From Carallia brachiata (taxonomy: Eukaryota; Streptophyta; Magnoliopsida; Malpighiales; Rhizophoraceae), in NCBI GenBank assembly GCA_021464245.1, contig JADCRB010000040.1:1094939-1158938 (forward strand): a stretch of DNA of 64,000 nucleotides. The letters run 5' to 3'. Under the pieces are notes generated by a model. It was not told the origin of the DNA. It was given only the letters and a program-made list of their open reading frames with translations, and did no database searches. Position numbers and translations under genes: made by a program. This document shows, piece by piece, positions 1 through 64,000 of this stretch. The number at the start of each line of letters is the position of its first letter. Position 1 is the stretch's first letter.

Positions 1-299
1 CGACGACAAACCTTCAGTCCATATTGACTCATTTAAGTCCCGAACTAGTAGGACAAGTAAGGCATGCCCTGAATCGGCCTATTCGCAAATGCCTGCCAAG
101 GCTGGATGCAAGGCATTATATTGCTTCTTATTCTGAAGACGGTTCACATAATAAAACATTATTGAAGTTTGCAAATTTAGACTTCAATATGGTACAAAAA
201 GTACATTGGGAAGAGCTAGATGTCATTATAGAGTAAGTTAAAAATTTTCTCACTACAATCAAATTGACCCAGTAGTATTGCTCTTATTTTTCCCTTTTT

Positions 300-332
<33 letters not shown>

Positions 333-2219
333 TTGTTTCTAAACCTTTTCCCATCTGAGTGGTCTTTAATGAAAGTGACTTGTGCATCACAGATGGTGGA
401 AAATTTTGGATGTCCAACGAAGTTTCCATATGCACGAGACAGAGTTGTGGAGTGCTATTTTTGGATAATGGGAATCTACTTTGAGCCCCAGTACTCTTTT
501 GGCAGGAAAATCCTAACAAAAATTATAGCCACATTATCTATTCTAGATGATACGTATGATAATTACGGCACAGGGAAAGAACTTGAATTCCTCACTGAAG
601 CTATACAAAGGTTATTTCCTTACGTCTAATTCAATAAGGGTTTTTCCACATTTGTGCCCTCTAAAATATGGAATTATTTAAGTTTTAATTAAGCTAGCTT
701 TCGTTATGTACGTACTCTATTTTTTTTGTTAGTTGAGTTGAGGGTTTGCACTTGGTACTGATGAGGTTAAGGGCCTGACAACTCTAAGATCATCAGTCCA
801 CATTGGCCAATAGTAAAAAGATTGGTGATATAATTATTAAAAATAATAAAAATAATGCCAAATTTTTTTATATTTATTTGATTATATAAAATTTTCAATA
901 ATTATTAATTAGTTTGAATTTTAATTGATTAAGGTTTTCTTTCTCAAATCCTAATTCTATTCAAATGCAAAAATACCAAAATAGACTATAAGCAACTATT
1001 AACTTAGTTACTTACTGATTTTATTTTTCTTCTAAGTAAAATTTACTCATAATTTAATACTAAATAATTTATTTTTTTATTTTTTTTATTTCACGTAAAC
1101 CTTACTCATTGTATAGTATTATACTCAATAAAAATATGCGTCAAATTAGATTTTCGCATTAAATTAATGTCTAATATTAAAAACTATAGGAGTCCAATAA
1201 AAAAATTCTAAAATTAAACGAAGTCGCTGTATAGGAAAGAAGAACAACTGAAATTTTTTCTCAGTTTTCGTTTATGTACTAGGTATAAATTGTTTGCTGT
1301 CAGATGGGACATTAAGGCAGCGGATGTGCTTCCAGAGAATATGAAAAGGGTTTATGACATAGTTCTCGATGTCTACAAGGAACTTGAACACAATATGGAA
1401 AAAGAAGGAATGTTGTACGCTGTCAAATACGCTAAAGAAGCCGTATGTGTTACTAGATTGATTGATTTGGCTTTCAATTTTATTGTTAATTAGAATTTAA
1501 TTAGGGTGCTCAATGTACCCTGATAATTGACATGACCTTTGCTTAATTTATTTCTTTAATAAACACGTGTTACCTAGTTGAAGAAAGTGGTCCAATGCTA
1601 TATGGTTGAAGCCAGGTGGCGCGAAGCAGGCTACGTGCCCAGCATGGAGGAACATTTGGAGATCTCACTGGTAACTTCTTGCTACCCGATGCTTTCAACC
1701 ATATCCTTTGTTGGCATGGGGCCATTAATTGGTACGAAGGAGGCCTTTAAGTGGGTGTCCGATTTCCCCAAGATCGTCGGAGCTTCTTCGATTGTTTGCA
1801 GATTTATGGACGACATTGTCACACACGAGGTATAGTTAATTAATTTGAGTAGCTTCTGCGATTGTTAAAATTGATTTCAAAATTAATTTTTGCTAGCATG
1901 AACTGTGTGATGGTCTTTGAATTTGCAGTTTGAGCAAAAGAGAAGCCATGTCGTTTCTACTGTTGAATGTTATATGAAGCAATATGGTGTATCAGAAGAA
2001 GATGCCATTAAATTTTTGCGCAAGGAGATTGCGAATTCATGGAAAGATATAAATGAAGAGTGCTTGGCTCCAACCCCAGTTTCGATGGCTCTTTTGGAAC
2101 GTGTGCTCAACCTTACACGAGTAATGGACGTTATCTACAAGGACGTTGATGGCTACGCAAACCCCTACATCCTCAAAGACTGCATTGCCTCATTGCTCAA
2201 GGATCCTCGACCCCTCTAA
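1..2219 (+). pseudogene. Sesquiterpene synthase (TPS-a) copy 1, 5'-truncated by window, frameshifted
   Basis: Terpene synthases of this class ionise farnesyl diphosphate in the cytosol to make sesquiterpenes. Exons read as: 3 (1-232, partial), 4 (393-610), 5 (1304-1442), 6 (1578-1829), 7 (1929-2219), all with GT/AG borders identical to copies 2 and 3. Visible motifs are RDR, DDTYD (the DDxxD metal site) and DDIVTHEFE (NSE/DTE metal site). Exon 4 is 218 nt, against 219 nt in both other copies. One base is missing near 413-415, just after WWKILDV, so the spliced frame runs into a stop before DDxxD. The last three exons are open. Exons 1-2 lie outside the window. I infer a recent pseudogene; a base error in the assembly is the alternative. 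Confidence 0.85.
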
Positions 2220-5200
2220 GCTTTGATTTCCCCTATCTAAGAAAGTAGTACAGAAGTCGAGTATGAATAAACGTGAGGTCCTAGCTTGGTGTGTACTTAG
2301 TATTTAGTCTATGTAGTGTTGTGTTTAATTTTAATTAATGTATTTAGTAAATCAAGGTGTCTATTTAATATTTCTAGAATATTAATTACTATGAGTAAAG
2401 GGGAATGATTTAGAGTTAAGGATGTCGTATAAGGATAAAGATTTTTTTTAAGGAAATTCTATGTTTTTGAGGGAAGAAGAATTTTTTTATTTTAGCTTAT
2501 ATCCTGTAACATCTATACTTTAAATTTTAGTGTAATACTCATTTAGTTTTAGATTTTAATTTTATACTTTCTTTTATATTTTTTCAAAAAAAAAATCACT
2601 GCAGTTACATTTTAATAACAAGTGGTTGTATTTTGGAAGTAAATTTATATAGATACTGCATCCGCATGCAAAACTGCACCCTTTGTATAAATAGGGTTGG
2701 TGTATTGAGTTATATTGTCTGAAGTGGCAGTGTGGAGTGAATTATTGTTTTATACTATTGGTTTAATCTTCGTATTATTCTCACGCTCTAAGCAATTCTT
2801 TTGAGCATCTCTAATATCAAACATAATGATATTTGATCAAAATCCAATTTCTAACATTTATATAAACGAACCAAAAGTAAAGTTTGGGTCACTAAAGATC
2901 ATTTATATAAACAAATCAAAGTAAAGTTTGTGTCCATTTTCTTTATATGGTGAAAGGGGCACCATGGGTTTCGTCTTTTGTGGCACAATAACATGAATTA
3001 GGTGCCAATGTATGCGTTGTACCATATGTATTTTGGTCACAAAATTTTGTGATTGAGCTTATGAACTTTGTGATTAAAAATAAGTTTATTTTGTAAATAT
3101 TTCTTTCATGTCTATCTCACTACATTAGTTCAAGATTCTGATCTCTGAACATAAATGTCTACTATTTGGAAATGAAAATTAATCTAGTATGGGTTATTTA
3201 ATTTCACTTTTAATTACTTATTTCTGAAGTTGGAAATGCAAAATGTTTACACCAGAGGCAAATCAAGATGCTACTACACATTCTCATACTGGTCCATACA
3301 CCATACTTTATTTGAACTGATAAAATATTTTCACCCCTTGTTTCTATGTTTTTTTTGTCACCATGCATAGAAGGCCTGCGGGCTTAATGGAAAATAAAGA
3401 CAACCATAGAATAGTCATCTGGGGCCATTGCATAATCAAACATAAACATTTGAAGCCGCAGATCAAAATTCCGAGAGAGCCGCAAACCTACAGTGCCATA
3501 TGATCTATAAATATAAAGTACAACTAAAAAATGAAATCGCATCCAAAAAATTAGACTTGAACAGCGAGGGTAAACTTAAACAGAAGTATCTTGTAGTGCA
3601 TGCTAGGGTATAGATCATAAAAATGCATATAGATGAATCCCTTTCCATATCCATCAGAAGCTGTTTCACCAAAAACTTGCAGATATTCGCTTACAACTTA
3701 CATTTCATTCTAGGTTGGAAAGGATCCAACAAAAATGGCTGAACCTCATTTTAGTTTAATGTGCACTACTGCGTTATTCTAAAAATCGTTCCCTACTTTC
3801 AATGATATGAAATTTCTCTCTACCATTTCTCTGGTGCTATTTATACAGAATGCCTACTCTGAATATACAGTTATTGGAAATTTACTGTTGCGCCTACCAT
3901 AGATACTACAGATTCAAAGAGGAGGGAACAAATTTTATATGTATAGTTATAATAATAGAGTTAATTTATACGATGAAGAAATTATTAATTTTTTTAAGAA
4001 ATAAATATTATAATTATATCGTGTGAGTTTTAATATTTTAAAACTATATTTTTATTTTTATATAATTAAATATATTTTTTTCATTATAATTAATAATTAC
4101 ATCATTTAGTCATTTATTTCTAATGTAATTGCACCATAGATTCTTTATAATGGTTTTTGTAGAAAAATACATTTTTTTGTGTAACTATTATAACTAATAA
4201 AATTAAAATCAATTTTATAAATAAATATATGTTTATATATACAATCTGTTTCTAGACATTCTTTTTTTTTTTTTAATGTTCATTAGCAATAAATTGTTTT
4301 ATTAAAAGATAAATATTTTTCAAAAGGCTGTATAAAAACAAGAAAAACTTGCTCAAATAATTTTGAGAGTAAATGAAATTAAATTAAAAGGTGAACTTAA
4401 ACTCCTATATTTAATAAAATTTAATTTTAAAATGTAAAATTGTAAATCTTAAAACTTAAAAAATTGTGACCAAAAGAAGGATGTAAGGAAGTGAGCCTCA
4501 AACTGGAGACTAGAGAGTGAGGGAACGACGAGGCAAAATGCCCCTTGCCAATGGACTAAGCAATGTGTTTAGCTATATTTCGGCAAACTATTAATAAATA
4601 ACTAAGAGTAAGGTCCCGCTATACTCTTCACTTGCTTGGATGGCTAACCTCACAGGCCGCACTAGGCCGTTTTTCTATAATTTAATGTTAATTTTACTAT
4701 TTACAAAAATTTTATATATTGCATATAAAACATCAAATATGTGTCATCTTATAAGTTATCTCGTCTTATATTAGGTTTTTTTTAGTAATTTCTTTGTATT
4801 AGAATTCAAGGCTTATGGTAAGCTTATGGACAATCACTGTAATTAATTAGCAATTTTAATTTGAAAAAGATTATTAAGCACATAAAACTTGTTATACAAC
4901 ACCAACCAACAAGATGAATGTTTTTTATATAGAACATCGTGTAGTTGTATTGAATTCTTAAATTATTCTTTACAACCATCATTTTAACATTTAGTTTCAT
5001 TTATTTATTTTTTATTTTTTATTCATAGGAAAGAATCATTAAAAAAAAACATATAGATATCCTAAGTAGTAAAAATTAACATAAGTGACATAAAAAAATT
5101 AATGGAAAAAGTTGAAAATATAGAGATAGCAACAAGACTTAGTTCAAAACTCTTATCTCTATACAAATTTGTTAGTTGAAAAAAAAAAATTAGCGAGACT

Positions 5201-5341
5201 TATATTGGTGCATATTAATTTCTTAAAGTGGAGAATAATAGGACTTTAATTTATGATATGTCTATATTGAATTTCTTATAGAAGAGTCGAAGAACTTAAA
5301 TAAATTTATATTACTAAAGAGGTGAATTTATAAAAAGTTCT

Positions 5342-5373
<32 letters not shown>

Positions 5374-5678
5374 TTTTTTTTTTGATTGTTTGTTATCACC
5401 TTTACTTTATGGCCATGATTTCATCGATTAGGACATTCCCGTGTTATTGATGCTGTTTGATAAAGCTATGCTTGATCGACTAATTAATATGTATTCATGG
5501 ATCTTTTTTTCTCTTATTTCTTTAACTATGGCCAGAGAATTGCACAAAATTTAGGGCCAGCAACATGGACCGGTTATTTTATACAATATACCATGATAGA
5601 AATTAATATCTTTATTCTACTACTCGATTCGAAACAATTTATGTTAATCCTAATATGTTTTTTTTGTTTTTCCATTAC
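2220..5678. other. Intergenic DNA downstream of TPS copy 1
   Basis: No gene seen. The block at about 2900-3290 is clearly similar to 58900-59240 downstream of TPS copy 3 (shared runs such as the stretch ending in ...aatcaagatgctacta), so the segmental duplication that made the TPS copies included more than 1 kb of 3' flank. The remainder is AT-rich with no recognisable coding capacity. Confidence 0.6.
5342..5368. repeat. (TC)n microsatellite
   Basis: An uninterrupted run of TC dinucleotides, followed by a poly-T tract. A simple sequence repeat with no further content. Confidence 0.95.
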
Positions 5679-5683
5679 AAAGA

Positions 5684-6478
5684 TGTAAAAGAAAAAAAAA
5701 GAAGAAAAGTCAAAATCGGCGTTGCCGATTTCAAAGTCGGCAACGCCGACCAAGGAAAAAAAAAATTAAAAGATTCATTTTTCATGTGATGTTCACATAG
5801 GAAAGGAACCCTATAAATAGGCCCCTGCCCCTCAGTTCAAAATATATTCAGTAAATCTGTAAACAGAAAAATCCAGAAAATTTGAGAGAAAAAGAAAATT
5901 TTAAAAATTTCTCAAAAAAATTTCTCCTTTTCCAACGTGCTTTTACTCTGTAATATACTCTCCTAAATCCTTTTTGAGAGATATTTCAGAGGTAATCCCC
6001 AAAAAATTTGCTGTTTCCATTTCTAAAATTATTTTAGATTTATATTCTCCGATCTCCCTAAACCTGAATTTATGAGAATATAGATCTGAAAATATCAAAA
6101 TATTACAAATTCGGCTGGGATTAAGCCTCATACGACCCTCAGCAAAATTCAGGCAGCTCATCTGAGAACAAGTCCCTTCGACCCTCGGTGAAATTAAGCC
6201 AGATCAGCTCAGATCAGGTTTATGCGGTTTTTAACCGTAGTCAAAACGTTCAAATCAGATACAGTTTCAGTCTACCCAGTTCAAGATAAAACTGTGGAGA
6301 TTATTTCTGTCAATATCAAGCTAGTGCAGCCCTTGACGGAGTCAAAAAAGGAACACTAATCGGAGAATCTACGAAAATCGACCCTACGTAAATTTTCTTT
6401 TATTTTTAAATTTTTATTTGTAATTTATTTTTGTATTTTCGAGTTTAATCGTTTTAGACTCGAAATTTACCCGCTACA
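5684..6478 (+). repeat. 5' LTR of Gypsy element 1
   Basis: 795 bp, TG...CA ends. It contains a perfect 13-bp stem palindrome (tcggcgttgccga / tcggcaacgccga, about 5715-5750) near its start and a TATA box in the U3 part. The second half is homologous to the whole 433-438 bp LTR of element 2. Confidence 0.95.
5812..5819 (+). promoter_or_regulatory. TATA box in U3 of element 1 LTR
   Basis: The sequence tataaata sits inside ccctataaataggccc, a typical plant core promoter, and is repeated at 11801-11808 in the 3' LTR. Transcription of the element probably starts about 30 bp downstream. Element 2 LTRs lack this part. Confidence 0.75.
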
Positions 6479-6484
6479 AATTTT

Positions 6485-6502
6485 TGGCACGCTCGGTGGG
6501 AC
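6485..6502 (+). other. Primer-binding site of Gypsy element 1
   Basis: tggcacgctcggtgggac lies 6 bp inside the 5' LTR and is identical at the same place in element 2 (49084-49101, minus). This is where the tRNA primer should pair; I did not assign the tRNA. Confidence 0.7.
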
Positions 6503-6700
6503 ATCTTCACCTCCCATCTCTTGTTACTAAAAAAAAAAAAAACAAAAAGCAGCAGAGAAAAGAAAAAGAAAAAGAAAAAAAACAGAAAAAAAAAAAAAAA
6601 AAAAATAGAGAAAAAGACAAAAAAGGTAAAAAAGTAAAAAGTAAAAGGTAAAAAAAAAAAAGTAAAAAAAAAAATTTTTTACAGGTGTTCAGCACATTAA

Positions 6701-8328
6701 ATGGCACCAAAAAGAAGTACAGCTGCCGGTACCAACAAGAAGGCAACGGCTCCATTGCCTGCATCAACTACCCTACCTGGGTATGCAGGTCCAGAAACTC
6801 GCGACCGGACACAATTTCTTGTCGTTCAAACCAGACAAAAATATCGAAACAGAGAATCCACAGCTTCCACAGCAACAGGATCTCTCCCCTGACTCTCTTG
6901 CCGCATGGAGGAGTCGATTACCCACCTCGATCGAAGTCGGGGGCAACACAACGAAGTCCGCTCAACAGAATCCGACTCATTCTGTAGAGATCCACACAGA
7001 AAAGGAATCCCCTACCCTAGTCTTTCGCGGAGCCTCATCTGTTGCCGTCATGATGACCAACACAACCAGTACAGAAGAAAGGATTTCAGAATTGGAGAAT
7101 AAGATTTTGCAGCTGATCAGAGTCGTGGAGGAAAAAGATCAACAGATCGCTGCTCTCAAAGGAAAAACCCCAATCCAAATCGATCCCGAGATCCGCGAGG
7201 AGCAACCATATCCACCCGGTTTCACTTCCAGAAGCCACACCAGCCGACGTCTTCACCGCAGAAAAGCGACCAGGTAGTTCTACACAGCTGCCACCCTCAA
7301 ATTCTGTAGCTTCGCTATCTGTTCAACAATTGCTGGAAATGATAGTTAATACGATCCGCCTGCAACAAGCTACATCATTCCAAAGATCACAGATGTACGT
7401 CAAACCGTACACCAGACGAATCGAAAGTCTCAACATGCCTCTGGGCTACCAGCCGCCCAAATTTCAACAATTCGACGGACGAGGCGATCCCAAACAGCAC
7501 GTCGACCACTTCGTTGAAATCTGCAACAACGCGGGAACTTACGAAGATCTCTTGGTGAAACAGTTTGTTCGTTCACTCAGGGAGACCGCTTTCACCTGGT
7601 TCATAAATCTTGAACCAGAATCGATCGACAGTTGGGAACAGCTACAACGAGTTCCTCAACAGATTTTTCAGCACTCGAAGGACGGTAAGTATGATGGAGC
7701 TTACCACACCAAACAAAGGAAAGGAGAGCCCGTTGTCGAATACATCAACAGATGCGTGCCCTCAGCTTAGACTGCAAAAGATCGTCTGATGGAGACTTCT
7801 GCTGTGGAGATGTGCATCCAGGGAATGCATTGGGAGCTGTCCTTCAAAAGCTGGCGAACCTTCGAAGAGCTGGCGACCCGCGCACATGATATGGAGATAA
7901 GCATCCAGACTTCTGGAGGCACGATTCCCATCCAATTGGACCAGCAAGGGGGCAGAAGGGAGATTAAGAAACCCAACAGTTCCGAAAAAGGAAAAGAAGT
8001 GATGACTGTTGAAGCCGCACCAGTAAAAGTGGGAGCCAAAGTTAAGGTAAATCCTCCGACTCAAATAACTCAGCCAAAACAACAGGAAAGGCGGAAAGTG
8101 ACATTGCGAGAATTGGAGCAGAAGCAGTATCTATTCCCTGACTATGACGTTCCCGACATTCTTAAACAACTCTTGGAGGCGAAGCTGATCGAACTCCCAG
8201 AGTGCAAATGGCCGAATGAAAGGGATCGAGTCAGTGATCCGAGATTCTGCAAATATCACCGGATAGTAAGTCATCCAACCGAGAAGTGTTTTGTCCTGAA
8301 GGAGCTAATCATGAAGCTCAAGAGCTAG
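6701..8328 (+). pseudogene. Gag of Gypsy element 1 (frameshifted)
   Basis: Structural protein of the retrotransposon particle. The ATG at 6701 starts MAPKRSTAAGTNKK, matching the gag start of element 2. Frames then shift. A heptad-like coiled-coil segment (ISELENKILQLIRVVEEKDQ) lies at about 7080-7150. The conserved retrotransposon gag core (PKFQQFDGRGDPKQHVDHF, later FTWFINLEPE) lies at 7450-7660. An in-frame stop occurs at 7768-7770. After a further shift, 7789-8328 carries a CxxxH...H..C knuckle-like motif (CKYHRIVSHPTEKC). No single frame covers the region, so it is inactive as it stands. Confidence 0.85.
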
Positions 8329-8734
8329 AATAAAATCATTCTAGACCAGGAAGGCATAACTTCTGCAAACCAGACCACCATCACTTCAAAACCATCAGAA
8401 GAGGTGACACACCATAAGGAGGAGCCGCTCGACAACAAAAAGTCGACAATGGAGAAGGTATATGAAGCTCTCCAAACCCTTCTTGCTAATCCTCAGCTGT
8501 TTATAGCTTTGCAATCAACAGAAGTATGACAAAATCAAGTCAGCAATACTCTCCAGACCTCAGCTGAATCACAGCCATCAAATGATTCTAACTCAGCGGA
8601 GCAGCAGGCGGACCAAAATCACGTCGGATGTTACTCCGCTATCTCATTTTCAGATGAGGATCTTCTGCTGGGGTCCAAACCCCACAATCGGCCGCTGTAT
8701 GTATCAGGCTATGTGAAAGAACAGAAGGTCCGAC

Positions 8735-10369
8735 GTATTCTGATCGACGATGGTTGGCAGTTAATATTATCCCAAAATCCACCATAAAGGAGCTCGGTAT
8801 CGACATTGATGAATTATCAGACAGCCGCTTGATGAGTCATGACTTTAATCAAGGAGGACAGAAAGCAATTGGGATGATTCACTTGGAGCTAACTATCGGT
8901 AATCTCACTTCTAGCACTCTATTTCACGTGATCGATGCACGTACCACATATAAGATGTTGCTAGGACGACCGTGGATTCATGAAAATGGAGTTGTGCTTT
9001 CAAGCCTGCATCAGTGCTTCAAGTACTACAATGGTGGCGTTCAAAAGGTCAATGCTGACTTAAAGCCGTTCGATGATGCTGAATCACATTTGGCGGATGC
9101 AGTCTTCTACACCGACACAGACAATCCAGAGATCATTCCATCAAAAGCTACTTGGACTTGGGGCATCCACAAAAAGGGAAAAGCTGTTGAAGAACTTGCC
9201 AATGCTCAACCTCATGCTCCGACAAATAAAAAGCTGCCACAGGTTGCTGAAGTTCGTCCGAAGGATGTTGCATCTTCAAGCTCCACTCCAGTCCTACGCT
9301 ATGTGCCGAAGTCACGACGCCCAGAAGGTCAACCCCCTTTCTCTTATTGTGTTGATCCTAAACAGGAGCAAGGACATAGTCAACCCAAAACAAAGGAATT
9401 GCACAACCTGAAGGAGACTTACATTATGCTGATTCCAAAGATTGAGCCGGTTTTGTCTTCAAAACCATTAAAAGGTTTCATCAAACCACACACAGCAGCA
9501 GTCGAAGGCGGCTCACTTCCAGAAAGAAGAACACACGAAGGATTCGATCCTAATGCATACAAGCTCTTGGCCAAGGCAGGCTATGACTTCTCAAACCCGA
9601 GCACAATGGGTACGCTGCCGTCCACACATGGTGCCGCTTCTCAATCATCACAGTCCCGACCTGGCTTAGGCTATCAGGAGAAGTCACCTGTGTGGATCAC
9701 GCTAAAGAGCCGAAGCCGAGCAGCTGATGCACGTGCCATCACCACCACCACCAAACAAGACAAGTTTATCCAGTTAAACAAAGAAGGTGAAGTCAGAGGC
9801 TCTACATTTCATGTCACAATTAGTGAGGAGGCTGAGTCCGACTCATCAGACGGTGAAGTAAAGGAGGCTCCCCCAGAACTTGAAGATGGTGGCCAAGCAA
9901 CTGTTGATGAACTCAAGGAGGTCAATCTTGGCTCTCCGGAAGATCCTCGACCTACATTTGTAAGTGCTTTACTTACTGCAGAAGAAGAGCAAGAATATGT
10001 TCGGGTATTAAGTCAATTCAGGGACGTGTTCGCATGGAGTAACAAGGAAATGCCTGGACTTGACCCAAAAATCGCGGTGCATCGTCTAGCAGTAAAGAAA
10101 GGTGTTCGTTCTGTCAAGCAGCCACAACGACGGTTCCGCCCGGAACTCATTCCACAAATCGAGGAGGAGGTTAACAAGCTGATCAATGCTGGCTTCATCC
10201 GAGAGGTCACCTACCCAACGTTGATTGCCAATATAGTCCCGGTAAGAAAGAAGAATGGACAGTTAAGGGTATGTGTTGATTTTCGAGATCTTAACATGGC
10301 CTGCCCGAAAGATGACTTTCCGTTGCCCATAACGGAGATCACAGTCGATGCAACAAACGGGTCAAAGTA
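8735..10369 (+). pseudogene. Protease and N-terminal reverse transcriptase of element 1 (truncated)
   Basis: An open frame from 8754 codes 538 residues. Just upstream the aspartic protease active site IDDG is followed by a one-base deletion relative to element 2 (which reads IDDGSAVNII). The protease body continues through VIDARTTYKMLLGRPWIH. A proline- and charge-rich linker leads to the reverse transcriptase start (FIREVTYPTLIANIVPVRKK, then RVCVDFRDLNMACPKDDFP), and the frame stops at 10368-10370. The YVDD catalytic part is absent because of the internal deletion. The IDDGSAVN type of protease and the retroelement order point to the Tat lineage. Confidence 0.85.
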
Positions 10370-10751
10370 ACCAGCACTGAGTTGTTTTTCCAAAGAACAG
10401 TCTGCCGTTCCGATAGTAGATCCCACCGGTACAGCTTCGCCCTCAAATGAAGCAGGTCCGAGTTCTACCACGACAATGGTCTCTTCATGCTATAACGATC
10501 AAGCTATAGCCTGTGGGAGCATGCGTACTGGTCCTGGTGGTCTTACGGAATCAGCCAAGGGTTTATTCCTCCTAAGTACTTAAGTTTAGGAGGGACTTTT
10601 CTAGCAGAAGGAAGTCATTCCGGCGAAACTTTGCCTCTCTTCCCAAATATTCCAGCAGCATCAACCAGCCGGGAGGCTCCAGCAACATCCGCATCATCGG
10701 CCCACTAGACGAGCCGAGCTTGACTTAGAGCTGCGCCTTGGGCGCCGTTAG
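10370..10751 (+). pseudogene. 3' remnant of captured WUSCHEL-type (WOX) gene in element 1
   Basis: This stretch aligns base for base with the C-terminal half of the WOX-like ORF of element 2. It starts at the aaccagcactgag that directly follows the homeodomain there. It keeps a WUS-box, TLPLFPN, at 10628-10645 preceded by GTFLAEGSHSGE. Several indels and stops break the frame, and the C-terminal LDLEL motif of element 2 has decayed (gacttagagctg). The homeodomain itself lies in the deleted part. The shared tail shows that the gene was already in the common ancestor of both elements. Confidence 0.75.
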
Positions 10752-10771
10752 GACGGCCGACAAGATAAGGT

Positions 10772-10859
10772 GCAACGACTTTGGCAGCACACAGTAACGA
10801 CTTCCGCAGCACACGACAACGACTTCTGCAACATACGGTAACGACTTTCGTAACCCGCA
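10772..10859 (+). repeat. Four 22-bp tandem repeats, element 1
   Basis: Units of the form GCAACGACTTTGGCAGCACACG, four copies in 88 bp, directly after the WOX remnant. The same 4 x 22 bp array is found in element 2 at 41337-41424. Confidence 0.85.
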
Positions 10860-11036
10860 TCAGCTGCTGCCTCTTTTGTCTCTTATGGGAGAAAGGGACG
10901 TGGAGGACATTCTCGATTCTGCGTACCTCCTTTTTGACTTTTCAAAAAAAAAAAAATCTCTTTATGTTATGTATATATATCCTACATGTCTGACTCATAA
11001 TACTCACCCCTCAGTTCTTCTTCTTCTCAAAAGAAA

Positions 11037-11216
11037 ATGGCTAGTCTCTACACTTGTCCCAAGAAGTTCTTTGATCAAGAAGTTAGAGGCACACGAGCTA
11101 AGAAAAGAAGGAGTAGTCTTCCTCGTGGGATCCCTAACGCCATCGGTGTCATGGAGTTCCAACTACTCTCCTTGTTCACATCTACCAAGAGGAATGAGAC
11201 ACTGCAATCATCCTAA
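11037..11216 (+). CDS. Accessory basic ORF of element 1 (unknown function)
   Basis: 59 codons beginning MASLYTCPKKFFDQEV, with a basic, nuclear-localisation-like cluster RAKKRRSS at residues 20-27. The same start and basic cluster occur at 40999-41160 in element 2, with different C-termini because of indels. The ATG follows a tatatat run and a CT-rich leader about 60-100 bp upstream, so it may have its own promoter. I do not recognise a family. It lies between the captured WOX tail and the 3' LTR and may be more captured host sequence. Confidence 0.4.
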   Translation: MASLYTCPKKFFDQEVRGTRAKKRRSSLPRGIPNAIGVMEFQLLSLFTSTKRNETLQSS

Positions 11217-11659
11217 TCTTCCTTTGGATGCGGCGACGTACAGGGAAGTTCCAACTACTCTTCTTACGTCGAAGCAGACTTGGGAATCATAACTAAGTCA
11301 GTCTCTCTGTGTGTCGGTTTTGAAGTTCCAAAGTGCTGGGCCTTCCTCTTGGAGAGGTTCAAGTTCTTTGCCTACCGGATCATCCTCACCAGAGCTTTGG
11401 AACTTCAAAGAACTTTTGCCAGCCTTTGCGACCCATGGAAGCTCGAACGCACCTGAAGCCAGAATGTCAATTTTTATATTGGCTAGGCTACTAACTTTCT
11501 CAAGATCGTATCGGTTTCCATTGCGATCCAACAACAGTTGGGTTAGTCGGAGATAGAAGATTTCAACGTTCAATGTTTATCAGAACATCTCAAGTTTCAA
11601 ACTAGACTTCAAGACTCGGTGCGGATCACGTTTGTAAAATTCTTCCTTACCGACCCTTG

Positions 11660-11672
11660 AAGTGGGGGCATT
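11660..11672 (+). other. Polypurine tract of element 1
   Basis: gaagtgggggcat immediately precedes the TGTAAA start of the 3' LTR. The same tract flanks the 3' LTR of element 2. Confidence 0.75.
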
Positions 11673-12468
11673 TGTAAATGAAAAAAAAAAAGAAGAAAAG
11701 TCAAAATCGGCGTTGCCGATTTCAAAGTCGGCAACGCCGACCAAGGAAAAAAAATTAAAAGATTCCTTTCCTATGTGATGTTCACATGGGAAAGAAACCC
11801 TATAAATAGGCCCATGCCCCTTAGTTTAAAATATATTCAGTAAATCTGTAAACAGAAAAATCCAGAGAATTTGAGAGAAAAAGAAAAAATTTTGAAAATC
11901 TCTCAAGAAAATTTCTCCTTTTCCTACGTACTTTTACTCTGCAGTATACTCTCCTAACTCCTTTTGAGAGATATTTCAGGGGTAAGCCCCCCAAAAATTT
12001 ACTGTTTCCATTTCTAAAATTATTTTTAGATTTATATTCTCTGATCGCTCTAGATCTAAATTTATGAGAATATAGATCTGAAAATATCAAAATATTACAA
12101 ATCCGGCTGGGATTAAGCCTCAAACGACCCTCAGCAAAATTCAGGCAACTCATCCGAGAACAAGTCCCTTCGACCCTCGGTGAAATTAAGCCAGATCAGC
12201 TCAGATCAGGTTTCTGCGGTTTTTAACCGTAGTCAAAACGTCCAAACCAGATACAGTTTCAGTCTACCCAGTTCAAGATAAAACTGTGGAGATTATTTCT
12301 GTCAAGATCAAGCTCGTGCAGCCCTTGACGGAGCTCAAAAAAACACTAATCGGAGAATTTACGAAGATCGACTCCACGTAAATTTTCTTTTATTTTTAAA
12401 TTTTTATTTGTAATTTATTTTTGTATTTTCGAGTTTAATTGTTTTAGACTCGAAATTTACCCGTTACA
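11673..12468 (+). repeat. 3' LTR of Gypsy element 1
   Basis: 796 bp, starts TGTAAATG and ends TTACA. It carries the same palindrome (about 11702-11740) and TATA box as the 5' LTR. A modest number of substitutions separate the two LTRs, so the insertion is not brand new. Confidence 0.95.
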
Positions 12469-12542
12469 AAAGAGTTAAAGCTTTTTCTTTTTAACCTCAT
12501 CAGAAAATTAAAAGGCATGTTTTATATTGAATTTGAATAGTG

Positions 12543-12752
12543 TGTTAGATTTTAATTAACTTAGCACTATTACTTTATTAACTGAATATATCATACAATA
12601 ATAATGAGAAGTATACTTATAAACATAAATTACACGTCCTTATATATTAGCAATAATAAAATTCTAATTCTACTTGAATAATGAAAACATGTTAGACAAT
12701 TTGAATTGTACTCAAACAATAATTAAGTCCTAAATCAGAATTAACTTCAACA
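12543..12752 (-). repeat. 3' LTR of Copia element
   Basis: 210 bp, matching 17461-17671 along its whole length with scattered differences. Flanked outside by TAGTG and inside by the polypurine tract. Confidence 0.93.
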
Positions 12753-12905
12753 TCCCCCTTAATCTTGATTTGGTGATGCTTGCATTCCCAATATCTACTT
12801 CAACTTCACAAATGCGTCATACTTCAACAGCTCTATGAGAATATTTGCAACTTGATCTTTAGATTTGCAATAAGTCAATTCAATCTTTTCTTTATTCACT
12901 TGATC

Positions 12906-13952
12906 TCACGTAAAATAAAAATGAGTATTAATGCGCTTACTCCTTTCATGCGTTACTGGATTCTTGGCCAAATTAATAGCTGAAACATTATTAACAAATA
13001 TCTTTGTATGACCTTCAATTGAAACATGAATCTCACTCAACAAATTTCTCAACCAAATAGCTTGACAAACACTGGAAGCTGCAGCTACACACTCTACTTC
13101 ACAAGTCAAAAGTGCAACAATAGATTGTTTTTTCGATGACCACGAATAAGCAGTTGTGCCAAAGTTAAAACAATAACTAGAGGTGCTTCTACGATCAGAA
13201 TAGCCTAAAAGAGCACAATTGTTAGACGAAGAATAAAGTAGGTCATGATCAAAGATTACTTTAACGTACCGCATAATCTTCTTAACAACTTGTATATGAG
13301 ATTGACGCGGAGACTCCAAAAACTACTAATAAACCAACACCATAAGATATATCAGGCTTCGTACATGTCAAGTACCTCAAACTTCCAACAATTTGCTTGA
13401 AGCGTGTGGAATCAACAGGTGCTTCATTGCCTCCTTTAGACAATTTAATTCCAACCTCAACAGGTGTTCTCATAGGGTTACAATCATGCATCCAAAATTT
13501 CTTCAAAAGCTCTATGGCATATCTCTTATGGCAAGAAAATATGACATTAGGCCCAAATCAGTCATTTCAAACTCACTCATCATCGACTTCTTAAAGTCTT
13601 CAATCATTCTAAGATTGTTGCTTGTGAAGATCAAGTCATCAATATACAAACACACCAACAACATATCACCATCACCATTAACTTTCACATATAAGGTATG
13701 CTCAGATGGACACTTCTTAAAATTGACTTCATAGAAGAAAGAATCAATGCGTTTATTCCAAGCTCTAGGTGTTTGCTTCAAACCATACAGTGCTTTCTTC
13801 AATTCAATTCTTTCCTTCACAAAACCTGAGGGTTGCTTCACAAAAACTTCCTCTTCAAGAGGACCATTGAGAAAAGCTAATTTCACATTCATTTGATGAA
13901 TTGTCCAACGATTCTGAGTAGCTAAAGCAATATTAAGTCTGACTGTTTCCAT
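12906..13952 (-). pseudogene. Copia reverse transcriptase and RNase H (frameshifted)
   Basis: 13952-13512 reads the Copia RT core: VKLAFLNGPLEEEVFVKQP, KALYGLKQTPRAW and the catalytic LYIDDLIFT. 13506-13282 continues with GSLRYLTCTKPDISYGVG. 13319-12906 is RNase H (YSDRRSTSSYCFNFG, WSSKKQSIVALLTCEVEC). The three pieces are in different frames, so no polyprotein can be made. The upstream end of RT (about 13953-14286) is also broken. Confidence 0.88.
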
Positions 13953-14479
13953 GTAAGCAACATGGGAGAAACCTCATGGTAGTCATAACCAGGATGTCGT
14001 TCAAATCCTTTCACTACCAATCTTGCTTTGTATCTCTGTATACCTCTATTTGACTTCCTCTTAATCTTAAAAACTCACTTTACATCAATTTTTGACTTTG
14101 TGGGATATTAGTAAGCTCCCAAGTCTTATTCTTCTCAATTGCCTTGATCTCTTCATTCATTGCATTCACCCACTTAGGGTCTTGAATTGCCTCATCAAAC
14201 AACACAAGTTCACAATCTGCAAACATTGCAAAATGCGCAAAATCCCCATCATCATTAAATGCATTATTAGGGATTACCTCATAATCTTATAATTTAATCG
14301 ACTGTCGGTGATTTCTCATCGGTCTTTGATTCAAATGGAGAGCTTGTGGCATAAGATTCTGAGTAAGAACTGGGACAACTTCCCTATTTGCATTAAGAAC
14401 AGGAACTGGAGACTCTTTTTTTTCCCAAAATAGCAACAGGACGTTTTTGAAAATCATTCTGCTCCTCAACATCAAATTT

Positions 14480-15605
14480 CTATGCTTCATCTTCAGTAAA
14501 AGTCACATCTCTGCTCAAAATCACCTTCTTTGTCATGGGATTGAATAGCTTGTATCCTCTTTTTGAATAGCCAAGAAGAATTGTCTTCACTCTTCGATCA
14601 TCTAACTTTGTCCTCGTCTCAGTAGGAACATGAGCATAAGCAATAGAACCAAACACTTTTAGATGCCTCACACTAGGTTTAAAATCAGTCCATGCTTCTT
14701 CAAGAGTGACATTTTGAATACTTGCTGTTGGAGACGTATTCAACAAGTAAATAAAACATAAGACAGCTTCTACCCAAAAAGGATTGGGCACACTTTTGGC
14801 CTTTAGCAAGCTTCTCGCCATATTTATGATTGATCTGTTCTTCCTTTCAACAACTCTATTATGTTGTCGTGTGTAGGAAAACGTAACTTCATGCTTTATG
14901 CCTTGTTTTTCACAATATTCTTTGAACTCATTAGAAACATATTCACCACCACCATCAGTTCGCAAAACTTTTACATAATGTCCACTCTGCCTTTCAACAA
15001 GCGCTTTAAACTTCTTAAAGTAATCAAACATCAGACTTCCTTTATATGCAATACACCTATGTCTTCCTCGAAAAATCATCAATGAAGGTGAGAAAATATT
15101 TATTGTTCCCAACCGATGGAACACTTATCGAGCCACAAACATCAGAGTGAATAAGTTGAAGTGGATACCTTGCACGACAAGTCCTTCTTTCCATGAAAAG
15201 TAATCAACTCTATTTAGCAAGAATACAAGACTCACATGTTTGGTTCGAATGATCTATCCTGGGCAAACCTTTCACCATATTATCCTGAGCAAGCAGCTTC
15301 AAACTACAAAAATTTAGATGACCAAATCGAAGATGTCATAACTAAGACTCGTCTTTCACAACAGCACTCAGAAAAGTATAAATATCAGTAGCAATATCAA
15401 CTCGAAACACTAGTTCTTCATCAAAAAGGGATTTAAGAATAAGTGTACCTCTGCTATCAGTAATTAAGAGATAGTTATTACAAAACATAATGTCATAACC
15501 ATTTTCAAGCAATTGACCCAAATTGAGAAGGTTACTCTTCATATCTGATATATAATTATGGTCTCTGTTCTTCAACCTGATGAGAATACGCCCCTTTCCC
15601 ATCAT
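14480..15605 (-). pseudogene. Copia integrase and GAG-pre-integrase domain (broken)
   Basis: 15605-15342 carries the pre-integrase domain (LLNLGQLLENGYDIMF). 15124-14480 carries the integrase core with LRTDGGGEYVSNEFKEYC (second catalytic Asp) and VVERKNRSI (catalytic Glu), followed by WVEAVLCFIYLLN and the C-terminal region. The zinc-binding segment between them has stops. Orientation and order fit the surrounding Copia element. Confidence 0.87.
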
Positions 15606-15812
15606 TGGAATACTGCTCTCATCATCAAACTTGACCGTAGAGCAGACTGATTCATCAAGATCAACAAAGAGCTCTTTCTTTCCTCACATATGATTGGTAC
15701 ATCCAGTGTCTAGGAACCATGTATTGTAATTTGATGTTTTAATGGCTGCGGTAACCATCATGAGGGGTTGATTTCCATCAACATCTCCCCTTGTGCACAA
15801 TGAGCTGTCTGA

Positions 15813-16731
15813 TTATTCTCCTTCGACCAACACATAAGAATAACAGCCACGTTTGTGACATGAGTAACACTCAACATTGATTTTGTTATTTTCCTCTACT
15901 TTGACCTCTTCCTTGGCCACGACCATGACCACGACCTTTGTTTGTCGGGTCTGAATTCCTTTGATTATTGTAGCGACCTCCTCGACCTCGATTATTGCAG
16001 GATCCACCATGTCCTCATCCTCTTCCATGAAAGGAATTTTGCCTCTACTTTGATTGATCACTCTGCCCACCTTTGATGAGAGATTGACTTTGGAGTACTT
16101 GTTCTACTGGCTTCTCAATGCACTTCTCATTCATGCGCTGTTCATCAGCTTGCAACATGCCCATTAATACATCAATTGACAGTTGAGATAAGTTGTGTGC
16201 TTCTTCAATCGCAACCACGATGTGCTTGTATAGTGGTGTGAGTGTCCTCAAAATCTTCTCAACTTTAACTTGATCATTAAGCTACTCTCCATATATTTTC
16301 ATCTGATTCGTCTATGCGAAAACTCTACTGATATAAACAGAAGCAATTTCTAAGGCTTCCATCTACAATAACTCAAACTAATGTCGTAAGGTTTGGAGTT
16401 TCACCTTCTTAATCCGCACCTTAAAAAGACGTCGTCAAAATATCTCATACTTGTTTTGACGTAGTTGCTCCTGCAATCTTCTCAAAATTATCACCATTAA
16501 TTGCCTGATGAATAAAATAGAGCGCCTTCTTATCTTTCTTCTGTGCATCTTGATGAGCAGTCTTCTGTGCTTCTGTTGCATCTGTAGCAAGCTCTTCAAT
16601 TTCGTTCTCAAAATATTGAACAATTCATTATAGTCAAACAAGACTTTCATTTGAACATACCATCGGTTGTAATTTTTCCCATCCAAAATGAGAATTGAAA
16701 TTAGAATCGAGCCATTCATATTGAAATTCAT
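15813..16731 (-). pseudogene. Copia gag (broken)
   Basis: It starts near 16731 with MNFNMNGSILISILILDGKN followed by YNRWYVQMKVLFDYNEL, the usual Copia gag opening (LxGxNYxxWxxxM). Later pieces (16251-16045, 16070-15813) contain LSQLSIDVLMGMLQADEQR and a damaged zinc knuckle ECYSCHKRGCYSY. A related gag relic lies at 19690-20266. Confidence 0.8.
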
Positions 16732-17460
16732 TGTATCAAACCTTTATTTTTTTTTCTTTCAAATCTGACCTCCTTATTTTTTTTTTTTGTTTCTTCCTCG
16801 TTCAAAAGCTTTCTGTCCACGTACACAATACCACCAACGGTGGAGATAGTGTCGGTGGCAGACGGCTAGCAAACGTTGGCAATGAGGGACCTTGGTGACT
16901 CTTAAAGTGGATGGCGAGTGGCAAGGTGGTAGCGAGAAATCAAGAACAAAGGTGACACAAATGGAAACAATGGCTACTATCTTCTCCGGTGATTTTTCGG
17001 CGATGAATCGGTGAGTCAAAGGCTAGGGTAGGAAGATCGGTGGCTGGGGAGTCAGAATCTGGTGGTTGAAGGCCAAAAACGGCGAGGGAAACGGCGATTG
17101 AAGCTTCAATTTTGATCGATTTACTACTTTTTGGTTAGATTTTCGGCGCGTGGGTATTGGAAACGGGGAATTTGCAGATGACAGTGCAAGGGTGCTATTT
17201 TCCAACGACGAACAGCAACTGACGGCGGCATGTGTGGCAGCGCTTCGATGGCTGGCGATAGCTTTGGCGAGGCTCCAGCAATACTTCGACAGCTTCTTTT
17301 TTCTGCTGTTGAAATTAGATACTTCTCGCGATATCTGACGACTCTACTTAGTTGGCAACTCGAACAAACTCAATAAAATTTGAGATCGGCACTTATTTTC
17401 GATCAACCAGTTCTAAAATTTAGTAGCGGTGACTTTGCAATCGACAAGTTTTGATACTAT

Positions 17461-17671
17461 TGTTAGATTTTAATTAACTTAACACTACTACTTTATTAAC
17501 TGAATAATATCACACAACAATAATGAGAAGTACGCCCATAAACACAAATCACACATCCTTATATAATAGCAACAATAAAATCCTAATTCTACCTGAATAA
17601 TAAAAACATACTAAACAATTTGAATTTTACTCAAACAATAATTAAGTCCTAAATCGGGATTAACTTCAACA
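17461..17671 (-). repeat. 5' LTR of Copia element
   Basis: 211 bp. The minus-strand 3' end TCTAACA is followed by the primer site tagtatcaaaac (17445-17460), a degenerate form of the initiator-Met tRNA site. A leader of about 700 bp without clear coding (16732-17444) separates it from gag. Confidence 0.92.
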
Positions 17672-17676
17672 TAGTG

Positions 17677-18842
17677 AACAAAATTTGAAATTTGTGGTGA
17701 TTGTAAGTTGCTAGCATATACCTTTATTGCAATATTAGATTAAGTGCAAAGAATAATAAACCAAAATAGTATGGAAATTATTCCAATCAAATCAAAAAGG
17801 AGAAGGCAACGAATTGCCCACAAACTACTATAATTTTTGCAAGAAGAATTATAAAATTTTGTCCTAATTTTGGCAAACCTATAATAATGGTCAAAAAAAA
17901 ACTTGTTGGTGATGCCTTTCCAAACTCCTCATTACCGGCTTGCATGGGTATTGTCTGCTTTTCATCAGTGGCTCACAGTTGAACTAAAGACTTATTAACT
18001 TGACGTCTTATTCGGTTCAATTGCTTGACTGTGTTTAAAAGTCCGCACATAGACCCAAAAATACAACATTCTTTTTTCAAGAAAACATTGAGTTTATCAC
18101 CCTTATTATAATCTAATTAGTAAGAGCCACCACTCTACTTAAAAAGAATTGGGAAGTTTGTGTGCAACATTCCTATCAAAAAGTTTACCGTGTTGTGGAC
18201 TTCCTTGCTACAACTGCTCTCAATCAACAAATTGGCTTTTATGCTCATCCAAATCCTCTTGAGGAGTACTACAATTACTGCTTGAGGATGTCAGTGAGAT
18301 CTTGTTACCCCGTTGAATAGCCTTATAGGCTAAGCTAGTGTCTCCTTAACACCAAAAAGAAAAATTTGTGTTTATTACTTTAACTCAATGAATATATAGG
18401 CATTGAAGGAGAAAATAAATAGATATTAAGCAATTAACACTACCCGATTAGTAGGTAGCACAAAGAAACTGAATTGAAATGGACTAAACTCATATGTAAA
18501 GGGTTAAACTCGAATGCATGCAAGAGATAAACCAAGCTCTAATAGTATGTCAAAAAAAATACTAGAAAAGAGAATCTAGGAATGTGAAAATAATAGTCCT
18601 TAATCGTACTGTAAGAAGGACCTAGCCTATTTAGAGGGTTGAGATTTGCTACGAATAGTCATTTTTTACCTTCTTTTTTACAAACACCAATTAAAAAATA
18701 ACATATTAACTCTTTTTAACGACAAATTTATAATATATTAAACTTTCAGCTTTTTAATAGCCAATCAACACATGCCACATAATGAGTGACTGTAAAAGAG
18801 AAAGTAAAAGCAACTGTTGCTAGCTAAATCCTTATAAGGTTA
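17677..18842 (+). other. Intergenic stretch with a possible LINE RNase H relic
   Basis: Mostly featureless AT-rich DNA. At about 18150-18320 the + strand reads VYRVVDFLATTALNQQIGFY followed by HPNPLEEYYNYCLR. This resembles the C-terminal end of the RNase H domain of plant LINE elements (VYREAN..ADxLA pattern) and ends in a stop after CYPVE. It is weak evidence; nothing else is visible. Confidence 0.35.
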
Positions 18843-19435
18843 TGTACAACTAAATAAGTAAATAATCTACAACAATTACATAATCATTTAATGATGAAAA
18901 GAATCATATAATATTAGAAAATATCAAAGATATTATTATAATATGAAGATATTACTGTAATCAAAATACATTATGGTAATCAAGATAGATATGGAAAGAG
19001 ATCCTCAAATCAAATCATATTAATATCTCTGACATTTTCTCTCAAACTCAAGCTGGATCAATGGAAACTAATGTGAGTTTGCAAAGTAACTCAAAAAAAC
19101 GACTTGAAAGGTGTGTCTTCGTGAATATGTCATCAAATTGATTAACGAAAGAAATAAATTGTAAATGTATGGTCCCACTATTAATGTGTTGGAGGATCAA
19201 ATTTTAATCAATCTCAATATGTTTAGTACAATCTTGAAAGATGTCATTATGAGCAATCTGAATGGCACTCTGATTATCACAATGCAATACAATAGGACCG
19301 ATGAATGAAACGTTCATATCAGTGAGCAACCAATAGAGCCAAATTAGATCAATTGTTGCATCAATTAATGCATAGTACTCAGCCTCGGTACTAAATGTAC
19401 AACCACTTATTGTTTCTTACGCATTCTACCAATGA
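18843..19435 (-). mobile_element. Copia fragment: 3' LTR plus RNase H end
   Basis: 18843-19034 is a 192-bp LTR-like unit (TGTCAGAG...TTGTACA on minus). It is followed inward by tttgagagaaa purines and then, on the minus strand, by the Copia RNase H end: STEAEYYALIDATIDLIW and LHCDNQSAIQIAHNDIFQDC. It is cut off near 19435 by another Copia LTR. This belongs to a different family from the 12.5-17.7 kb element. Confidence 0.75.
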
Positions 19436-19446
19436 TTGTTTCTTAC

Positions 19447-21369
19447 TGTTGAGGTTAATTCAGATTCGTTTAATATTATAATTTAATCTTTTAATAGAAT
19501 CTAAATTAGTTGTTATGATTTCAGTATTTGACTAGAAGTAGAAGTTGTTAGTGTCTATATATAAATAGTTGAGAGTCTTACTTTAATGTGTGGCTAGTGT
19601 GTTTGGTGAGATTAATGTTTGAGAGACTATAATTAGAGTGTGTGCTTCTCATACATATGTTGTTTATGAGCTTGCTTTGTGCTTGTTAATACATCAACTA
19701 ACATCAAAGACAAATCATGTGCGTTTTCTATTGCAACTACAATGTGCTCGTATCACGGTGTGAGTGTCCGCAAGATCTTCTCAACTTTAGCTTAATCATT
19801 AATCTGCTCTCCATAGATTCTCATTTGATTCGTCAGGGTAAGCGCTCTACTTATATAAACTGAAATCGTTTCTGAGGCTTCCATATGCAAAAGCTCAAAC
19901 TGATGTCATAAGGTTTGACGTTTTACCTTTTTAACTTTGTTTGCACTTGAAAAACGTAGTCAATATGTCCCATGCTTGCTATGATGAATTTACCTCTGTA
20001 ATCTTCTCAAAAATTTCATCATTCACTGCCTGATGAATGAAATAGGACGCTTTTTTATCTTTCTCCTACACCTCTCAGTGGGTAGTCCTCTGTGCTTTTG
20101 TTGCATCTGCAGTAAGCTCTTCAGCTTTATTCTCTATAACACTAAGCAATTTGTTGTAGTCAAACAAATCTTTCATCTGGACACACCATCTATTATAAAT
20201 TTTTCCATCCAAAATGGGAACTGAAACTAGAATCAAACCATTCATGTTGAAATTCCTTGCAATCAATTTTTTTCTTCCTCCTTCAAAAAACTTTCCTCAG
20301 CTTCACTGAACAACTGTCGACAGTGGATTAGTGCTGGTGACATACGACTAAAACTCTGGCCAACAAACATAATAGTGACAGGTCCTATAGCGGATTTCTG
20401 CAAATTTGTCGCGTTTTAAGTGGCTTTGGGGTGCGTAATAGCCACATTCAGCTTATTGGCATCGGGTGGTTCAGGGACTGGCTTCTGGCGACTGAAATGA
20501 CAACTCCTGATAGTGCGTGTGGTGGTCTGGCGACTTCTTTGGTGGTTGTGGCAAGGCTTTTATGCTTCTTCCTTTTATCAAATACCCGGTTCAAATATCA
20601 ACTTTAAGCACACTGGTTTCTCCAGGGATGACTGGTGACGAATTTCTTTTATTAATGCTTTGACAACTTTTGGTGGTGCTTCTATATGTGGTGGCAACTC
20701 TGCTTCGTTGGCTCTTGACTCGAAATAACTCAACACAATTCTGGGATTGGCTTTTGTTTTCTCTTAACTAGTTTCGAAATTTGGGAGCGGCGACTTTTTA
20801 CCTCAATTCTCGATTGAACAACTTATGATAAAATTTCAGGATTTTTTTCTCGAACTTTTCTCAACAGGTGTTCTTCTACGTCTGAAAACACAATACTTTT
20901 CTCGACGAATCTGCTTTGTCTCGGAGATCAATACTATTCTTGACAAGTCTTTCTTCGTGCCTGAGATCAACACAATTATCGATGGGACTTCCTTTATTCT
21001 CGGAGATATACAACTCTTCTCGACGGGTCTCTTTACACCTAAAAATGCAACCTTTGATAAAATTGCCTAGATCTTCTACCAATTTTGATATCACTCCTTT
21101 TGGCGTTATGGATCGGGCTTTGCTTTGATAATAGCTCCATGATCAAACTAGCTCTAATAGTGTTGCCCGCATCAATTTGGCTCTGATACCATTGTTAGAA
21201 CTTAATTAACTAAACTTTACTTTATTAAACTAAAAATGCCATACAAAAATTATGAGAAGCACACACCCTAATTATAATCTCTCAAACATTAATCTCACTA
21301 AACATATCAGCTACACATTAAACTATGACTCTCAACTTTTTATATATTAGACGCTAACAACTTCTAGAA
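19447..21369 (-). mobile_element. Rearranged Copia fragment with gag relic and inverted LTR pieces
   Basis: A + strand LTR piece (19447 to about 19670, TGTTGAGG...) is followed by a minus-strand gag relic (about 20266-19690, MNGLILVSVPILDGKIYNRW). Next come a leader and a perfect initiator-Met primer site (tggtatcagagcca on minus, about 21179-21192). Last is a minus-strand LTR piece (21194 to about 21369). The two LTR pieces are inverted relative to each other, so this is not a simple insertion. All coding is broken. Confidence 0.7.
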
Positions 21370-21768
21370 CTTGTGGACATCAGAAAACTCAGATGTAAGG
21401 ACTTGTAGAATTGAGAGCTAAAGGAAAACTCGGAGTTGGGGACTTGTTGAGTTGAAAGCTAAAACGCTTAATTCATTTGAGAGCTAAGATGCTTAGTTGA
21501 AAGCTAAAGCGCTTAGATTAGTTTTTCCATGTGAGATGGAAACAACTAGAAGGCGGAGTAATTGTACTCTACAGTTGTAAGGTAATGAGTTGTGGTGAAT
21601 GAAGTCCTAGACCTTTTGTTTAAGGTCGTTTATCATAAGTTCCTTCAAAGATTGAAACAACTAAGCAAGAATTGGTCAAACAAAGTTAATGGCCAAGTTG
21701 AAATCGATTTGATGAGTTGTAAGAAGAATTGTTAGGGAGACTACTGATGGATTAGAATTAAAGAGGAA

Positions 21769-22061
21769 TGTTGAGGTTAATTCTGATTCATTTATGATTA
21801 TAACTTAGTGTTTTAGTAGATTAGTTATTACAATTTTAGTATTTGAGAAGAAGTAGAAGTTGTTAGTATCTAATATATAAGAGTTGAGAGTCTTAATTTA
21901 ATGTTTGATTGGTGTGTTTGGTGAGATCAATATTTGAGAGATTATAATTCGAGCTTGTGCTTCTTGTAATTGTTATGTTGCATTTTCAGTTTAATAAATT
22001 AAAGTTCAGTTAATTAAGTTCTTATAGTGTTATCAAAGTTAATTGAGTTCTAGTTCTAACA
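21769..22061 (+). repeat. Copia LTR with degenerate primer site
   Basis: It starts TGTTGAGG and runs to about 22026, closely matching the LTR pieces at 19447 and (inverted) 21194. It is followed by tagtgttatcaaag, a decayed primer site, and then the sequence leaves the element. This is the 5' end of a truncated + strand copy. Confidence 0.65.
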
Positions 22062-22448
22062 CTTACCACGTATCTCTTTGTGTTCTCTTCATTCTGTCTC
22101 TTTCTTACCGATCTTCTCGCACAGTATCTTCTATAAAGGTGAGGCAAAAAAAGATCCTAAAAGAAAAAAGGCCAAATAAAAAAAGCTACAAAGGTGAGCA
22201 AAAAAAAAAACATAAAAGGATGGTTTTGTCATCATGATTATAATGATTCATCGCTAAATGAGGGACTCAGAGTATGAACAATAGAAGTATTAAGATCTGA
22301 GTGATCAAATATTACATGAACTGTGTTTGCATCTTAATGCGAGATTGAGAAACTACTACAAGCAATTATGGGCTCAGTATTCGTTAGCTGTTATATGTTC
22401 AAGCAAGATGACATTACTCTTCGATTCATGTTCATCTTGAAGCAGAGT

Positions 22449-22675
22449 GTTAGAGAATTATGAAAATGATCAAGTCAATTCTAGCAATCAATCAATTATA
22501 GAGACATGTATATTTGGATTTAATTAATTTAGGATTTTAGTGATTAATTAATATCAATCAATAATCTTAGTATTAATATAATATATAATTTCTTTATATG
22601 TAGGAGAATCTCCAGTATAAATATTAAAGCTTGTATACTATATGATATACATCATTCAATAAAAAAGGAGTAACA
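22449..22675 (+). repeat. Probable Copia LTR (227 bp)
   Basis: It begins TGTTAGAGAATTATG, ends GGAGTAACA, and contains a TATA-like gtataaatatt at about 22615. The preceding cttgaagcagag resembles a decayed purine tract. No clear target duplication, so it could be a 3' LTR of an otherwise lost element or a solo LTR. Confidence 0.5.
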
Positions 22676-23159
22676 TTTCTAAGTCTTTGGACCATGGACG
22701 TTATGCATCTCATTGTGTTCTCCTCATTTTTCTCTTTTTTACTTGTCTTCTCACACAATATCTTTTTTATTTTGACAAACACAAAAAAGAAAAAAAAAAA
22801 AAAAACGGAGCCTACCTTACGGACTGGGGTTATTAATAAGATATCAAATCGACTCTATAACTACCATCTGTTAGAAGTTGAGTAGCATTAATAATGTGTT
22901 TGGATTTGTAAGAAAGTGTGAGGAAATAAAATTATTTGGATTGATGAGAAAGTTGTGAAAAAAAAAATGATGAAAAAGAAAAATGAATATTAGCGTGAGA
23001 TAAAACTTGGTGAGAAAATTATATTATTTGAATTGATGAAAAAATTACGAGAAAAAAAAAGTTGTGAGAAATAAAGTTGCACTAATTTTTTTTTTTTCTA
23101 ATCAATTTCTTTCTCATGTTTTTCTAAGCAAATCAAACAGACCGTACGGGCTGTCTTCG
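22676..23159. other. AT-rich intergenic DNA
   Basis: No gene seen. Runs such as ttggattgatgagaaagttgtgaaaaa recur here and near 49850-50060, so this appears to be part of a dispersed AT-rich repeat that flanks several TPS copies. Confidence 0.45.
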
Positions 23160-23310
23160 GCAATTAGAGACGGAACGCTATGGCATTCAAAATTCCAGAA
23201 GTTCCCACGAGGCCACGACTTCCCAAAATCAAACATCAAAGGTCATTCATCCTGCTGCTGATTATCATCTTTCAGTTTGGGGATTATTTCATTCCTTACG
23301 TTTATAACTC
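23160..23310 (+). pseudogene. TPS exon 1 relic
   Basis: Aligns to exon 1 and the start of intron 1 of TPS copy 3. Shared runs are caattagaga, atggcattc at 23180, aatcaaac, gctgattatcatc, tttggggattattt, and the intron sequence catgtcatttcatac...actagaaaataatgtt. Indels and an altered donor (ctctaagataatt in place of actaaggtaatt) destroy it, and no exon 2 follows. It marks another decayed TPS copy between copies 1 and 2. Confidence 0.75.
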
Positions 23311-24255
23311 TAAGATAATTAGATGAGGCATGTCATTTCATACCTGCTTAACTAGAAAATAATGTTGTTTTAACCGGTGTTTTATTTTGCTTTTTTAACT
23401 GTTATTGTTGTTGACATTTTAAAAAGTAAAAAGTTAAATTGTTTTGTTAAATAAAGTTAATTTCTATTTGAGGCCTCTAAAAGTCATTGCCACAAAAAAT
23501 AAGATTATGTTACTTTTATCTTTATTAGAGGTGATGAATAATAAAATTAGTAAGATAACCCTTTGCCGAAACGGCTTTTGCTGCAACGCACAGGTATAGT
23601 ATGGGACATTTTATTCTGCAAAACAACCGTTAAATTATTATTATTTTTTTTTAACTTTCCCACCTTGCAGCAACCATTAAACATAAAAAATTTGAGTTTA
23701 TTTTGTCAAAAAAAATTAACGTCGCCTTAAAAATTACTGCAAACAGGCAACATTTTGTGTTAAATTTATTTTTCAAAAGCTTTTGTTTTATGTAAACAAT
23801 AAAATAAATGGTAAAATAATGTTATTTTATCTATAGATAGTAATTTAATCTTTTTTTTTTGTTTTTACTGTGTAAATTTTAATCTACACAATAGAAATGA
23901 CAATATTTTTTCAAGCACACTAATTTGCATTATAAAGATAATATTTGTAAAATTAATAATATTTATTATAAATTGTAGCTGATATTTAAGTCACATATTT
24001 AATAAATTTTTATTTATAAATACATAAGATACATTTTAATAAGACTAATTTAAATTAACGAGAGGCAAAAGGATTAGTCATTATAATAAAATAAAAAATA
24101 ACCTATTTAAAATTGTCATTTTATCTTTAGTCAGTAAAAATTAGTGCTAATTTAACCAAATACTGTGATTTTATTTTATTTATCAGCAATTAGCAAGAAC
24201 AACAACAATCAATAATAGCAAAACCAAGCACCCCCTAAAGTTGGAAGAAGTATAA
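23311..24255. other. AT-rich intergenic DNA after the TPS relic
   Basis: No coding sequence or clear element recognised. It may include decayed TPS intron 1 sequence at its left end. Confidence 0.4.
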
Positions 24256-26352
24256 CACTACGTCGAAAAAAGAATTTTGCAGCGGTTAGAAATCGCTGAG
24301 TAAAGCCTTAAAACCGCTGTCTATTCTCTGAGACAGCTGTTTGTTAGCTGCCGCATTTGATACGAGTTACAATAGGTCTTATGCAGTGGTTTTCAAGGTT
24401 ACTATAGCTGAAATTTAAACTGCTGCATAAATGATTTTAGGCAGCGGTTCTCACGATCAATGGCAGCAGTTTCACAAAATTTTAAGCAGTGGTTTTTAGA
24501 GAAAAGGTAACGATTTTGAGGGAAAAGGCAATGATTTTAAGGGCAATATGTAACGGTTTTGTTACTTTTAGGCAGCGGTTTTGTTGCTTATAGGCAGCGG
24601 TTTCATTATTTTAAGTAGCAGTTTTATCTTTATGCGACACTTTCTTTTTTGCTTTTAATTTCTTTTTAGGTAGTGGTATTTATTTAGCAAGAAGCTTTGC
24701 TTAACAATTGAACGATATTTATAATAATTAGAACTTTTATATTCTAAAATCTCAATTCAAACATAATTCGTATCATACAAAATATTTACGAACTCAAATA
24801 TAAATACAAGTTGTTCACAATTCATAATTAAAAAGTTAAAAAATATAGACAAGAGAGTTACAAAAAACTCACAAGGCCTCCACTATAAATTCCTTTGCTT
24901 AGACTTCATTATCATCATCTTCATCTTATAATAAGAGAAAAAAAAAACAAGAATTAGTTTAACTGATTAGATAATCCCAACTCGTAAGCCCAATGAGAAA
25001 GCTGAGTGAGAAAACTATGTGAGAGGGAGAGAGGAGATGCCTCCAAAAGCTCAATGCGAGAATTCAATCCTTTAGAGTTATCTAGCTTTTCGTCGTTATA
25101 TACATTAGCTTCAATTAAGGTCTGTCCACAAAAGTTAGAAATGACATAAAAGCAATCGGACATAGTCAAACAAACATCATGTCTATCGTCCACTATTGTT
25201 TTTGCTCCTTAGTTAAAATTTCAAACCTTTTTACTCTTTAATGGGTTTATTAAATTGAAAGCACTTCCATGCTTTAAAAATGCAAGAATGGACTTCTATA
25301 AAAAATAACATAAAAGAATGTGATGCCACAAACGAGTTTTCACCATTTTTATCCCATGAACAATCGTAAGACAAGGTGGTTACTAAAACTCACTGAAGTT
25401 TGGTGTTTTTCATGACTCCAACTATGGTACAACGTCCAAAGCTAGATTGGCATTAAAAAAACCAAGCCATAGAGGATAACTTATGGAAATCCTGATTGAA
25501 GGGACACTACGAACTTGTAGAAATTGAGACACAAAAGAATTATGCACTGGTAATTCAGATAGATTAGTAAGACAATTTGTCAAGAATTATCTCAATGGTC
25601 TCATCAGTCAACTTCATTGCAGATTCATGAAGAAGAGCTGTCAGCATTTGGTTAACCTGTAAAAGTTACATACAATCAAAATGCTTGCAAGGTTTTTTAG
25701 TAGGAGGACAAAATGAATGACATAATTCTGGCACTCGCATTGCATCTTATGTTTTAATAAAGTGAAATTCAATAGTTTTATCTAATTTATTGAGCTCAAA
25801 GAATACCAGTAGTATAGTTGAAAACTTATATCTGCTCAGTACAAAGAAACAGTGGTCCTTAGATCTTGGGAGTAAATGTTGCTTAGCTTGTAACTAATTA
25901 ACTGACCTCTTTAACTTTTAGATCAGGAAACTACTAAGGAATAGAATTGTAAACCTGCAACATCAAGATTTTTGAAATTGGAGAATGACACGTAGGCACT
26001 GCAATGCAAATAACCTAGACAATCAACAACCGAAAAAAACAGAAAGCTTGAAACCTCCCGTTGGAGCATTTATTTATTCTCTGTCATGCCAGACTACAAG
26101 CTGTACAAGAAGACAAGAAATAAAATAAAATTGTCCCCTTTAAATCTCCTAGTCAAGGTGGAATAGGCAACCCATTATTTATCAGTCATAGCATTTAAAA
26201 ATATAAATTCAGTGAATATAACGCTTCTAAACAAAAATAAAATAATGCAGCAAGCCAAACACACAATACCACATGAGCTAAAATTCAAAAATTAATCTTT
26301 GCATTAAGGAGGTAGTACTTAACATGACAAAAATTATTTTCTACTTGTAGTG
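24256..26352. mobile_element. CACTA-like (EnSpm) DNA transposon, non-autonomous
   Basis: The left end is CACTACGTCGAAAAAAG. The right end reads, on the minus strand, CACTACAAGTAGAAAATAATT. Inside the left end are many copies of a subterminal motif around gcagcggtttt (24281-24670), typical of CACTA elements. No transposase domain could be read. The 3-bp flanks (taa and act) do not match, so one end may be decayed or belong to another copy. Confidence 0.6.
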
Positions 26353-26439
26353 ACTGGATGGCTAATAATATGCCAGGTTTTGAGCCAGTTTGCCAGCATG
26401 TGGTAAGATAGTGTCCCGCATGATTTGGAGTTATTCTCT

Positions 26440-27200
26440 AGGTTGGTGGGGCATTTGTTGGGTGGTGAATCCATCTATCTCTTCTCTTTGGAATTCCTAG
26501 AACACTTTGGGAGAGGTCTTGCTTCTAAAGATATTTAGATGATGGGTATTTTTTGCTATTATTTGGTCGATCTGGTTAGCTCGAAATAGAGATTTTTTGA
26601 GGATAGGCTATTCTTGATAGAGTCTATATGCGCTCTTGTGAGAATTAGAATGATGTGGTGGGTTAAGGCTAAATGGGAGGGATATTCCTACTTTATTAAT
26701 GATTCTTTTCTGCTCAATTGCAGTGAGGAAAGCAAGAGAATTGAGAATTGAGAGTTCCAGGGGAGCGGGAAGCTTCACTGTCCAACCGCTATAAATTTAA
26801 TGCCGACGAATCAGTAACTGGTAATATTGGACCAACAGGTATTGGGGGAGTGTTGAGAGATGTAGATGGGGTTGTCGTTTGTTCTCACAGTCAATTGACA
26901 TTTCAAATTTGGTTGGGGCATAGCACCAAGCATTTAAGGAGGCTGTCTTGTTGTGGTCAAGGTGGAATAAGAAACGAGATTTCAAATTAATTGTGGAGAG
27001 TGACTCGTTAGTTGCAATTTCACGGCTAAACAAACATGAGAAAAAACCCTGGGAGTTGTTACCTATCTTTTATAAATTAGTTCTGCTAATGGTGGTCAGT
27101 TTGTATACACTTTCAAGCCTAGAGACTCTAACTCTTTTGCAGATGCCTTGGCAAGACTGGGAGTAGGTAGAGGTATAACGCTGGTAGCTTGGTTGTAAAG
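26440..27200 (+). pseudogene. LINE-type RNase H domain relic
   Basis: Broken frames read the C-terminal part of a plant non-LTR retrotransposon: WSIWLARNRDFF-like and KWEGYSYFINDS segments. Then comes the RNase H fold with KFNADESVTGNIGPTGIGGV followed by LRDVDGVVV, DFKLIVESDSLVAISRLNKH, and FKPRDSNSFADALARLGVG. At least two shifts separate the parts. The catalytic pattern (D...E...D) is partly kept, but no complete ORF exists. Confidence 0.7.
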
Positions 27201-27927
27201 TCATGACTTATAAGTATGGATAGGGAGTAAGCTTTCTGCTACGACTGTACTCTTAAGTAGCAGCTGCTGTTTATTATGTTTTCTTTGAATAGCGGGGCAT
27301 AATCTTTTATTAGGACTGGGTGTGCTGAGATAACCTTGTACAGGGAAATTGATTTTTGTGGTTCTCACTTGCAGAACCAGGTTTTGCTCTTTGGCCACCT
27401 TTTGGTGGTTTACGTGAGTGAATGCACATTGCTGTTAAGAAAAAAAGCATGTCATAAAAACTTGAGTCCAACTACAATGCTATAAAAAAAAAAAAAAAAG
27501 ACTAGACAAGGTCATGCATTGACATGAGGGTCTTACACGGACCTGCATCTCTGTTTTTTTTTAATTAGAAAATATTAATTTGTTCACACAAGTAATTAGA
27601 ATATACATAATAACTATTTGAATAATTGTGTAAGAAAGTAACTTTTTAAATAACTGTAAATACATCTTTTTATCTCTCTTACAAATTTATTTTAATTATA
27701 TATATATCATAAACTTTTTCATTAAAAAAAAAAAAAAAAATCATGGGACCCATACCTCTACGTAAACATGTCTCCCTCTCGTATCTCATACTCGGCAGTT
27801 TTTAACTTTTTGAACAAAAAAACACAAGCTAAGATATTGTCTCATTGTATTTATACACAACTTTTCACTTTCGTTTTTTTGATTTTTATCAATAAAATTT
27901 CAACATGTTATAAAAATTTTTAAATTT

Positions 27928-28269
27928 GGGTGTGGTCTGGCACAAATCACGTTGGTGGCTGTTGAAACATAGCAATCTTCCCTTGCAGAGGCCGACTCCG
28001 CGACAACAAACTATGTTTCTTTCCTTTGATGGTGGAAAAGAAAGGCCGACTGCGGGACATCGTTTGTGTGGCAGTTGAAACAGTCATTCCTGTTCCATTT
28101 GATAGTGGAAAAGTAAAGCCGACCACGCGACATCGTTTGTGTGGCAGTTGAAACAGTCATTCCTGTTCCATTTGATAGAAACATAGTTTGTTGTCGCGTA
28201 GTCGGCCTCTGCAAGGGAAGATTGCTATTTTTGAACAGCCGCCAACGTGGTTTGTGCTAGACCACACCC
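27928..28269. mobile_element. Foldback/MITE-like element with about 93-bp inverted arms
   Basis: The left arm (27928-28020, gggtgtggtctggcac...) and the right arm (28177-28269, ...gtgctagaccacaccc) are near-perfect inverted repeats. The centre holds two tandem copies of a roughly 73-bp unit (ggacatcgtttgtgtggcag...). No protein. A homologous element with an expanded centre lies upstream of TPS copy 3 (51822-52163). No clear target duplication was found. Confidence 0.75.
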
Positions 28270-28319
28270 GACGCGTATGTTTCTTTCTTCATGGACCCAA
28301 AAAGACGACACAACAAATA

Positions 28320-28436
28320 AAGAGATATCAATGAAGTACGGACACAAACACGATAACACGGATACGGTACGACACGGATACGGTGGTGACATACTAATTT
28401 TATAAATATTAGGATACGGACATGTCTTGCACAAGG

Positions 28437-28475
<39 letters not shown>

Positions 28476-28935
28476 TAAATTTATAAAATTTTTGTGCATC
28501 ATATATATATTTTTGGAAAATTTTATAAATTTTATTTATCCAAAAATATACTTATATAGTTATTATAGGTTTTAGAAATTTTTTATTTAAAAAATATATT
28601 GTAAGATTATTTATTCTTTGTTATGAAATGCTAATATAGAGATATACAATTTTATAATTAATTTAACTTTTTTGTTGAAATTAAAAATAAGTTGAAATCT
28701 GAGTATTCAAAAGTCATGGAGAATTGACAATATTAAATTATAATTTTTAAGGATTTATCTTTTTTTTATTTGTTAAAAATAATTATAAAAATATTTAGAC
28801 GTGTCTGACACGCCACGGACACTTCTAGCCGTGTTGGATACATGTCCGCTACATCTCCGTGTCGGACACGTGTCCGATACACAGTACCACTCATTTTTTA
28901 CGTGTCTGTGTTTCGGTGAGAGACATTGAAGGAAA
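28320..28935. mobile_element. Mutator-like MITE with GACACG/CGTGTC-rich ends in the TPS copy 2 promoter
   Basis: The left end (28340-28430) is rich in gacacggatacgg. The right end (28798-28920) is rich in cgtgtccgatacac and contains the palindrome ggacacgtgtcc. The middle is AT-rich and includes a (TA)n run at 28437-28470. Flanks atatcaatgaa and acattgaagg look like a decayed 9-10 bp target duplication. The promoter sequence resumes at agacattgaaggaaattt, which is continuous in TPS copy 3 (about 52776-52793). Confidence 0.6.
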
Positions 28936-28959
28936 TTTTTTAAAAAAAAAAATCATATA

Positions 28960-29127
28960 TATTAAGCAATTAACTCTTAGAGAAAAAAAAAAATCAGTCA
29001 GTCTGCGCCTATAAATACGGTTTCATATGAACTCTGAAGCCATTAGAACTTGATCAGCACTAAGTATTGTCTGAGGCAATTAGAGAAAGAAGGTTTGACC
29101 CAAAAAAAAAAACAGAGAAGGAAGGCA
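28960..29127 (+). promoter_or_regulatory. Core promoter and 5' UTR of TPS copy 2
   Basis: A TATA box tataaata at 29010-29017 lies in gtctgcgcctataaatacggtttc, 118 bp before the ATG. The block from aattaactct to the ATG is nearly identical in TPS copy 3, so the promoter was duplicated with the gene. The MITE insertion ends just upstream. Confidence 0.75.
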
Positions 29128-32100
29128 ATGGCACACCAAATTTCAGTTGTTCCCACATCTAATGCCAATCGTCCTACCGCTAATTATCACCCCACGATTT
29201 GGGGAGATTATTTCCTTTCTCATGTTTCTGACGCCAAGGTAATTAAATCAGGCATGTTGTTTCATACACGTTTAATTAACTAGAAAATAATGTTTTTTTT
29301 TTTGTTTATTATGAGGTTTATTTGGCTATAAGTTGAACAAAGAGTAGTTCTTTCCTCTTAGAATTTCACAACCTCCCATTTAAATATTAGACCTTAAAAC
29401 TTTTAGAATAAAAGTTTAAGTTCTAATCACTGGATCCTAAGGGACGAAATAAGTTGAAAATAATGTTGTTACAAAACTGAAACAAGTTAGAATATTAGTA
29501 ACTCCTGTGGAACTTAAACATGAATGACCATTTGATGCAATATGCATAAATATTCGTCCCAATTAATTGCTTCTGCAGACAATGAGCACCTCAATTTGCC
29601 AACAATATGAAGTACTCAAAGAGGAAGTGAGAAAGATGCTAAAAGATTCAATGGCTATGGCACCTTCCCAAAGGTTGCAGTTGATTGATGCAGTCCAACG
29701 ATTAGGAGTTGCTTACCATTTCGAGAAAGAGATAGAAGGTGTATTGGAAGAAATATCTAGTGAAGGCTATGATGGGGATGATCTCTACACTGCTAGTCTT
29801 TGGTTTCGATTACTTAGACAACAAGGTTTTCATGTTTCTTGTGGTAAGATTGCACTCTTTCTTAAAGAAAGCAAGATAACAACACTAGTGTCGAGAAGAT
29901 AAATCAATCAGAACATTGCTTTCCATGGATTGAATTTAAATACACATGCTTGCTTTTTATTATTTTTTAGTAAACCTAACTTATATTCTAACATCACATA
30001 AATATTATTCCCAATTTTTTTTTATTTAAGTGGACCCCAATTATTGTATGAGTTAGATTATCAGTAAGTTATACTTATTAAAAAATGAATCAAATTAAAA
30101 ATCCCCTTTAAATACAACTGAATCATTTTACGACCTTATTCTCAATAAGAAATCTTGGGTGGATTAATTGTTTCTTGATGAGAGATTTTATATACAATTA
30201 TATAACTATTCATATTCTTTTTAAAAGTTGAATAGATATTATTTAGATTGTTAAGTGCATCAATCTCATACGATAATTTCTAATATCTATATAGTATAAC
30301 ATATAATAATTTAACATATAAAGTATAATAATTTAACATTCTCAAAGTATTACTAGAAGTTGATTCACTTCCCTTTTTTACCACAGATCCTTAATTCAAA
30401 CACGTTATTGAGGTCTGATATGTTGGTTTGACTCATTTAATTTGAATTCAATTATCTCACATGGTAATACGGTCTCGTTCATAACAATAAGATATGCTAG
30501 TAGCATAACTTCCAAATTAACTACACATAATTTCCACGAATTTCAGTTTCTAATAGCTATCCTTTTGGTTTCATGCAAGATTTTATAACATGGACATTGC
30601 TAACTTTGATAAAGCGTCCAGAAAAGGATTCTCCAGGAAAAAAAACAACAATATTCTTAAAGGACTCATAAATTTTCTTTTGTCTGATGCAGAAGTATTC
30701 AAAAAATGCAAAGACAAAGGGGGAAATTTCAAGGCAAGCTTAATTGATGATGTGCAAGGTATGCTAAGTTTGTACGAAGCAGGACATCTTGGCATACGCG
30801 GAGAAGATATCTTGGATGAAGCAATAGAGTTTACTGCCACAAAGCTTCAGTCTATATTGGCTCATTTAAGTCCTGAACTAGCAGAGCAAGTGAGGCATGC
30901 CTTGAACCGGCCTATACGCAAATGCCTCCCAAGATTGGATGCAAGGCATTATATTGCTTCTTATTCTGAAGATGGGTCACGTAATAACTTATTATTGAAG
31001 TTTGCAAAATTAGACTTCAACATGGTACAAAAAGTACATCAGGAAGAAATAAAGTCATCGCAGAGTAAGTTCAAAATTTTCTCACTGTAATCAAATTGGC
31101 CCCAAATACTGGTCTCATTTTTCCCTTTTTTTTTTCTCGAAACTTTTGCCCTAATTAAGTGACTTGTGTGTCCCAGATGGTGGAAAAATTTGGATGTCGC
31201 AACAAAGTTTCCATATGCACGAGATAGAGTGGTGGAAATCTATTTTTGGATGATGGGAGTCTATTTTGAGCCTCGATACTCTTTTGGCAGAAAAATCCTA
31301 GCAAAAATTGCAGCAACATTATCTATTTTGGATGATACGTATGACAACTATGGCACAAGGAAAGAACTCGAGTTCCTTACTGAAGCCATACAAAGGTTAT
31401 TTTCTTGTGTCTAATTCAATAAAGATTTTTGCCACATTTGTGTCCTCTAAAATATTGAGTCATTTAAGTTTTAATTGAACTAGCTTAGGTCATGTACTCT
31501 GTGGTTCAAAAAAAGTCATGTACTTCTTTTTTTTTTTTGGTTCTGATAAATCAGGCGTCTGCACTAGGTATTGATGAGGTTAAGTGCCCAACATCTCTAA
31601 GATCATTAGTCTACAATGGCCGATAGTAAATTAATTGTCTACTTTGCTAATCCCAATTCCAAATTCTAAATTGGAGTTGATCGAGACACATGCTAGCTAT
31701 CTGTATTTTTATTATTTTTAATATTAATGAAGCTAAAGCATGTCCCATTTAGGGGCACTGAGCAAGCTTCAATTTTAGGACCCCGGTATAGTGTCATAGG
31801 ATTCAGGTGGAGCTTCAGTCAGGTGTAGGTTTTATAGTATTTTATTTGTTTATTTTTTCCCAAAAAGTTTATGATATGCACACAACCAAATACAATGTGT
31901 AAACAAGTTTTTTGAAGGTTATATACACGTTTTTCTTAGCTGTATGCACACTCCATCTTAGCCATATGCCTTAGTATTTTCTTCCAACAAATAAAAAAAT
32001 AAAATAAAAAACAATGCTGAGACCAACACTCGTCTCCTCCGCATCAGAAAGACCTGTCTCTCTGCTTTTTTCCCTTAATTTTGTATGTTGTTTGCCTTCA

Positions 32101-33012
32101 GATGGGACATTAAGGCGGCGGATGTTCTTCCAGAGAATATGAAAAGGGTGTATGATATAGTTCTTGACGTCTACAAGGAACTTGAGAACAACATGGAAAA
32201 AGAAGGAATGTTGTATGCTGTTGAATACGCTAAAGAAGCCGTACGTGTTACTACATTGAAATAATTTGGTTTTCTATTTCATTCATTAGAATTTAGAGTG
32301 CTTAAATGTACCTTGACAATCGACATGACCTTTCCTTAATTTTTTTTCTTAAATAAATATTCGTGTGTCACCTAGTTGAAGAAGGTGGTCCAATGCTATA
32401 TGGCCGAAGCCAAGTGGTGCGATGCAGGCTACGTTCCAAGCATGGAGGAATACATGGAGATCTCACTGGTAAGCGATGGCTACCCGATGCTTTCAACCAC
32501 GTCCTTTGTTGACATGGGACCATTACTTGCTACAAAGGAGGCCTTTGAGTGGGTGTCCAATTTCCCCAAGATCATTAGAGCTTCATCGACTGTTTGCAGA
32601 TTTATGGACGACATTGCCTCACACAAGGTATTTAATTAATTTGAGCAACTCCTGCAATTGTTTAATTGATTTCAAATTTTATTTTTGCTTATGAATTGAA
32701 TAATGGTCGCGAATTTGGCAGTTTGAGCAAACGAGAGACCATGTTGCTTCTGCCGTCGAATGTTATATGAAGCAATATGGTGTATCAGAAGAAGATGCCA
32801 TTGAAAGTTTACGTCAAGAGATTGCATATTCATGGAAAGATATAAATGAAGAGTGCTTGGCTCCAACCCCAATTTCGAGGGCTCTTCTGGAGCCTGTCCT
32901 CAACCTTACACGTGCAATGGACATTATTTACAAGGACGTTGATGGCTACACAAACTCCTACCACCTCAAAGACTGTATTGCCTCATTGCTGAGGGACCCT
33001 CTACCCCTTTAA
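29128..33012 (+). CDS. Sesquiterpene synthase (TPS-a) copy 2, 7 exons, altered exon 3 donor
   Basis: Cytosolic terpene cyclase, predicted to act on farnesyl diphosphate; no transit peptide. Exons: 29128-29238, 29579-29843, 30693-31064 (or 31068), 31177-31395, 32102-32240, 32376-32627, 32722-33012. Exon 1 carries [11 protein letters not shown] (the R(P)x8W motif). Exon 4 has RDR and DDTYD (about residues 303-307). Exons 6-7 have DDIASHKFE (about 448-456). At the end of exon 3 one base is missing relative to copy 3, so the consensus donor (A|GTAAGT, exon end 31064) puts exon 4 out of frame. A second GT four bases on (exon end 31068, AA|GTTC) restores frame and gives 550 residues. All other exons are open and match copy 3 in length. 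Function depends on which donor is used. Confidence 0.85.
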
Positions 33013-33357
33013 GTAGTTCCGATTTCCCTTTTCTATTCTAAGAAAGGAGTACGATCTTTAGATCGTTAATACCTTGGGTCCATTTTCTTTTTTTCTTTTA
33101 AATAAAATAGGAAAGAGTGGCGTTGCCCAACTGTTCCCGTCAGGGAGTATTTTGCTCATCCTAGAGCATGCGAAGAATTCGGAGTAATAAAATAGACATT
33201 AATTTAGTCTCACCACTCACCTTGTCAATCACTTAGTGCTTACAACTAAACTATAATGAGTTGTTGTGTCCATTTTCTTTATACGGTGAAAGGTACCATG
33301 AGTTTCGTCCTTTTTTTTTTGGTTCTGATAAATCAGGCGTGTGTGTGCATGTATATT

Positions 33358-33650
33358 CTTCCCAATTGCTTCTGCACAAAAAGCACCCTATTTTGCCAAG
33401 ACCATGAAGTACTAAGAGGAAGTGAGAAAGATGCTAAAAGATCCAATGGCAATGGCACTTTCCCAAAGGTTGCAGTTGATTGATGCAATCCAACAGTTTG
33501 GTGTTGCTTACCACTTCGAAAAAGAGATAGAAAGTGCATTAGAAAGATTATCCGAGGAAGGTTATGACAGGGATGATCTCTATACTGCCAGTCTTCAGTT
33601 TTGATTACTTAGACATGCAATAAGGTTTCTCATTTCTTGTGGTAAGATTA
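33358..33650 (+). pseudogene. TPS exon 2 relic downstream of copy 2
   Basis: Closely matches TPS exon 2 and its acceptor (cccaattgcttctgca). It reads [30 protein letters not shown] and then a stop where the intact exon has WFRLLRQQG. Further indels follow up to a recognisable donor region (cttgtggtaagatt). No other exon of this copy is nearby, so it is a fragment left by unequal exchange or deletion. Confidence 0.85.
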
Positions 33651-34087
33651 TAATCTTTCCTAGAGAAAGCAAGATAATAACAGTGGTGTTGAGGAGATCA
33701 ATCAGTCAAAAAATTCTTTCCATGGATGATTGCTTGATGTCATGGCTAAATTTCTCTCCATGGAAGGAGGGAATAGAGAGTAAGAGAGGAGTGAGAGAGA
33801 GTTCTGATTTTTCAAATATCAGTCAGTAATTGATGTTTGAAACAATACATAATTGGGTCAATTTTCTTTGTGAGAGAGAGAGAGATTCAAATTTCAGTCA
33901 ATTTCTACTATTTGCAATGGTGTATAATTGAGTTAGTATAGTTAGTTTCTACAAATCTGTCGTTAAGTGCCTTGCATGGTAACTGCAAGTTAGGATGCAT
34001 AATATTTGACTTCCTCTCGCCTGTTGTGATTCACCTTAGAATCCTTCTCTCTTCTTTGGGAGTCCTCTCTCTTGTTCAAGTTCATCA
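33651..34087. other. Intergenic DNA
   Basis: It begins with decayed TPS intron 2 sequence (agaaagcaagataataacagtggtg..., matching copy 2 after exon 2). It also contains gagagagag runs near 33790 and 33880. No gene seen. Confidence 0.5.
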
Positions 34088-34092
34088 TAAGG

Positions 34093-36508
34093 TAGGAAAA
34101 TTATCAATAGAAAGAAACATAAAATTCAGATAACTACAACAAAAAAGACTTTTTGCAACTTTTAGAATGACATTTTTGACAAATGTGGCTAATAAGAATT
34201 AAAGCAACATTTAAATCACAATTCTATTAAATGCATCATATTTGTATTTTAAAAAGTACCATGCAAATGTCACTATAAGTCAAAGATATATATTTCTTTC
34301 ATGTAATTAATTTAAAATATTTAAAAGGAGGCGGCAAATTCTTTGGTGGAAGAATAGAATTTGCAATTTTGTATTTTCCCTTTAGTTGTGGCGCCATCTT
34401 TCATAAAAAAAAAAAAAAGGATAAAATTTTATTTTATTTTTTTACAATTTCTATTGCCTAAAAGGTCCAAGCGTTAAAAAAAAATTAATCGATAAAGTTC
34501 TATTTTTCTTTTACAACTTCTTTTATTGTAATGGAAAGTCTAATAAGTATCCAAGTCCCCAAGTTGAACTTAAACTCTTTTTTTTTTTTTTTTCATTTTC
34601 CCGTTCCTTTATTTTCTTATACTTAGTCGTCCCCTCCCCTTTTTCCTTTCTTCAATTGTTTTCAATTCCTGGATCCAAATCTCAAGCGTCATGTGTATTT
34701 TTGCAAAAGTTTCATCTCTCTCTGTGTTAGTTTGGTAATTTTCTTTAGCTGACTTCTAGGGAATTGAAATTTCTAAATCTTTTTTTTTTTTTTTCCAGAA
34801 GTGTGTGCATGTGTGTGCATTTTTTTCTTTTTTTTTTTTTTCTCTTTCCAGAACTGCAAAGTCTAATAAGTACCCAAGAATTTGTTCGACTGGATTTGTG
34901 TTGTCGGCTGTTGTGAAGCTTGATTCGATTAAAGATTTACAAAACACACGAGTTATTTAACTCTTAAACAAGAGTGTACTTCTACTGCCAATGAGGGAAT
35001 AAAAGGGAACAAGACAATTATAGTTTCAAGGGTTAAGAATCTTAGCAAAGGTAAACTCAGATTTTTTTCCCAAATAATGTCCAATAGTCTACCCAAATGA
35101 CTTTCTATAGATTTGCCATTGTAATTCTGATTGTGCTTCAATTTGTCCATTTATTTCTTCATCTATTTTGTTGGGCAGCCGTTGGCGGAATTTAAAAGTA
35201 ACAAATGCAAGCGTATGAATTATATGAGGACGAATTATGCACAGTGAAAAAAGAGGGGTGAGGTTATGATATTTTTAAGATTTTTAATTTTATATATTTA
35301 TAAAATGATCAAAATTGTATGTTTTTACCTTATGCACGACCATGTCAAAAAGACTAAAAAGTTGGAAAGAAATGGAGCAATGAAGATGAAAAATATTAAG
35401 ACTTTTATTTTTTTGTGTAAATATCTTATTTTAAGTCTTGGATGTATGGAAGGAGTCCCGAGTGATTTTCATATGTAATTTTATTTTGGTCACTGTACAA
35501 CAAGAGTTATTATTAATAATAAAATAATATTTGATCAATTTATTGTTATATTTTGTTTAAGTTATTTTTTAAAGTAACAATTAATATCTCTTCAAATAAA
35601 AATTTTTGTAATTTTTGAATTAAAAAAATAGATGTCAAATTTATATAATTATAACTTTTAAATTAAATTCATAATTAATGAATGTTATGTTTGTAATGAC
35701 AATTAGATATGATTAATGACGATTTATGTGTCATAACAAACTATATAATTGACACTTTTACAAACGTCATTACATCTACCATAACAACGTTTCTTAGAAA
35801 TGTCACTTAAAACCCAGCGATGTTCTCTAAAGCGACATTTGTGTGAAGTTTGTGAAAAACGTGAGTGTAAACCTATAGCAATAATTTTTTTTTATCTTTT
35901 GTAACACATGTCAAATGTCATAAAATACTTAATTTGTTATAGTGTTATAAATAAATTAAAAGTTAGAAATGATGAACAATAACGAAATAAATATATTTAC
36001 TAAAAATAAATAAAATTAAAGAAGAAGAAAGGTTATCGCGTATGAAGTGTGCAAATACATTGTCCTTAATGATAGTTTTCTGCCTGTAAACAAGTAATAC
36101 CAGTGCAGCAAGTCGCATCGACTATCCTCTCAGGATACGACAAACCTTCCCACTAATATACACTTCAAATAATAAGGTTACAGAAACAACTTGTCTTTTG
36201 ATTAACCTAGCAAAAAGAGTCTTTCACGAATAGGTATAGAGGAAACACAATTGAACCTCTCATAATCCTCCAAAAGATAAAGGAATAGTCTCTCTATATA
36301 ATAGGTCTGGTTTTATGGCTGATAAATAAGAATAATGTCAAATAAAATCTCTTATAAATTATAGCAACTAGTAATGGTTAAATACATAAGGCACATAATA
36401 GCTTGGCAACGCCAAATAACGGTTATTCGAATGGTCATGCAACGGTTGGTTTGACCAAGTCTTATATGTGATAATTAACCTTTTAAAATATAATAATATT
36501 TTACAACA
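34093..36508 (-). repeat. 3' LTR of LARD-like element, split by a CACTA insertion
   Basis: 34093-34131 and about 35944-36508 together match the 606-bp LTR at 39276-39881. The intervening 1.8 kb is the inserted DNA transposon. Confidence 0.85.
34132..35943. mobile_element. CACTA-like DNA transposon inside the LTR
   Basis: The left end is actacaacaaaaaagactt and the right end is ...aacttaatttgttatagtg-like (on minus CACTATAACAAATTAAG), giving CACTAyAACAAA termini. Subterminal motifs of the acattt/gacatttg type recur at both ends (34165-34210 and 35800-35850). No transposase was read. The 3-bp target duplication is unclear. Its position within one LTR dates it after the LTR element. Confidence 0.7.
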
Positions 36509-39275
36509 ATCCCCGCTATTTTAAAAGACTAATTCTACTGGATTAATCAATAAGGATGTAATACATCATTTTTTGTGACTTTTGGGTTATGAACTAAAAA
36601 CTAGGAGAACAAGATTTGATATTCAGAAGTATAGTGAAATAAAAATTTTTATAAATCATAACTTTTTTATAAATAACAGTGAACTTGTCATCATATTATA
36701 TTCTCTAAGATTACGTTATTTAACGCAGTTGAATGTTGTTAGGCCATGAACTCGCCTAATTTATCTTCATGAGAGCTCTAAAGATGGACCTCACTGGAGC
36801 ATCCCCGCTCTACTCTCATATAGTTAATTTTATCAAGTGTATATTCTGATAACACACCACCCATAATGGCCATAGAATTCATTAAGAGCATATAATTGAA
36901 CCTCAAACTTCAGAATTTTTGCACTATCTACGCCATATGAAGGGATTTTGTAATTTTATAGTGCTCACAAGGTTAATCAGTGACTTGTTATTACCCATAT
37001 AAACCTACTTCAAGGGATCTCCTATCACATAGGTTGGGTTTCCATCACTCTTGACTATTTCTTTATAGGCATATGTCTCATTCCCCTCGATGTATTGTTC
37101 ATATATATATATATATATATACTAGCCTTTCGCTTAGTAGTTTAGTTAGATGGTCAATCAATTTTATCTCTGGCCACAAAATTAAGTGATCAATTTATTA
37201 CTCATAACTTATTCTGCTATCTCACAAGTTAGACAAATATGTCTACTCTTCAATTATTCAACCTACTCTTGGTGTGCGCAATATAGGCTTGGCTTATCGA
37301 GATCATCGACAATCATAATGTTGGTTTCCCATAGAATAGAATATTCATTTTTAGCCAATTTGCCTCCATATTGGCAGTCTCTGAGATTGTACACTAAAAA
37401 TCCATGTTGGACTGAGTAAGAATCATTTGTTTATTAGGCTTTTAAGCCGCTACTTCACCTTTAAATGTGAACTCAAATTCATTTAATGGAATTTATCTCA
37501 TCTTGTTCGTGGTATCTCTCATATATTCCAAGGATATGGCTAGTAGAATACATTCAACCAGTATACTCATATTTAAGCATTCGTTGGCTCAAAAATAAAT
37601 TGGAAGATTTTACCTCCTTTTCTAAATGTGAATTATAGTACCACAAAGATCCGCAAGACAACTTTCCGACACAAAGTTGCAAGTTCATTTCTTCATCTCT
37701 CATTTACCATGTCACATAGGCATGTTTGAACAGAAAACTTAAATCCACATATTCCATTAGCATATGAATAGTTACGCCAAAATAAAGAAATCATCAATAT
37801 CACTTCTCAACAGAAAAATATAAAACTCCACAAGCAATATGATATCAAAAAGAAAATTCTTCATAAACAGCATTACCTGGAGCTGAATTTGAATAGACTA
37901 ATTTGTTGGACATTGTCCCCGTGTCATTTAATAATCAATGACCAAGAAGATTGCATTTTTTTTTTTCTGAAAGAATATTGGTTCACTTTGCTACGCTTTT
38001 CATTGTCAACCCTTGTATGTGGGCTCATAGAAAACTTTTAGTACTAGCTCTCAATAAATTTATGAATTGAAAGCCTTACACCGTCACATTAATCGTCTCC
38101 GATACTTTAGTCTGAAAATACACACAAGTCTTGTCTCTTTCCTATGATTCCAAGCCAAAACAAAAAAATCAGATCATTAGCTCTTAAATAAAATAATAAA
38201 AGCTAATATTCATGAAAATAATTACTTTTGATTTTTCTCATACAATCAATCAAGGCCAGAAATATTATAGTTTGCATGGTTGAAAAACAAACTAGAATTC
38301 ACAGTGCCAAGCAACATAATAGTGATGCTTTACTAGTCAAGACACATCCAAGAAACACATCAATCACTTATAAATGGGATCAACAATATTCTTTTGAGTC
38401 ACAAGTACTTTGTAATGGGGTTACCAACTCATGATCCTCTTGTCACTTCAAAGATTAGACTCTAGTAAGATCCGGATGTAACCTAATCACATGATACTAA
38501 AAGTAATTCACAAGTTATGAACACACTCGTTTGGGAAGAAAAAAAAAACTTTTAAATAATAATATCAAACTCGAACAGGATCATGGCTCACAACATGTAT
38601 GTCACTCAAAGTGGTGATAAAAATACCATGAACATTCTAGCACGGGCTTGTAAAGCACTTAGCGTGTTGGCTTATAACTCGCATGGCATAATAATTATCC
38701 TAATTTAATCGACATCCATAAAAAAAAACATAATATAATAATTTTAATAAATAGTAATAAACCACTGTCATCATAAATTTTCTAAACTCCCACATAGAAA
38801 GAAAATTTTTTGGTTCACATTAATAACCGATTTAAATATTAATAAAACCAATAATATTTCTAACATTACCTTCCACGGTACAAGAGCAACGCGACTCTCG
38901 TATGATTGTTCTTCAACTCCAAATATATGACTATAATTTTTTTTTAAATAACAACCACTTAATCAATCCATTAATGCAAAACTTGTTGTTATTCGGTCTA
39001 TATTACTCACTAAAGTTATAAAATATGCATAATAAATCTATGAAGATTGTCATGGCCAATTTTTCAATAAAAATGGATTCGGCCACTAGTTAATTATAAG
39101 TGTAGATGTATAGACATATCAAATAGCAATCCCAAGAAACTAACATAGTGATTATTGAACTGCGGATGATAGCAATTACGAGAAGAGGAAAATGAAAAGA
39201 ACATACGAGTCGTTGTACCGATTAGAAACATTCCAATATGCACATAACACAAATTAATAAAACTATCCTTAAGAT

Positions 39276-39881
39276 TGAAGGAAAATTATCAATAGAAATA
39301 AACATAAAATTTAGATAAATAAATTAAAAGTTAGAGATGTTGAACAATTAATGAAATAAATATATATTACTAAATAAATAAATAAAATTAAATAAGGAAA
39401 AGATATCATGTCTAAAGCATACAAATGTACTATCCTTAACGATAGTTTCCGCTCCCGTAGACAAGTGGTCCTAACGCAATAGGTCGAAGCGGTTATCCTC
39501 CTAAGATACTACAGACTTTCTCACTAATATGCACTTCAAATAGAGAGATTACAAAAACAACTTGTCTTTTGATTAATCCAGCAAAGAGTGCCTTTCATAA
39601 ATAGGTACGGAGAAAACACAACTACACATCTTACAATCCCCCAAAAGATAAAGGAATGATCTCTCTACATAATATGTTTACTTTTATAGCTCATAAGTAA
39701 GAATAATGTCAAATAAGGTATTTCATAAATTATAACGGCTAGTAACAGTTATATATATAAAGACACATAATGGCTAGTTAACGGTCAAATAATAGTTAGT
39801 CCAACGGTCATGCAGTGGCTAGTTTGATCAAGTCTTATATGTGATAATTAACCTTTTAAAATATAAGAATATTTTACAACA
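39276..39881 (-). repeat. 5' LTR of LARD-like element
   Basis: 606 bp, TGTTGTAAAA...CCTTCA on the minus strand. It matches the interrupted LTR at 34093-36508 with scattered substitutions and indels. Confidence 0.85.
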
Positions 39882-40061
39882 TAAGGTAAGTACAGAAAGA
39901 ACTTAATTTCTATCCATCGACAAATTTAAATTATTTTTAAACCCCATTCTTTTGTTTCTTTTTTGATATAAAACCCCATTCTTTTTTTGACCATTGGAAC
40001 ATATGTATTAGATATAAAATCTAAAGTACCAATCAAGTAACGGGGTTTATTACAGACAGTC

Positions 40062-40499
40062 TGTAAAGCGTAAATTTCGAGTTTAAAACAATTAAACTCG
40101 AAAATACAAAAATAAATTACAAATAAAAATTGTAAAAATAAAAGAAAATTTACGTGGGGTCGATCTCCGTAGATCCTCCGATTAGTGTTCCTTTTTTGAC
40201 TCCGTCAAGGGCTGCACGAGCTTGATCTTGACAGAAATAATTTCCACCGCTTTTTCTTGAACTGGATATACTGAAACTGTATCTGATTTAGACGTTTTGA
40301 CTACGTTTAGGAACTGTAGAGATTTGATCTGAGCCGATCTGACTTAATTTCACCGAGGGTCGAATGGACTTGTTCTCGGATGAGCTGCCTGGATTTTGCT
40401 GAGGGCCGTATGAGGCTTAATCCCAGCCGGATTTGTAATATTTTGATTTCTTTTTCTATATTCTCTCTTTTTTTTTTCTTTTTTTTTTATTTGTTTACA
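40062..40499 (-). repeat. 3' LTR of Gypsy element 2
   Basis: 438 bp, TGTAAACAAATAAA...CTTTACA on the minus strand. It is bordered inward by the purine tract (agtgggggcat on minus, about 40500-40511). It corresponds to the second half of the element 1 LTR and lacks that LTR's palindrome and TATA box. Confidence 0.95.
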
Positions 40500-40534
40500 A
40501 ATGCCCCCACTTCAAGGGTCGGTAAGGAAGAATT

Positions 40535-40998
40535 TTACAGAGATGATTCGAACCGAGTCTTGAAGTCCAGTTTGAAATTTGGAAACGTCCTGATGAACAT
40601 TGAATCTTGGAGTCTTCTATCTTTGACCATGTCTGCTGTTGTTGGATCGCAATAGGAATCCGATACGATCTTGAGAAAGTTAGCAGCCCAGCCAATATAG
40701 AAATTGAAGCCTTGGCTCCAGGTGCATTCGAGCTTCCATAGCTCGCAAAGGCTGGCAAAGGTTCTTTGAAGTTCCAAAGCTCTGGTGAGGATGATCCGGT
40801 AGGCAAAGAACTTGAACCTCCCAAGAGGAAGGCCCAGCACTTGGAACTTCAAGACCGGCACACAGAGAGACTGACTGTAGTGATGATTCCAAGTCTGCTT
40901 CGACGTAAGGAGAGTAGTTGGAACTTCCCCGTACATCGCCGCATCCAAAGGAAGATTAGGATAATTGCAGCGTCTCATCCCTCTGTGGTAGATGTGAA
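40535..40998 (-). other. 3' accessory region of element 2, possible ORF continuation
   Basis: A 162-residue open frame spans 41023-40535 (VMEFQLLSLVHIYHRGMRRC...). The homologous region of element 1 (about 11140-11640) is not open in the same frame, so coding is doubtful. At the DNA level a segment aagttccaactactctcctta is repeated about 90 bp apart. Similarity between the two elements here is high, so the region was part of the ancestral element. Confidence 0.35.
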
Positions 40999-41160
40999 CT
41001 AAGGAGAGTAGTTGGAACTCCATGACACCGATGGCGTTGGAGACTGAGTTTCGAGGGCTTTTAGGGATCCCTCGAGAAGACTACTCCTTCTTTTCTTAGC
41101 TCGTGCGCCTCCAACTTCTTGATCGAAGAACTTCCTGAGACAAGTGCAGAGACTAGCCAT
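40999..41160 (-). CDS. Accessory basic ORF of element 2 (unknown function)
   Basis: 53 codons, starting MASLCTCLRKFFDQEV and containing RAKKRRSS, a nuclear-localisation-like basic cluster. It is conserved at its N-terminus with 11037-11216 of element 1. A tatatat run and a CT-rich leader precede the ATG in both copies. I do not recognise a family; it could be an exon captured from a host gene together with its promoter. Confidence 0.4.
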   Translation of the reverse strand: MASLCTCLRKFFDQEVGGARAKKRRSSLLEGSLKALETQSPTPSVSWSSNYSP

Positions 41161-41336
41161 TTTCTTTTGAGAAAGAAGAGCTGAGGGGTGAGTATTATAA
41201 CTCGGGAATGCAAGATATATATACATACGATAAAGGTTTTTTTTTTTTTTTTTGAAAAGTCAAAAAGAAGGTACGCAATCGAGTAGGGCCATCCACGTCC
41301 CTTTCCTGCATAAGAGACAAAAGAGGCAGCGGCTGA

Positions 41337-41424
41337 CGCGTGTCACGAAAGTCGTTACCGTGTGTTGCAGAAGTCGTTGCCGTGTGCTGCAGAAGTCGTT
41401 ACCGTGTGCTGCCAAAGTCGTTGC
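41337..41424 (-). repeat. Four 22-bp tandem repeats, element 2
   Basis: On the minus strand the units are GCAACGACTTTGGCAGCACACG and close variants, exactly 88 bp. They lie between the WOX-like stop codon and the basic ORF. The array is the same in element 1. Confidence 0.88.
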
Positions 41425-41444
41425 ACCTTATCTTGTCGGCCGTC

Positions 41445-42171
41445 CTAGCGGGGCCCGAGGTGCAACTCCAAGTCAAGCTCGACCTCGTCTGGTGGGCCGA
41501 TGATGTTGACGTCGCTTTCCGGCTGGTTGATGCTGCCGGAATATTCTGGAAAGAGAGGCAAAGTTTCGCCGGAATAACTCCTTTCTGCTAGAAAAGTTCC
41601 TCCTAGACTTAAGTATCTAGGAGGGATGAACCCTTGGCTGACTCCGTAAGACCACCAGGACCAGCATGCATGCTCCCATGGGCTACGGCTTTGATGAACA
41701 TACCGTGGAGAGACCATTGCAGTGGAAGAACTCGGACCTGCTTCATTTGAGGGCGAAGCTGTACAGTGGGATTTACTTGGAACGACAGACTGTTCTTTGG
41801 AAAAGCAGTTCTCAGTGCTGGTTTTTCCTGCTTCTCCGATTCTGGAACCAATAAAACACATTTTTTCCTTCGATTGCCCCGAGCGGGCGCAATCGTGAGA
41901 CAAGTTGGTAAATTTGAGATGCACTAGGAATAATACCTCCATTGTTGTGGAAGACTTCCTCCAAATTTGCAGTTGTGCCATGGTCGGTTGCCACCTTGTG
42001 CGGGGTGATCTTTCTCTCCCTTGTCTTGAGGTTCTGCAACTGGTTCCATCTTTCTTGTGGCAGAGGAGCAAAGGTCTTGGTATGTGGTGAAGATCGGTTG
42101 AGACTGATGAGTTTCAGACTCAAACCCTCCGTTGCTTTTATATTTTTGGGCCGTTCACAGTTTATACTCAT
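41445..42171 (-). pseudogene. Captured WUSCHEL-related homeobox (WOX) gene, one frameshift
   Basis: WOX proteins are plant-specific nuclear transcription factors controlling stem-cell and lateral-organ programmes. From the ATG at 42171 the frame codes 119 residues. Residues about 55-116 form a homeodomain with TANLEEVFHNN, PSASQIYQLVSRLR and the recognition helix GAIEGKNVFYWFQNRRSR, the WOX-type sequence. A stop follows (41815-41817). Shifting by one base, the other frame continues to 41445 and contains the WUS-box TLPLFPEY (41547-41564) and a C-terminal LDLEL motif (41463-41477) of the EAR/LxLxL kind. So all three WUS-clade landmarks are present in order, split over two frames. No intron is seen, which fits capture through an RNA intermediate. 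It is sense to the retrotransposon. Confidence 0.85.
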
Positions 42172-42513
42172 GCGGGCCAGGAGTTGGATTGGATTTTGAA
42201 CTTGGGTTTTGGATTGTGTCTGGAACTTGGAATTTTTGGGTTTTGGGTTTTGGATTGAATTTGGGTCGAGTGTTTGGGCTTCTAGACTTGGATTTTTGGA
42301 TTTGGGTTGAGTGTTTGGGTTTTGAGTCTGGACTTTTGGATTTAGTTTTCAGGCTTTTGAGTTGGACTCTGAATTGGGCTCAAGTGTTTGGGTTTGGATT
42401 TTCGCTTGGTCTTTCAGGTCGGGACCTCGCAATTTTTTTTTTTTTGATTTTTTTTTTCTTTTTTTTTCTATCTTTTTTTTTGATTTTTTTTTTGATTTTT
42501 TTTTAAAACATAT
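42172..42513 (-). repeat. Low-complexity spacer between pol and the WOX-like ORF
   Basis: On the minus strand an A-rich tract (about 42430-42513) is followed by a degenerate array of CCAAACCCAAACACTC/CCAAATCCA-type units (about 42195-42420) up to the WOX ATG. The long frame on the + strand here is only the complement of this repeat. Confidence 0.75.
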
Positions 42514-43540
42514 TTACACATAACACTGTTTCAGAAATTTACCATTGATCGGGCCGATTCGGACGCCTTCTTGGTCTGACAGCATAAGCGTGTGAGTGTA
42601 GGCCTCCTGCACTAAGTATGGCCCGTCCCATTTGGAAGTAAGCTTGTCACCAGGCCGATGCTTCATGTTGATGGGCGTCGTACTGCAAGAACAAGGTCTC
42701 CAACTTGAAAAGATCGAGGGCGGACCCTGCGGTTGAACGTGTTGGTGAGCCGGGCTTGGTAGCACTCAAGTTGCTGTTGTGCTTTGAGCCTCCTTTCATC
42801 GAGAGCTTCTAACTCATCCAGACGTAGGCGAGCATTCTCCTCCTGTGTGAGTCCTTCCAGAACAGCCATGCGCAGGGATGGAATCTGTGTTTCCAACGGC
42901 AGTATTGCTTCGACACCGTAGACAAGTGAGTATGGCGTCGCCTGTGTTGGAGTCCGATAAGTTGTACGATACGCCCATAATGCCTCCGGAATTCTGTCAT
43001 GCCAATCTCTTTTGGATTTAGAGACTACCTTCCGCAACAGGTTGCATAAGGTCTTATTAAATGCCAATCACTATGGATGACTTGTACTGCTTGAACTTGA
43101 ACTTCTCGCAGAGCTTGTCGATTAAGCTGTTGTAAAACTGCTTACCATTATCAGTGATGATGAATCGAGGGACTCCATAACGATAGATCAGCTGAGTCCG
43201 GATGAAATTGGCAACATGCTCCTTCTTTACCTCTCTAAATGGAATGACTTCAGCCCATTTTGAGAAGTTATCGGTTGCTGCGAGGATGTACAGGTGACCT
43301 AGGGATGAGTTTGGCAAGGGCCCCACTAAGTCAAGACCCCACGCTTCAAAGGGCCAGGATGAGATGGATGCAGTGGGCTCCGGTGGTTGATGTATGTAAT
43401 TCGCATGAAATTGACAAGCTTGACAGTTTTAGCAAACTCAATTGAATCACGTACCATGGTTGGCCAGTAGTATCCCATCCTTCTGAGTTGAAGTGCAACT
43501 TAGGCCCGATTGATGTCCGCCACAAACACCAGAATGTGCT
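42514..43540 (-). pseudogene. Integrase of Gypsy element 2 (catalytic Glu region deleted)
   Basis: 43326-43057 reads the core with YILAATDNFSKWAEVIPF (first Asp) and GVPRFIITDNGKQFYN (second Asp). After KQYKSS the frame breaks. The next recognisable residues, AFNKTLCNLLRKVV (43067 down), resume at the point that normally follows the NGxAEA segment, so about 23 nt including the catalytic Glu are gone. The C-terminal part continues to 42514 (VYGVEAILPLETQIPSL; GPYLVQEAY; NGKFLKQCYV stop). The zinc-binding segment upstream (about 43340-43540) has lost clear His/Cys residues. Confidence 0.85.
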
Positions 43541-43569
43541 TCAGCGAGAGCTGTTTTGCCTCTTCATTC

Positions 43570-44456
43570 CTAGGCAGCGAAGTAAAACTCCATCAAAAGA
43601 CCTTCGATACAGAGCATCCTTGAGATATATGAAGCGGGGAGCTCGTCGTTGAATTTCTGTCTTATGACGACGATCTTCGGGCAGCTTCCCGTGCTGTAGG
43701 TAGTCAATGATTGGTTGGCGCCAATCCTCGTCCTCCGCGAGACGTACAGATACAGCGTTGGCTGCTGTAGTTTCTTCATCATCCTTTGTGGCACTATCCA
43801 TTTCTGGCATACGGCAACAACTGTAGCCTGGATTTCTGACTTTGCAAGAGAAGTGGCCAGGTTAGCCAACGCGTCTGCCTGAGTGTTTTCTCGTCGAGGC
43901 ACATGCTCCAAGGTGATGCTTTCAAATTCATCCATTAGCTGTCGAGCACGTTGATGGTAAGGCGCAAGTCCTCTTTCTTCACGTCATACAATCCTGTAAG
44001 TTGGTTGATGACGAGCTGGGAATCTCCATGGACTTCTATAGTTGGAATCTTCATATCGACAGCCATTTGAAGACCAATGATCAAAGCCTGGTATTCAGCA
44101 ACATTATTTGAACATAACTCACCGAGAATGATAGCATATGGTAGTATTTGTCGTTGAGGAGTGACAAACACTATGCCGGCACCAGCACCATCACGCCTTG
44201 CTGCACCATCAAAGAACATCGTCCATGGTGGTAGTGTCTCAATGTAAAAGACCTCTTCATCTGGAAGATCATCTGTGAACTCCCAATCTGACGGAATAGG
44301 GTGATCTGCAAGGAAGTCTGCTAGAGCTTGTCCTTTGACTGCTTTTTGAGGCACGTAGACAATGTCGTAGCTTTGTAGGATTACTGCCCACTTGGCAAGT
44401 CGTCCTGACAAGATTGGTCTTAGATAAGATATATTTGACAGGATCAGCTCTGGCAA
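43570..44456 (-). pseudogene. Second (archaeal-type) RNase H of element 2
   Basis: 44456-43935 contains WTMFFDGAARRDGAGAGIVF, NNVAEYQALIIGLQMA and IEVHGDSQLVINQLTG, an RNase H fold additional to the one following RT. 43935-43570 continues with LEHVPRRENTQADALANLAT (last catalytic Asp) and then linker sequence. A dual RNase H is characteristic of Tat-lineage Gypsy elements. A stop/shift at about 43935 separates the parts. Confidence 0.85.
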
Positions 44457-45490
44457 TGAGACGTACCGTGTGAGCTTGCATGTAGTGCCTCAGCTTGTCA
44501 ATGGCAAAGAACAGTGCTAGACATGTCTTTTCAATGGGCGAATAACTCAGCTCCGGACCGTTTAGTGTTCTGCTCAAGTAGTACAGGGCAACTTCCTTTC
44601 CCTGCTCATTTTCCTGTGCAAGCAAGGCTCCCAAAGATCTTTCCTGCGCTGCAATGTAGAGAATCAACGACTTTCCTTGAATTGGAGCCCTAGGACCGGT
44701 GGATTGGAAAGGTACTTCTTTATGCTCTCAAAGGCTTTGCTGCAAGCTTCGTCCCACTCGAAGTTGACATCCTTCTTCATCAACCGATGGAAAGGTTGAC
44801 ATCTCCCAGCTAAATTGGAGATGAAACGGCGAATGTAGGCCAGCTTTCCTTGTAGACTTCGCAGCTCGTGCAGGTTTTTAGGTTCAGGCATCTTTTGAAT
44901 TGCCTCAACCTTTGACTGATCAACTTCGATTCCACGATGGCGCACCACGAACCCAAGAAACTTTCCTGATGTGACACCGAATGCGCACTTGAGAGGGTTC
45001 ATTTTGAGCTGATGCCTCCGAAGTCTTTCGAACACTGTCTTGAGATCCTCGAGGTGGTCTTTGCGCTTCTTAGTCTTTACAACTAAGTCATCAACATAAC
45101 ATTCTACAATCTTGTGCAGCATGTCATCAAAAATTTTTTGCATAGCACGTTGATAAGTGGCGCCAGCATTTTTAATCCAAACGGCATAACTTTGTAGCAG
45201 TATATACCTTTTGGGGTGCGGAATGCTGTCAACTCCTCGTCTTCTGGTGCCATTCTGATTTGGTTATAGCCTGAAGAACCATCCATGAAGGACAATGCTT
45301 CGTGACCCGTTGTTGCATCGACTGTGATCTCCGTTATGGGCAATGGAAAGTCATCTTTCGGGCAGGCCTGTTAAGATCTCGAAAATCAACACATACCCTC
45401 AACTGTCCATTCTTCTTTCTTACGGGACAATGTTGGCAATCCACGTTGGGTAGGTGACCTCTCGGATGAAGCCAGCATTGATCAGCTTGT
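44269..45490 (-). pseudogene. Reverse transcriptase and first RNase H of element 2 (frameshifted)
   Basis: 45343-45104 reads SFMDGSSGYNQIRMAPEDEE and KVMPFGL. 45143-44664 reads VECYVDDLVVKTKKR with the catalytic YVDD at 45098-45087, then FLGFVVRHRGIEVDQSKVEA. 44667-44269 is the RT-linked RNase H (YYLSRTLNGPELSYSPIEKT). Small indels separate the frames near 45143, 44667 and about 45360-45490. The corresponding region is missing from element 1. Confidence 0.88.
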
Positions 45491-46930
45491 TCACCCCCCT
45501 CGATTTGTGGAATGAGTTCCGGGCGGAACCGTCGTTGTGGCTGCTTGACAGAACGAACCCTTCTTTACTGCTAGACGATGCACCGCAATTTTTGGGTCAA
45601 GTCCAGGCATTTCTTTGTAACTCCATGCGAACACGTCCCTGTATTGACTTAATACCTGAACATATTCTTGCTCTTCTTCTAGTAAGTAAAGCACTTACAA
45701 ATGTAGGTCGAGGATCTTCCGGAGAGCCAAGATTGACCTCCTTGAGTTCATCAACAGTTGCTTGGCCACCATCTTCAAGTTCCGGGGGAGCCTCCTTCAC
45801 TTCACCATCTGATGAGTCGGAATCAGCCTCCTCGCTAATTGTGACATGAAATGCAGAACCTCTGACTTCACCTTCTTTGTTTGACTGGATAAGCCTGTCT
45901 GTTTGGTGGTGGTGGTGATGGCACGTGCATCAGCTGCTCGGCTCGGCTTCGCTCTTTAGCGTGATCCGCACAGGTGACTTCTCCTGATAGCCTAAGCCAG
46001 GTCGGGACTGTGATGTTTGAGAAGCGGCGCCATGTGTGGACGGCAGCGTACCCATTGTGCTCGGGTTTGAGAAGTCATAGCCCGCCTTTGCCAAAAGCTT
46101 GTATGCATTAGGATCAAATCCTTCATGTGTTCTTCTTTCTGGAAGTGAGCCGCCTTCGACTGCCCCCGTGTGTGGTTTGACGAAGCCTTTTAATGGTTTT
46201 GAAGACAAAACCGGCTCAATCTTTGGTATCGGCAGAGTGTAAGTCTCCTTCAGGTTGTGCAGCTCCTTTGTTTTGGGTTGGCTATGACCTTGCTCCTGTT
46301 TAGATCAATACAATAAGAGAAAGGGGGTTGACCTTCTGAGCGTCGTGACTTCGGCACATAGCGTAGGACTGGAGTGGAGCTTGAAGATGCAACATCCTTC
46401 GGACGAAGTTCAGCAGGCTGTGGCAGCTTTTCATTTGTTGGAGCTGGGTTGGCATTGGCAGGTTCTTCGACAGCTTTTCCCTTTTTGTGGATGCCCCCAG
46501 TCCAAGTAGCTTTTGATGGAATGATCTCCGGATTGTCTGTGTCGGTGTAGAAGACTGCATCCGCCAAATGTGATTCAGCATCATCGAACGGCTTTAAGTC
46601 AGCATTGACCTTTTGAACGCCACCATTGTAGTACTTGAAGCACTGATGCAGGCTTGAGAGCACAACTCCATTTCCATGAATCCACGGTCGTCCTAGCAAC
46701 ATCTTATATGTGGTACGTGCATCAATCACGTGAAATAGAGTGCTAGAAGTGAGATTACCGATAGTTAGCTCCAAGCGAATCATCCCAATTGCTTTCTGTC
46801 CTCCTTGATTAAAGCCATGAATCATCAAGCGGCTGTCTGATAATTCATCAATGCCGATGCCGAGCTCCTTTATGGTGGATTTTGGGATAATATTGACTGC
46901 TGAGCCATCGTCGATCAGAATACGTCGGAC
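45491..46930 (-). pseudogene. Protease and linker of element 2
   Basis: The aspartic protease active site IDDGSAVNII lies at about 46888-46917, followed by LGIGIDELSDSRLM and VIDARTTYKMLLGRPWIHGN. The frame 46828-46250 then gives a long variable linker (SSSTPVLRYVPKSRRSEGQP). 46208-45930 and 45800-45597 carry further linker pieces, leading to the RT start. It is colinear with element 1 at 8735-10200 and very similar to it. Confidence 0.83.
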
Positions 46931-48904
46931 CTTCTTCTCTCACATAGCCTGATACATACAGCGGCCGATTGTGGGGTTTGGACCCCAGCAGGAGATCCTC
47001 ATCTGAAAATGAGATAGCAGAGTAACATCCGACGTGATTTTGGTCCGCCTGTTGCTCCGCTGAGTTAGAATCATTTGATGGCTGTGATTCAGCTGAGGTC
47101 TGGAGAGTATTGCTGACTTGATTTTGCCACACTTCTGTTGATTGCAAAGCTATAAACAGCTGAGGGTTAGCGAGAAGGGTTTGGAGAGCTTCATATACCT
47201 TCTCCGTTGTCGACTTTTTGTTGTCGAGCGGCTCCTCCTTACGGTGTGTCACTCTTCTGATGGTTTTGAAGTGATGGTGGTCTGGTTTGCCGAGGTTATG
47301 CCTTCCTGGTCCAGAATGATTTTATTCTGGCTTTTGAGCTTCATGATTAGCTCCTTCAGGACGAAACACTTCTCGGTTGGATGACTTACTATCCGGTGAT
47401 ATTTGCAGAATCTCGGATCGCTGACTCGATCCTTTTCATTCGGCCGCTTGCACTCTGGGAGTTCGATCAGCTTCGCCTCCAGAGTTGTTCAAGAATGTCG
47501 GGGACGTCTGAGTCGGGGAATGGATACTGCTTCTGCTCCACTCTCGCAATGTCACCTTCCGTTCCTGTTTTGGCTGAGTTATTTGGGTCGGAGGATTTAC
47601 CTTAGCTTTGGCGCCCACTTTTACTGGTGCGGCTTCAACAGTCATCACTTCTTTCCTTTTCCGGAGCTGTTGGGTTTCTTAATCTCCCTTCTGCCCCCTT
47701 GCTGGTCCAACTGGATGGGAACCGTGCCTCCGGAAGTCTGGATGCTTATCTCCATATCATGTGCGCGGGTCGCCAGTTCTTCGAAAGTTCGGGGTTTGAC
47801 ACCCTGCAGGATGTATAACAGCTCCCAATGCATTCCTGGATGCACATCTCCACGGCAGAAGTCTCCGTCAGGCGATCTTTGCAGTCCAAGCTGAGGGCAC
47901 GCCATCTGTTGATGTATTCGACAACGGGCTCTCCTTTTTTGTTTGGTGCTGGTAAGCTCCATCATACTTACCGTCCTTCGAGTGCTGAAAAATCTGTTGA
48001 GGAACTCTCGTTGTAGCTGTTCCCAACTGTCGATCTATTCTGGTTCAAGATTTATGAACCAGGTGAAAGCGGTCTCCCTGAGTGAACGAACAAACTGCTT
48101 CACCAAGAGATCTCCGTAAGTCCCTGCGTTGTTGCAGGTTTCAACAAAGTGGGCGATATGCTGCTTGGGATCGCCTCGTCCGTCGAATTGTTGAAATTTG
48201 GGCGGTTGGTAGCCCAAAGGCATGTTGAGACTTTCGATCCGTCTTGGAAGGATGTAGCTTGTTACAATCGGATCGTATTGGCTATCATTTCCTGCAATTG
48301 TTGAACAGATAGCGAAGCTACAGAATTTGAGGGTGGCAGCTGTGTAGAACTACCTGGTCGCTTTTCTGCAGGAAGACGTCGGCTGGTGTGGCTTCTGGAG
48401 TGAAACCGGGTGGATATGGTTGCTCCTCGCGAATTTCAGGATCAACTTGGATCGGGGCTTTTCCTTTGAGAGCTGCGATCTGTTGATCTTTTTCCTCCAC
48501 GACTCTGATCAGCTGCAAAATTTTGTTCTCCAATTCTGAAATCCTTTCTCTGTGTGGTTGTGGGTCATCATGACGGCAACAGATGAGGCTCCGGGAAAGA
48601 CTGGGGGAGAAAACTCTTCTGATTCTTCTGTGTGAGTCGGATTTTGTTGAGCAGGATTCGTCGTGTTGCCCCCGACTTCGATCGGGGTGGGTGATCGACT
48701 CCTCCATGCGGCAAGAGAGTCAGGGGAGAGATCCTGTTGTGCGAGCTGTGGACTCTCCATTTCGACATTTTTGGGTTTGGACGGCAAGAAATTGTGTCCG
48801 TCCCCGGGTTTCTGGACCTGCGTACCCAGGTAGGGTAGTTGATGCAGGCAATGGAGCCGTTGCCTTCTTTTTGTGGCAGCAGTTGTACTCCTTTTCGGTG
48901 CCAT
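46931..48904 (-). pseudogene. Gag of Gypsy element 2 (frameshifted)
   Basis: The ATG at 48904 begins MAPKRSTTAATKRR. The coiled-coil ISELENKILQLIRVVEEKDQ lies at about 48480-48545. The gag core PKFQQFDGRGDPKQHIAHF and FTWFINLEPE is at 48223-48035. Later pieces (47965-47645, 47648-47436) match element 1. At least four shifts or stops break it, and the zinc-knuckle region sits near 47340-47420. Confidence 0.83.
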
Positions 48905-49107
48905 TTGATGTGCTGAACACCTGTAAAATTTTTTTTTTTTTTTTTTTTTACTTTTACTTTTTTTACTTTTTTTTTTTTACTTTTTTACTTTTTTTTACTT
49001 TTTTTTTTTTACTTTTTTTTTTCTCTCTCGGCTCCCCTTTTACCTTTTTTTTTTTTTAAGGAACAGAGATGGGAGGTGAAGTTGTCCCACCGAGCGTGCC
49101 AAAAATT

Positions 49108-49540
49108 TGTAAAGCGTAAATTTCGAGCTAAAACAATTAAACTCGAAAATACAAAAATAAATTACAAATAAAAATTGTAAAATAAAAGAAAATTTACGTG
49201 GGGTCGATCTCCGTAGATCCTCCGATTAGTGTTCCTTTTTGACTCCGTCAAGGGCTGCACGAGCTTGATCTTGACAGAAATAATTTCCACCGCTTTTTCT
49301 TGAACTGGATAGACTGAAACTGTATCTGATTTGGATGTTTTGACTACGTTTAGGAACCGTAGAGATTGATCTGAGCCGATCTGGCTTAATTTCACCGAGG
49401 GTCGAATGGACTTGTTCTCGGATGAGTGCCTGATTTTGCTGAGGGCCGTATGAGACTTAATCCCAGCCGGATTTGTAATATTTTGATTTTTTTTTTCTAT
49501 ATTCTCTCTTTTTTTTTTCTTTTTTTTTTATTTGTTTACA
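49108..49540 (-). repeat. 5' LTR of Gypsy element 2
   Basis: 433 bp, differing from the 3' LTR by a handful of substitutions and single-base indels. The primer site is at 49084-49101 (minus). Followed outside by the CAGTC target duplication. Confidence 0.95.
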
Positions 49541-49545
49541 CAGTC

Positions 49546-51821
49546 ATTTTTTACATTTTTTTTTTACGCATCAATGCTTCTCAGTGATAAATTTGTAATA
49601 TATTTAACTTTTATCTTTTTAATAGTCAATTAATACATGTCACGTATGAGCGACTGTAAAAGAGAGTAAAAGTAATTGTCGTTAACAAAATTTATCTAGT
49701 AATAAACAACTATTTTTGCCAAACAAACGTGATCTATTATTACCATTTAGAATCTTTCAATAAGGCGCCAAAAACATTAATTTAGTAACACTAGCACTGT
49801 ATCCGTTGGCATAAGCTTTGTGAAGCTTTTACATCTTATTTGGATTGTGAGAAAATGCTTGGAAAAATTGGAATGAGAAAAAAATTATTATTATTATATT
49901 ATTTTTTTACTTATTTTTTTAAATTTATCTAAATAATTTACTTTTTTCATTACTTTTTCTTTTGTAACTTTTTTTTTATTTTCTTTCTCACGTATTTTTC
50001 ATTTTATCTAAATAAATTTTTTTTTGACAAAATTTTTTCTCACTAATTTATCACAATTTTTTTTTTTTGCAATTTAAACACACTATTAGGGAGCTAATTT
50101 GCCAACATGTGGTAAGATAGTGTCCCACGTGTACTCAGACACAATTTGAAAAATTTTAGTTTGTTTCTTAGAAAACATGTGATAAAAACTTGAGTCTAAT
50201 GACACAAAAAAAAAAATAGGGCAGGGACTTGCATTGACACGGAGGGTATATATCTGGCGCGGGACCTGTATTTCTCGCTATTTTTTTTAATTAAAAAAAT
50301 AATAGCATGTGCATATAAATAATTAGAATACATATAATGACTACTTGAATTTTTTTTTTTTTGACATAAATGACTACTTGAATGACTGTGCATAGAAGTA
50401 ATAACTTTTCTAATAATTATATATAAATTATTTTTATCTTTCTTACTAATTTATTTTAATTGTATGTGTATCATAATTTTTTTTTTTTAAAAAAGAAATG
50501 GCATGGAACTCACACCTTTTCGTCACCATGTCTCCCTCTCGGATCTACTACCCTGGTCGATGTAACTGTTTCTTAAAAATCTTTTGAATGAAAAACACGT
50601 GGTATGATAATGTCTCATTGTATGGATTTTGTTGGTAACAGATATTTTTACTTTTTCTTTCATAGTTATTACTTACGTAACAGATATTGATTGATTATAA
50701 AAAAATTAAATGTCAAAAATATTACAAAAATAATTTTAAAAAGTATTGATTTATTGATTTTTAATTAATATCTGTAAAAAAAAGGTAAAAAATAACTACT
50801 TGTAACAAAACTCCTCATTGTATTCATACGCAATTTAAAAAATTTTACTTTCTTTCTTTTTATTTTTATCAATAAAATTTCAATATGTGATAATTTTTGT
50901 TTTTATCAATAAAATTTCAAAATGTGATAAAAATTTTTAAACCACGTGTGTGGCTGTCGAAACATTGGCTTTCCTTTTCCACCATCAAAGGAAAGAAACG
51001 TAGTCGGAAAATATCTAAGTAAAGAAACATAATTTGTTGTGTCGCGTAGTCGGCTTTCCAAAAAAAAATTATTATTATTATATTAATTTTTTATTCACTT
51101 TTTTTATCTATCTAAACAACTTATTTTTTTCATCACTTTTTCTCTCATAACTTTTTTTTATTTTCTTTCTCATCATTTCTTTCTCACGTTTTTTTTTATC
51201 TTATCTAAATAATTTTTTTTTGACAAATTTTTTTCTCACTAATTTATCACAATTTAAACACACTATTAGGAAGCCAATTCGCCAACATGTGGTAAGATAG
51301 TGTCCCACGTGCATTTATACACAATTTAAAAAATTTTACTTTGTTTCTTAAAAAACATCTGATAAAAACTTGAGTCCAATGACACAAAAAAATAAATAGG
51401 GCAGGGACATGCATTGACACAAAGGGTATATATCTGGTGCGGGACCTATATTTCTCCCATTTTTTAATTAAAAAGTAATAACATGTATATATAAATAATT
51501 AGAATATATATAATGACTATTTGAGTGATTACAGAAAAGTAATAACTTTTCTAATAATTATATATAAGTTTTTTAATTGTACGTGTATCATATATTTTCT
51601 TTTTTAAAAAAAAAAAGAAAAGGCATGGAACTCGCACATTTTCGTCACCATGTCTCCCTCTCGGATCTACTACCCTGGTCGATGTAACTGTTTCTTAAAA
51701 ATTTTTTGAATAAAAGCACGTGGTATGATAATGTCTCATTGTATTCATACGCAATTTAAATAATTTTACTTTCTTTCTTTTTGTTTTTATCAATAAAATT
51801 TCAAAATGCGATAAAAAATTT
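49546..51821. repeat. AT-rich block, tandemly duplicated, upstream of TPS copy 3
   Basis: A segment beginning gccaacatgtggtaagatagtgtcccacgtg occurs at 50101 and again at 51281. The stretch ending in gaaacattggctttccttttccaccatc occurs at 50962 and again at 51844, so a roughly 0.9-1.2 kb unit is duplicated in tandem. Related sequence also precedes TPS copy 2 (about 26390 and 27430-27930). No gene seen. Confidence 0.65.
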
Positions 51822-52163
51822 TCAACCACTTGTGTGGCTGTCGAAACATTGGCTTTCCTTTTCCACCATCAAAGGAAAGAAACGTTGTCGGAAAATATCC
51901 AAGGAAAGAAACATAGTTTGTTGTGTCGCGTAGTCGGCTTTCCTTTTCCACCATCGAAGGAAACAAACGTAGTTTGTTGTCGCGTAGTCGGCTTTCCTTT
52001 TCCACCATCGAAGGAAACAAACGTAGTTTGTTGTCGCGTAGTCGGCTTTCCTTTTCCACCATCGAAGGAAAGAAACATAGTTTGTTGTCGCGCAGTCGGC
52101 CTCTACAGGAGAAGAGTACTGTGTTTCAATAGCCACCAACGTGGTTTGCGCTAGGCCGCACCC
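51822..52163. mobile_element. Foldback element with 54-bp tandem repeats
   Basis: Homologue of the 27928-28269 element: shared tagtttgttgtcgcgtagtcggc and the right end gccaccaacgtggtttgcgctaggc. The centre is a tandem array of a 54-bp unit (starting tagtttgttgtcgcgtagtc) at about 51915-52085, three to four copies. Because 54 is a multiple of three, several frames on both strands stay open; these are not genes. Confidence 0.7.
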
Positions 52164-52712
52164 AAGGATACACGGACACGCTTATTTTAAGGAAGTTTTT
52201 GTGTCGGACACATCTCGGATACGGACACGCTTCGGACACGGCACGGACACGTGTCCGACACGCCAAAAAGTGTCCGTAAAAAAAAAATTTGAAAAAAAAA
52301 AATCGGACACGACTCGGACACGCTGAGGACACGCGGACACGGCTAACAAACAGAAAAGTAAAAAAATGAAAATGGATGGCCACGGCTTGTCGCTGCCTCT
52401 TCTTTTTTTTTTTAATTAAATGAAGGAGAGTAAAAATTGGGAAAGATTTGAATTTTTTTTAAAATTATCGTTTTTTATTAATATTTATTATTTAATATGT
52501 ATTGTGAGATCTTAAATATATTTAAAAAATATATTTTATAAGATTTATTCTAATAAAAATTAAATTTATATATGTTATATTTTAAGTTATAATTTATATT
52601 TTATTTTAAATAATAATATTTACTTATATATATATATATACACGTGTCTATACCGTGTCCGTATCCTAATTTTTTTAAAATTGACGTGTCGCCGTATCTG
52701 TGTCTGTGCAAC
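52164..52712. mobile_element. Mutator-like MITE in the TPS copy 3 upstream region
   Basis: The ends are rich in cggacacg / cgtgtccg. Flanks ctaggccgcaccc (52151-52163) and ctaggccacagcc (52713-52725) look like a target duplication of about 10 bp or more. In TPS copy 2 the same place reads gtgctagaccacacccgacgcgtatg without interruption, which is the empty site. No coding. Confidence 0.7.
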
Positions 52713-52819
52713 CTAGGCCACAGCCGATGTGTATGTTTCTTTCTACATGGACCCAAAAAGGCGCAAAGAACATAAAGACATTGAAAGAAAATTTTTTTAA
52801 AAAATACTATATATTAAGC

Positions 52820-52987
52820 AATTAACTCTAAAAGAAAAAAACCAAAAAAAAAGGCAGTCTGCGCCTATAAATACGGTTTCAAATGAACTCTGAATGCATT
52901 AGAACTTGACCAGCACTAAGTGTTGTCTTAGGCAATTAGAGAAGGAAGGTTTGACCCAAAAAAAAAAAAAGGGAGAGAAGGAAGGCA
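52820..52987 (+). promoter_or_regulatory. Core promoter and 5' UTR of TPS copy 3
   Basis: A TATA box tataaata at 52866-52873, 122 bp before the ATG, sits in gcgcctataaatacggtttc. Nearly identical to the copy 2 promoter, apart from small indels in the A-rich leader. Confidence 0.78.
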
Positions 52988-55900
52988 ATGGCATTCCAAA
53001 TTTCATTAGTTCCCACAGCAACCCCAAATCAAACGTCTAATGCCAAACGTCCTATTGCTGATTACCATCCTACGATTTGGGGGGATTATTTCCTTTCTCA
53101 CGTTTCTGACACTAAGGTAATTAAATTAGACATGTCATTTCATACATATTTAATTAATTAGAAAATAATGTTATTTCTTTTTTTTATCTATTATAAAGTT
53201 TATTAGGTTATGAGTTATATAAAAAATAATTTTTCTCTTTTATAAATTTCACACATTTTCTTTCAAATATTAAACTTTAAAACCTCTAAAATAAAATTTT
53301 AAGTTCGAATTACTAAGCCCTAAACGACGAAATAAGTCAAAAATAATGTTGTTACAAAACTGAGAGAAGTTGAATATTAGTAACTCTTGTGGAACTTAAA
53401 TATGAATGACCATTTGCTGCAATATGCATAAATATTCGTCCCAATTAATTGCTTCTGCAGACAATGAGCACCTCAATTTGCCAACAACATGAAGTACTCA
53501 AAGAGGAAGTGAGAAAGATGCTAAAAGATTCAATGGCTATGGCAACTTCCCAAAGGTTGCAGTTGATTGATGCAGTCCAACGATTAGGGGTTGCTTACCA
53601 TTTCGAGAAAGAGATAGAAGGTGCACTGGAAGAAATATCTAGTGAAGGCTATGATGGGGATGATCTCTACACTGCTAGTCTTTGGTTTCGATTACTCAGA
53701 CAACAAGGTTTTCATGTTTCTTGCGGTAAGATTGCGGTCGTTTTTAAAGAAAGCATGATGACAACACCAGTGTCGAGAAGATAAATCAATCAGGAAATTG
53801 CTTTCCATGGATTGAATTTAAATACAAGTGATTGCTAATTTTATTTTTTTTTAAGTAAAATTAATTCATAATATAATACCACACAAATATTATTTTTAAT
53901 TTTTTTATTCAAGTGGATCTTGATTATTGTGGGTGTACAATTATACATAAGTTATACTCGATAAAAATAGAAAGTCAAATTAGAAATTCCTTTAAAATAC
54001 AACTGAATCATTATAGGGCCTTATTCTCAATAAGAAATTTTGGGTGGATTATTTCTTCTTGTTAGATTTTATATACAATTATATAACTATTCATATTCTT
54101 TTTAAAATTTGGACAGATATTATCAGATTGTTAAGCATGCACATAAATCTCATATAGTATAATTTCTAATATCCATATAGTAAAACATATAATAATTTAA
54201 CATATAACATATAATAATTTAACGTTGGTAAAAAAAAAAAAAAACAATAATTTAACATTCTCACAGTCTATTACTAGAAATTGATTTACGTCCCTTTTTT
54301 ACCGCAGATCCTTAATTCAAACACGTTAATGAGGCCTGATATGTTGGTTTGACTCATTTAATTTAAATTCAATTATCTCACATGGTAACACGGTCTACTA
54401 CATAACAATAAGATATGTTAGTAGCATAAGTTCCGCATTAACTACATATAATTACTACGAATTTCAGTTTCTAATAGCCTATACTTTTGGTTTAATGTAC
54501 GATTTCATTGCACGGACATTACTAAACTTTGATAAAGCGTCCATAAAAGGATTCTCCAGGAAAAAAACAAAAATATTCTTAAAGGACTCAGAAATTTTCT
54601 TTTGGCTGATGCAGAAATATTCAAAAAATTCAAAGACAATGAAGGAAATTTCAAGGCAAGCTTAATCGATGATGTGCAAGGTATGCTAGGATTGTACGAA
54701 GCAGGACATCATGGTATACGTGGAGAAGATATCTTGGATGAAGCAATAGAGTTTACTTCCACAAACCTTCAGTCTAAATTGGCTAATTTAACTCCTGAAC
54801 TAGTAGAACAAGTAAGGCACGCCATAAACCGGCCTATTCGCAAATGGCTACAAAGGTTGAATGCAAGGCATTACATTGCTTTTTATTCTGAAGATGGGTC
54901 AGATAATAAAATATTATTGAAGTTTGCAAAATTAGACTTCAACATGGTACAAAAAGTACATCAAGAAGAGCTACATATCATCACAAGGTAAGTTCAAAAT
55001 ATTCTCGCAATAATCATATTGGGCCCCAAATATTGCGCTCATTTTTCCCCTTTTTTTTTTATTTCCTTTTGCCCTTCTGAGTGTTATTGTAATGAAAATG
55101 CCATTGTGTCCCAGATGGTGGAAAATTTTGGATGTCGCAAGAAAGTTTCCATATGCACGAGACAGAATTGTGGAGTGCTATTTTTGGATAATGGGAATCT
55201 ACTTTGAGCCTCAGTACTCTTTTGGCAGGAAAATGCTAACAAAAATTATGGCCACATTATCTATTCTGGATGATACGTATGATAACTATGGCACAAGGAT
55301 AGAACTCGAGTTCCTTACTGAAGCCATACAAAGGTTATTTCCTTGCATATGATTCAATAAAGATTTTCCCACATATGTGCCTTATAAACATGGAATTATT
55401 TAAGGTTTAATTGAGCTAGCTTGGGTTATGTACGTACTCTAGTTTGTTAATTATTTGAGTTCAGGGTTTGCACTAGGTACTGATGAGTTTAAGGGCCTAA
55501 CAACTCAAAGATCATCAGTCCACATTGGCCACTAGTGATTTGATTGGTTATCTACTTTTACATTCCAAATTCTAAATTCTAAATTAGAGTTGATCGTGAC
55601 ACATGCTAGCTATCTTTGTTATTATTATTATTTTAAAAATTACTTAATGAAGCTAAAACATGTCCCATTTAGGGGCACTTAGCCAAGCTTTGATTTTATA
55701 TGTTATTGTTTGTTGTCAGATGGGACATTAAGGCAGCGGATGTGCTTCCAGAGAACATGAAGAGGGTTTATGATATAGTTCTTGATGTCTTCAAGGAACT
55801 TGAAGACAACATGGAAAAACAAGGAATGTTGTATGCTGTCGAATATACTAAAGAACCTGTATGTGGTACTAGATTGATTTTTTTTTTTTTCAATTTAATT

Positions 55901-56644
55901 ATTAATTAGAATTTAATTAGGGTGCTTAATGTACGTGGACAATCGCGCGACATGACCTTTGCTCAATTTATTCCCTTAAATTAACATTTGTGTGTCACCC
56001 AGTTGAAGAAATTGGTCCAATGCTATATGGCTGAAGCCAGGTGGCGCGAAGTAGGCTACGTTCCAAGCATAGAGGAATACTTGGATATCGCCCTAGTAAC
56101 TGGTGGCTACCTGATGCTTTCAACCGCGTCCTTCGTTGGCATGGGACCATTAACTGCTACAAAAGAGGCCTTTGAGTGGGCGTCCAGTTTCCCCAAGATT
56201 ATTAGAGCTGCGTCAATTGTTAGCAGATTCATGAACGACATTGTCTCACGCGAGGTATAGTTAATTATTTTGAGTTGCTTCTGAAATAGTTAAAGTTGAT
56301 TTCAAAATTAATTTTTGCGTACATGAATTGTATGATGGTCGTGAATTTTGCAGTTTGAGCAAGAGAAAGACCATGTTGCTTCTGCCGCCGAATGTTATAT
56401 GAAGCAATATGGCGTATCAGAAGAGGATGCCATTAAATTTTTCCGCCAAGAGACTGCATATGCTTGGAAAGATATAAATGAAGAGTGCTTGGCTCCAACC
56501 CCAATTTCGATGGCTCTTCTGGAGCGTGTCCTCAACCTTGCACGAGCAATGGACATTATTTATAAGGAAATTGATGGCTACACAAACTCCTACATCCTCA
56601 AAGACTGCATTGCGTCATTGCTCAAGGATCCTCTACCCCTTTAA
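52988..56644 (+). CDS. Sesquiterpene synthase (TPS-a) copy 3, complete, 7 exons
   Basis: Predicted cytosolic class I terpene synthase cyclising farnesyl diphosphate. Exons: 52988-53116, 53461-53725, 54615-54987, 55115-55333, 55720-55858, 56003-56254, 56354-56644. All introns are GT/AG and frame is kept throughout: 1668 nt, 555 residues plus stop, the usual TPS-a length. Motifs: [11 protein letters not shown] (R(P)x8W) in exon 1 and no transit peptide; RDR at 271-273; DDTYD at 308-312 (Mg-binding DDxxD); NDIVSREFE at 453-461 (NSE/DTE). The seven-exon layout is typical of the TPS-a subfamily. The product cannot be predicted from sequence. It is the only copy in the window with nothing visibly wrong. 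Confidence 0.93.
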
Positions 56645-56744
56645 GTGGTTCTGATTTCCCTTGGATAAGATAGGAGTACGATCAAAAGATCATTTATATG
56701 TAAACAAATAAAAAGTCAAGTTTGGGTTTTTCTTTTTTAATTTT

Positions 56745-58690
56745 TTTTTTTATAAAAGTTAAAATTCTACCTTTCATGTGTTCATGTTTTTTTTTTTTTT
56801 ACGTATTTTCTTTTTTTTTAAATCTATTATACACCTTAATTTTATAGGTAAAAATTATCCATTTTATTCTACCACATAGGTGATACATCAGCTGCCACGT
56901 CGGACACTTCTTGACATATTATTTGCCATGTCCTCAATTGACGATGACGTGACAAATTTTTTTTTTTTTTTAATTGAATGTTGCGTTCGTGTCTTATTTT
57001 TTTGGGGTTTTATGCTTTTATTTTCATTGGTTATTGAGATACAGGAGAAAATGAATCATCTCTCTCGCTGCACTCGGCATTACTATTGGGATAATAACGT
57101 TTTAAGTCCTAAAAATTTTAAAAATTTTTTAATTGAGTATTATATTTTTTTTTCTAAATCTTAATTTTATTTTACTTGAGTCTTTTTAAAACACAAATTA
57201 ATTAATTCGTTATGTATACCAATTAACTAACAAATACAACAGTTTATTTTTAAAAATATAATTAAAAAATTACATATATACATAAAAGAAAGGAATTGAA
57301 ATACACAGTGTATGCCTTTTAAAGCCATGAAAACGAAAAAGTTAAAGAAAAAAAGAAAAGAAAAGAAAAGAAAATGGTTGTGGGAGGGAAACGAAATGGG
57401 TGGAGAAAAGGTTTGCATTATCCAAAAGAAAAAAAACAAAACAAAAAAACACTTGTAGAACTTTGATAGCAGAAACAAAGAAAATTTACAGATTTCTTGC
57501 CTTCTTTACTATCCCACAACATCGGTTCTTGGATTCCACCACCTAACAACAACAATAGTTGACATCTTGTCTATATCCTTTGTTAAATCCAAGCATTTAC
57601 CATGGGCCCGTCGCCGAATCTGCAAATTGCCCAAATTTGCCCTATTTCATCTTCGGTTCCGCTGATATAGATTTCAATTTGATGGTTTGTCTTTGATGTA
57701 ATCGGAAGGAAATGAGTTGTGAGTTTGTGGGAGCAAAATCGAGGCTTGAGTTTGACCGATTGTTGTGGATTTGTGCGGGCAAAGTGTATCAGTGGTTGCT
57801 GGGGCTCTCTTGGGCGGATCCATGGACATGGATGGGAGAAGGCTTTTGTTTCCCAGTTTCCCTCCTGCAAACCCTTTGGTTTTTTTTTTTTTTATATATA
57901 CATAATCTCGTTTTCATGGATTTAACAGCCAAATACCCACATGCGCATTTTAATTCTTTTCTTTTTGTATATATGTATTTTTTATGTGTATTTTTAAAAT
58001 ATAATTGTGTATTTGTTAGTCAACTATTATACGTAATAAAATTGATTAACTTTTGTTTTAAAAAGAATTTAAATGAAATAAAAATTAAAAATTTAAAACT
58101 CATTTGAAAATTAAAAAATAAAATTTAATTAAAAAATCTGTAAAGTTTTACAACGTAAAATGTGTTATCCCTGCTATTGTCAAAAGAACGAATAACTTAA
58201 ACGGAGTTTTAACTGGAAAGGGAATTTTTATTGATCCTAAATGTTACTTTACCAAATTTTAAGATTCTCCCAATACCACAAAATTAGATCTCCAATCCCA
58301 CAAAATGCCATGCATGCTGATTTCTCACCGCCTCCACAGACGGCAAGCCTTTTACGATGTACCACTATCGTTGCTTCTCCATCACCACTGTCTCCGCACC
58401 GTACAAAACGATCTAAGATTAATTGATGGCATTGGCACAATGGCCAAGCGATTTCCAAATCTGCCACCTCATCATAAATCAACGGCGTGATAGATGACGT
58501 GTTAAAAAGTATTAGATGTGGCAGCTGATATATCATCTTGGTTGGTTTAACAGTGACTAAAACGAAAAGGATAATTTTTAGTTATGAAATTAATGTGAAA
58601 GGTAATTTAAAAAAAAAAAACCCAAGTGGCTAAAATTCAAAAAATATTAAAACATGAAGGGTAGAATTTCACTTTTGCTATTTTTTCGAT
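56745..58690. mobile_element. Mutator-like element with long inverted ends and GC-richer cargo (Pack-MULE candidate)
   Basis: The left end (aaaattctacctttcatg..., later tgatacatcagctgccacgtc) is repeated inverted at the right end (gatgtggcagctgatatatc..., catgaagggtagaattt). This gives imperfect inverted repeats of about 200 bp. The interior is AT-rich except for two GC-richer islands, 57480-57880 and 58270-58500, which look like pieces of host genes (open frames up to about 95 codons, no family recognised). TPS copies 1 and 2 lack this segment in their 3' flanks. Confidence 0.6.
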
Positions 58691-59241
58691 AAGATAGGAA
58701 GGAGTGATGCCACACTGTTTCGTCATGAAGTATTGCATTCATTCTCAGTGAGTGTGATGAATTTGGGTGGTTATCGTATACCTAAGCACAAAGGCAAATA
58801 TAAATTTAACTGTTCTATTTATCATGATGGCCACTTGAACTCAAAATCTTTAACTTAACAACGTTTAGTGCTTATTATTAGACTATAACTAGTAGTAGCG
58901 TCTTTTTCTTTATATGCTGAAAGGAGTATCATGTGTTTCGTCTTTCGTGATAGAATAACATTAAGTAGGTACCAATGGAAGCATTGTAATATTTGTAGTT
59001 TGGTCATAATATTTTGCAATCAAGATTATGAACTCTGTGACTCAAAATAAGTTTATTTTGTAAATATTTTTTTCAAACTTATCTAACTCTATTAGTTCAA
59101 TATTCTCATCTCTGAACATAAATGTCTACATTTGGTACCATGATTTATTTAATAACTTGTTATTTTGAAGTTAGAAATACAAAATGTTTACACTAAGGAC
59201 AAATCAAGATGCTACTATAGACAAGATGCTACTATACATTC
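58691..59241. other. TPS copy 3 3' flank, duplicated
   Basis: Resumes the TPS downstream sequence interrupted by the Mutator-like element (ggaaggagtgatgcc..., cf. 33110-33130). 58900-59240 matches about 2930-3280 near TPS copy 1. The duplication ends at ...gctactatacattc where the LTR element begins. No gene. Confidence 0.6.
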
Positions 59242-60651
59242 TGATCGACAAAATTCTGCAAGTGTACAGGACCGATCGTAGTAATAAAATCTAATAAATT
59301 CTCCATATGTTGAACCCAAGGGAATAAAAAATCAATTATAATTTATACTATTTAAAAAGAAAGTTGATGTTGTGGAAATTATTAAAAGACAAATACTATT
59401 AAATTAAGCAAATTGAACTAACTAAACGAAACTAATGGCAATTTGGAGGTGATTTTAATTCAAGAATAAAAGTACTTGGGCTATAGATTTTCATCTAGAA
59501 GGGATCTAATTATATGAAATTTTTTGGAGAAGTAATTTGAATGTCAATTCTTCTTACTTAGTTAGTGTTCTTTGTCCAGCAACCATAATCAATCTAATTG
59601 TGATTTCTCTCGAACTTACAAAATAGAATAAACCCATTAAGAACAAAGAATTTCTAATGATATCATATAAATTTATCTTATATCTAACTCAAAATTCATA
59701 ATTTATCTTTTTAGTGCACGAATTTTGTCTCATTTGTCGATCTCAACAAATCCTATGATTACTTTTATGGTGATTAAGCACAAAAGTATGATTAAGAACA
59801 ATTAGATAAATCAAATCTAGTTCTCAATATGAAATTGCAATATAACCAAACGAACATAAAAATATTTACAAAAATCATATAATCCAACTCTAAACTAGAC
59901 TTCTCTTCACCTAGTTTAAGGTTCTAACTACTCATACTAAAAATCAAAAGAAAACTTATAACCAACCTCAAAGAGTTCAAAAAAGAAAGTAAGCAAAGGA
60001 AGGGAATTAGAAAACTTGTGTCTGACATCTTCAAGTTCCCCCTTTATGTTCTTCTCTCTTCACTCTCTAAGTCTCTCTCCTGTCTTGTGTTTTTAGAATA
60101 GGCTCCAAAAGTTCCCCAAATATTCTATAACCTAGAGATCTATATCCTTCTAAAATAATAAAAGTGTAAGCCTTAAGACATCCAAATTCGAGTTAGAAAA
60201 TGATTTGTAACTTTCTGGACAATTTTAACCCTGTATTTTTGGGCCCAAGTTTTGACCATTCTAGGCAGAATTTGAATTTGGTCAAAATAGAAAATTGTAG
60301 CTTTATCTCTTAGCTTTGATTCATCTCAAAAATCATCAAATTCCAACTTGTGTAGAGAAAGTTATAGCTAAAAGACTGAGCAGTGCGCAAAGTTGTCAAT
60401 TCTACCCAAATTGCACCACAAATCAGCTTTCCAACAAAATTTTGATCTAGTTATTTGGTTCTTGGCGCGTTCACTCTCTCCAATACCAATAGGTCTTTTT
60501 GATATGCTTCAAATACTCTAATTACATTTATCTGGCCTACAAAATATAAAATAACCAATTGAAGTAAAATCCACCAAAATTCACAATATTTACATAGTTA
60601 AACCATAATATATATATATAAATATGCATAAACCTATGTAAATATTGAACA
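59242..60651 (-). repeat. 3' LTR of Athila-like element
   Basis: Minus-strand ends TGTTCAATATTTACATAGG...CAGAATTTTGTCGATCA, about 1410 bp. The outer border is supported by the uninterrupted homologous sequence near TPS copy 1 (ctactacacattctcatactgg, about 3271-3292), which continues where this LTR starts. Confidence 0.6.
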
Positions 60652-62357
60652 TATTAAATTCCTCCACACTTGACTCATTTTTTGTCCTCAAGCAGTCACT
60701 CGATACCCCACACTAGCAAGCAAGAGACGAGTGTTGATATCTGCCAAAATTTTCCTTAAGTCAAAATCTCGAAAAGAAATGCCTCATTAACACATAATAA
60801 CGTCAATCAAAGAGCATATGCAATACATTGCTAATTACGCATAACCATTAATCTCATCATTCCTCACATAAAATAGTCAAGAGAACATGAGTGTATGCCA
60901 AACCCCTTATTGATCAATAGAAGATACATAATGACAATCATGTAAAGTCTAATTAAATAAACCTATCTTTAAGTCCATAAGCTCACATCCTTTGCTATAG
61001 TGGACATACACATCAAAATCAATAAGATTTCAATGTTATTTTTTCATTTTCTTTTTGAGAGGCTTTGAATTCTTCTCTAAATGTTAATCTGCTTTTTGAC
61101 ACAAATATCATCACGTGTGGTATCGGTACCCAACGACTACTTCACAATAGCTATTTAGAGTGCTTTGTATACTCATAATTTAAGTTATCTTTTGACGTGA
61201 AGATCAACAACCGTAATGCCGACTCCAGTTACTTAGTTACTAAAAACAGAGGAGTAAAGTAACTAAAGGTAAACCAAGTCTCAAATTTTTTTTTGCCGAA
61301 ATACTTAAATCATCTCAATTAATACATGTTCTTATTCTCTTCTCATCTTGAGAGATAATCAGATGAGTTCTAGCTTTTTCATATAGGTAAACTTAATGAG
61401 GAACTGCATAAAAGGCACTACCTAATCAATCTTTAACATATGTATTAGTGAAAAACAATTCAACTAACAATTAATTATGATTAGCCAAATATCAAATATC
61501 CTCAAAAATTGAAATCACAAGTGCTAGTTCTATCATTAGCTTCCAAGACTCTTAACTCAATGAAAACTCAATGAATATCAACCCATCAGGTAACCTAAGT
61601 TGAATTAGCAAAAACTTTTGAAAAATTTAGCACAAAAGTGCAAAAGTTCAACTAAAGCATCAAAACTAACCCTCTCATATAATTAGCTAACAGTGTCCTC
61701 AATGTTGCAATGATAAGATATTGAAAGGAAAGAAAAAAAGAGGACGAAACTACCTAGATAGAGCAAAGGAAAAGAGCAACGCTCACATGCGCCACCATCA
61801 CTGAACAAACAACCTAAGAAAAACAATAGGAGACGAGAAAAGTAAAAAACAAAGAGAAGAGAACAGAGAGTAAAAACATATGACAGCTAGAGCATCCACA
61901 AGCTAACAAAATGGTGCTCCTGGTTCTCCAAAATCTAGTGCAATAACTGTCCTTATTCCTCAACTTGTGCTCAAGAGTGTCGAATCGCCAATTCACATCA
62001 GAAAGCATTCGTCTTACTAAGGAAGAACGAGACCCATACTCACGTTCTAACGGCGCAAATGACTCGGTCCTATTTCACCATCATCAGGCTCCATGTCATC
62101 ATCTTAGTTAGCATCCGCAGCATAGATCGTAGTATTCTTTGGCTTAGGATCCTTCTATTGCCACACACTATTAATACAGACAAACCCTAAATGAGCAATC
62201 GTGGAATAAAAGATGACATTTGAACCAGTCGTCTTAACTATAATCTTACCAATGTGATCCACCTGAAAGTCTCAAAAGATCCTTATCAAGACTAGGGAAA
62301 AACAAAAATTTTTGTCTTTTCTATTCGATTTAGTAACCTCCCTTATAGACCGTATAA

Positions 62358-62786
62358 TTATTGAAGCAAGAGGAATGCCTGAGATTTATCCATGCCCTTA
62401 AACATCTTGTACATGAATAAAATGCCGGTGATGCGGGCCTCATTGTAACCCCTACCATGAGGAATGACATTAAAACTAAACAAGTAGATCAGTAGCCACT
62501 CATATAGGTTATGCTTTTTGGTGAAAGTTTTCACCTTTCGGTAGGTACCCTCAGAAATATGTCTACCATAATCTAACTCTTTGTTGCCCTTATTTGGATC
62601 GTAATATAGATAAAAAATAATGGCTTTTATTGTGTACGAAAACATGGGGCCCTCATTCCATAGGTAAAGAAGAGCAGCTAGATAGTCTTGATCAATGGTA
62701 ATTCGAACCTCTTTCACATAGTAGTCAATCATATTCAAGCCATCACTGTCTTTTTCCTCAATATTTGCAAAGAAATCACGTACCAA
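62358..62786 (-). pseudogene. Retroelement ORF fragment (putative plant transposon protein type)
   Basis: 142 open codons with VRDFFANIEEKDSDGLNMID, VKEVRITIDQDYLAALLYLW, YDPNKGNKELDYGR and GYNEARITGILFMYKM. This layout (VR.FY/FAN...VRG..I....I...L) resembles the N-terminal ORF of Athila-type elements and the domain called putative plant transposon protein. Weaker pieces continue upstream on the minus strand (about 62800-63000) and downstream (62008-61814, MLSDVNWRFDTLEHKLR), so the original ORF was longer and is now broken. Confidence 0.5.
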
Positions 62787-63839
62787 AATGGGGTAATAGT
62801 CTCATTACAGATCCAATATGGATTCCTAACCAAGCTTCACAAATTCTTCCTGAAGATGACAAAGCTCATCAACATTAGTAGCAATAGTGCATTCCACAAC
62901 AAGTGTATATTGTGTACGAGTGGAATGCCACTGAAAATTAGCTTTGGAGCTAAAATGATTAATGTCATATGCTCCTGTAGCTTGGTTTGCTCTTCGAGAA
63001 CCTACACTTTTAAATTCTCAACTCGACTTTTTGACATACTGACAAATTTCTCCAACCCTACAAAAAGAGATTCAAATGACAATCAACTCAATTAAATCCC
63101 AAGATAGCAATAATGACCAATCCTCGACTTTATAAGCCCCTAATAAGTATGAAACTACCCAACCATAAATGTAATAAGTGGCAAATACCCAACAAAATCA
63201 ATATTGCTCATAATGGTAGAAAGGTTTATAATACATCAATACCCAATAATTAAAAGGCATAATTAAACCAATCTACCCATTAAAATTCACAATCCCAAAA
63301 ATTGTAACCAAATAATCCAGACCTAGTCATCAAGTGTAAAACTGAGTATCACTCTAGCATGAATGGACAAGAATTAACAACACCCAACATGAATTGTAGC
63401 CAAGTAATCAACACTCAAGCACCAAATTCAATTACACATAGAATATGAAAAATAAATCAAATCATTAATTGAAAGATAAGCACTAAAGAGAACCCCATCT
63501 TAGCTTCCTTCACTAGAGGACATGGGTAGCAATCACATGCCTTAAAACCAAAGTAGAGTCTTCTCCAAAAAGAAGAAAAACCCAAAAGTTTGGTTAAAAG
63601 AACTAGAAAGTCTTAGGAGAAAGATGGGTAAAGTGGGGAAACTCTGAAGGTAATGAAGGTTGTGGTCTTGTGTATGGGAGAAGAGGAAAAAAGATTGGTG
63701 AAAAGAAATTAAAGTTTGGGTAGAGGGATTACGATTGGGTTAGGGTTTTAGGTGTTGAGGGGTTTAGAGAAAGAAGAAGTAGAAGAAGAACTTAAAGGGC
63801 AGTAAGAGTCTTGTTGGGTTTAAAAACCTCCTTTTTTTA
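62787..63839. other. Upstream part of the Athila-like element interior
   Basis: Decayed minus-strand coding near its left end, then AT-rich leader-like sequence with gaagaagaag runs near 63770. No complete gene seen. Confidence 0.4.
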
Positions 63840-63859
63840 TTCGGTGAAATAGAGTATAA

Positions 63860-64000
63860 TCGGATCGGACTAAATCTGGGTTTGGACCAGGTCCGATTTG
63901 GTCATGTACAAATCCAAGATCAGATCAGACAATGTCTGGTCCATGACCTGACCAGGTCTAGTGACCGGACTTGGTCCGGTTATTTGCTGTTTTGGTAAGG
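63860..64000. repeat. GGTCCGGTC-type repeats at the window edge
   Basis: Several interspersed copies of short motifs such as ggaccaggtccgat, tggtccatgacctgaccaggtc and ccggacttggtccggtt, partly palindromic. Nature unknown; the block continues beyond the window. Confidence 0.5.

Follow-up and report, generated by a model that had tools for sequence, protein, structure and literature searches.

WUSCHEL (WUS) is the gene that maintains stem cells in plants. Does a retrotransposon in the genome of Carallia brachiata carry a gene of this type, and is that gene kept for a function or merely carried along? The locus that raises the question lies in a stretch of 64,000 nucleotides, hereafter the window, taken from an assembly of 337.5 Mb in 164 contigs. 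The original prediction, drawn from the sequence of the window, placed a WOX-type homeodomain in sense orientation between pol and the 3' LTR of a Tat-type element, followed after a one-base shift by a WUS-box and an LDLEL motif.

The element and its additional gene

The window contains a complete copy of the element on the minus strand and an internally deleted copy of the same family on the plus strand, with the following features.

40062..49540, minus strand: complete LTR retrotransposon with the WUS-like gene, recognised by a TG...CA LTR pair, a 5-bp duplication and pol domains
49541..49545, minus strand: target-site duplication GACTG, 5' side, read from the flank
49108..49540, minus strand: 5' LTR, 433 bp
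44664..45143, minus strand: reverse transcriptase (RT), C-terminal domain part, Pfam RVT_1, E 4.4e-12
44269..44667, minus strand: RNase H of RT, Pfam RT_RNaseH, E 4.3e-19
43935..44456, minus strand: second RNase H, RVT_3 type, Pfam RVT_3, E 7.1e-13
43057..43326, minus strand: integrase core, Pfam rve, E 1e-9
41812..42171, minus strand: open frame of 119 aa with the homeodomain (residues 65-116), containing GAIEGKNVFYWFQNRRSR, from the ORF listing with PDB and Pfam matches
41445..42071, minus strand: open frame of 208 aa with the C-terminal motifs TLPLFPEY and LDLELHLGPR, from the ORF listing
41445..42049, minus strand: WUS-like additional gene, frame-broken in this copy, matching positions 1-624 of a relative with an uninterrupted frame
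41541..41564, minus strand: WUS-box TLPLFPEY, read from the sequence
41457..41477, minus strand: EAR-like motif LDLELHL, read from the sequence
40062..40499, minus strand: 3' LTR, 438 bp
40057..40061, minus strand: target-site duplication GACTG, 3' side, read from the flank
6074..12468, plus strand: second, internally deleted copy of the family, with LTRs ~90% like those of the first copy and internal matches

Both LTRs of the complete element begin with TG and end with CA, and their alignment of 439 columns contains 8 substitutions and 7 gap positions. The Pfam domains follow the order RT, RNase H, RVT_3-type RNase H and integrase, which is the Ty3/gypsy order, so that the LTR pair, the target-site duplication and the RT-RNase H-integrase order expected of this superfamily are all present. 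RT_RNaseH and RVT_3 in series constitute the dual RNase H by which the Tat group is recognised, as cited in the part of PMC9289625 considered here. The element is Ty3/gypsy, and its domain content, as distinct from an RT tree, assigns it to the Tat group, in agreement with the original prediction. A third sense ORF (40535-41023) was rejected as a candidate: it has 1-4 stops in 19 of 20 other copies and a dN/dS of 0.8, like non-coding DNA. Rfam gave no match in window positions 38000-52000. In the second copy pol runs straight into the final two thirds of the WUS-like gene (10365-10751), and its gag is matched by Pfam at E 5e-5, just below the cut-off.

The rest of the window holds several features of separate interest. 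ORFs at 12906-15124 on the minus strand resemble a Ty1/copia polyprotein, as judged by eye. Sesquiterpene-synthase-like pieces on the plus strand (30590-33012 and 54602-54991) were likewise judged by eye except for 30590-31090, whose nearest PDB match is delta-cadinene synthase, and the element has perhaps inserted near a terpene-synthase cluster. Two pairs of direct repeats, 29619-29917/33414-33715 and 36083-36508/39454-39881, lie ~3.4-3.8 kb apart with 78-89% identity and may reflect a tandem duplication.

The WUS-like gene sits between the integrase and the 3' LTR in the same sense as pol, with its frames where they had been predicted. The homeodomain frame matches the WUSCHEL chains of the PDB at E 1.4e-12, STENOFOLIA at E 1.8e-11 and the Pfam Homeodomain family at E 9.8e-8, above the cut-off, so that the resemblance to WOX proteins is significant; the Pfam EAR match on the C-terminal motif (E 0.93) falls under its cut-off. 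Two frames, a WUS-box and LDLEL were found as described, but the frames are separated by more than a one-base shift: compared with the uninterrupted relative, to which it is 93.1% identical with gaps counted, the window gene differs in length at six points, each time by a number of bases not divisible by three, and contains no stop codon. The frame of the methionine at 42171 reaches the homeodomain, read by eye, only through a frame-breaking length difference, and the first in-frame ATG of the uninterrupted reference relative corresponds to 42049. A search of ~5.77 billion proteins with the broken ORF of the window yielded 7 candidates, none at E 0.001.

Identity and family-wide carriage of the gene

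Uninterrupted relatives of the gene elsewhere in the genome read as a single protein. The reference relative has 207 residues, a start of MEP, a full homeodomain from TRW, TLPLFP and a C-terminal LDLELHLGPR. It matches the PDB structure of WUSCHEL at E 2.9e-18 and, in the set of 5.77 billion, has 419 protein matches with E no higher than 0.01. Among the 120 listed of these 419, Hibiscus WUSCHEL is the best match (E 3.0e-18), none is a close copy (the best identity is 53%, over a third of the query), and all 120 share TLPLFP and a span of 49 residues from W39 to W87. This span measures 49 in the element gene and in host WUS, whereas each of the five WOX1-5 homeodomains measured in the host has 48; it is also 49 in Arabidopsis WUS, with which the element gene shares 33 of 65 homeodomain residues. 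Across 72 element copies, TLPLFP is exact in 43 and reads ILPLFP in 12, and LDLEL is found in 55.

The host itself has two WUS genes, one starting with MEP and the other with MDP, each made of three separate open stretches (exons judged by eye) with TLPLFPIH and SLEL; unlike them, the element gene is intronless. The host WUS is 64-66% identical to that of Erythroxylum, the closest found, with which it shares a loop absent from the other 25 proteins shown. This comparison points to a plant of Malpighiales close to Erythroxylaceae or Rhizophoraceae, in place of the Salicaceae suspected at first, and excludes Vigna. Identification of the gene as a member of the WUS clade from its homeodomain, WUS-box and LDLEL is thus supported, and the 49-residue span together with TLPLFP brings the sequence-based assignment nearer to WUSCHEL itself.

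A homeodomain tree with seven element copies joins the element homeodomains into one group (support 99/97) on a long stem. The donor is another matter: the best placement in a larger tree is beside WOX9/11, with weak support (68/78) and a warning about long branches, and the approximately unbiased (AU) test rejects none of WUS (p 0.185), WOX3 (0.288) and WOX5 (0.28) as the neighbour. Homeodomain trees alone cannot prove WUS as the donor, and the tree suggested with the original prediction therefore unites the copies but does not settle their source. That the donor was a different WOX gene of the WUS clade or the intermediate clade strikes us as improbable. The WOX9/11 placement and the two unrejected neighbours would favour such a donor, as would the RRSR of helix 3, which resembles WOX11; the WUS-length loop, TLPLFP, the unanimity of the 120 listed matches and the MEP start known from one of the two host genes all speak against it, and the tree in question is one in which, by the tool's own warning, long branches meet.

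The gene is not confined to the window. A search of the genome with the window ORF produced 3216 first-look candidates, and all 150 scored matches reached E 2.4e-33 or better. Among the matches listed for a WUS homeodomain query, nine were host WUS-clade genes with 64-84% identity and 141 were others with 51-56%; twelve of the latter were fetched, and all twelve were the element gene. A WOX13 query similarly recovered two WOX13-like genes at 86-91% along with many of the same element places. Combining two match lists gives at least 266 distinct places for the WUS-like gene, on 82 of the 164 contigs; by a hand recount at least 257 of them match in the homeodomain and 9 only in the stretch before it.

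Position within the element was checked in 21 copies (L009-L028 and the window copy), each taken with about 10 kb of sequence. In 20 of the 21, the integrase precedes the matched ORF by 1.1-1.3 kb, the exception (L016) having a stretch of N, and a gag piece was found in 19. LTR-like sequence occurs 1.7-2.3 kb downstream in 20 copies, and the remaining one (L018) has its own direct-repeat pair there. The expectation that further copies reside in retrotransposons, as opposed to a single occurrence outside of them, is borne out.

Since these copies had been selected by the gene, RT was used as an independent query. Among the best 150 RT places, 68 have a listed gene match 2.4-3.5 kb downstream. 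From the other 82 we sampled 20 copies (every third of 60), and the gene stands where expected in 19 of these, two of which are truncated by the edge of the fetched stretch, with a 37-bp fragment in the last. Seventeen cover the full length of the gene (592-624 of 624 positions); among these, 8 have neither a frame break nor a stop, one being visible only to position 598. Intact ORFs thus exist in the family, though the window copy is not one of them. The WUS-like gene is a fixed trait of the element family, present in most copies and at one place.

Constraint and broken reading frames

Selection on the gene was assessed using the frame of one uninterrupted copy as the codon ruler and pooling pairs with at least 6 differences and dS > 0.03. 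The homeodomain part was defined as codons 1-78, the C-terminal part as 49 residues, and pol as 740 codons in the frame of copy L027. Pooled over pairs of the 21 copies, dN/dS rises from 0.10 in pol and 0.20 in the homeodomain part to 0.57 in the C-terminal part and 0.64 in the middle. The homeodomain part has a dN/dS of 0.24 in 54 copies; in the 17 full-length RT-sampled copies the values are 0.33, 0.42 and 0.67 for the homeodomain, middle and C-terminal parts. Over the three sets the middle ranges from 0.42 to 0.64 and the C-terminal part from 0.56 to 0.70.

Several controls put these values into perspective. Shifting the frame in the 21 copies raises the homeodomain part to 0.64 and 1.72, with the middle at 0.66 and 1.23 and the C-terminal part at 0.40 and 0.80; shifted frames of the homeodomain part span 0.5-1.7 over the 21-copy and RT-sampled sets, and one shifted frame of the C-terminal part lies below the true frame (0.40 and 0.46). 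Non-coding DNA on the 3' side, 700 bp read in three frames in the 21 copies, yields 0.51-0.79. Neutral simulations treated by the same method return 0.65-0.81 for the homeodomain part, with single-pair 1% quantiles of 0.20-0.29, so that a single pair at 0.25 stands only near the 1-5% edge of the simulations, and the pairs are not independent. The constraint on the homeodomain part is also seen in the 54 copies between lineages with a dS of 0.38 there.

The distribution of variants was examined in 55 copies. Variants common to at least 3 of them comprise 81 replacement and 50 silent changes with no stop (50 of 131, an excess of silent changes with p 0.007), and within the homeodomain part 20 of 44 are silent (p 0.008). 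Singletons number 107 replacement, 38 silent and 8 stop, as expected by chance, and the two sets differ with p 0.039. One shared nonsense variant appears once all 72 copies are counted. The homeodomain part is under purifying selection, weaker than that on pol, and the rates in the rest of the gene cannot be clearly told apart from neutral ones. Purifying selection, raised as a possibility in the original prediction, is accordingly found at a dN/dS of 0.20-0.33 in the homeodomain part but not in the C-terminal part, which is near neutral.

Silent divergence over the counted pairs of the 21 copies is 0.10 for the WUS-like gene overall and 0.16 for its homeodomain part, beside 0.08-0.11 for the 3' non-coding DNA and 0.07 for pol (0.06-0.11 by part). 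The higher value in the gene than in pol could mean that copies with similar pols carry several different lineages of the gene, an arrangement that perhaps arose by template switching.

Residues of the DNA-binding surface can be compared with those of WUS, in which R38, W39, K82, Q89, N90 and R94 serve in base contacts, in the environment of the +1 base or in the docking of the N-terminal arm, according to the portion of Sloan 2020 (PMC7203112) used here. Among the readable of 72 copies, R38 is kept in 70 of 71, W39 in 71 of 72, K82 in 72 of 72, Q89 in 68 of 71, N90 in 72 of 72 and R94 in 67 of 67. The mean conservation of these six (0.988) does not significantly exceed that of the 57 remaining homeodomain positions (0.949), and 9% of random sets of six homeodomain positions score as high. 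As the copies are young, such conservation indicates that the binding surface has not been lost, and not that it was selected; the WUS-type surface is intact, and no more than that.

Broken frames are common, and only 15 of 54 well-covered copies are uninterrupted in a sample partly picked by the broken ORF of the window. In 55 copies one-base deletions outnumber one-base insertions by 114 to 9. We consider it probable that assembly error is the main cause of the broken frame in the window copy, which may therefore be intact in the plant. The imbalance between deletions and insertions points this way, and so does pol, in which 19 of 20 other copies (95.5-99.3% identical to the reference) have 1-10 one-base deletions, yet substitutions between copies give a dN/dS of 0.10; real decay would add replacement changes too, so many of the deletions are likely to be errors in poorly polished repeats. 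On the other hand, homopolymers show no concentration of the deletions, some length differences are found again in as many as 9 copies and may be inherited, and the argument is based on the assembly rather than on reads.

Proposed role and known systems

With a probability of roughly 0.6, we propose that an intronless WUS-like gene was captured by this Ty3/gypsy family and has been kept as a host-directed DNA-binding factor. Starting from the observed constraint on the homeodomain and the carriage of the gene throughout the family, we infer its capture history, expression, binding and role as follows. The element would have captured a WUS mRNA a single time, long ago, one origin being suggested by the single group that the element homeodomains form. 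The gene would be expressed from the sense transcript of the element as a protein of ~207 residues, either as a downstream frame or by means of a spliced or subgenomic RNA, with translation starting at the ATG after an A-rich leader. The 600 bp upstream of this ATG are 41-53% A, with an A-run of at least 11 in all 21 copies, which makes the leader a candidate aid to translation. The predicted protein would enter the nucleus and bind WUS-type (TGAA-like) sites, as its contact residues are the same as those of WUS. DNA binding is the likeliest selected activity because only the DNA-binding part is visibly constrained.

Acting in trans, the protein might stand in for WUS, or compete with it, in dividing, stem-like or germ-line-bound cells, and the resulting shift in host gene control could lead to the element being expressed or transmitted more, by analogy with a retrovirus that carries a cell-fate gene. 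The original prediction had likewise supposed that such a factor might alter the tissue expressing the element. Repression through the WUS-box and EAR-like motifs would be the least certain step: the original prediction had the DNA-binding domain and the repression motifs both retained, and both are indeed present, but the latter are not visibly constrained. A fuller picture, in which a high-copy retrotransposon makes its own WUSCHEL-like regulator, holds host cells in or pushes them into a stem-like, germ-line-bound state and is hence expressed and inherited, is offered tentatively.

The main rival to a host-directed role turns the homeodomain towards the element itself: an accessory protein may act on the LTR promoter, nuclear import or the choice of integration sites, with no part in host development. 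The confinement of clear constraint to the DNA-binding part would suit such a protein equally, and GENE23, an accessory ORF of the plant element Grande, is reported as nuclear in the part of PMC7264820 considered. WUS-type sites are not enriched in the LTR, however, where TGAA/TTCA show no excess (3 seen against 5.1 expected), and we regard this role as possible but doubtful. It is unlikely, in our judgement, that the gene is a WUS fragment picked up by chance and carried without function by an active family. Captured genes in plant LTR elements are reported in the same part of PMC7264820, and near-neutral middle and C-terminal parts, the many broken copies and contact residues no more conserved than their neighbours would all be natural in a passenger; a passenger would leave unexplained both the constraint on the homeodomain part, which extends across divergent lineages, and the retention of the gene in nearly all RT-sampled copies. 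The host-directed role remains our leading reading of the sequence evidence.

In this high-copy family, 19 of the 20 copies sampled carry a master regulator of stem cells whose DNA-binding part is constrained. Should the protein be made, a WUS-like factor could come from hundreds of loci, and the use of host cell-fate control by an element to reach the next generation would become testable. There are also consequences for annotation: elements of this kind can swell the apparent number of WOX genes in a genome, and masking them with a repeat library conceals a coding gene.

Comparison with known systems begins with WUSCHEL of eudicots (PDB 6ry3/6ryd), which the element gene resembles in its WUS-length loop, the named contact residues, TLPLFP and the C-terminal LxLxL, as well as in the MEP start of one of the two host WUS genes. 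It differs in having RRSR instead of HKAR in helix 3, no introns and a shorter length, and in being carried, hundreds of times over, within a retrotransposon family. Additional ORFs in sense orientation between pol and the 3' LTR of plant elements agree with it in position and direction; those discussed in the part of the review considered (PMC7264820), where a homeodomain goes unmentioned, are env-like, whereas the present one is a recognisable host transcription factor. The Tat-group elements of Phalaenopsis with an AlkB-like 2-ODD domain likewise have a host-type domain fixed through several rounds of replication (PMC9289625, in part), though their cargo is an RNA demethylase and the present one a developmental transcription factor. 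The same survey of 121 angiosperm genomes lists 2-ODD, B3 (DNA-binding) and other extra domains of LTR elements, and no word starting with homeo occurs in its main text.

The closest parallel comes from Vigna. According to the portion considered of a 2023 meeting report (PMC10714607), K. Naito observed many copies of WOX genes in V. marina and V. riukiuensis, over 1000 of them in V. riukiuensis, mostly flanked by identical LTRs with target-site duplications. This is the same amplification inside LTR elements, likened here by description and not by lineage, WOX type or sequence. The host is a different one, and its own WUS, pieced together by eye from the three open stretches, shares 57% identity with the WUS of Vigna unguiculata. 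Accounts of Salix viminalis and Cladopus, in the portions considered, contribute nothing on the element. The report is the one precedent found in the open-access literature, taken exclusive of bioRxiv preprints, and together with the present family it suggests that such captures may recur in plants. The WUSCHEL-type gene of this Carallia LTR retrotransposon is a real and family-wide capture; its DNA-binding part is constrained, and the capture has a single brief precedent, in Vigna.
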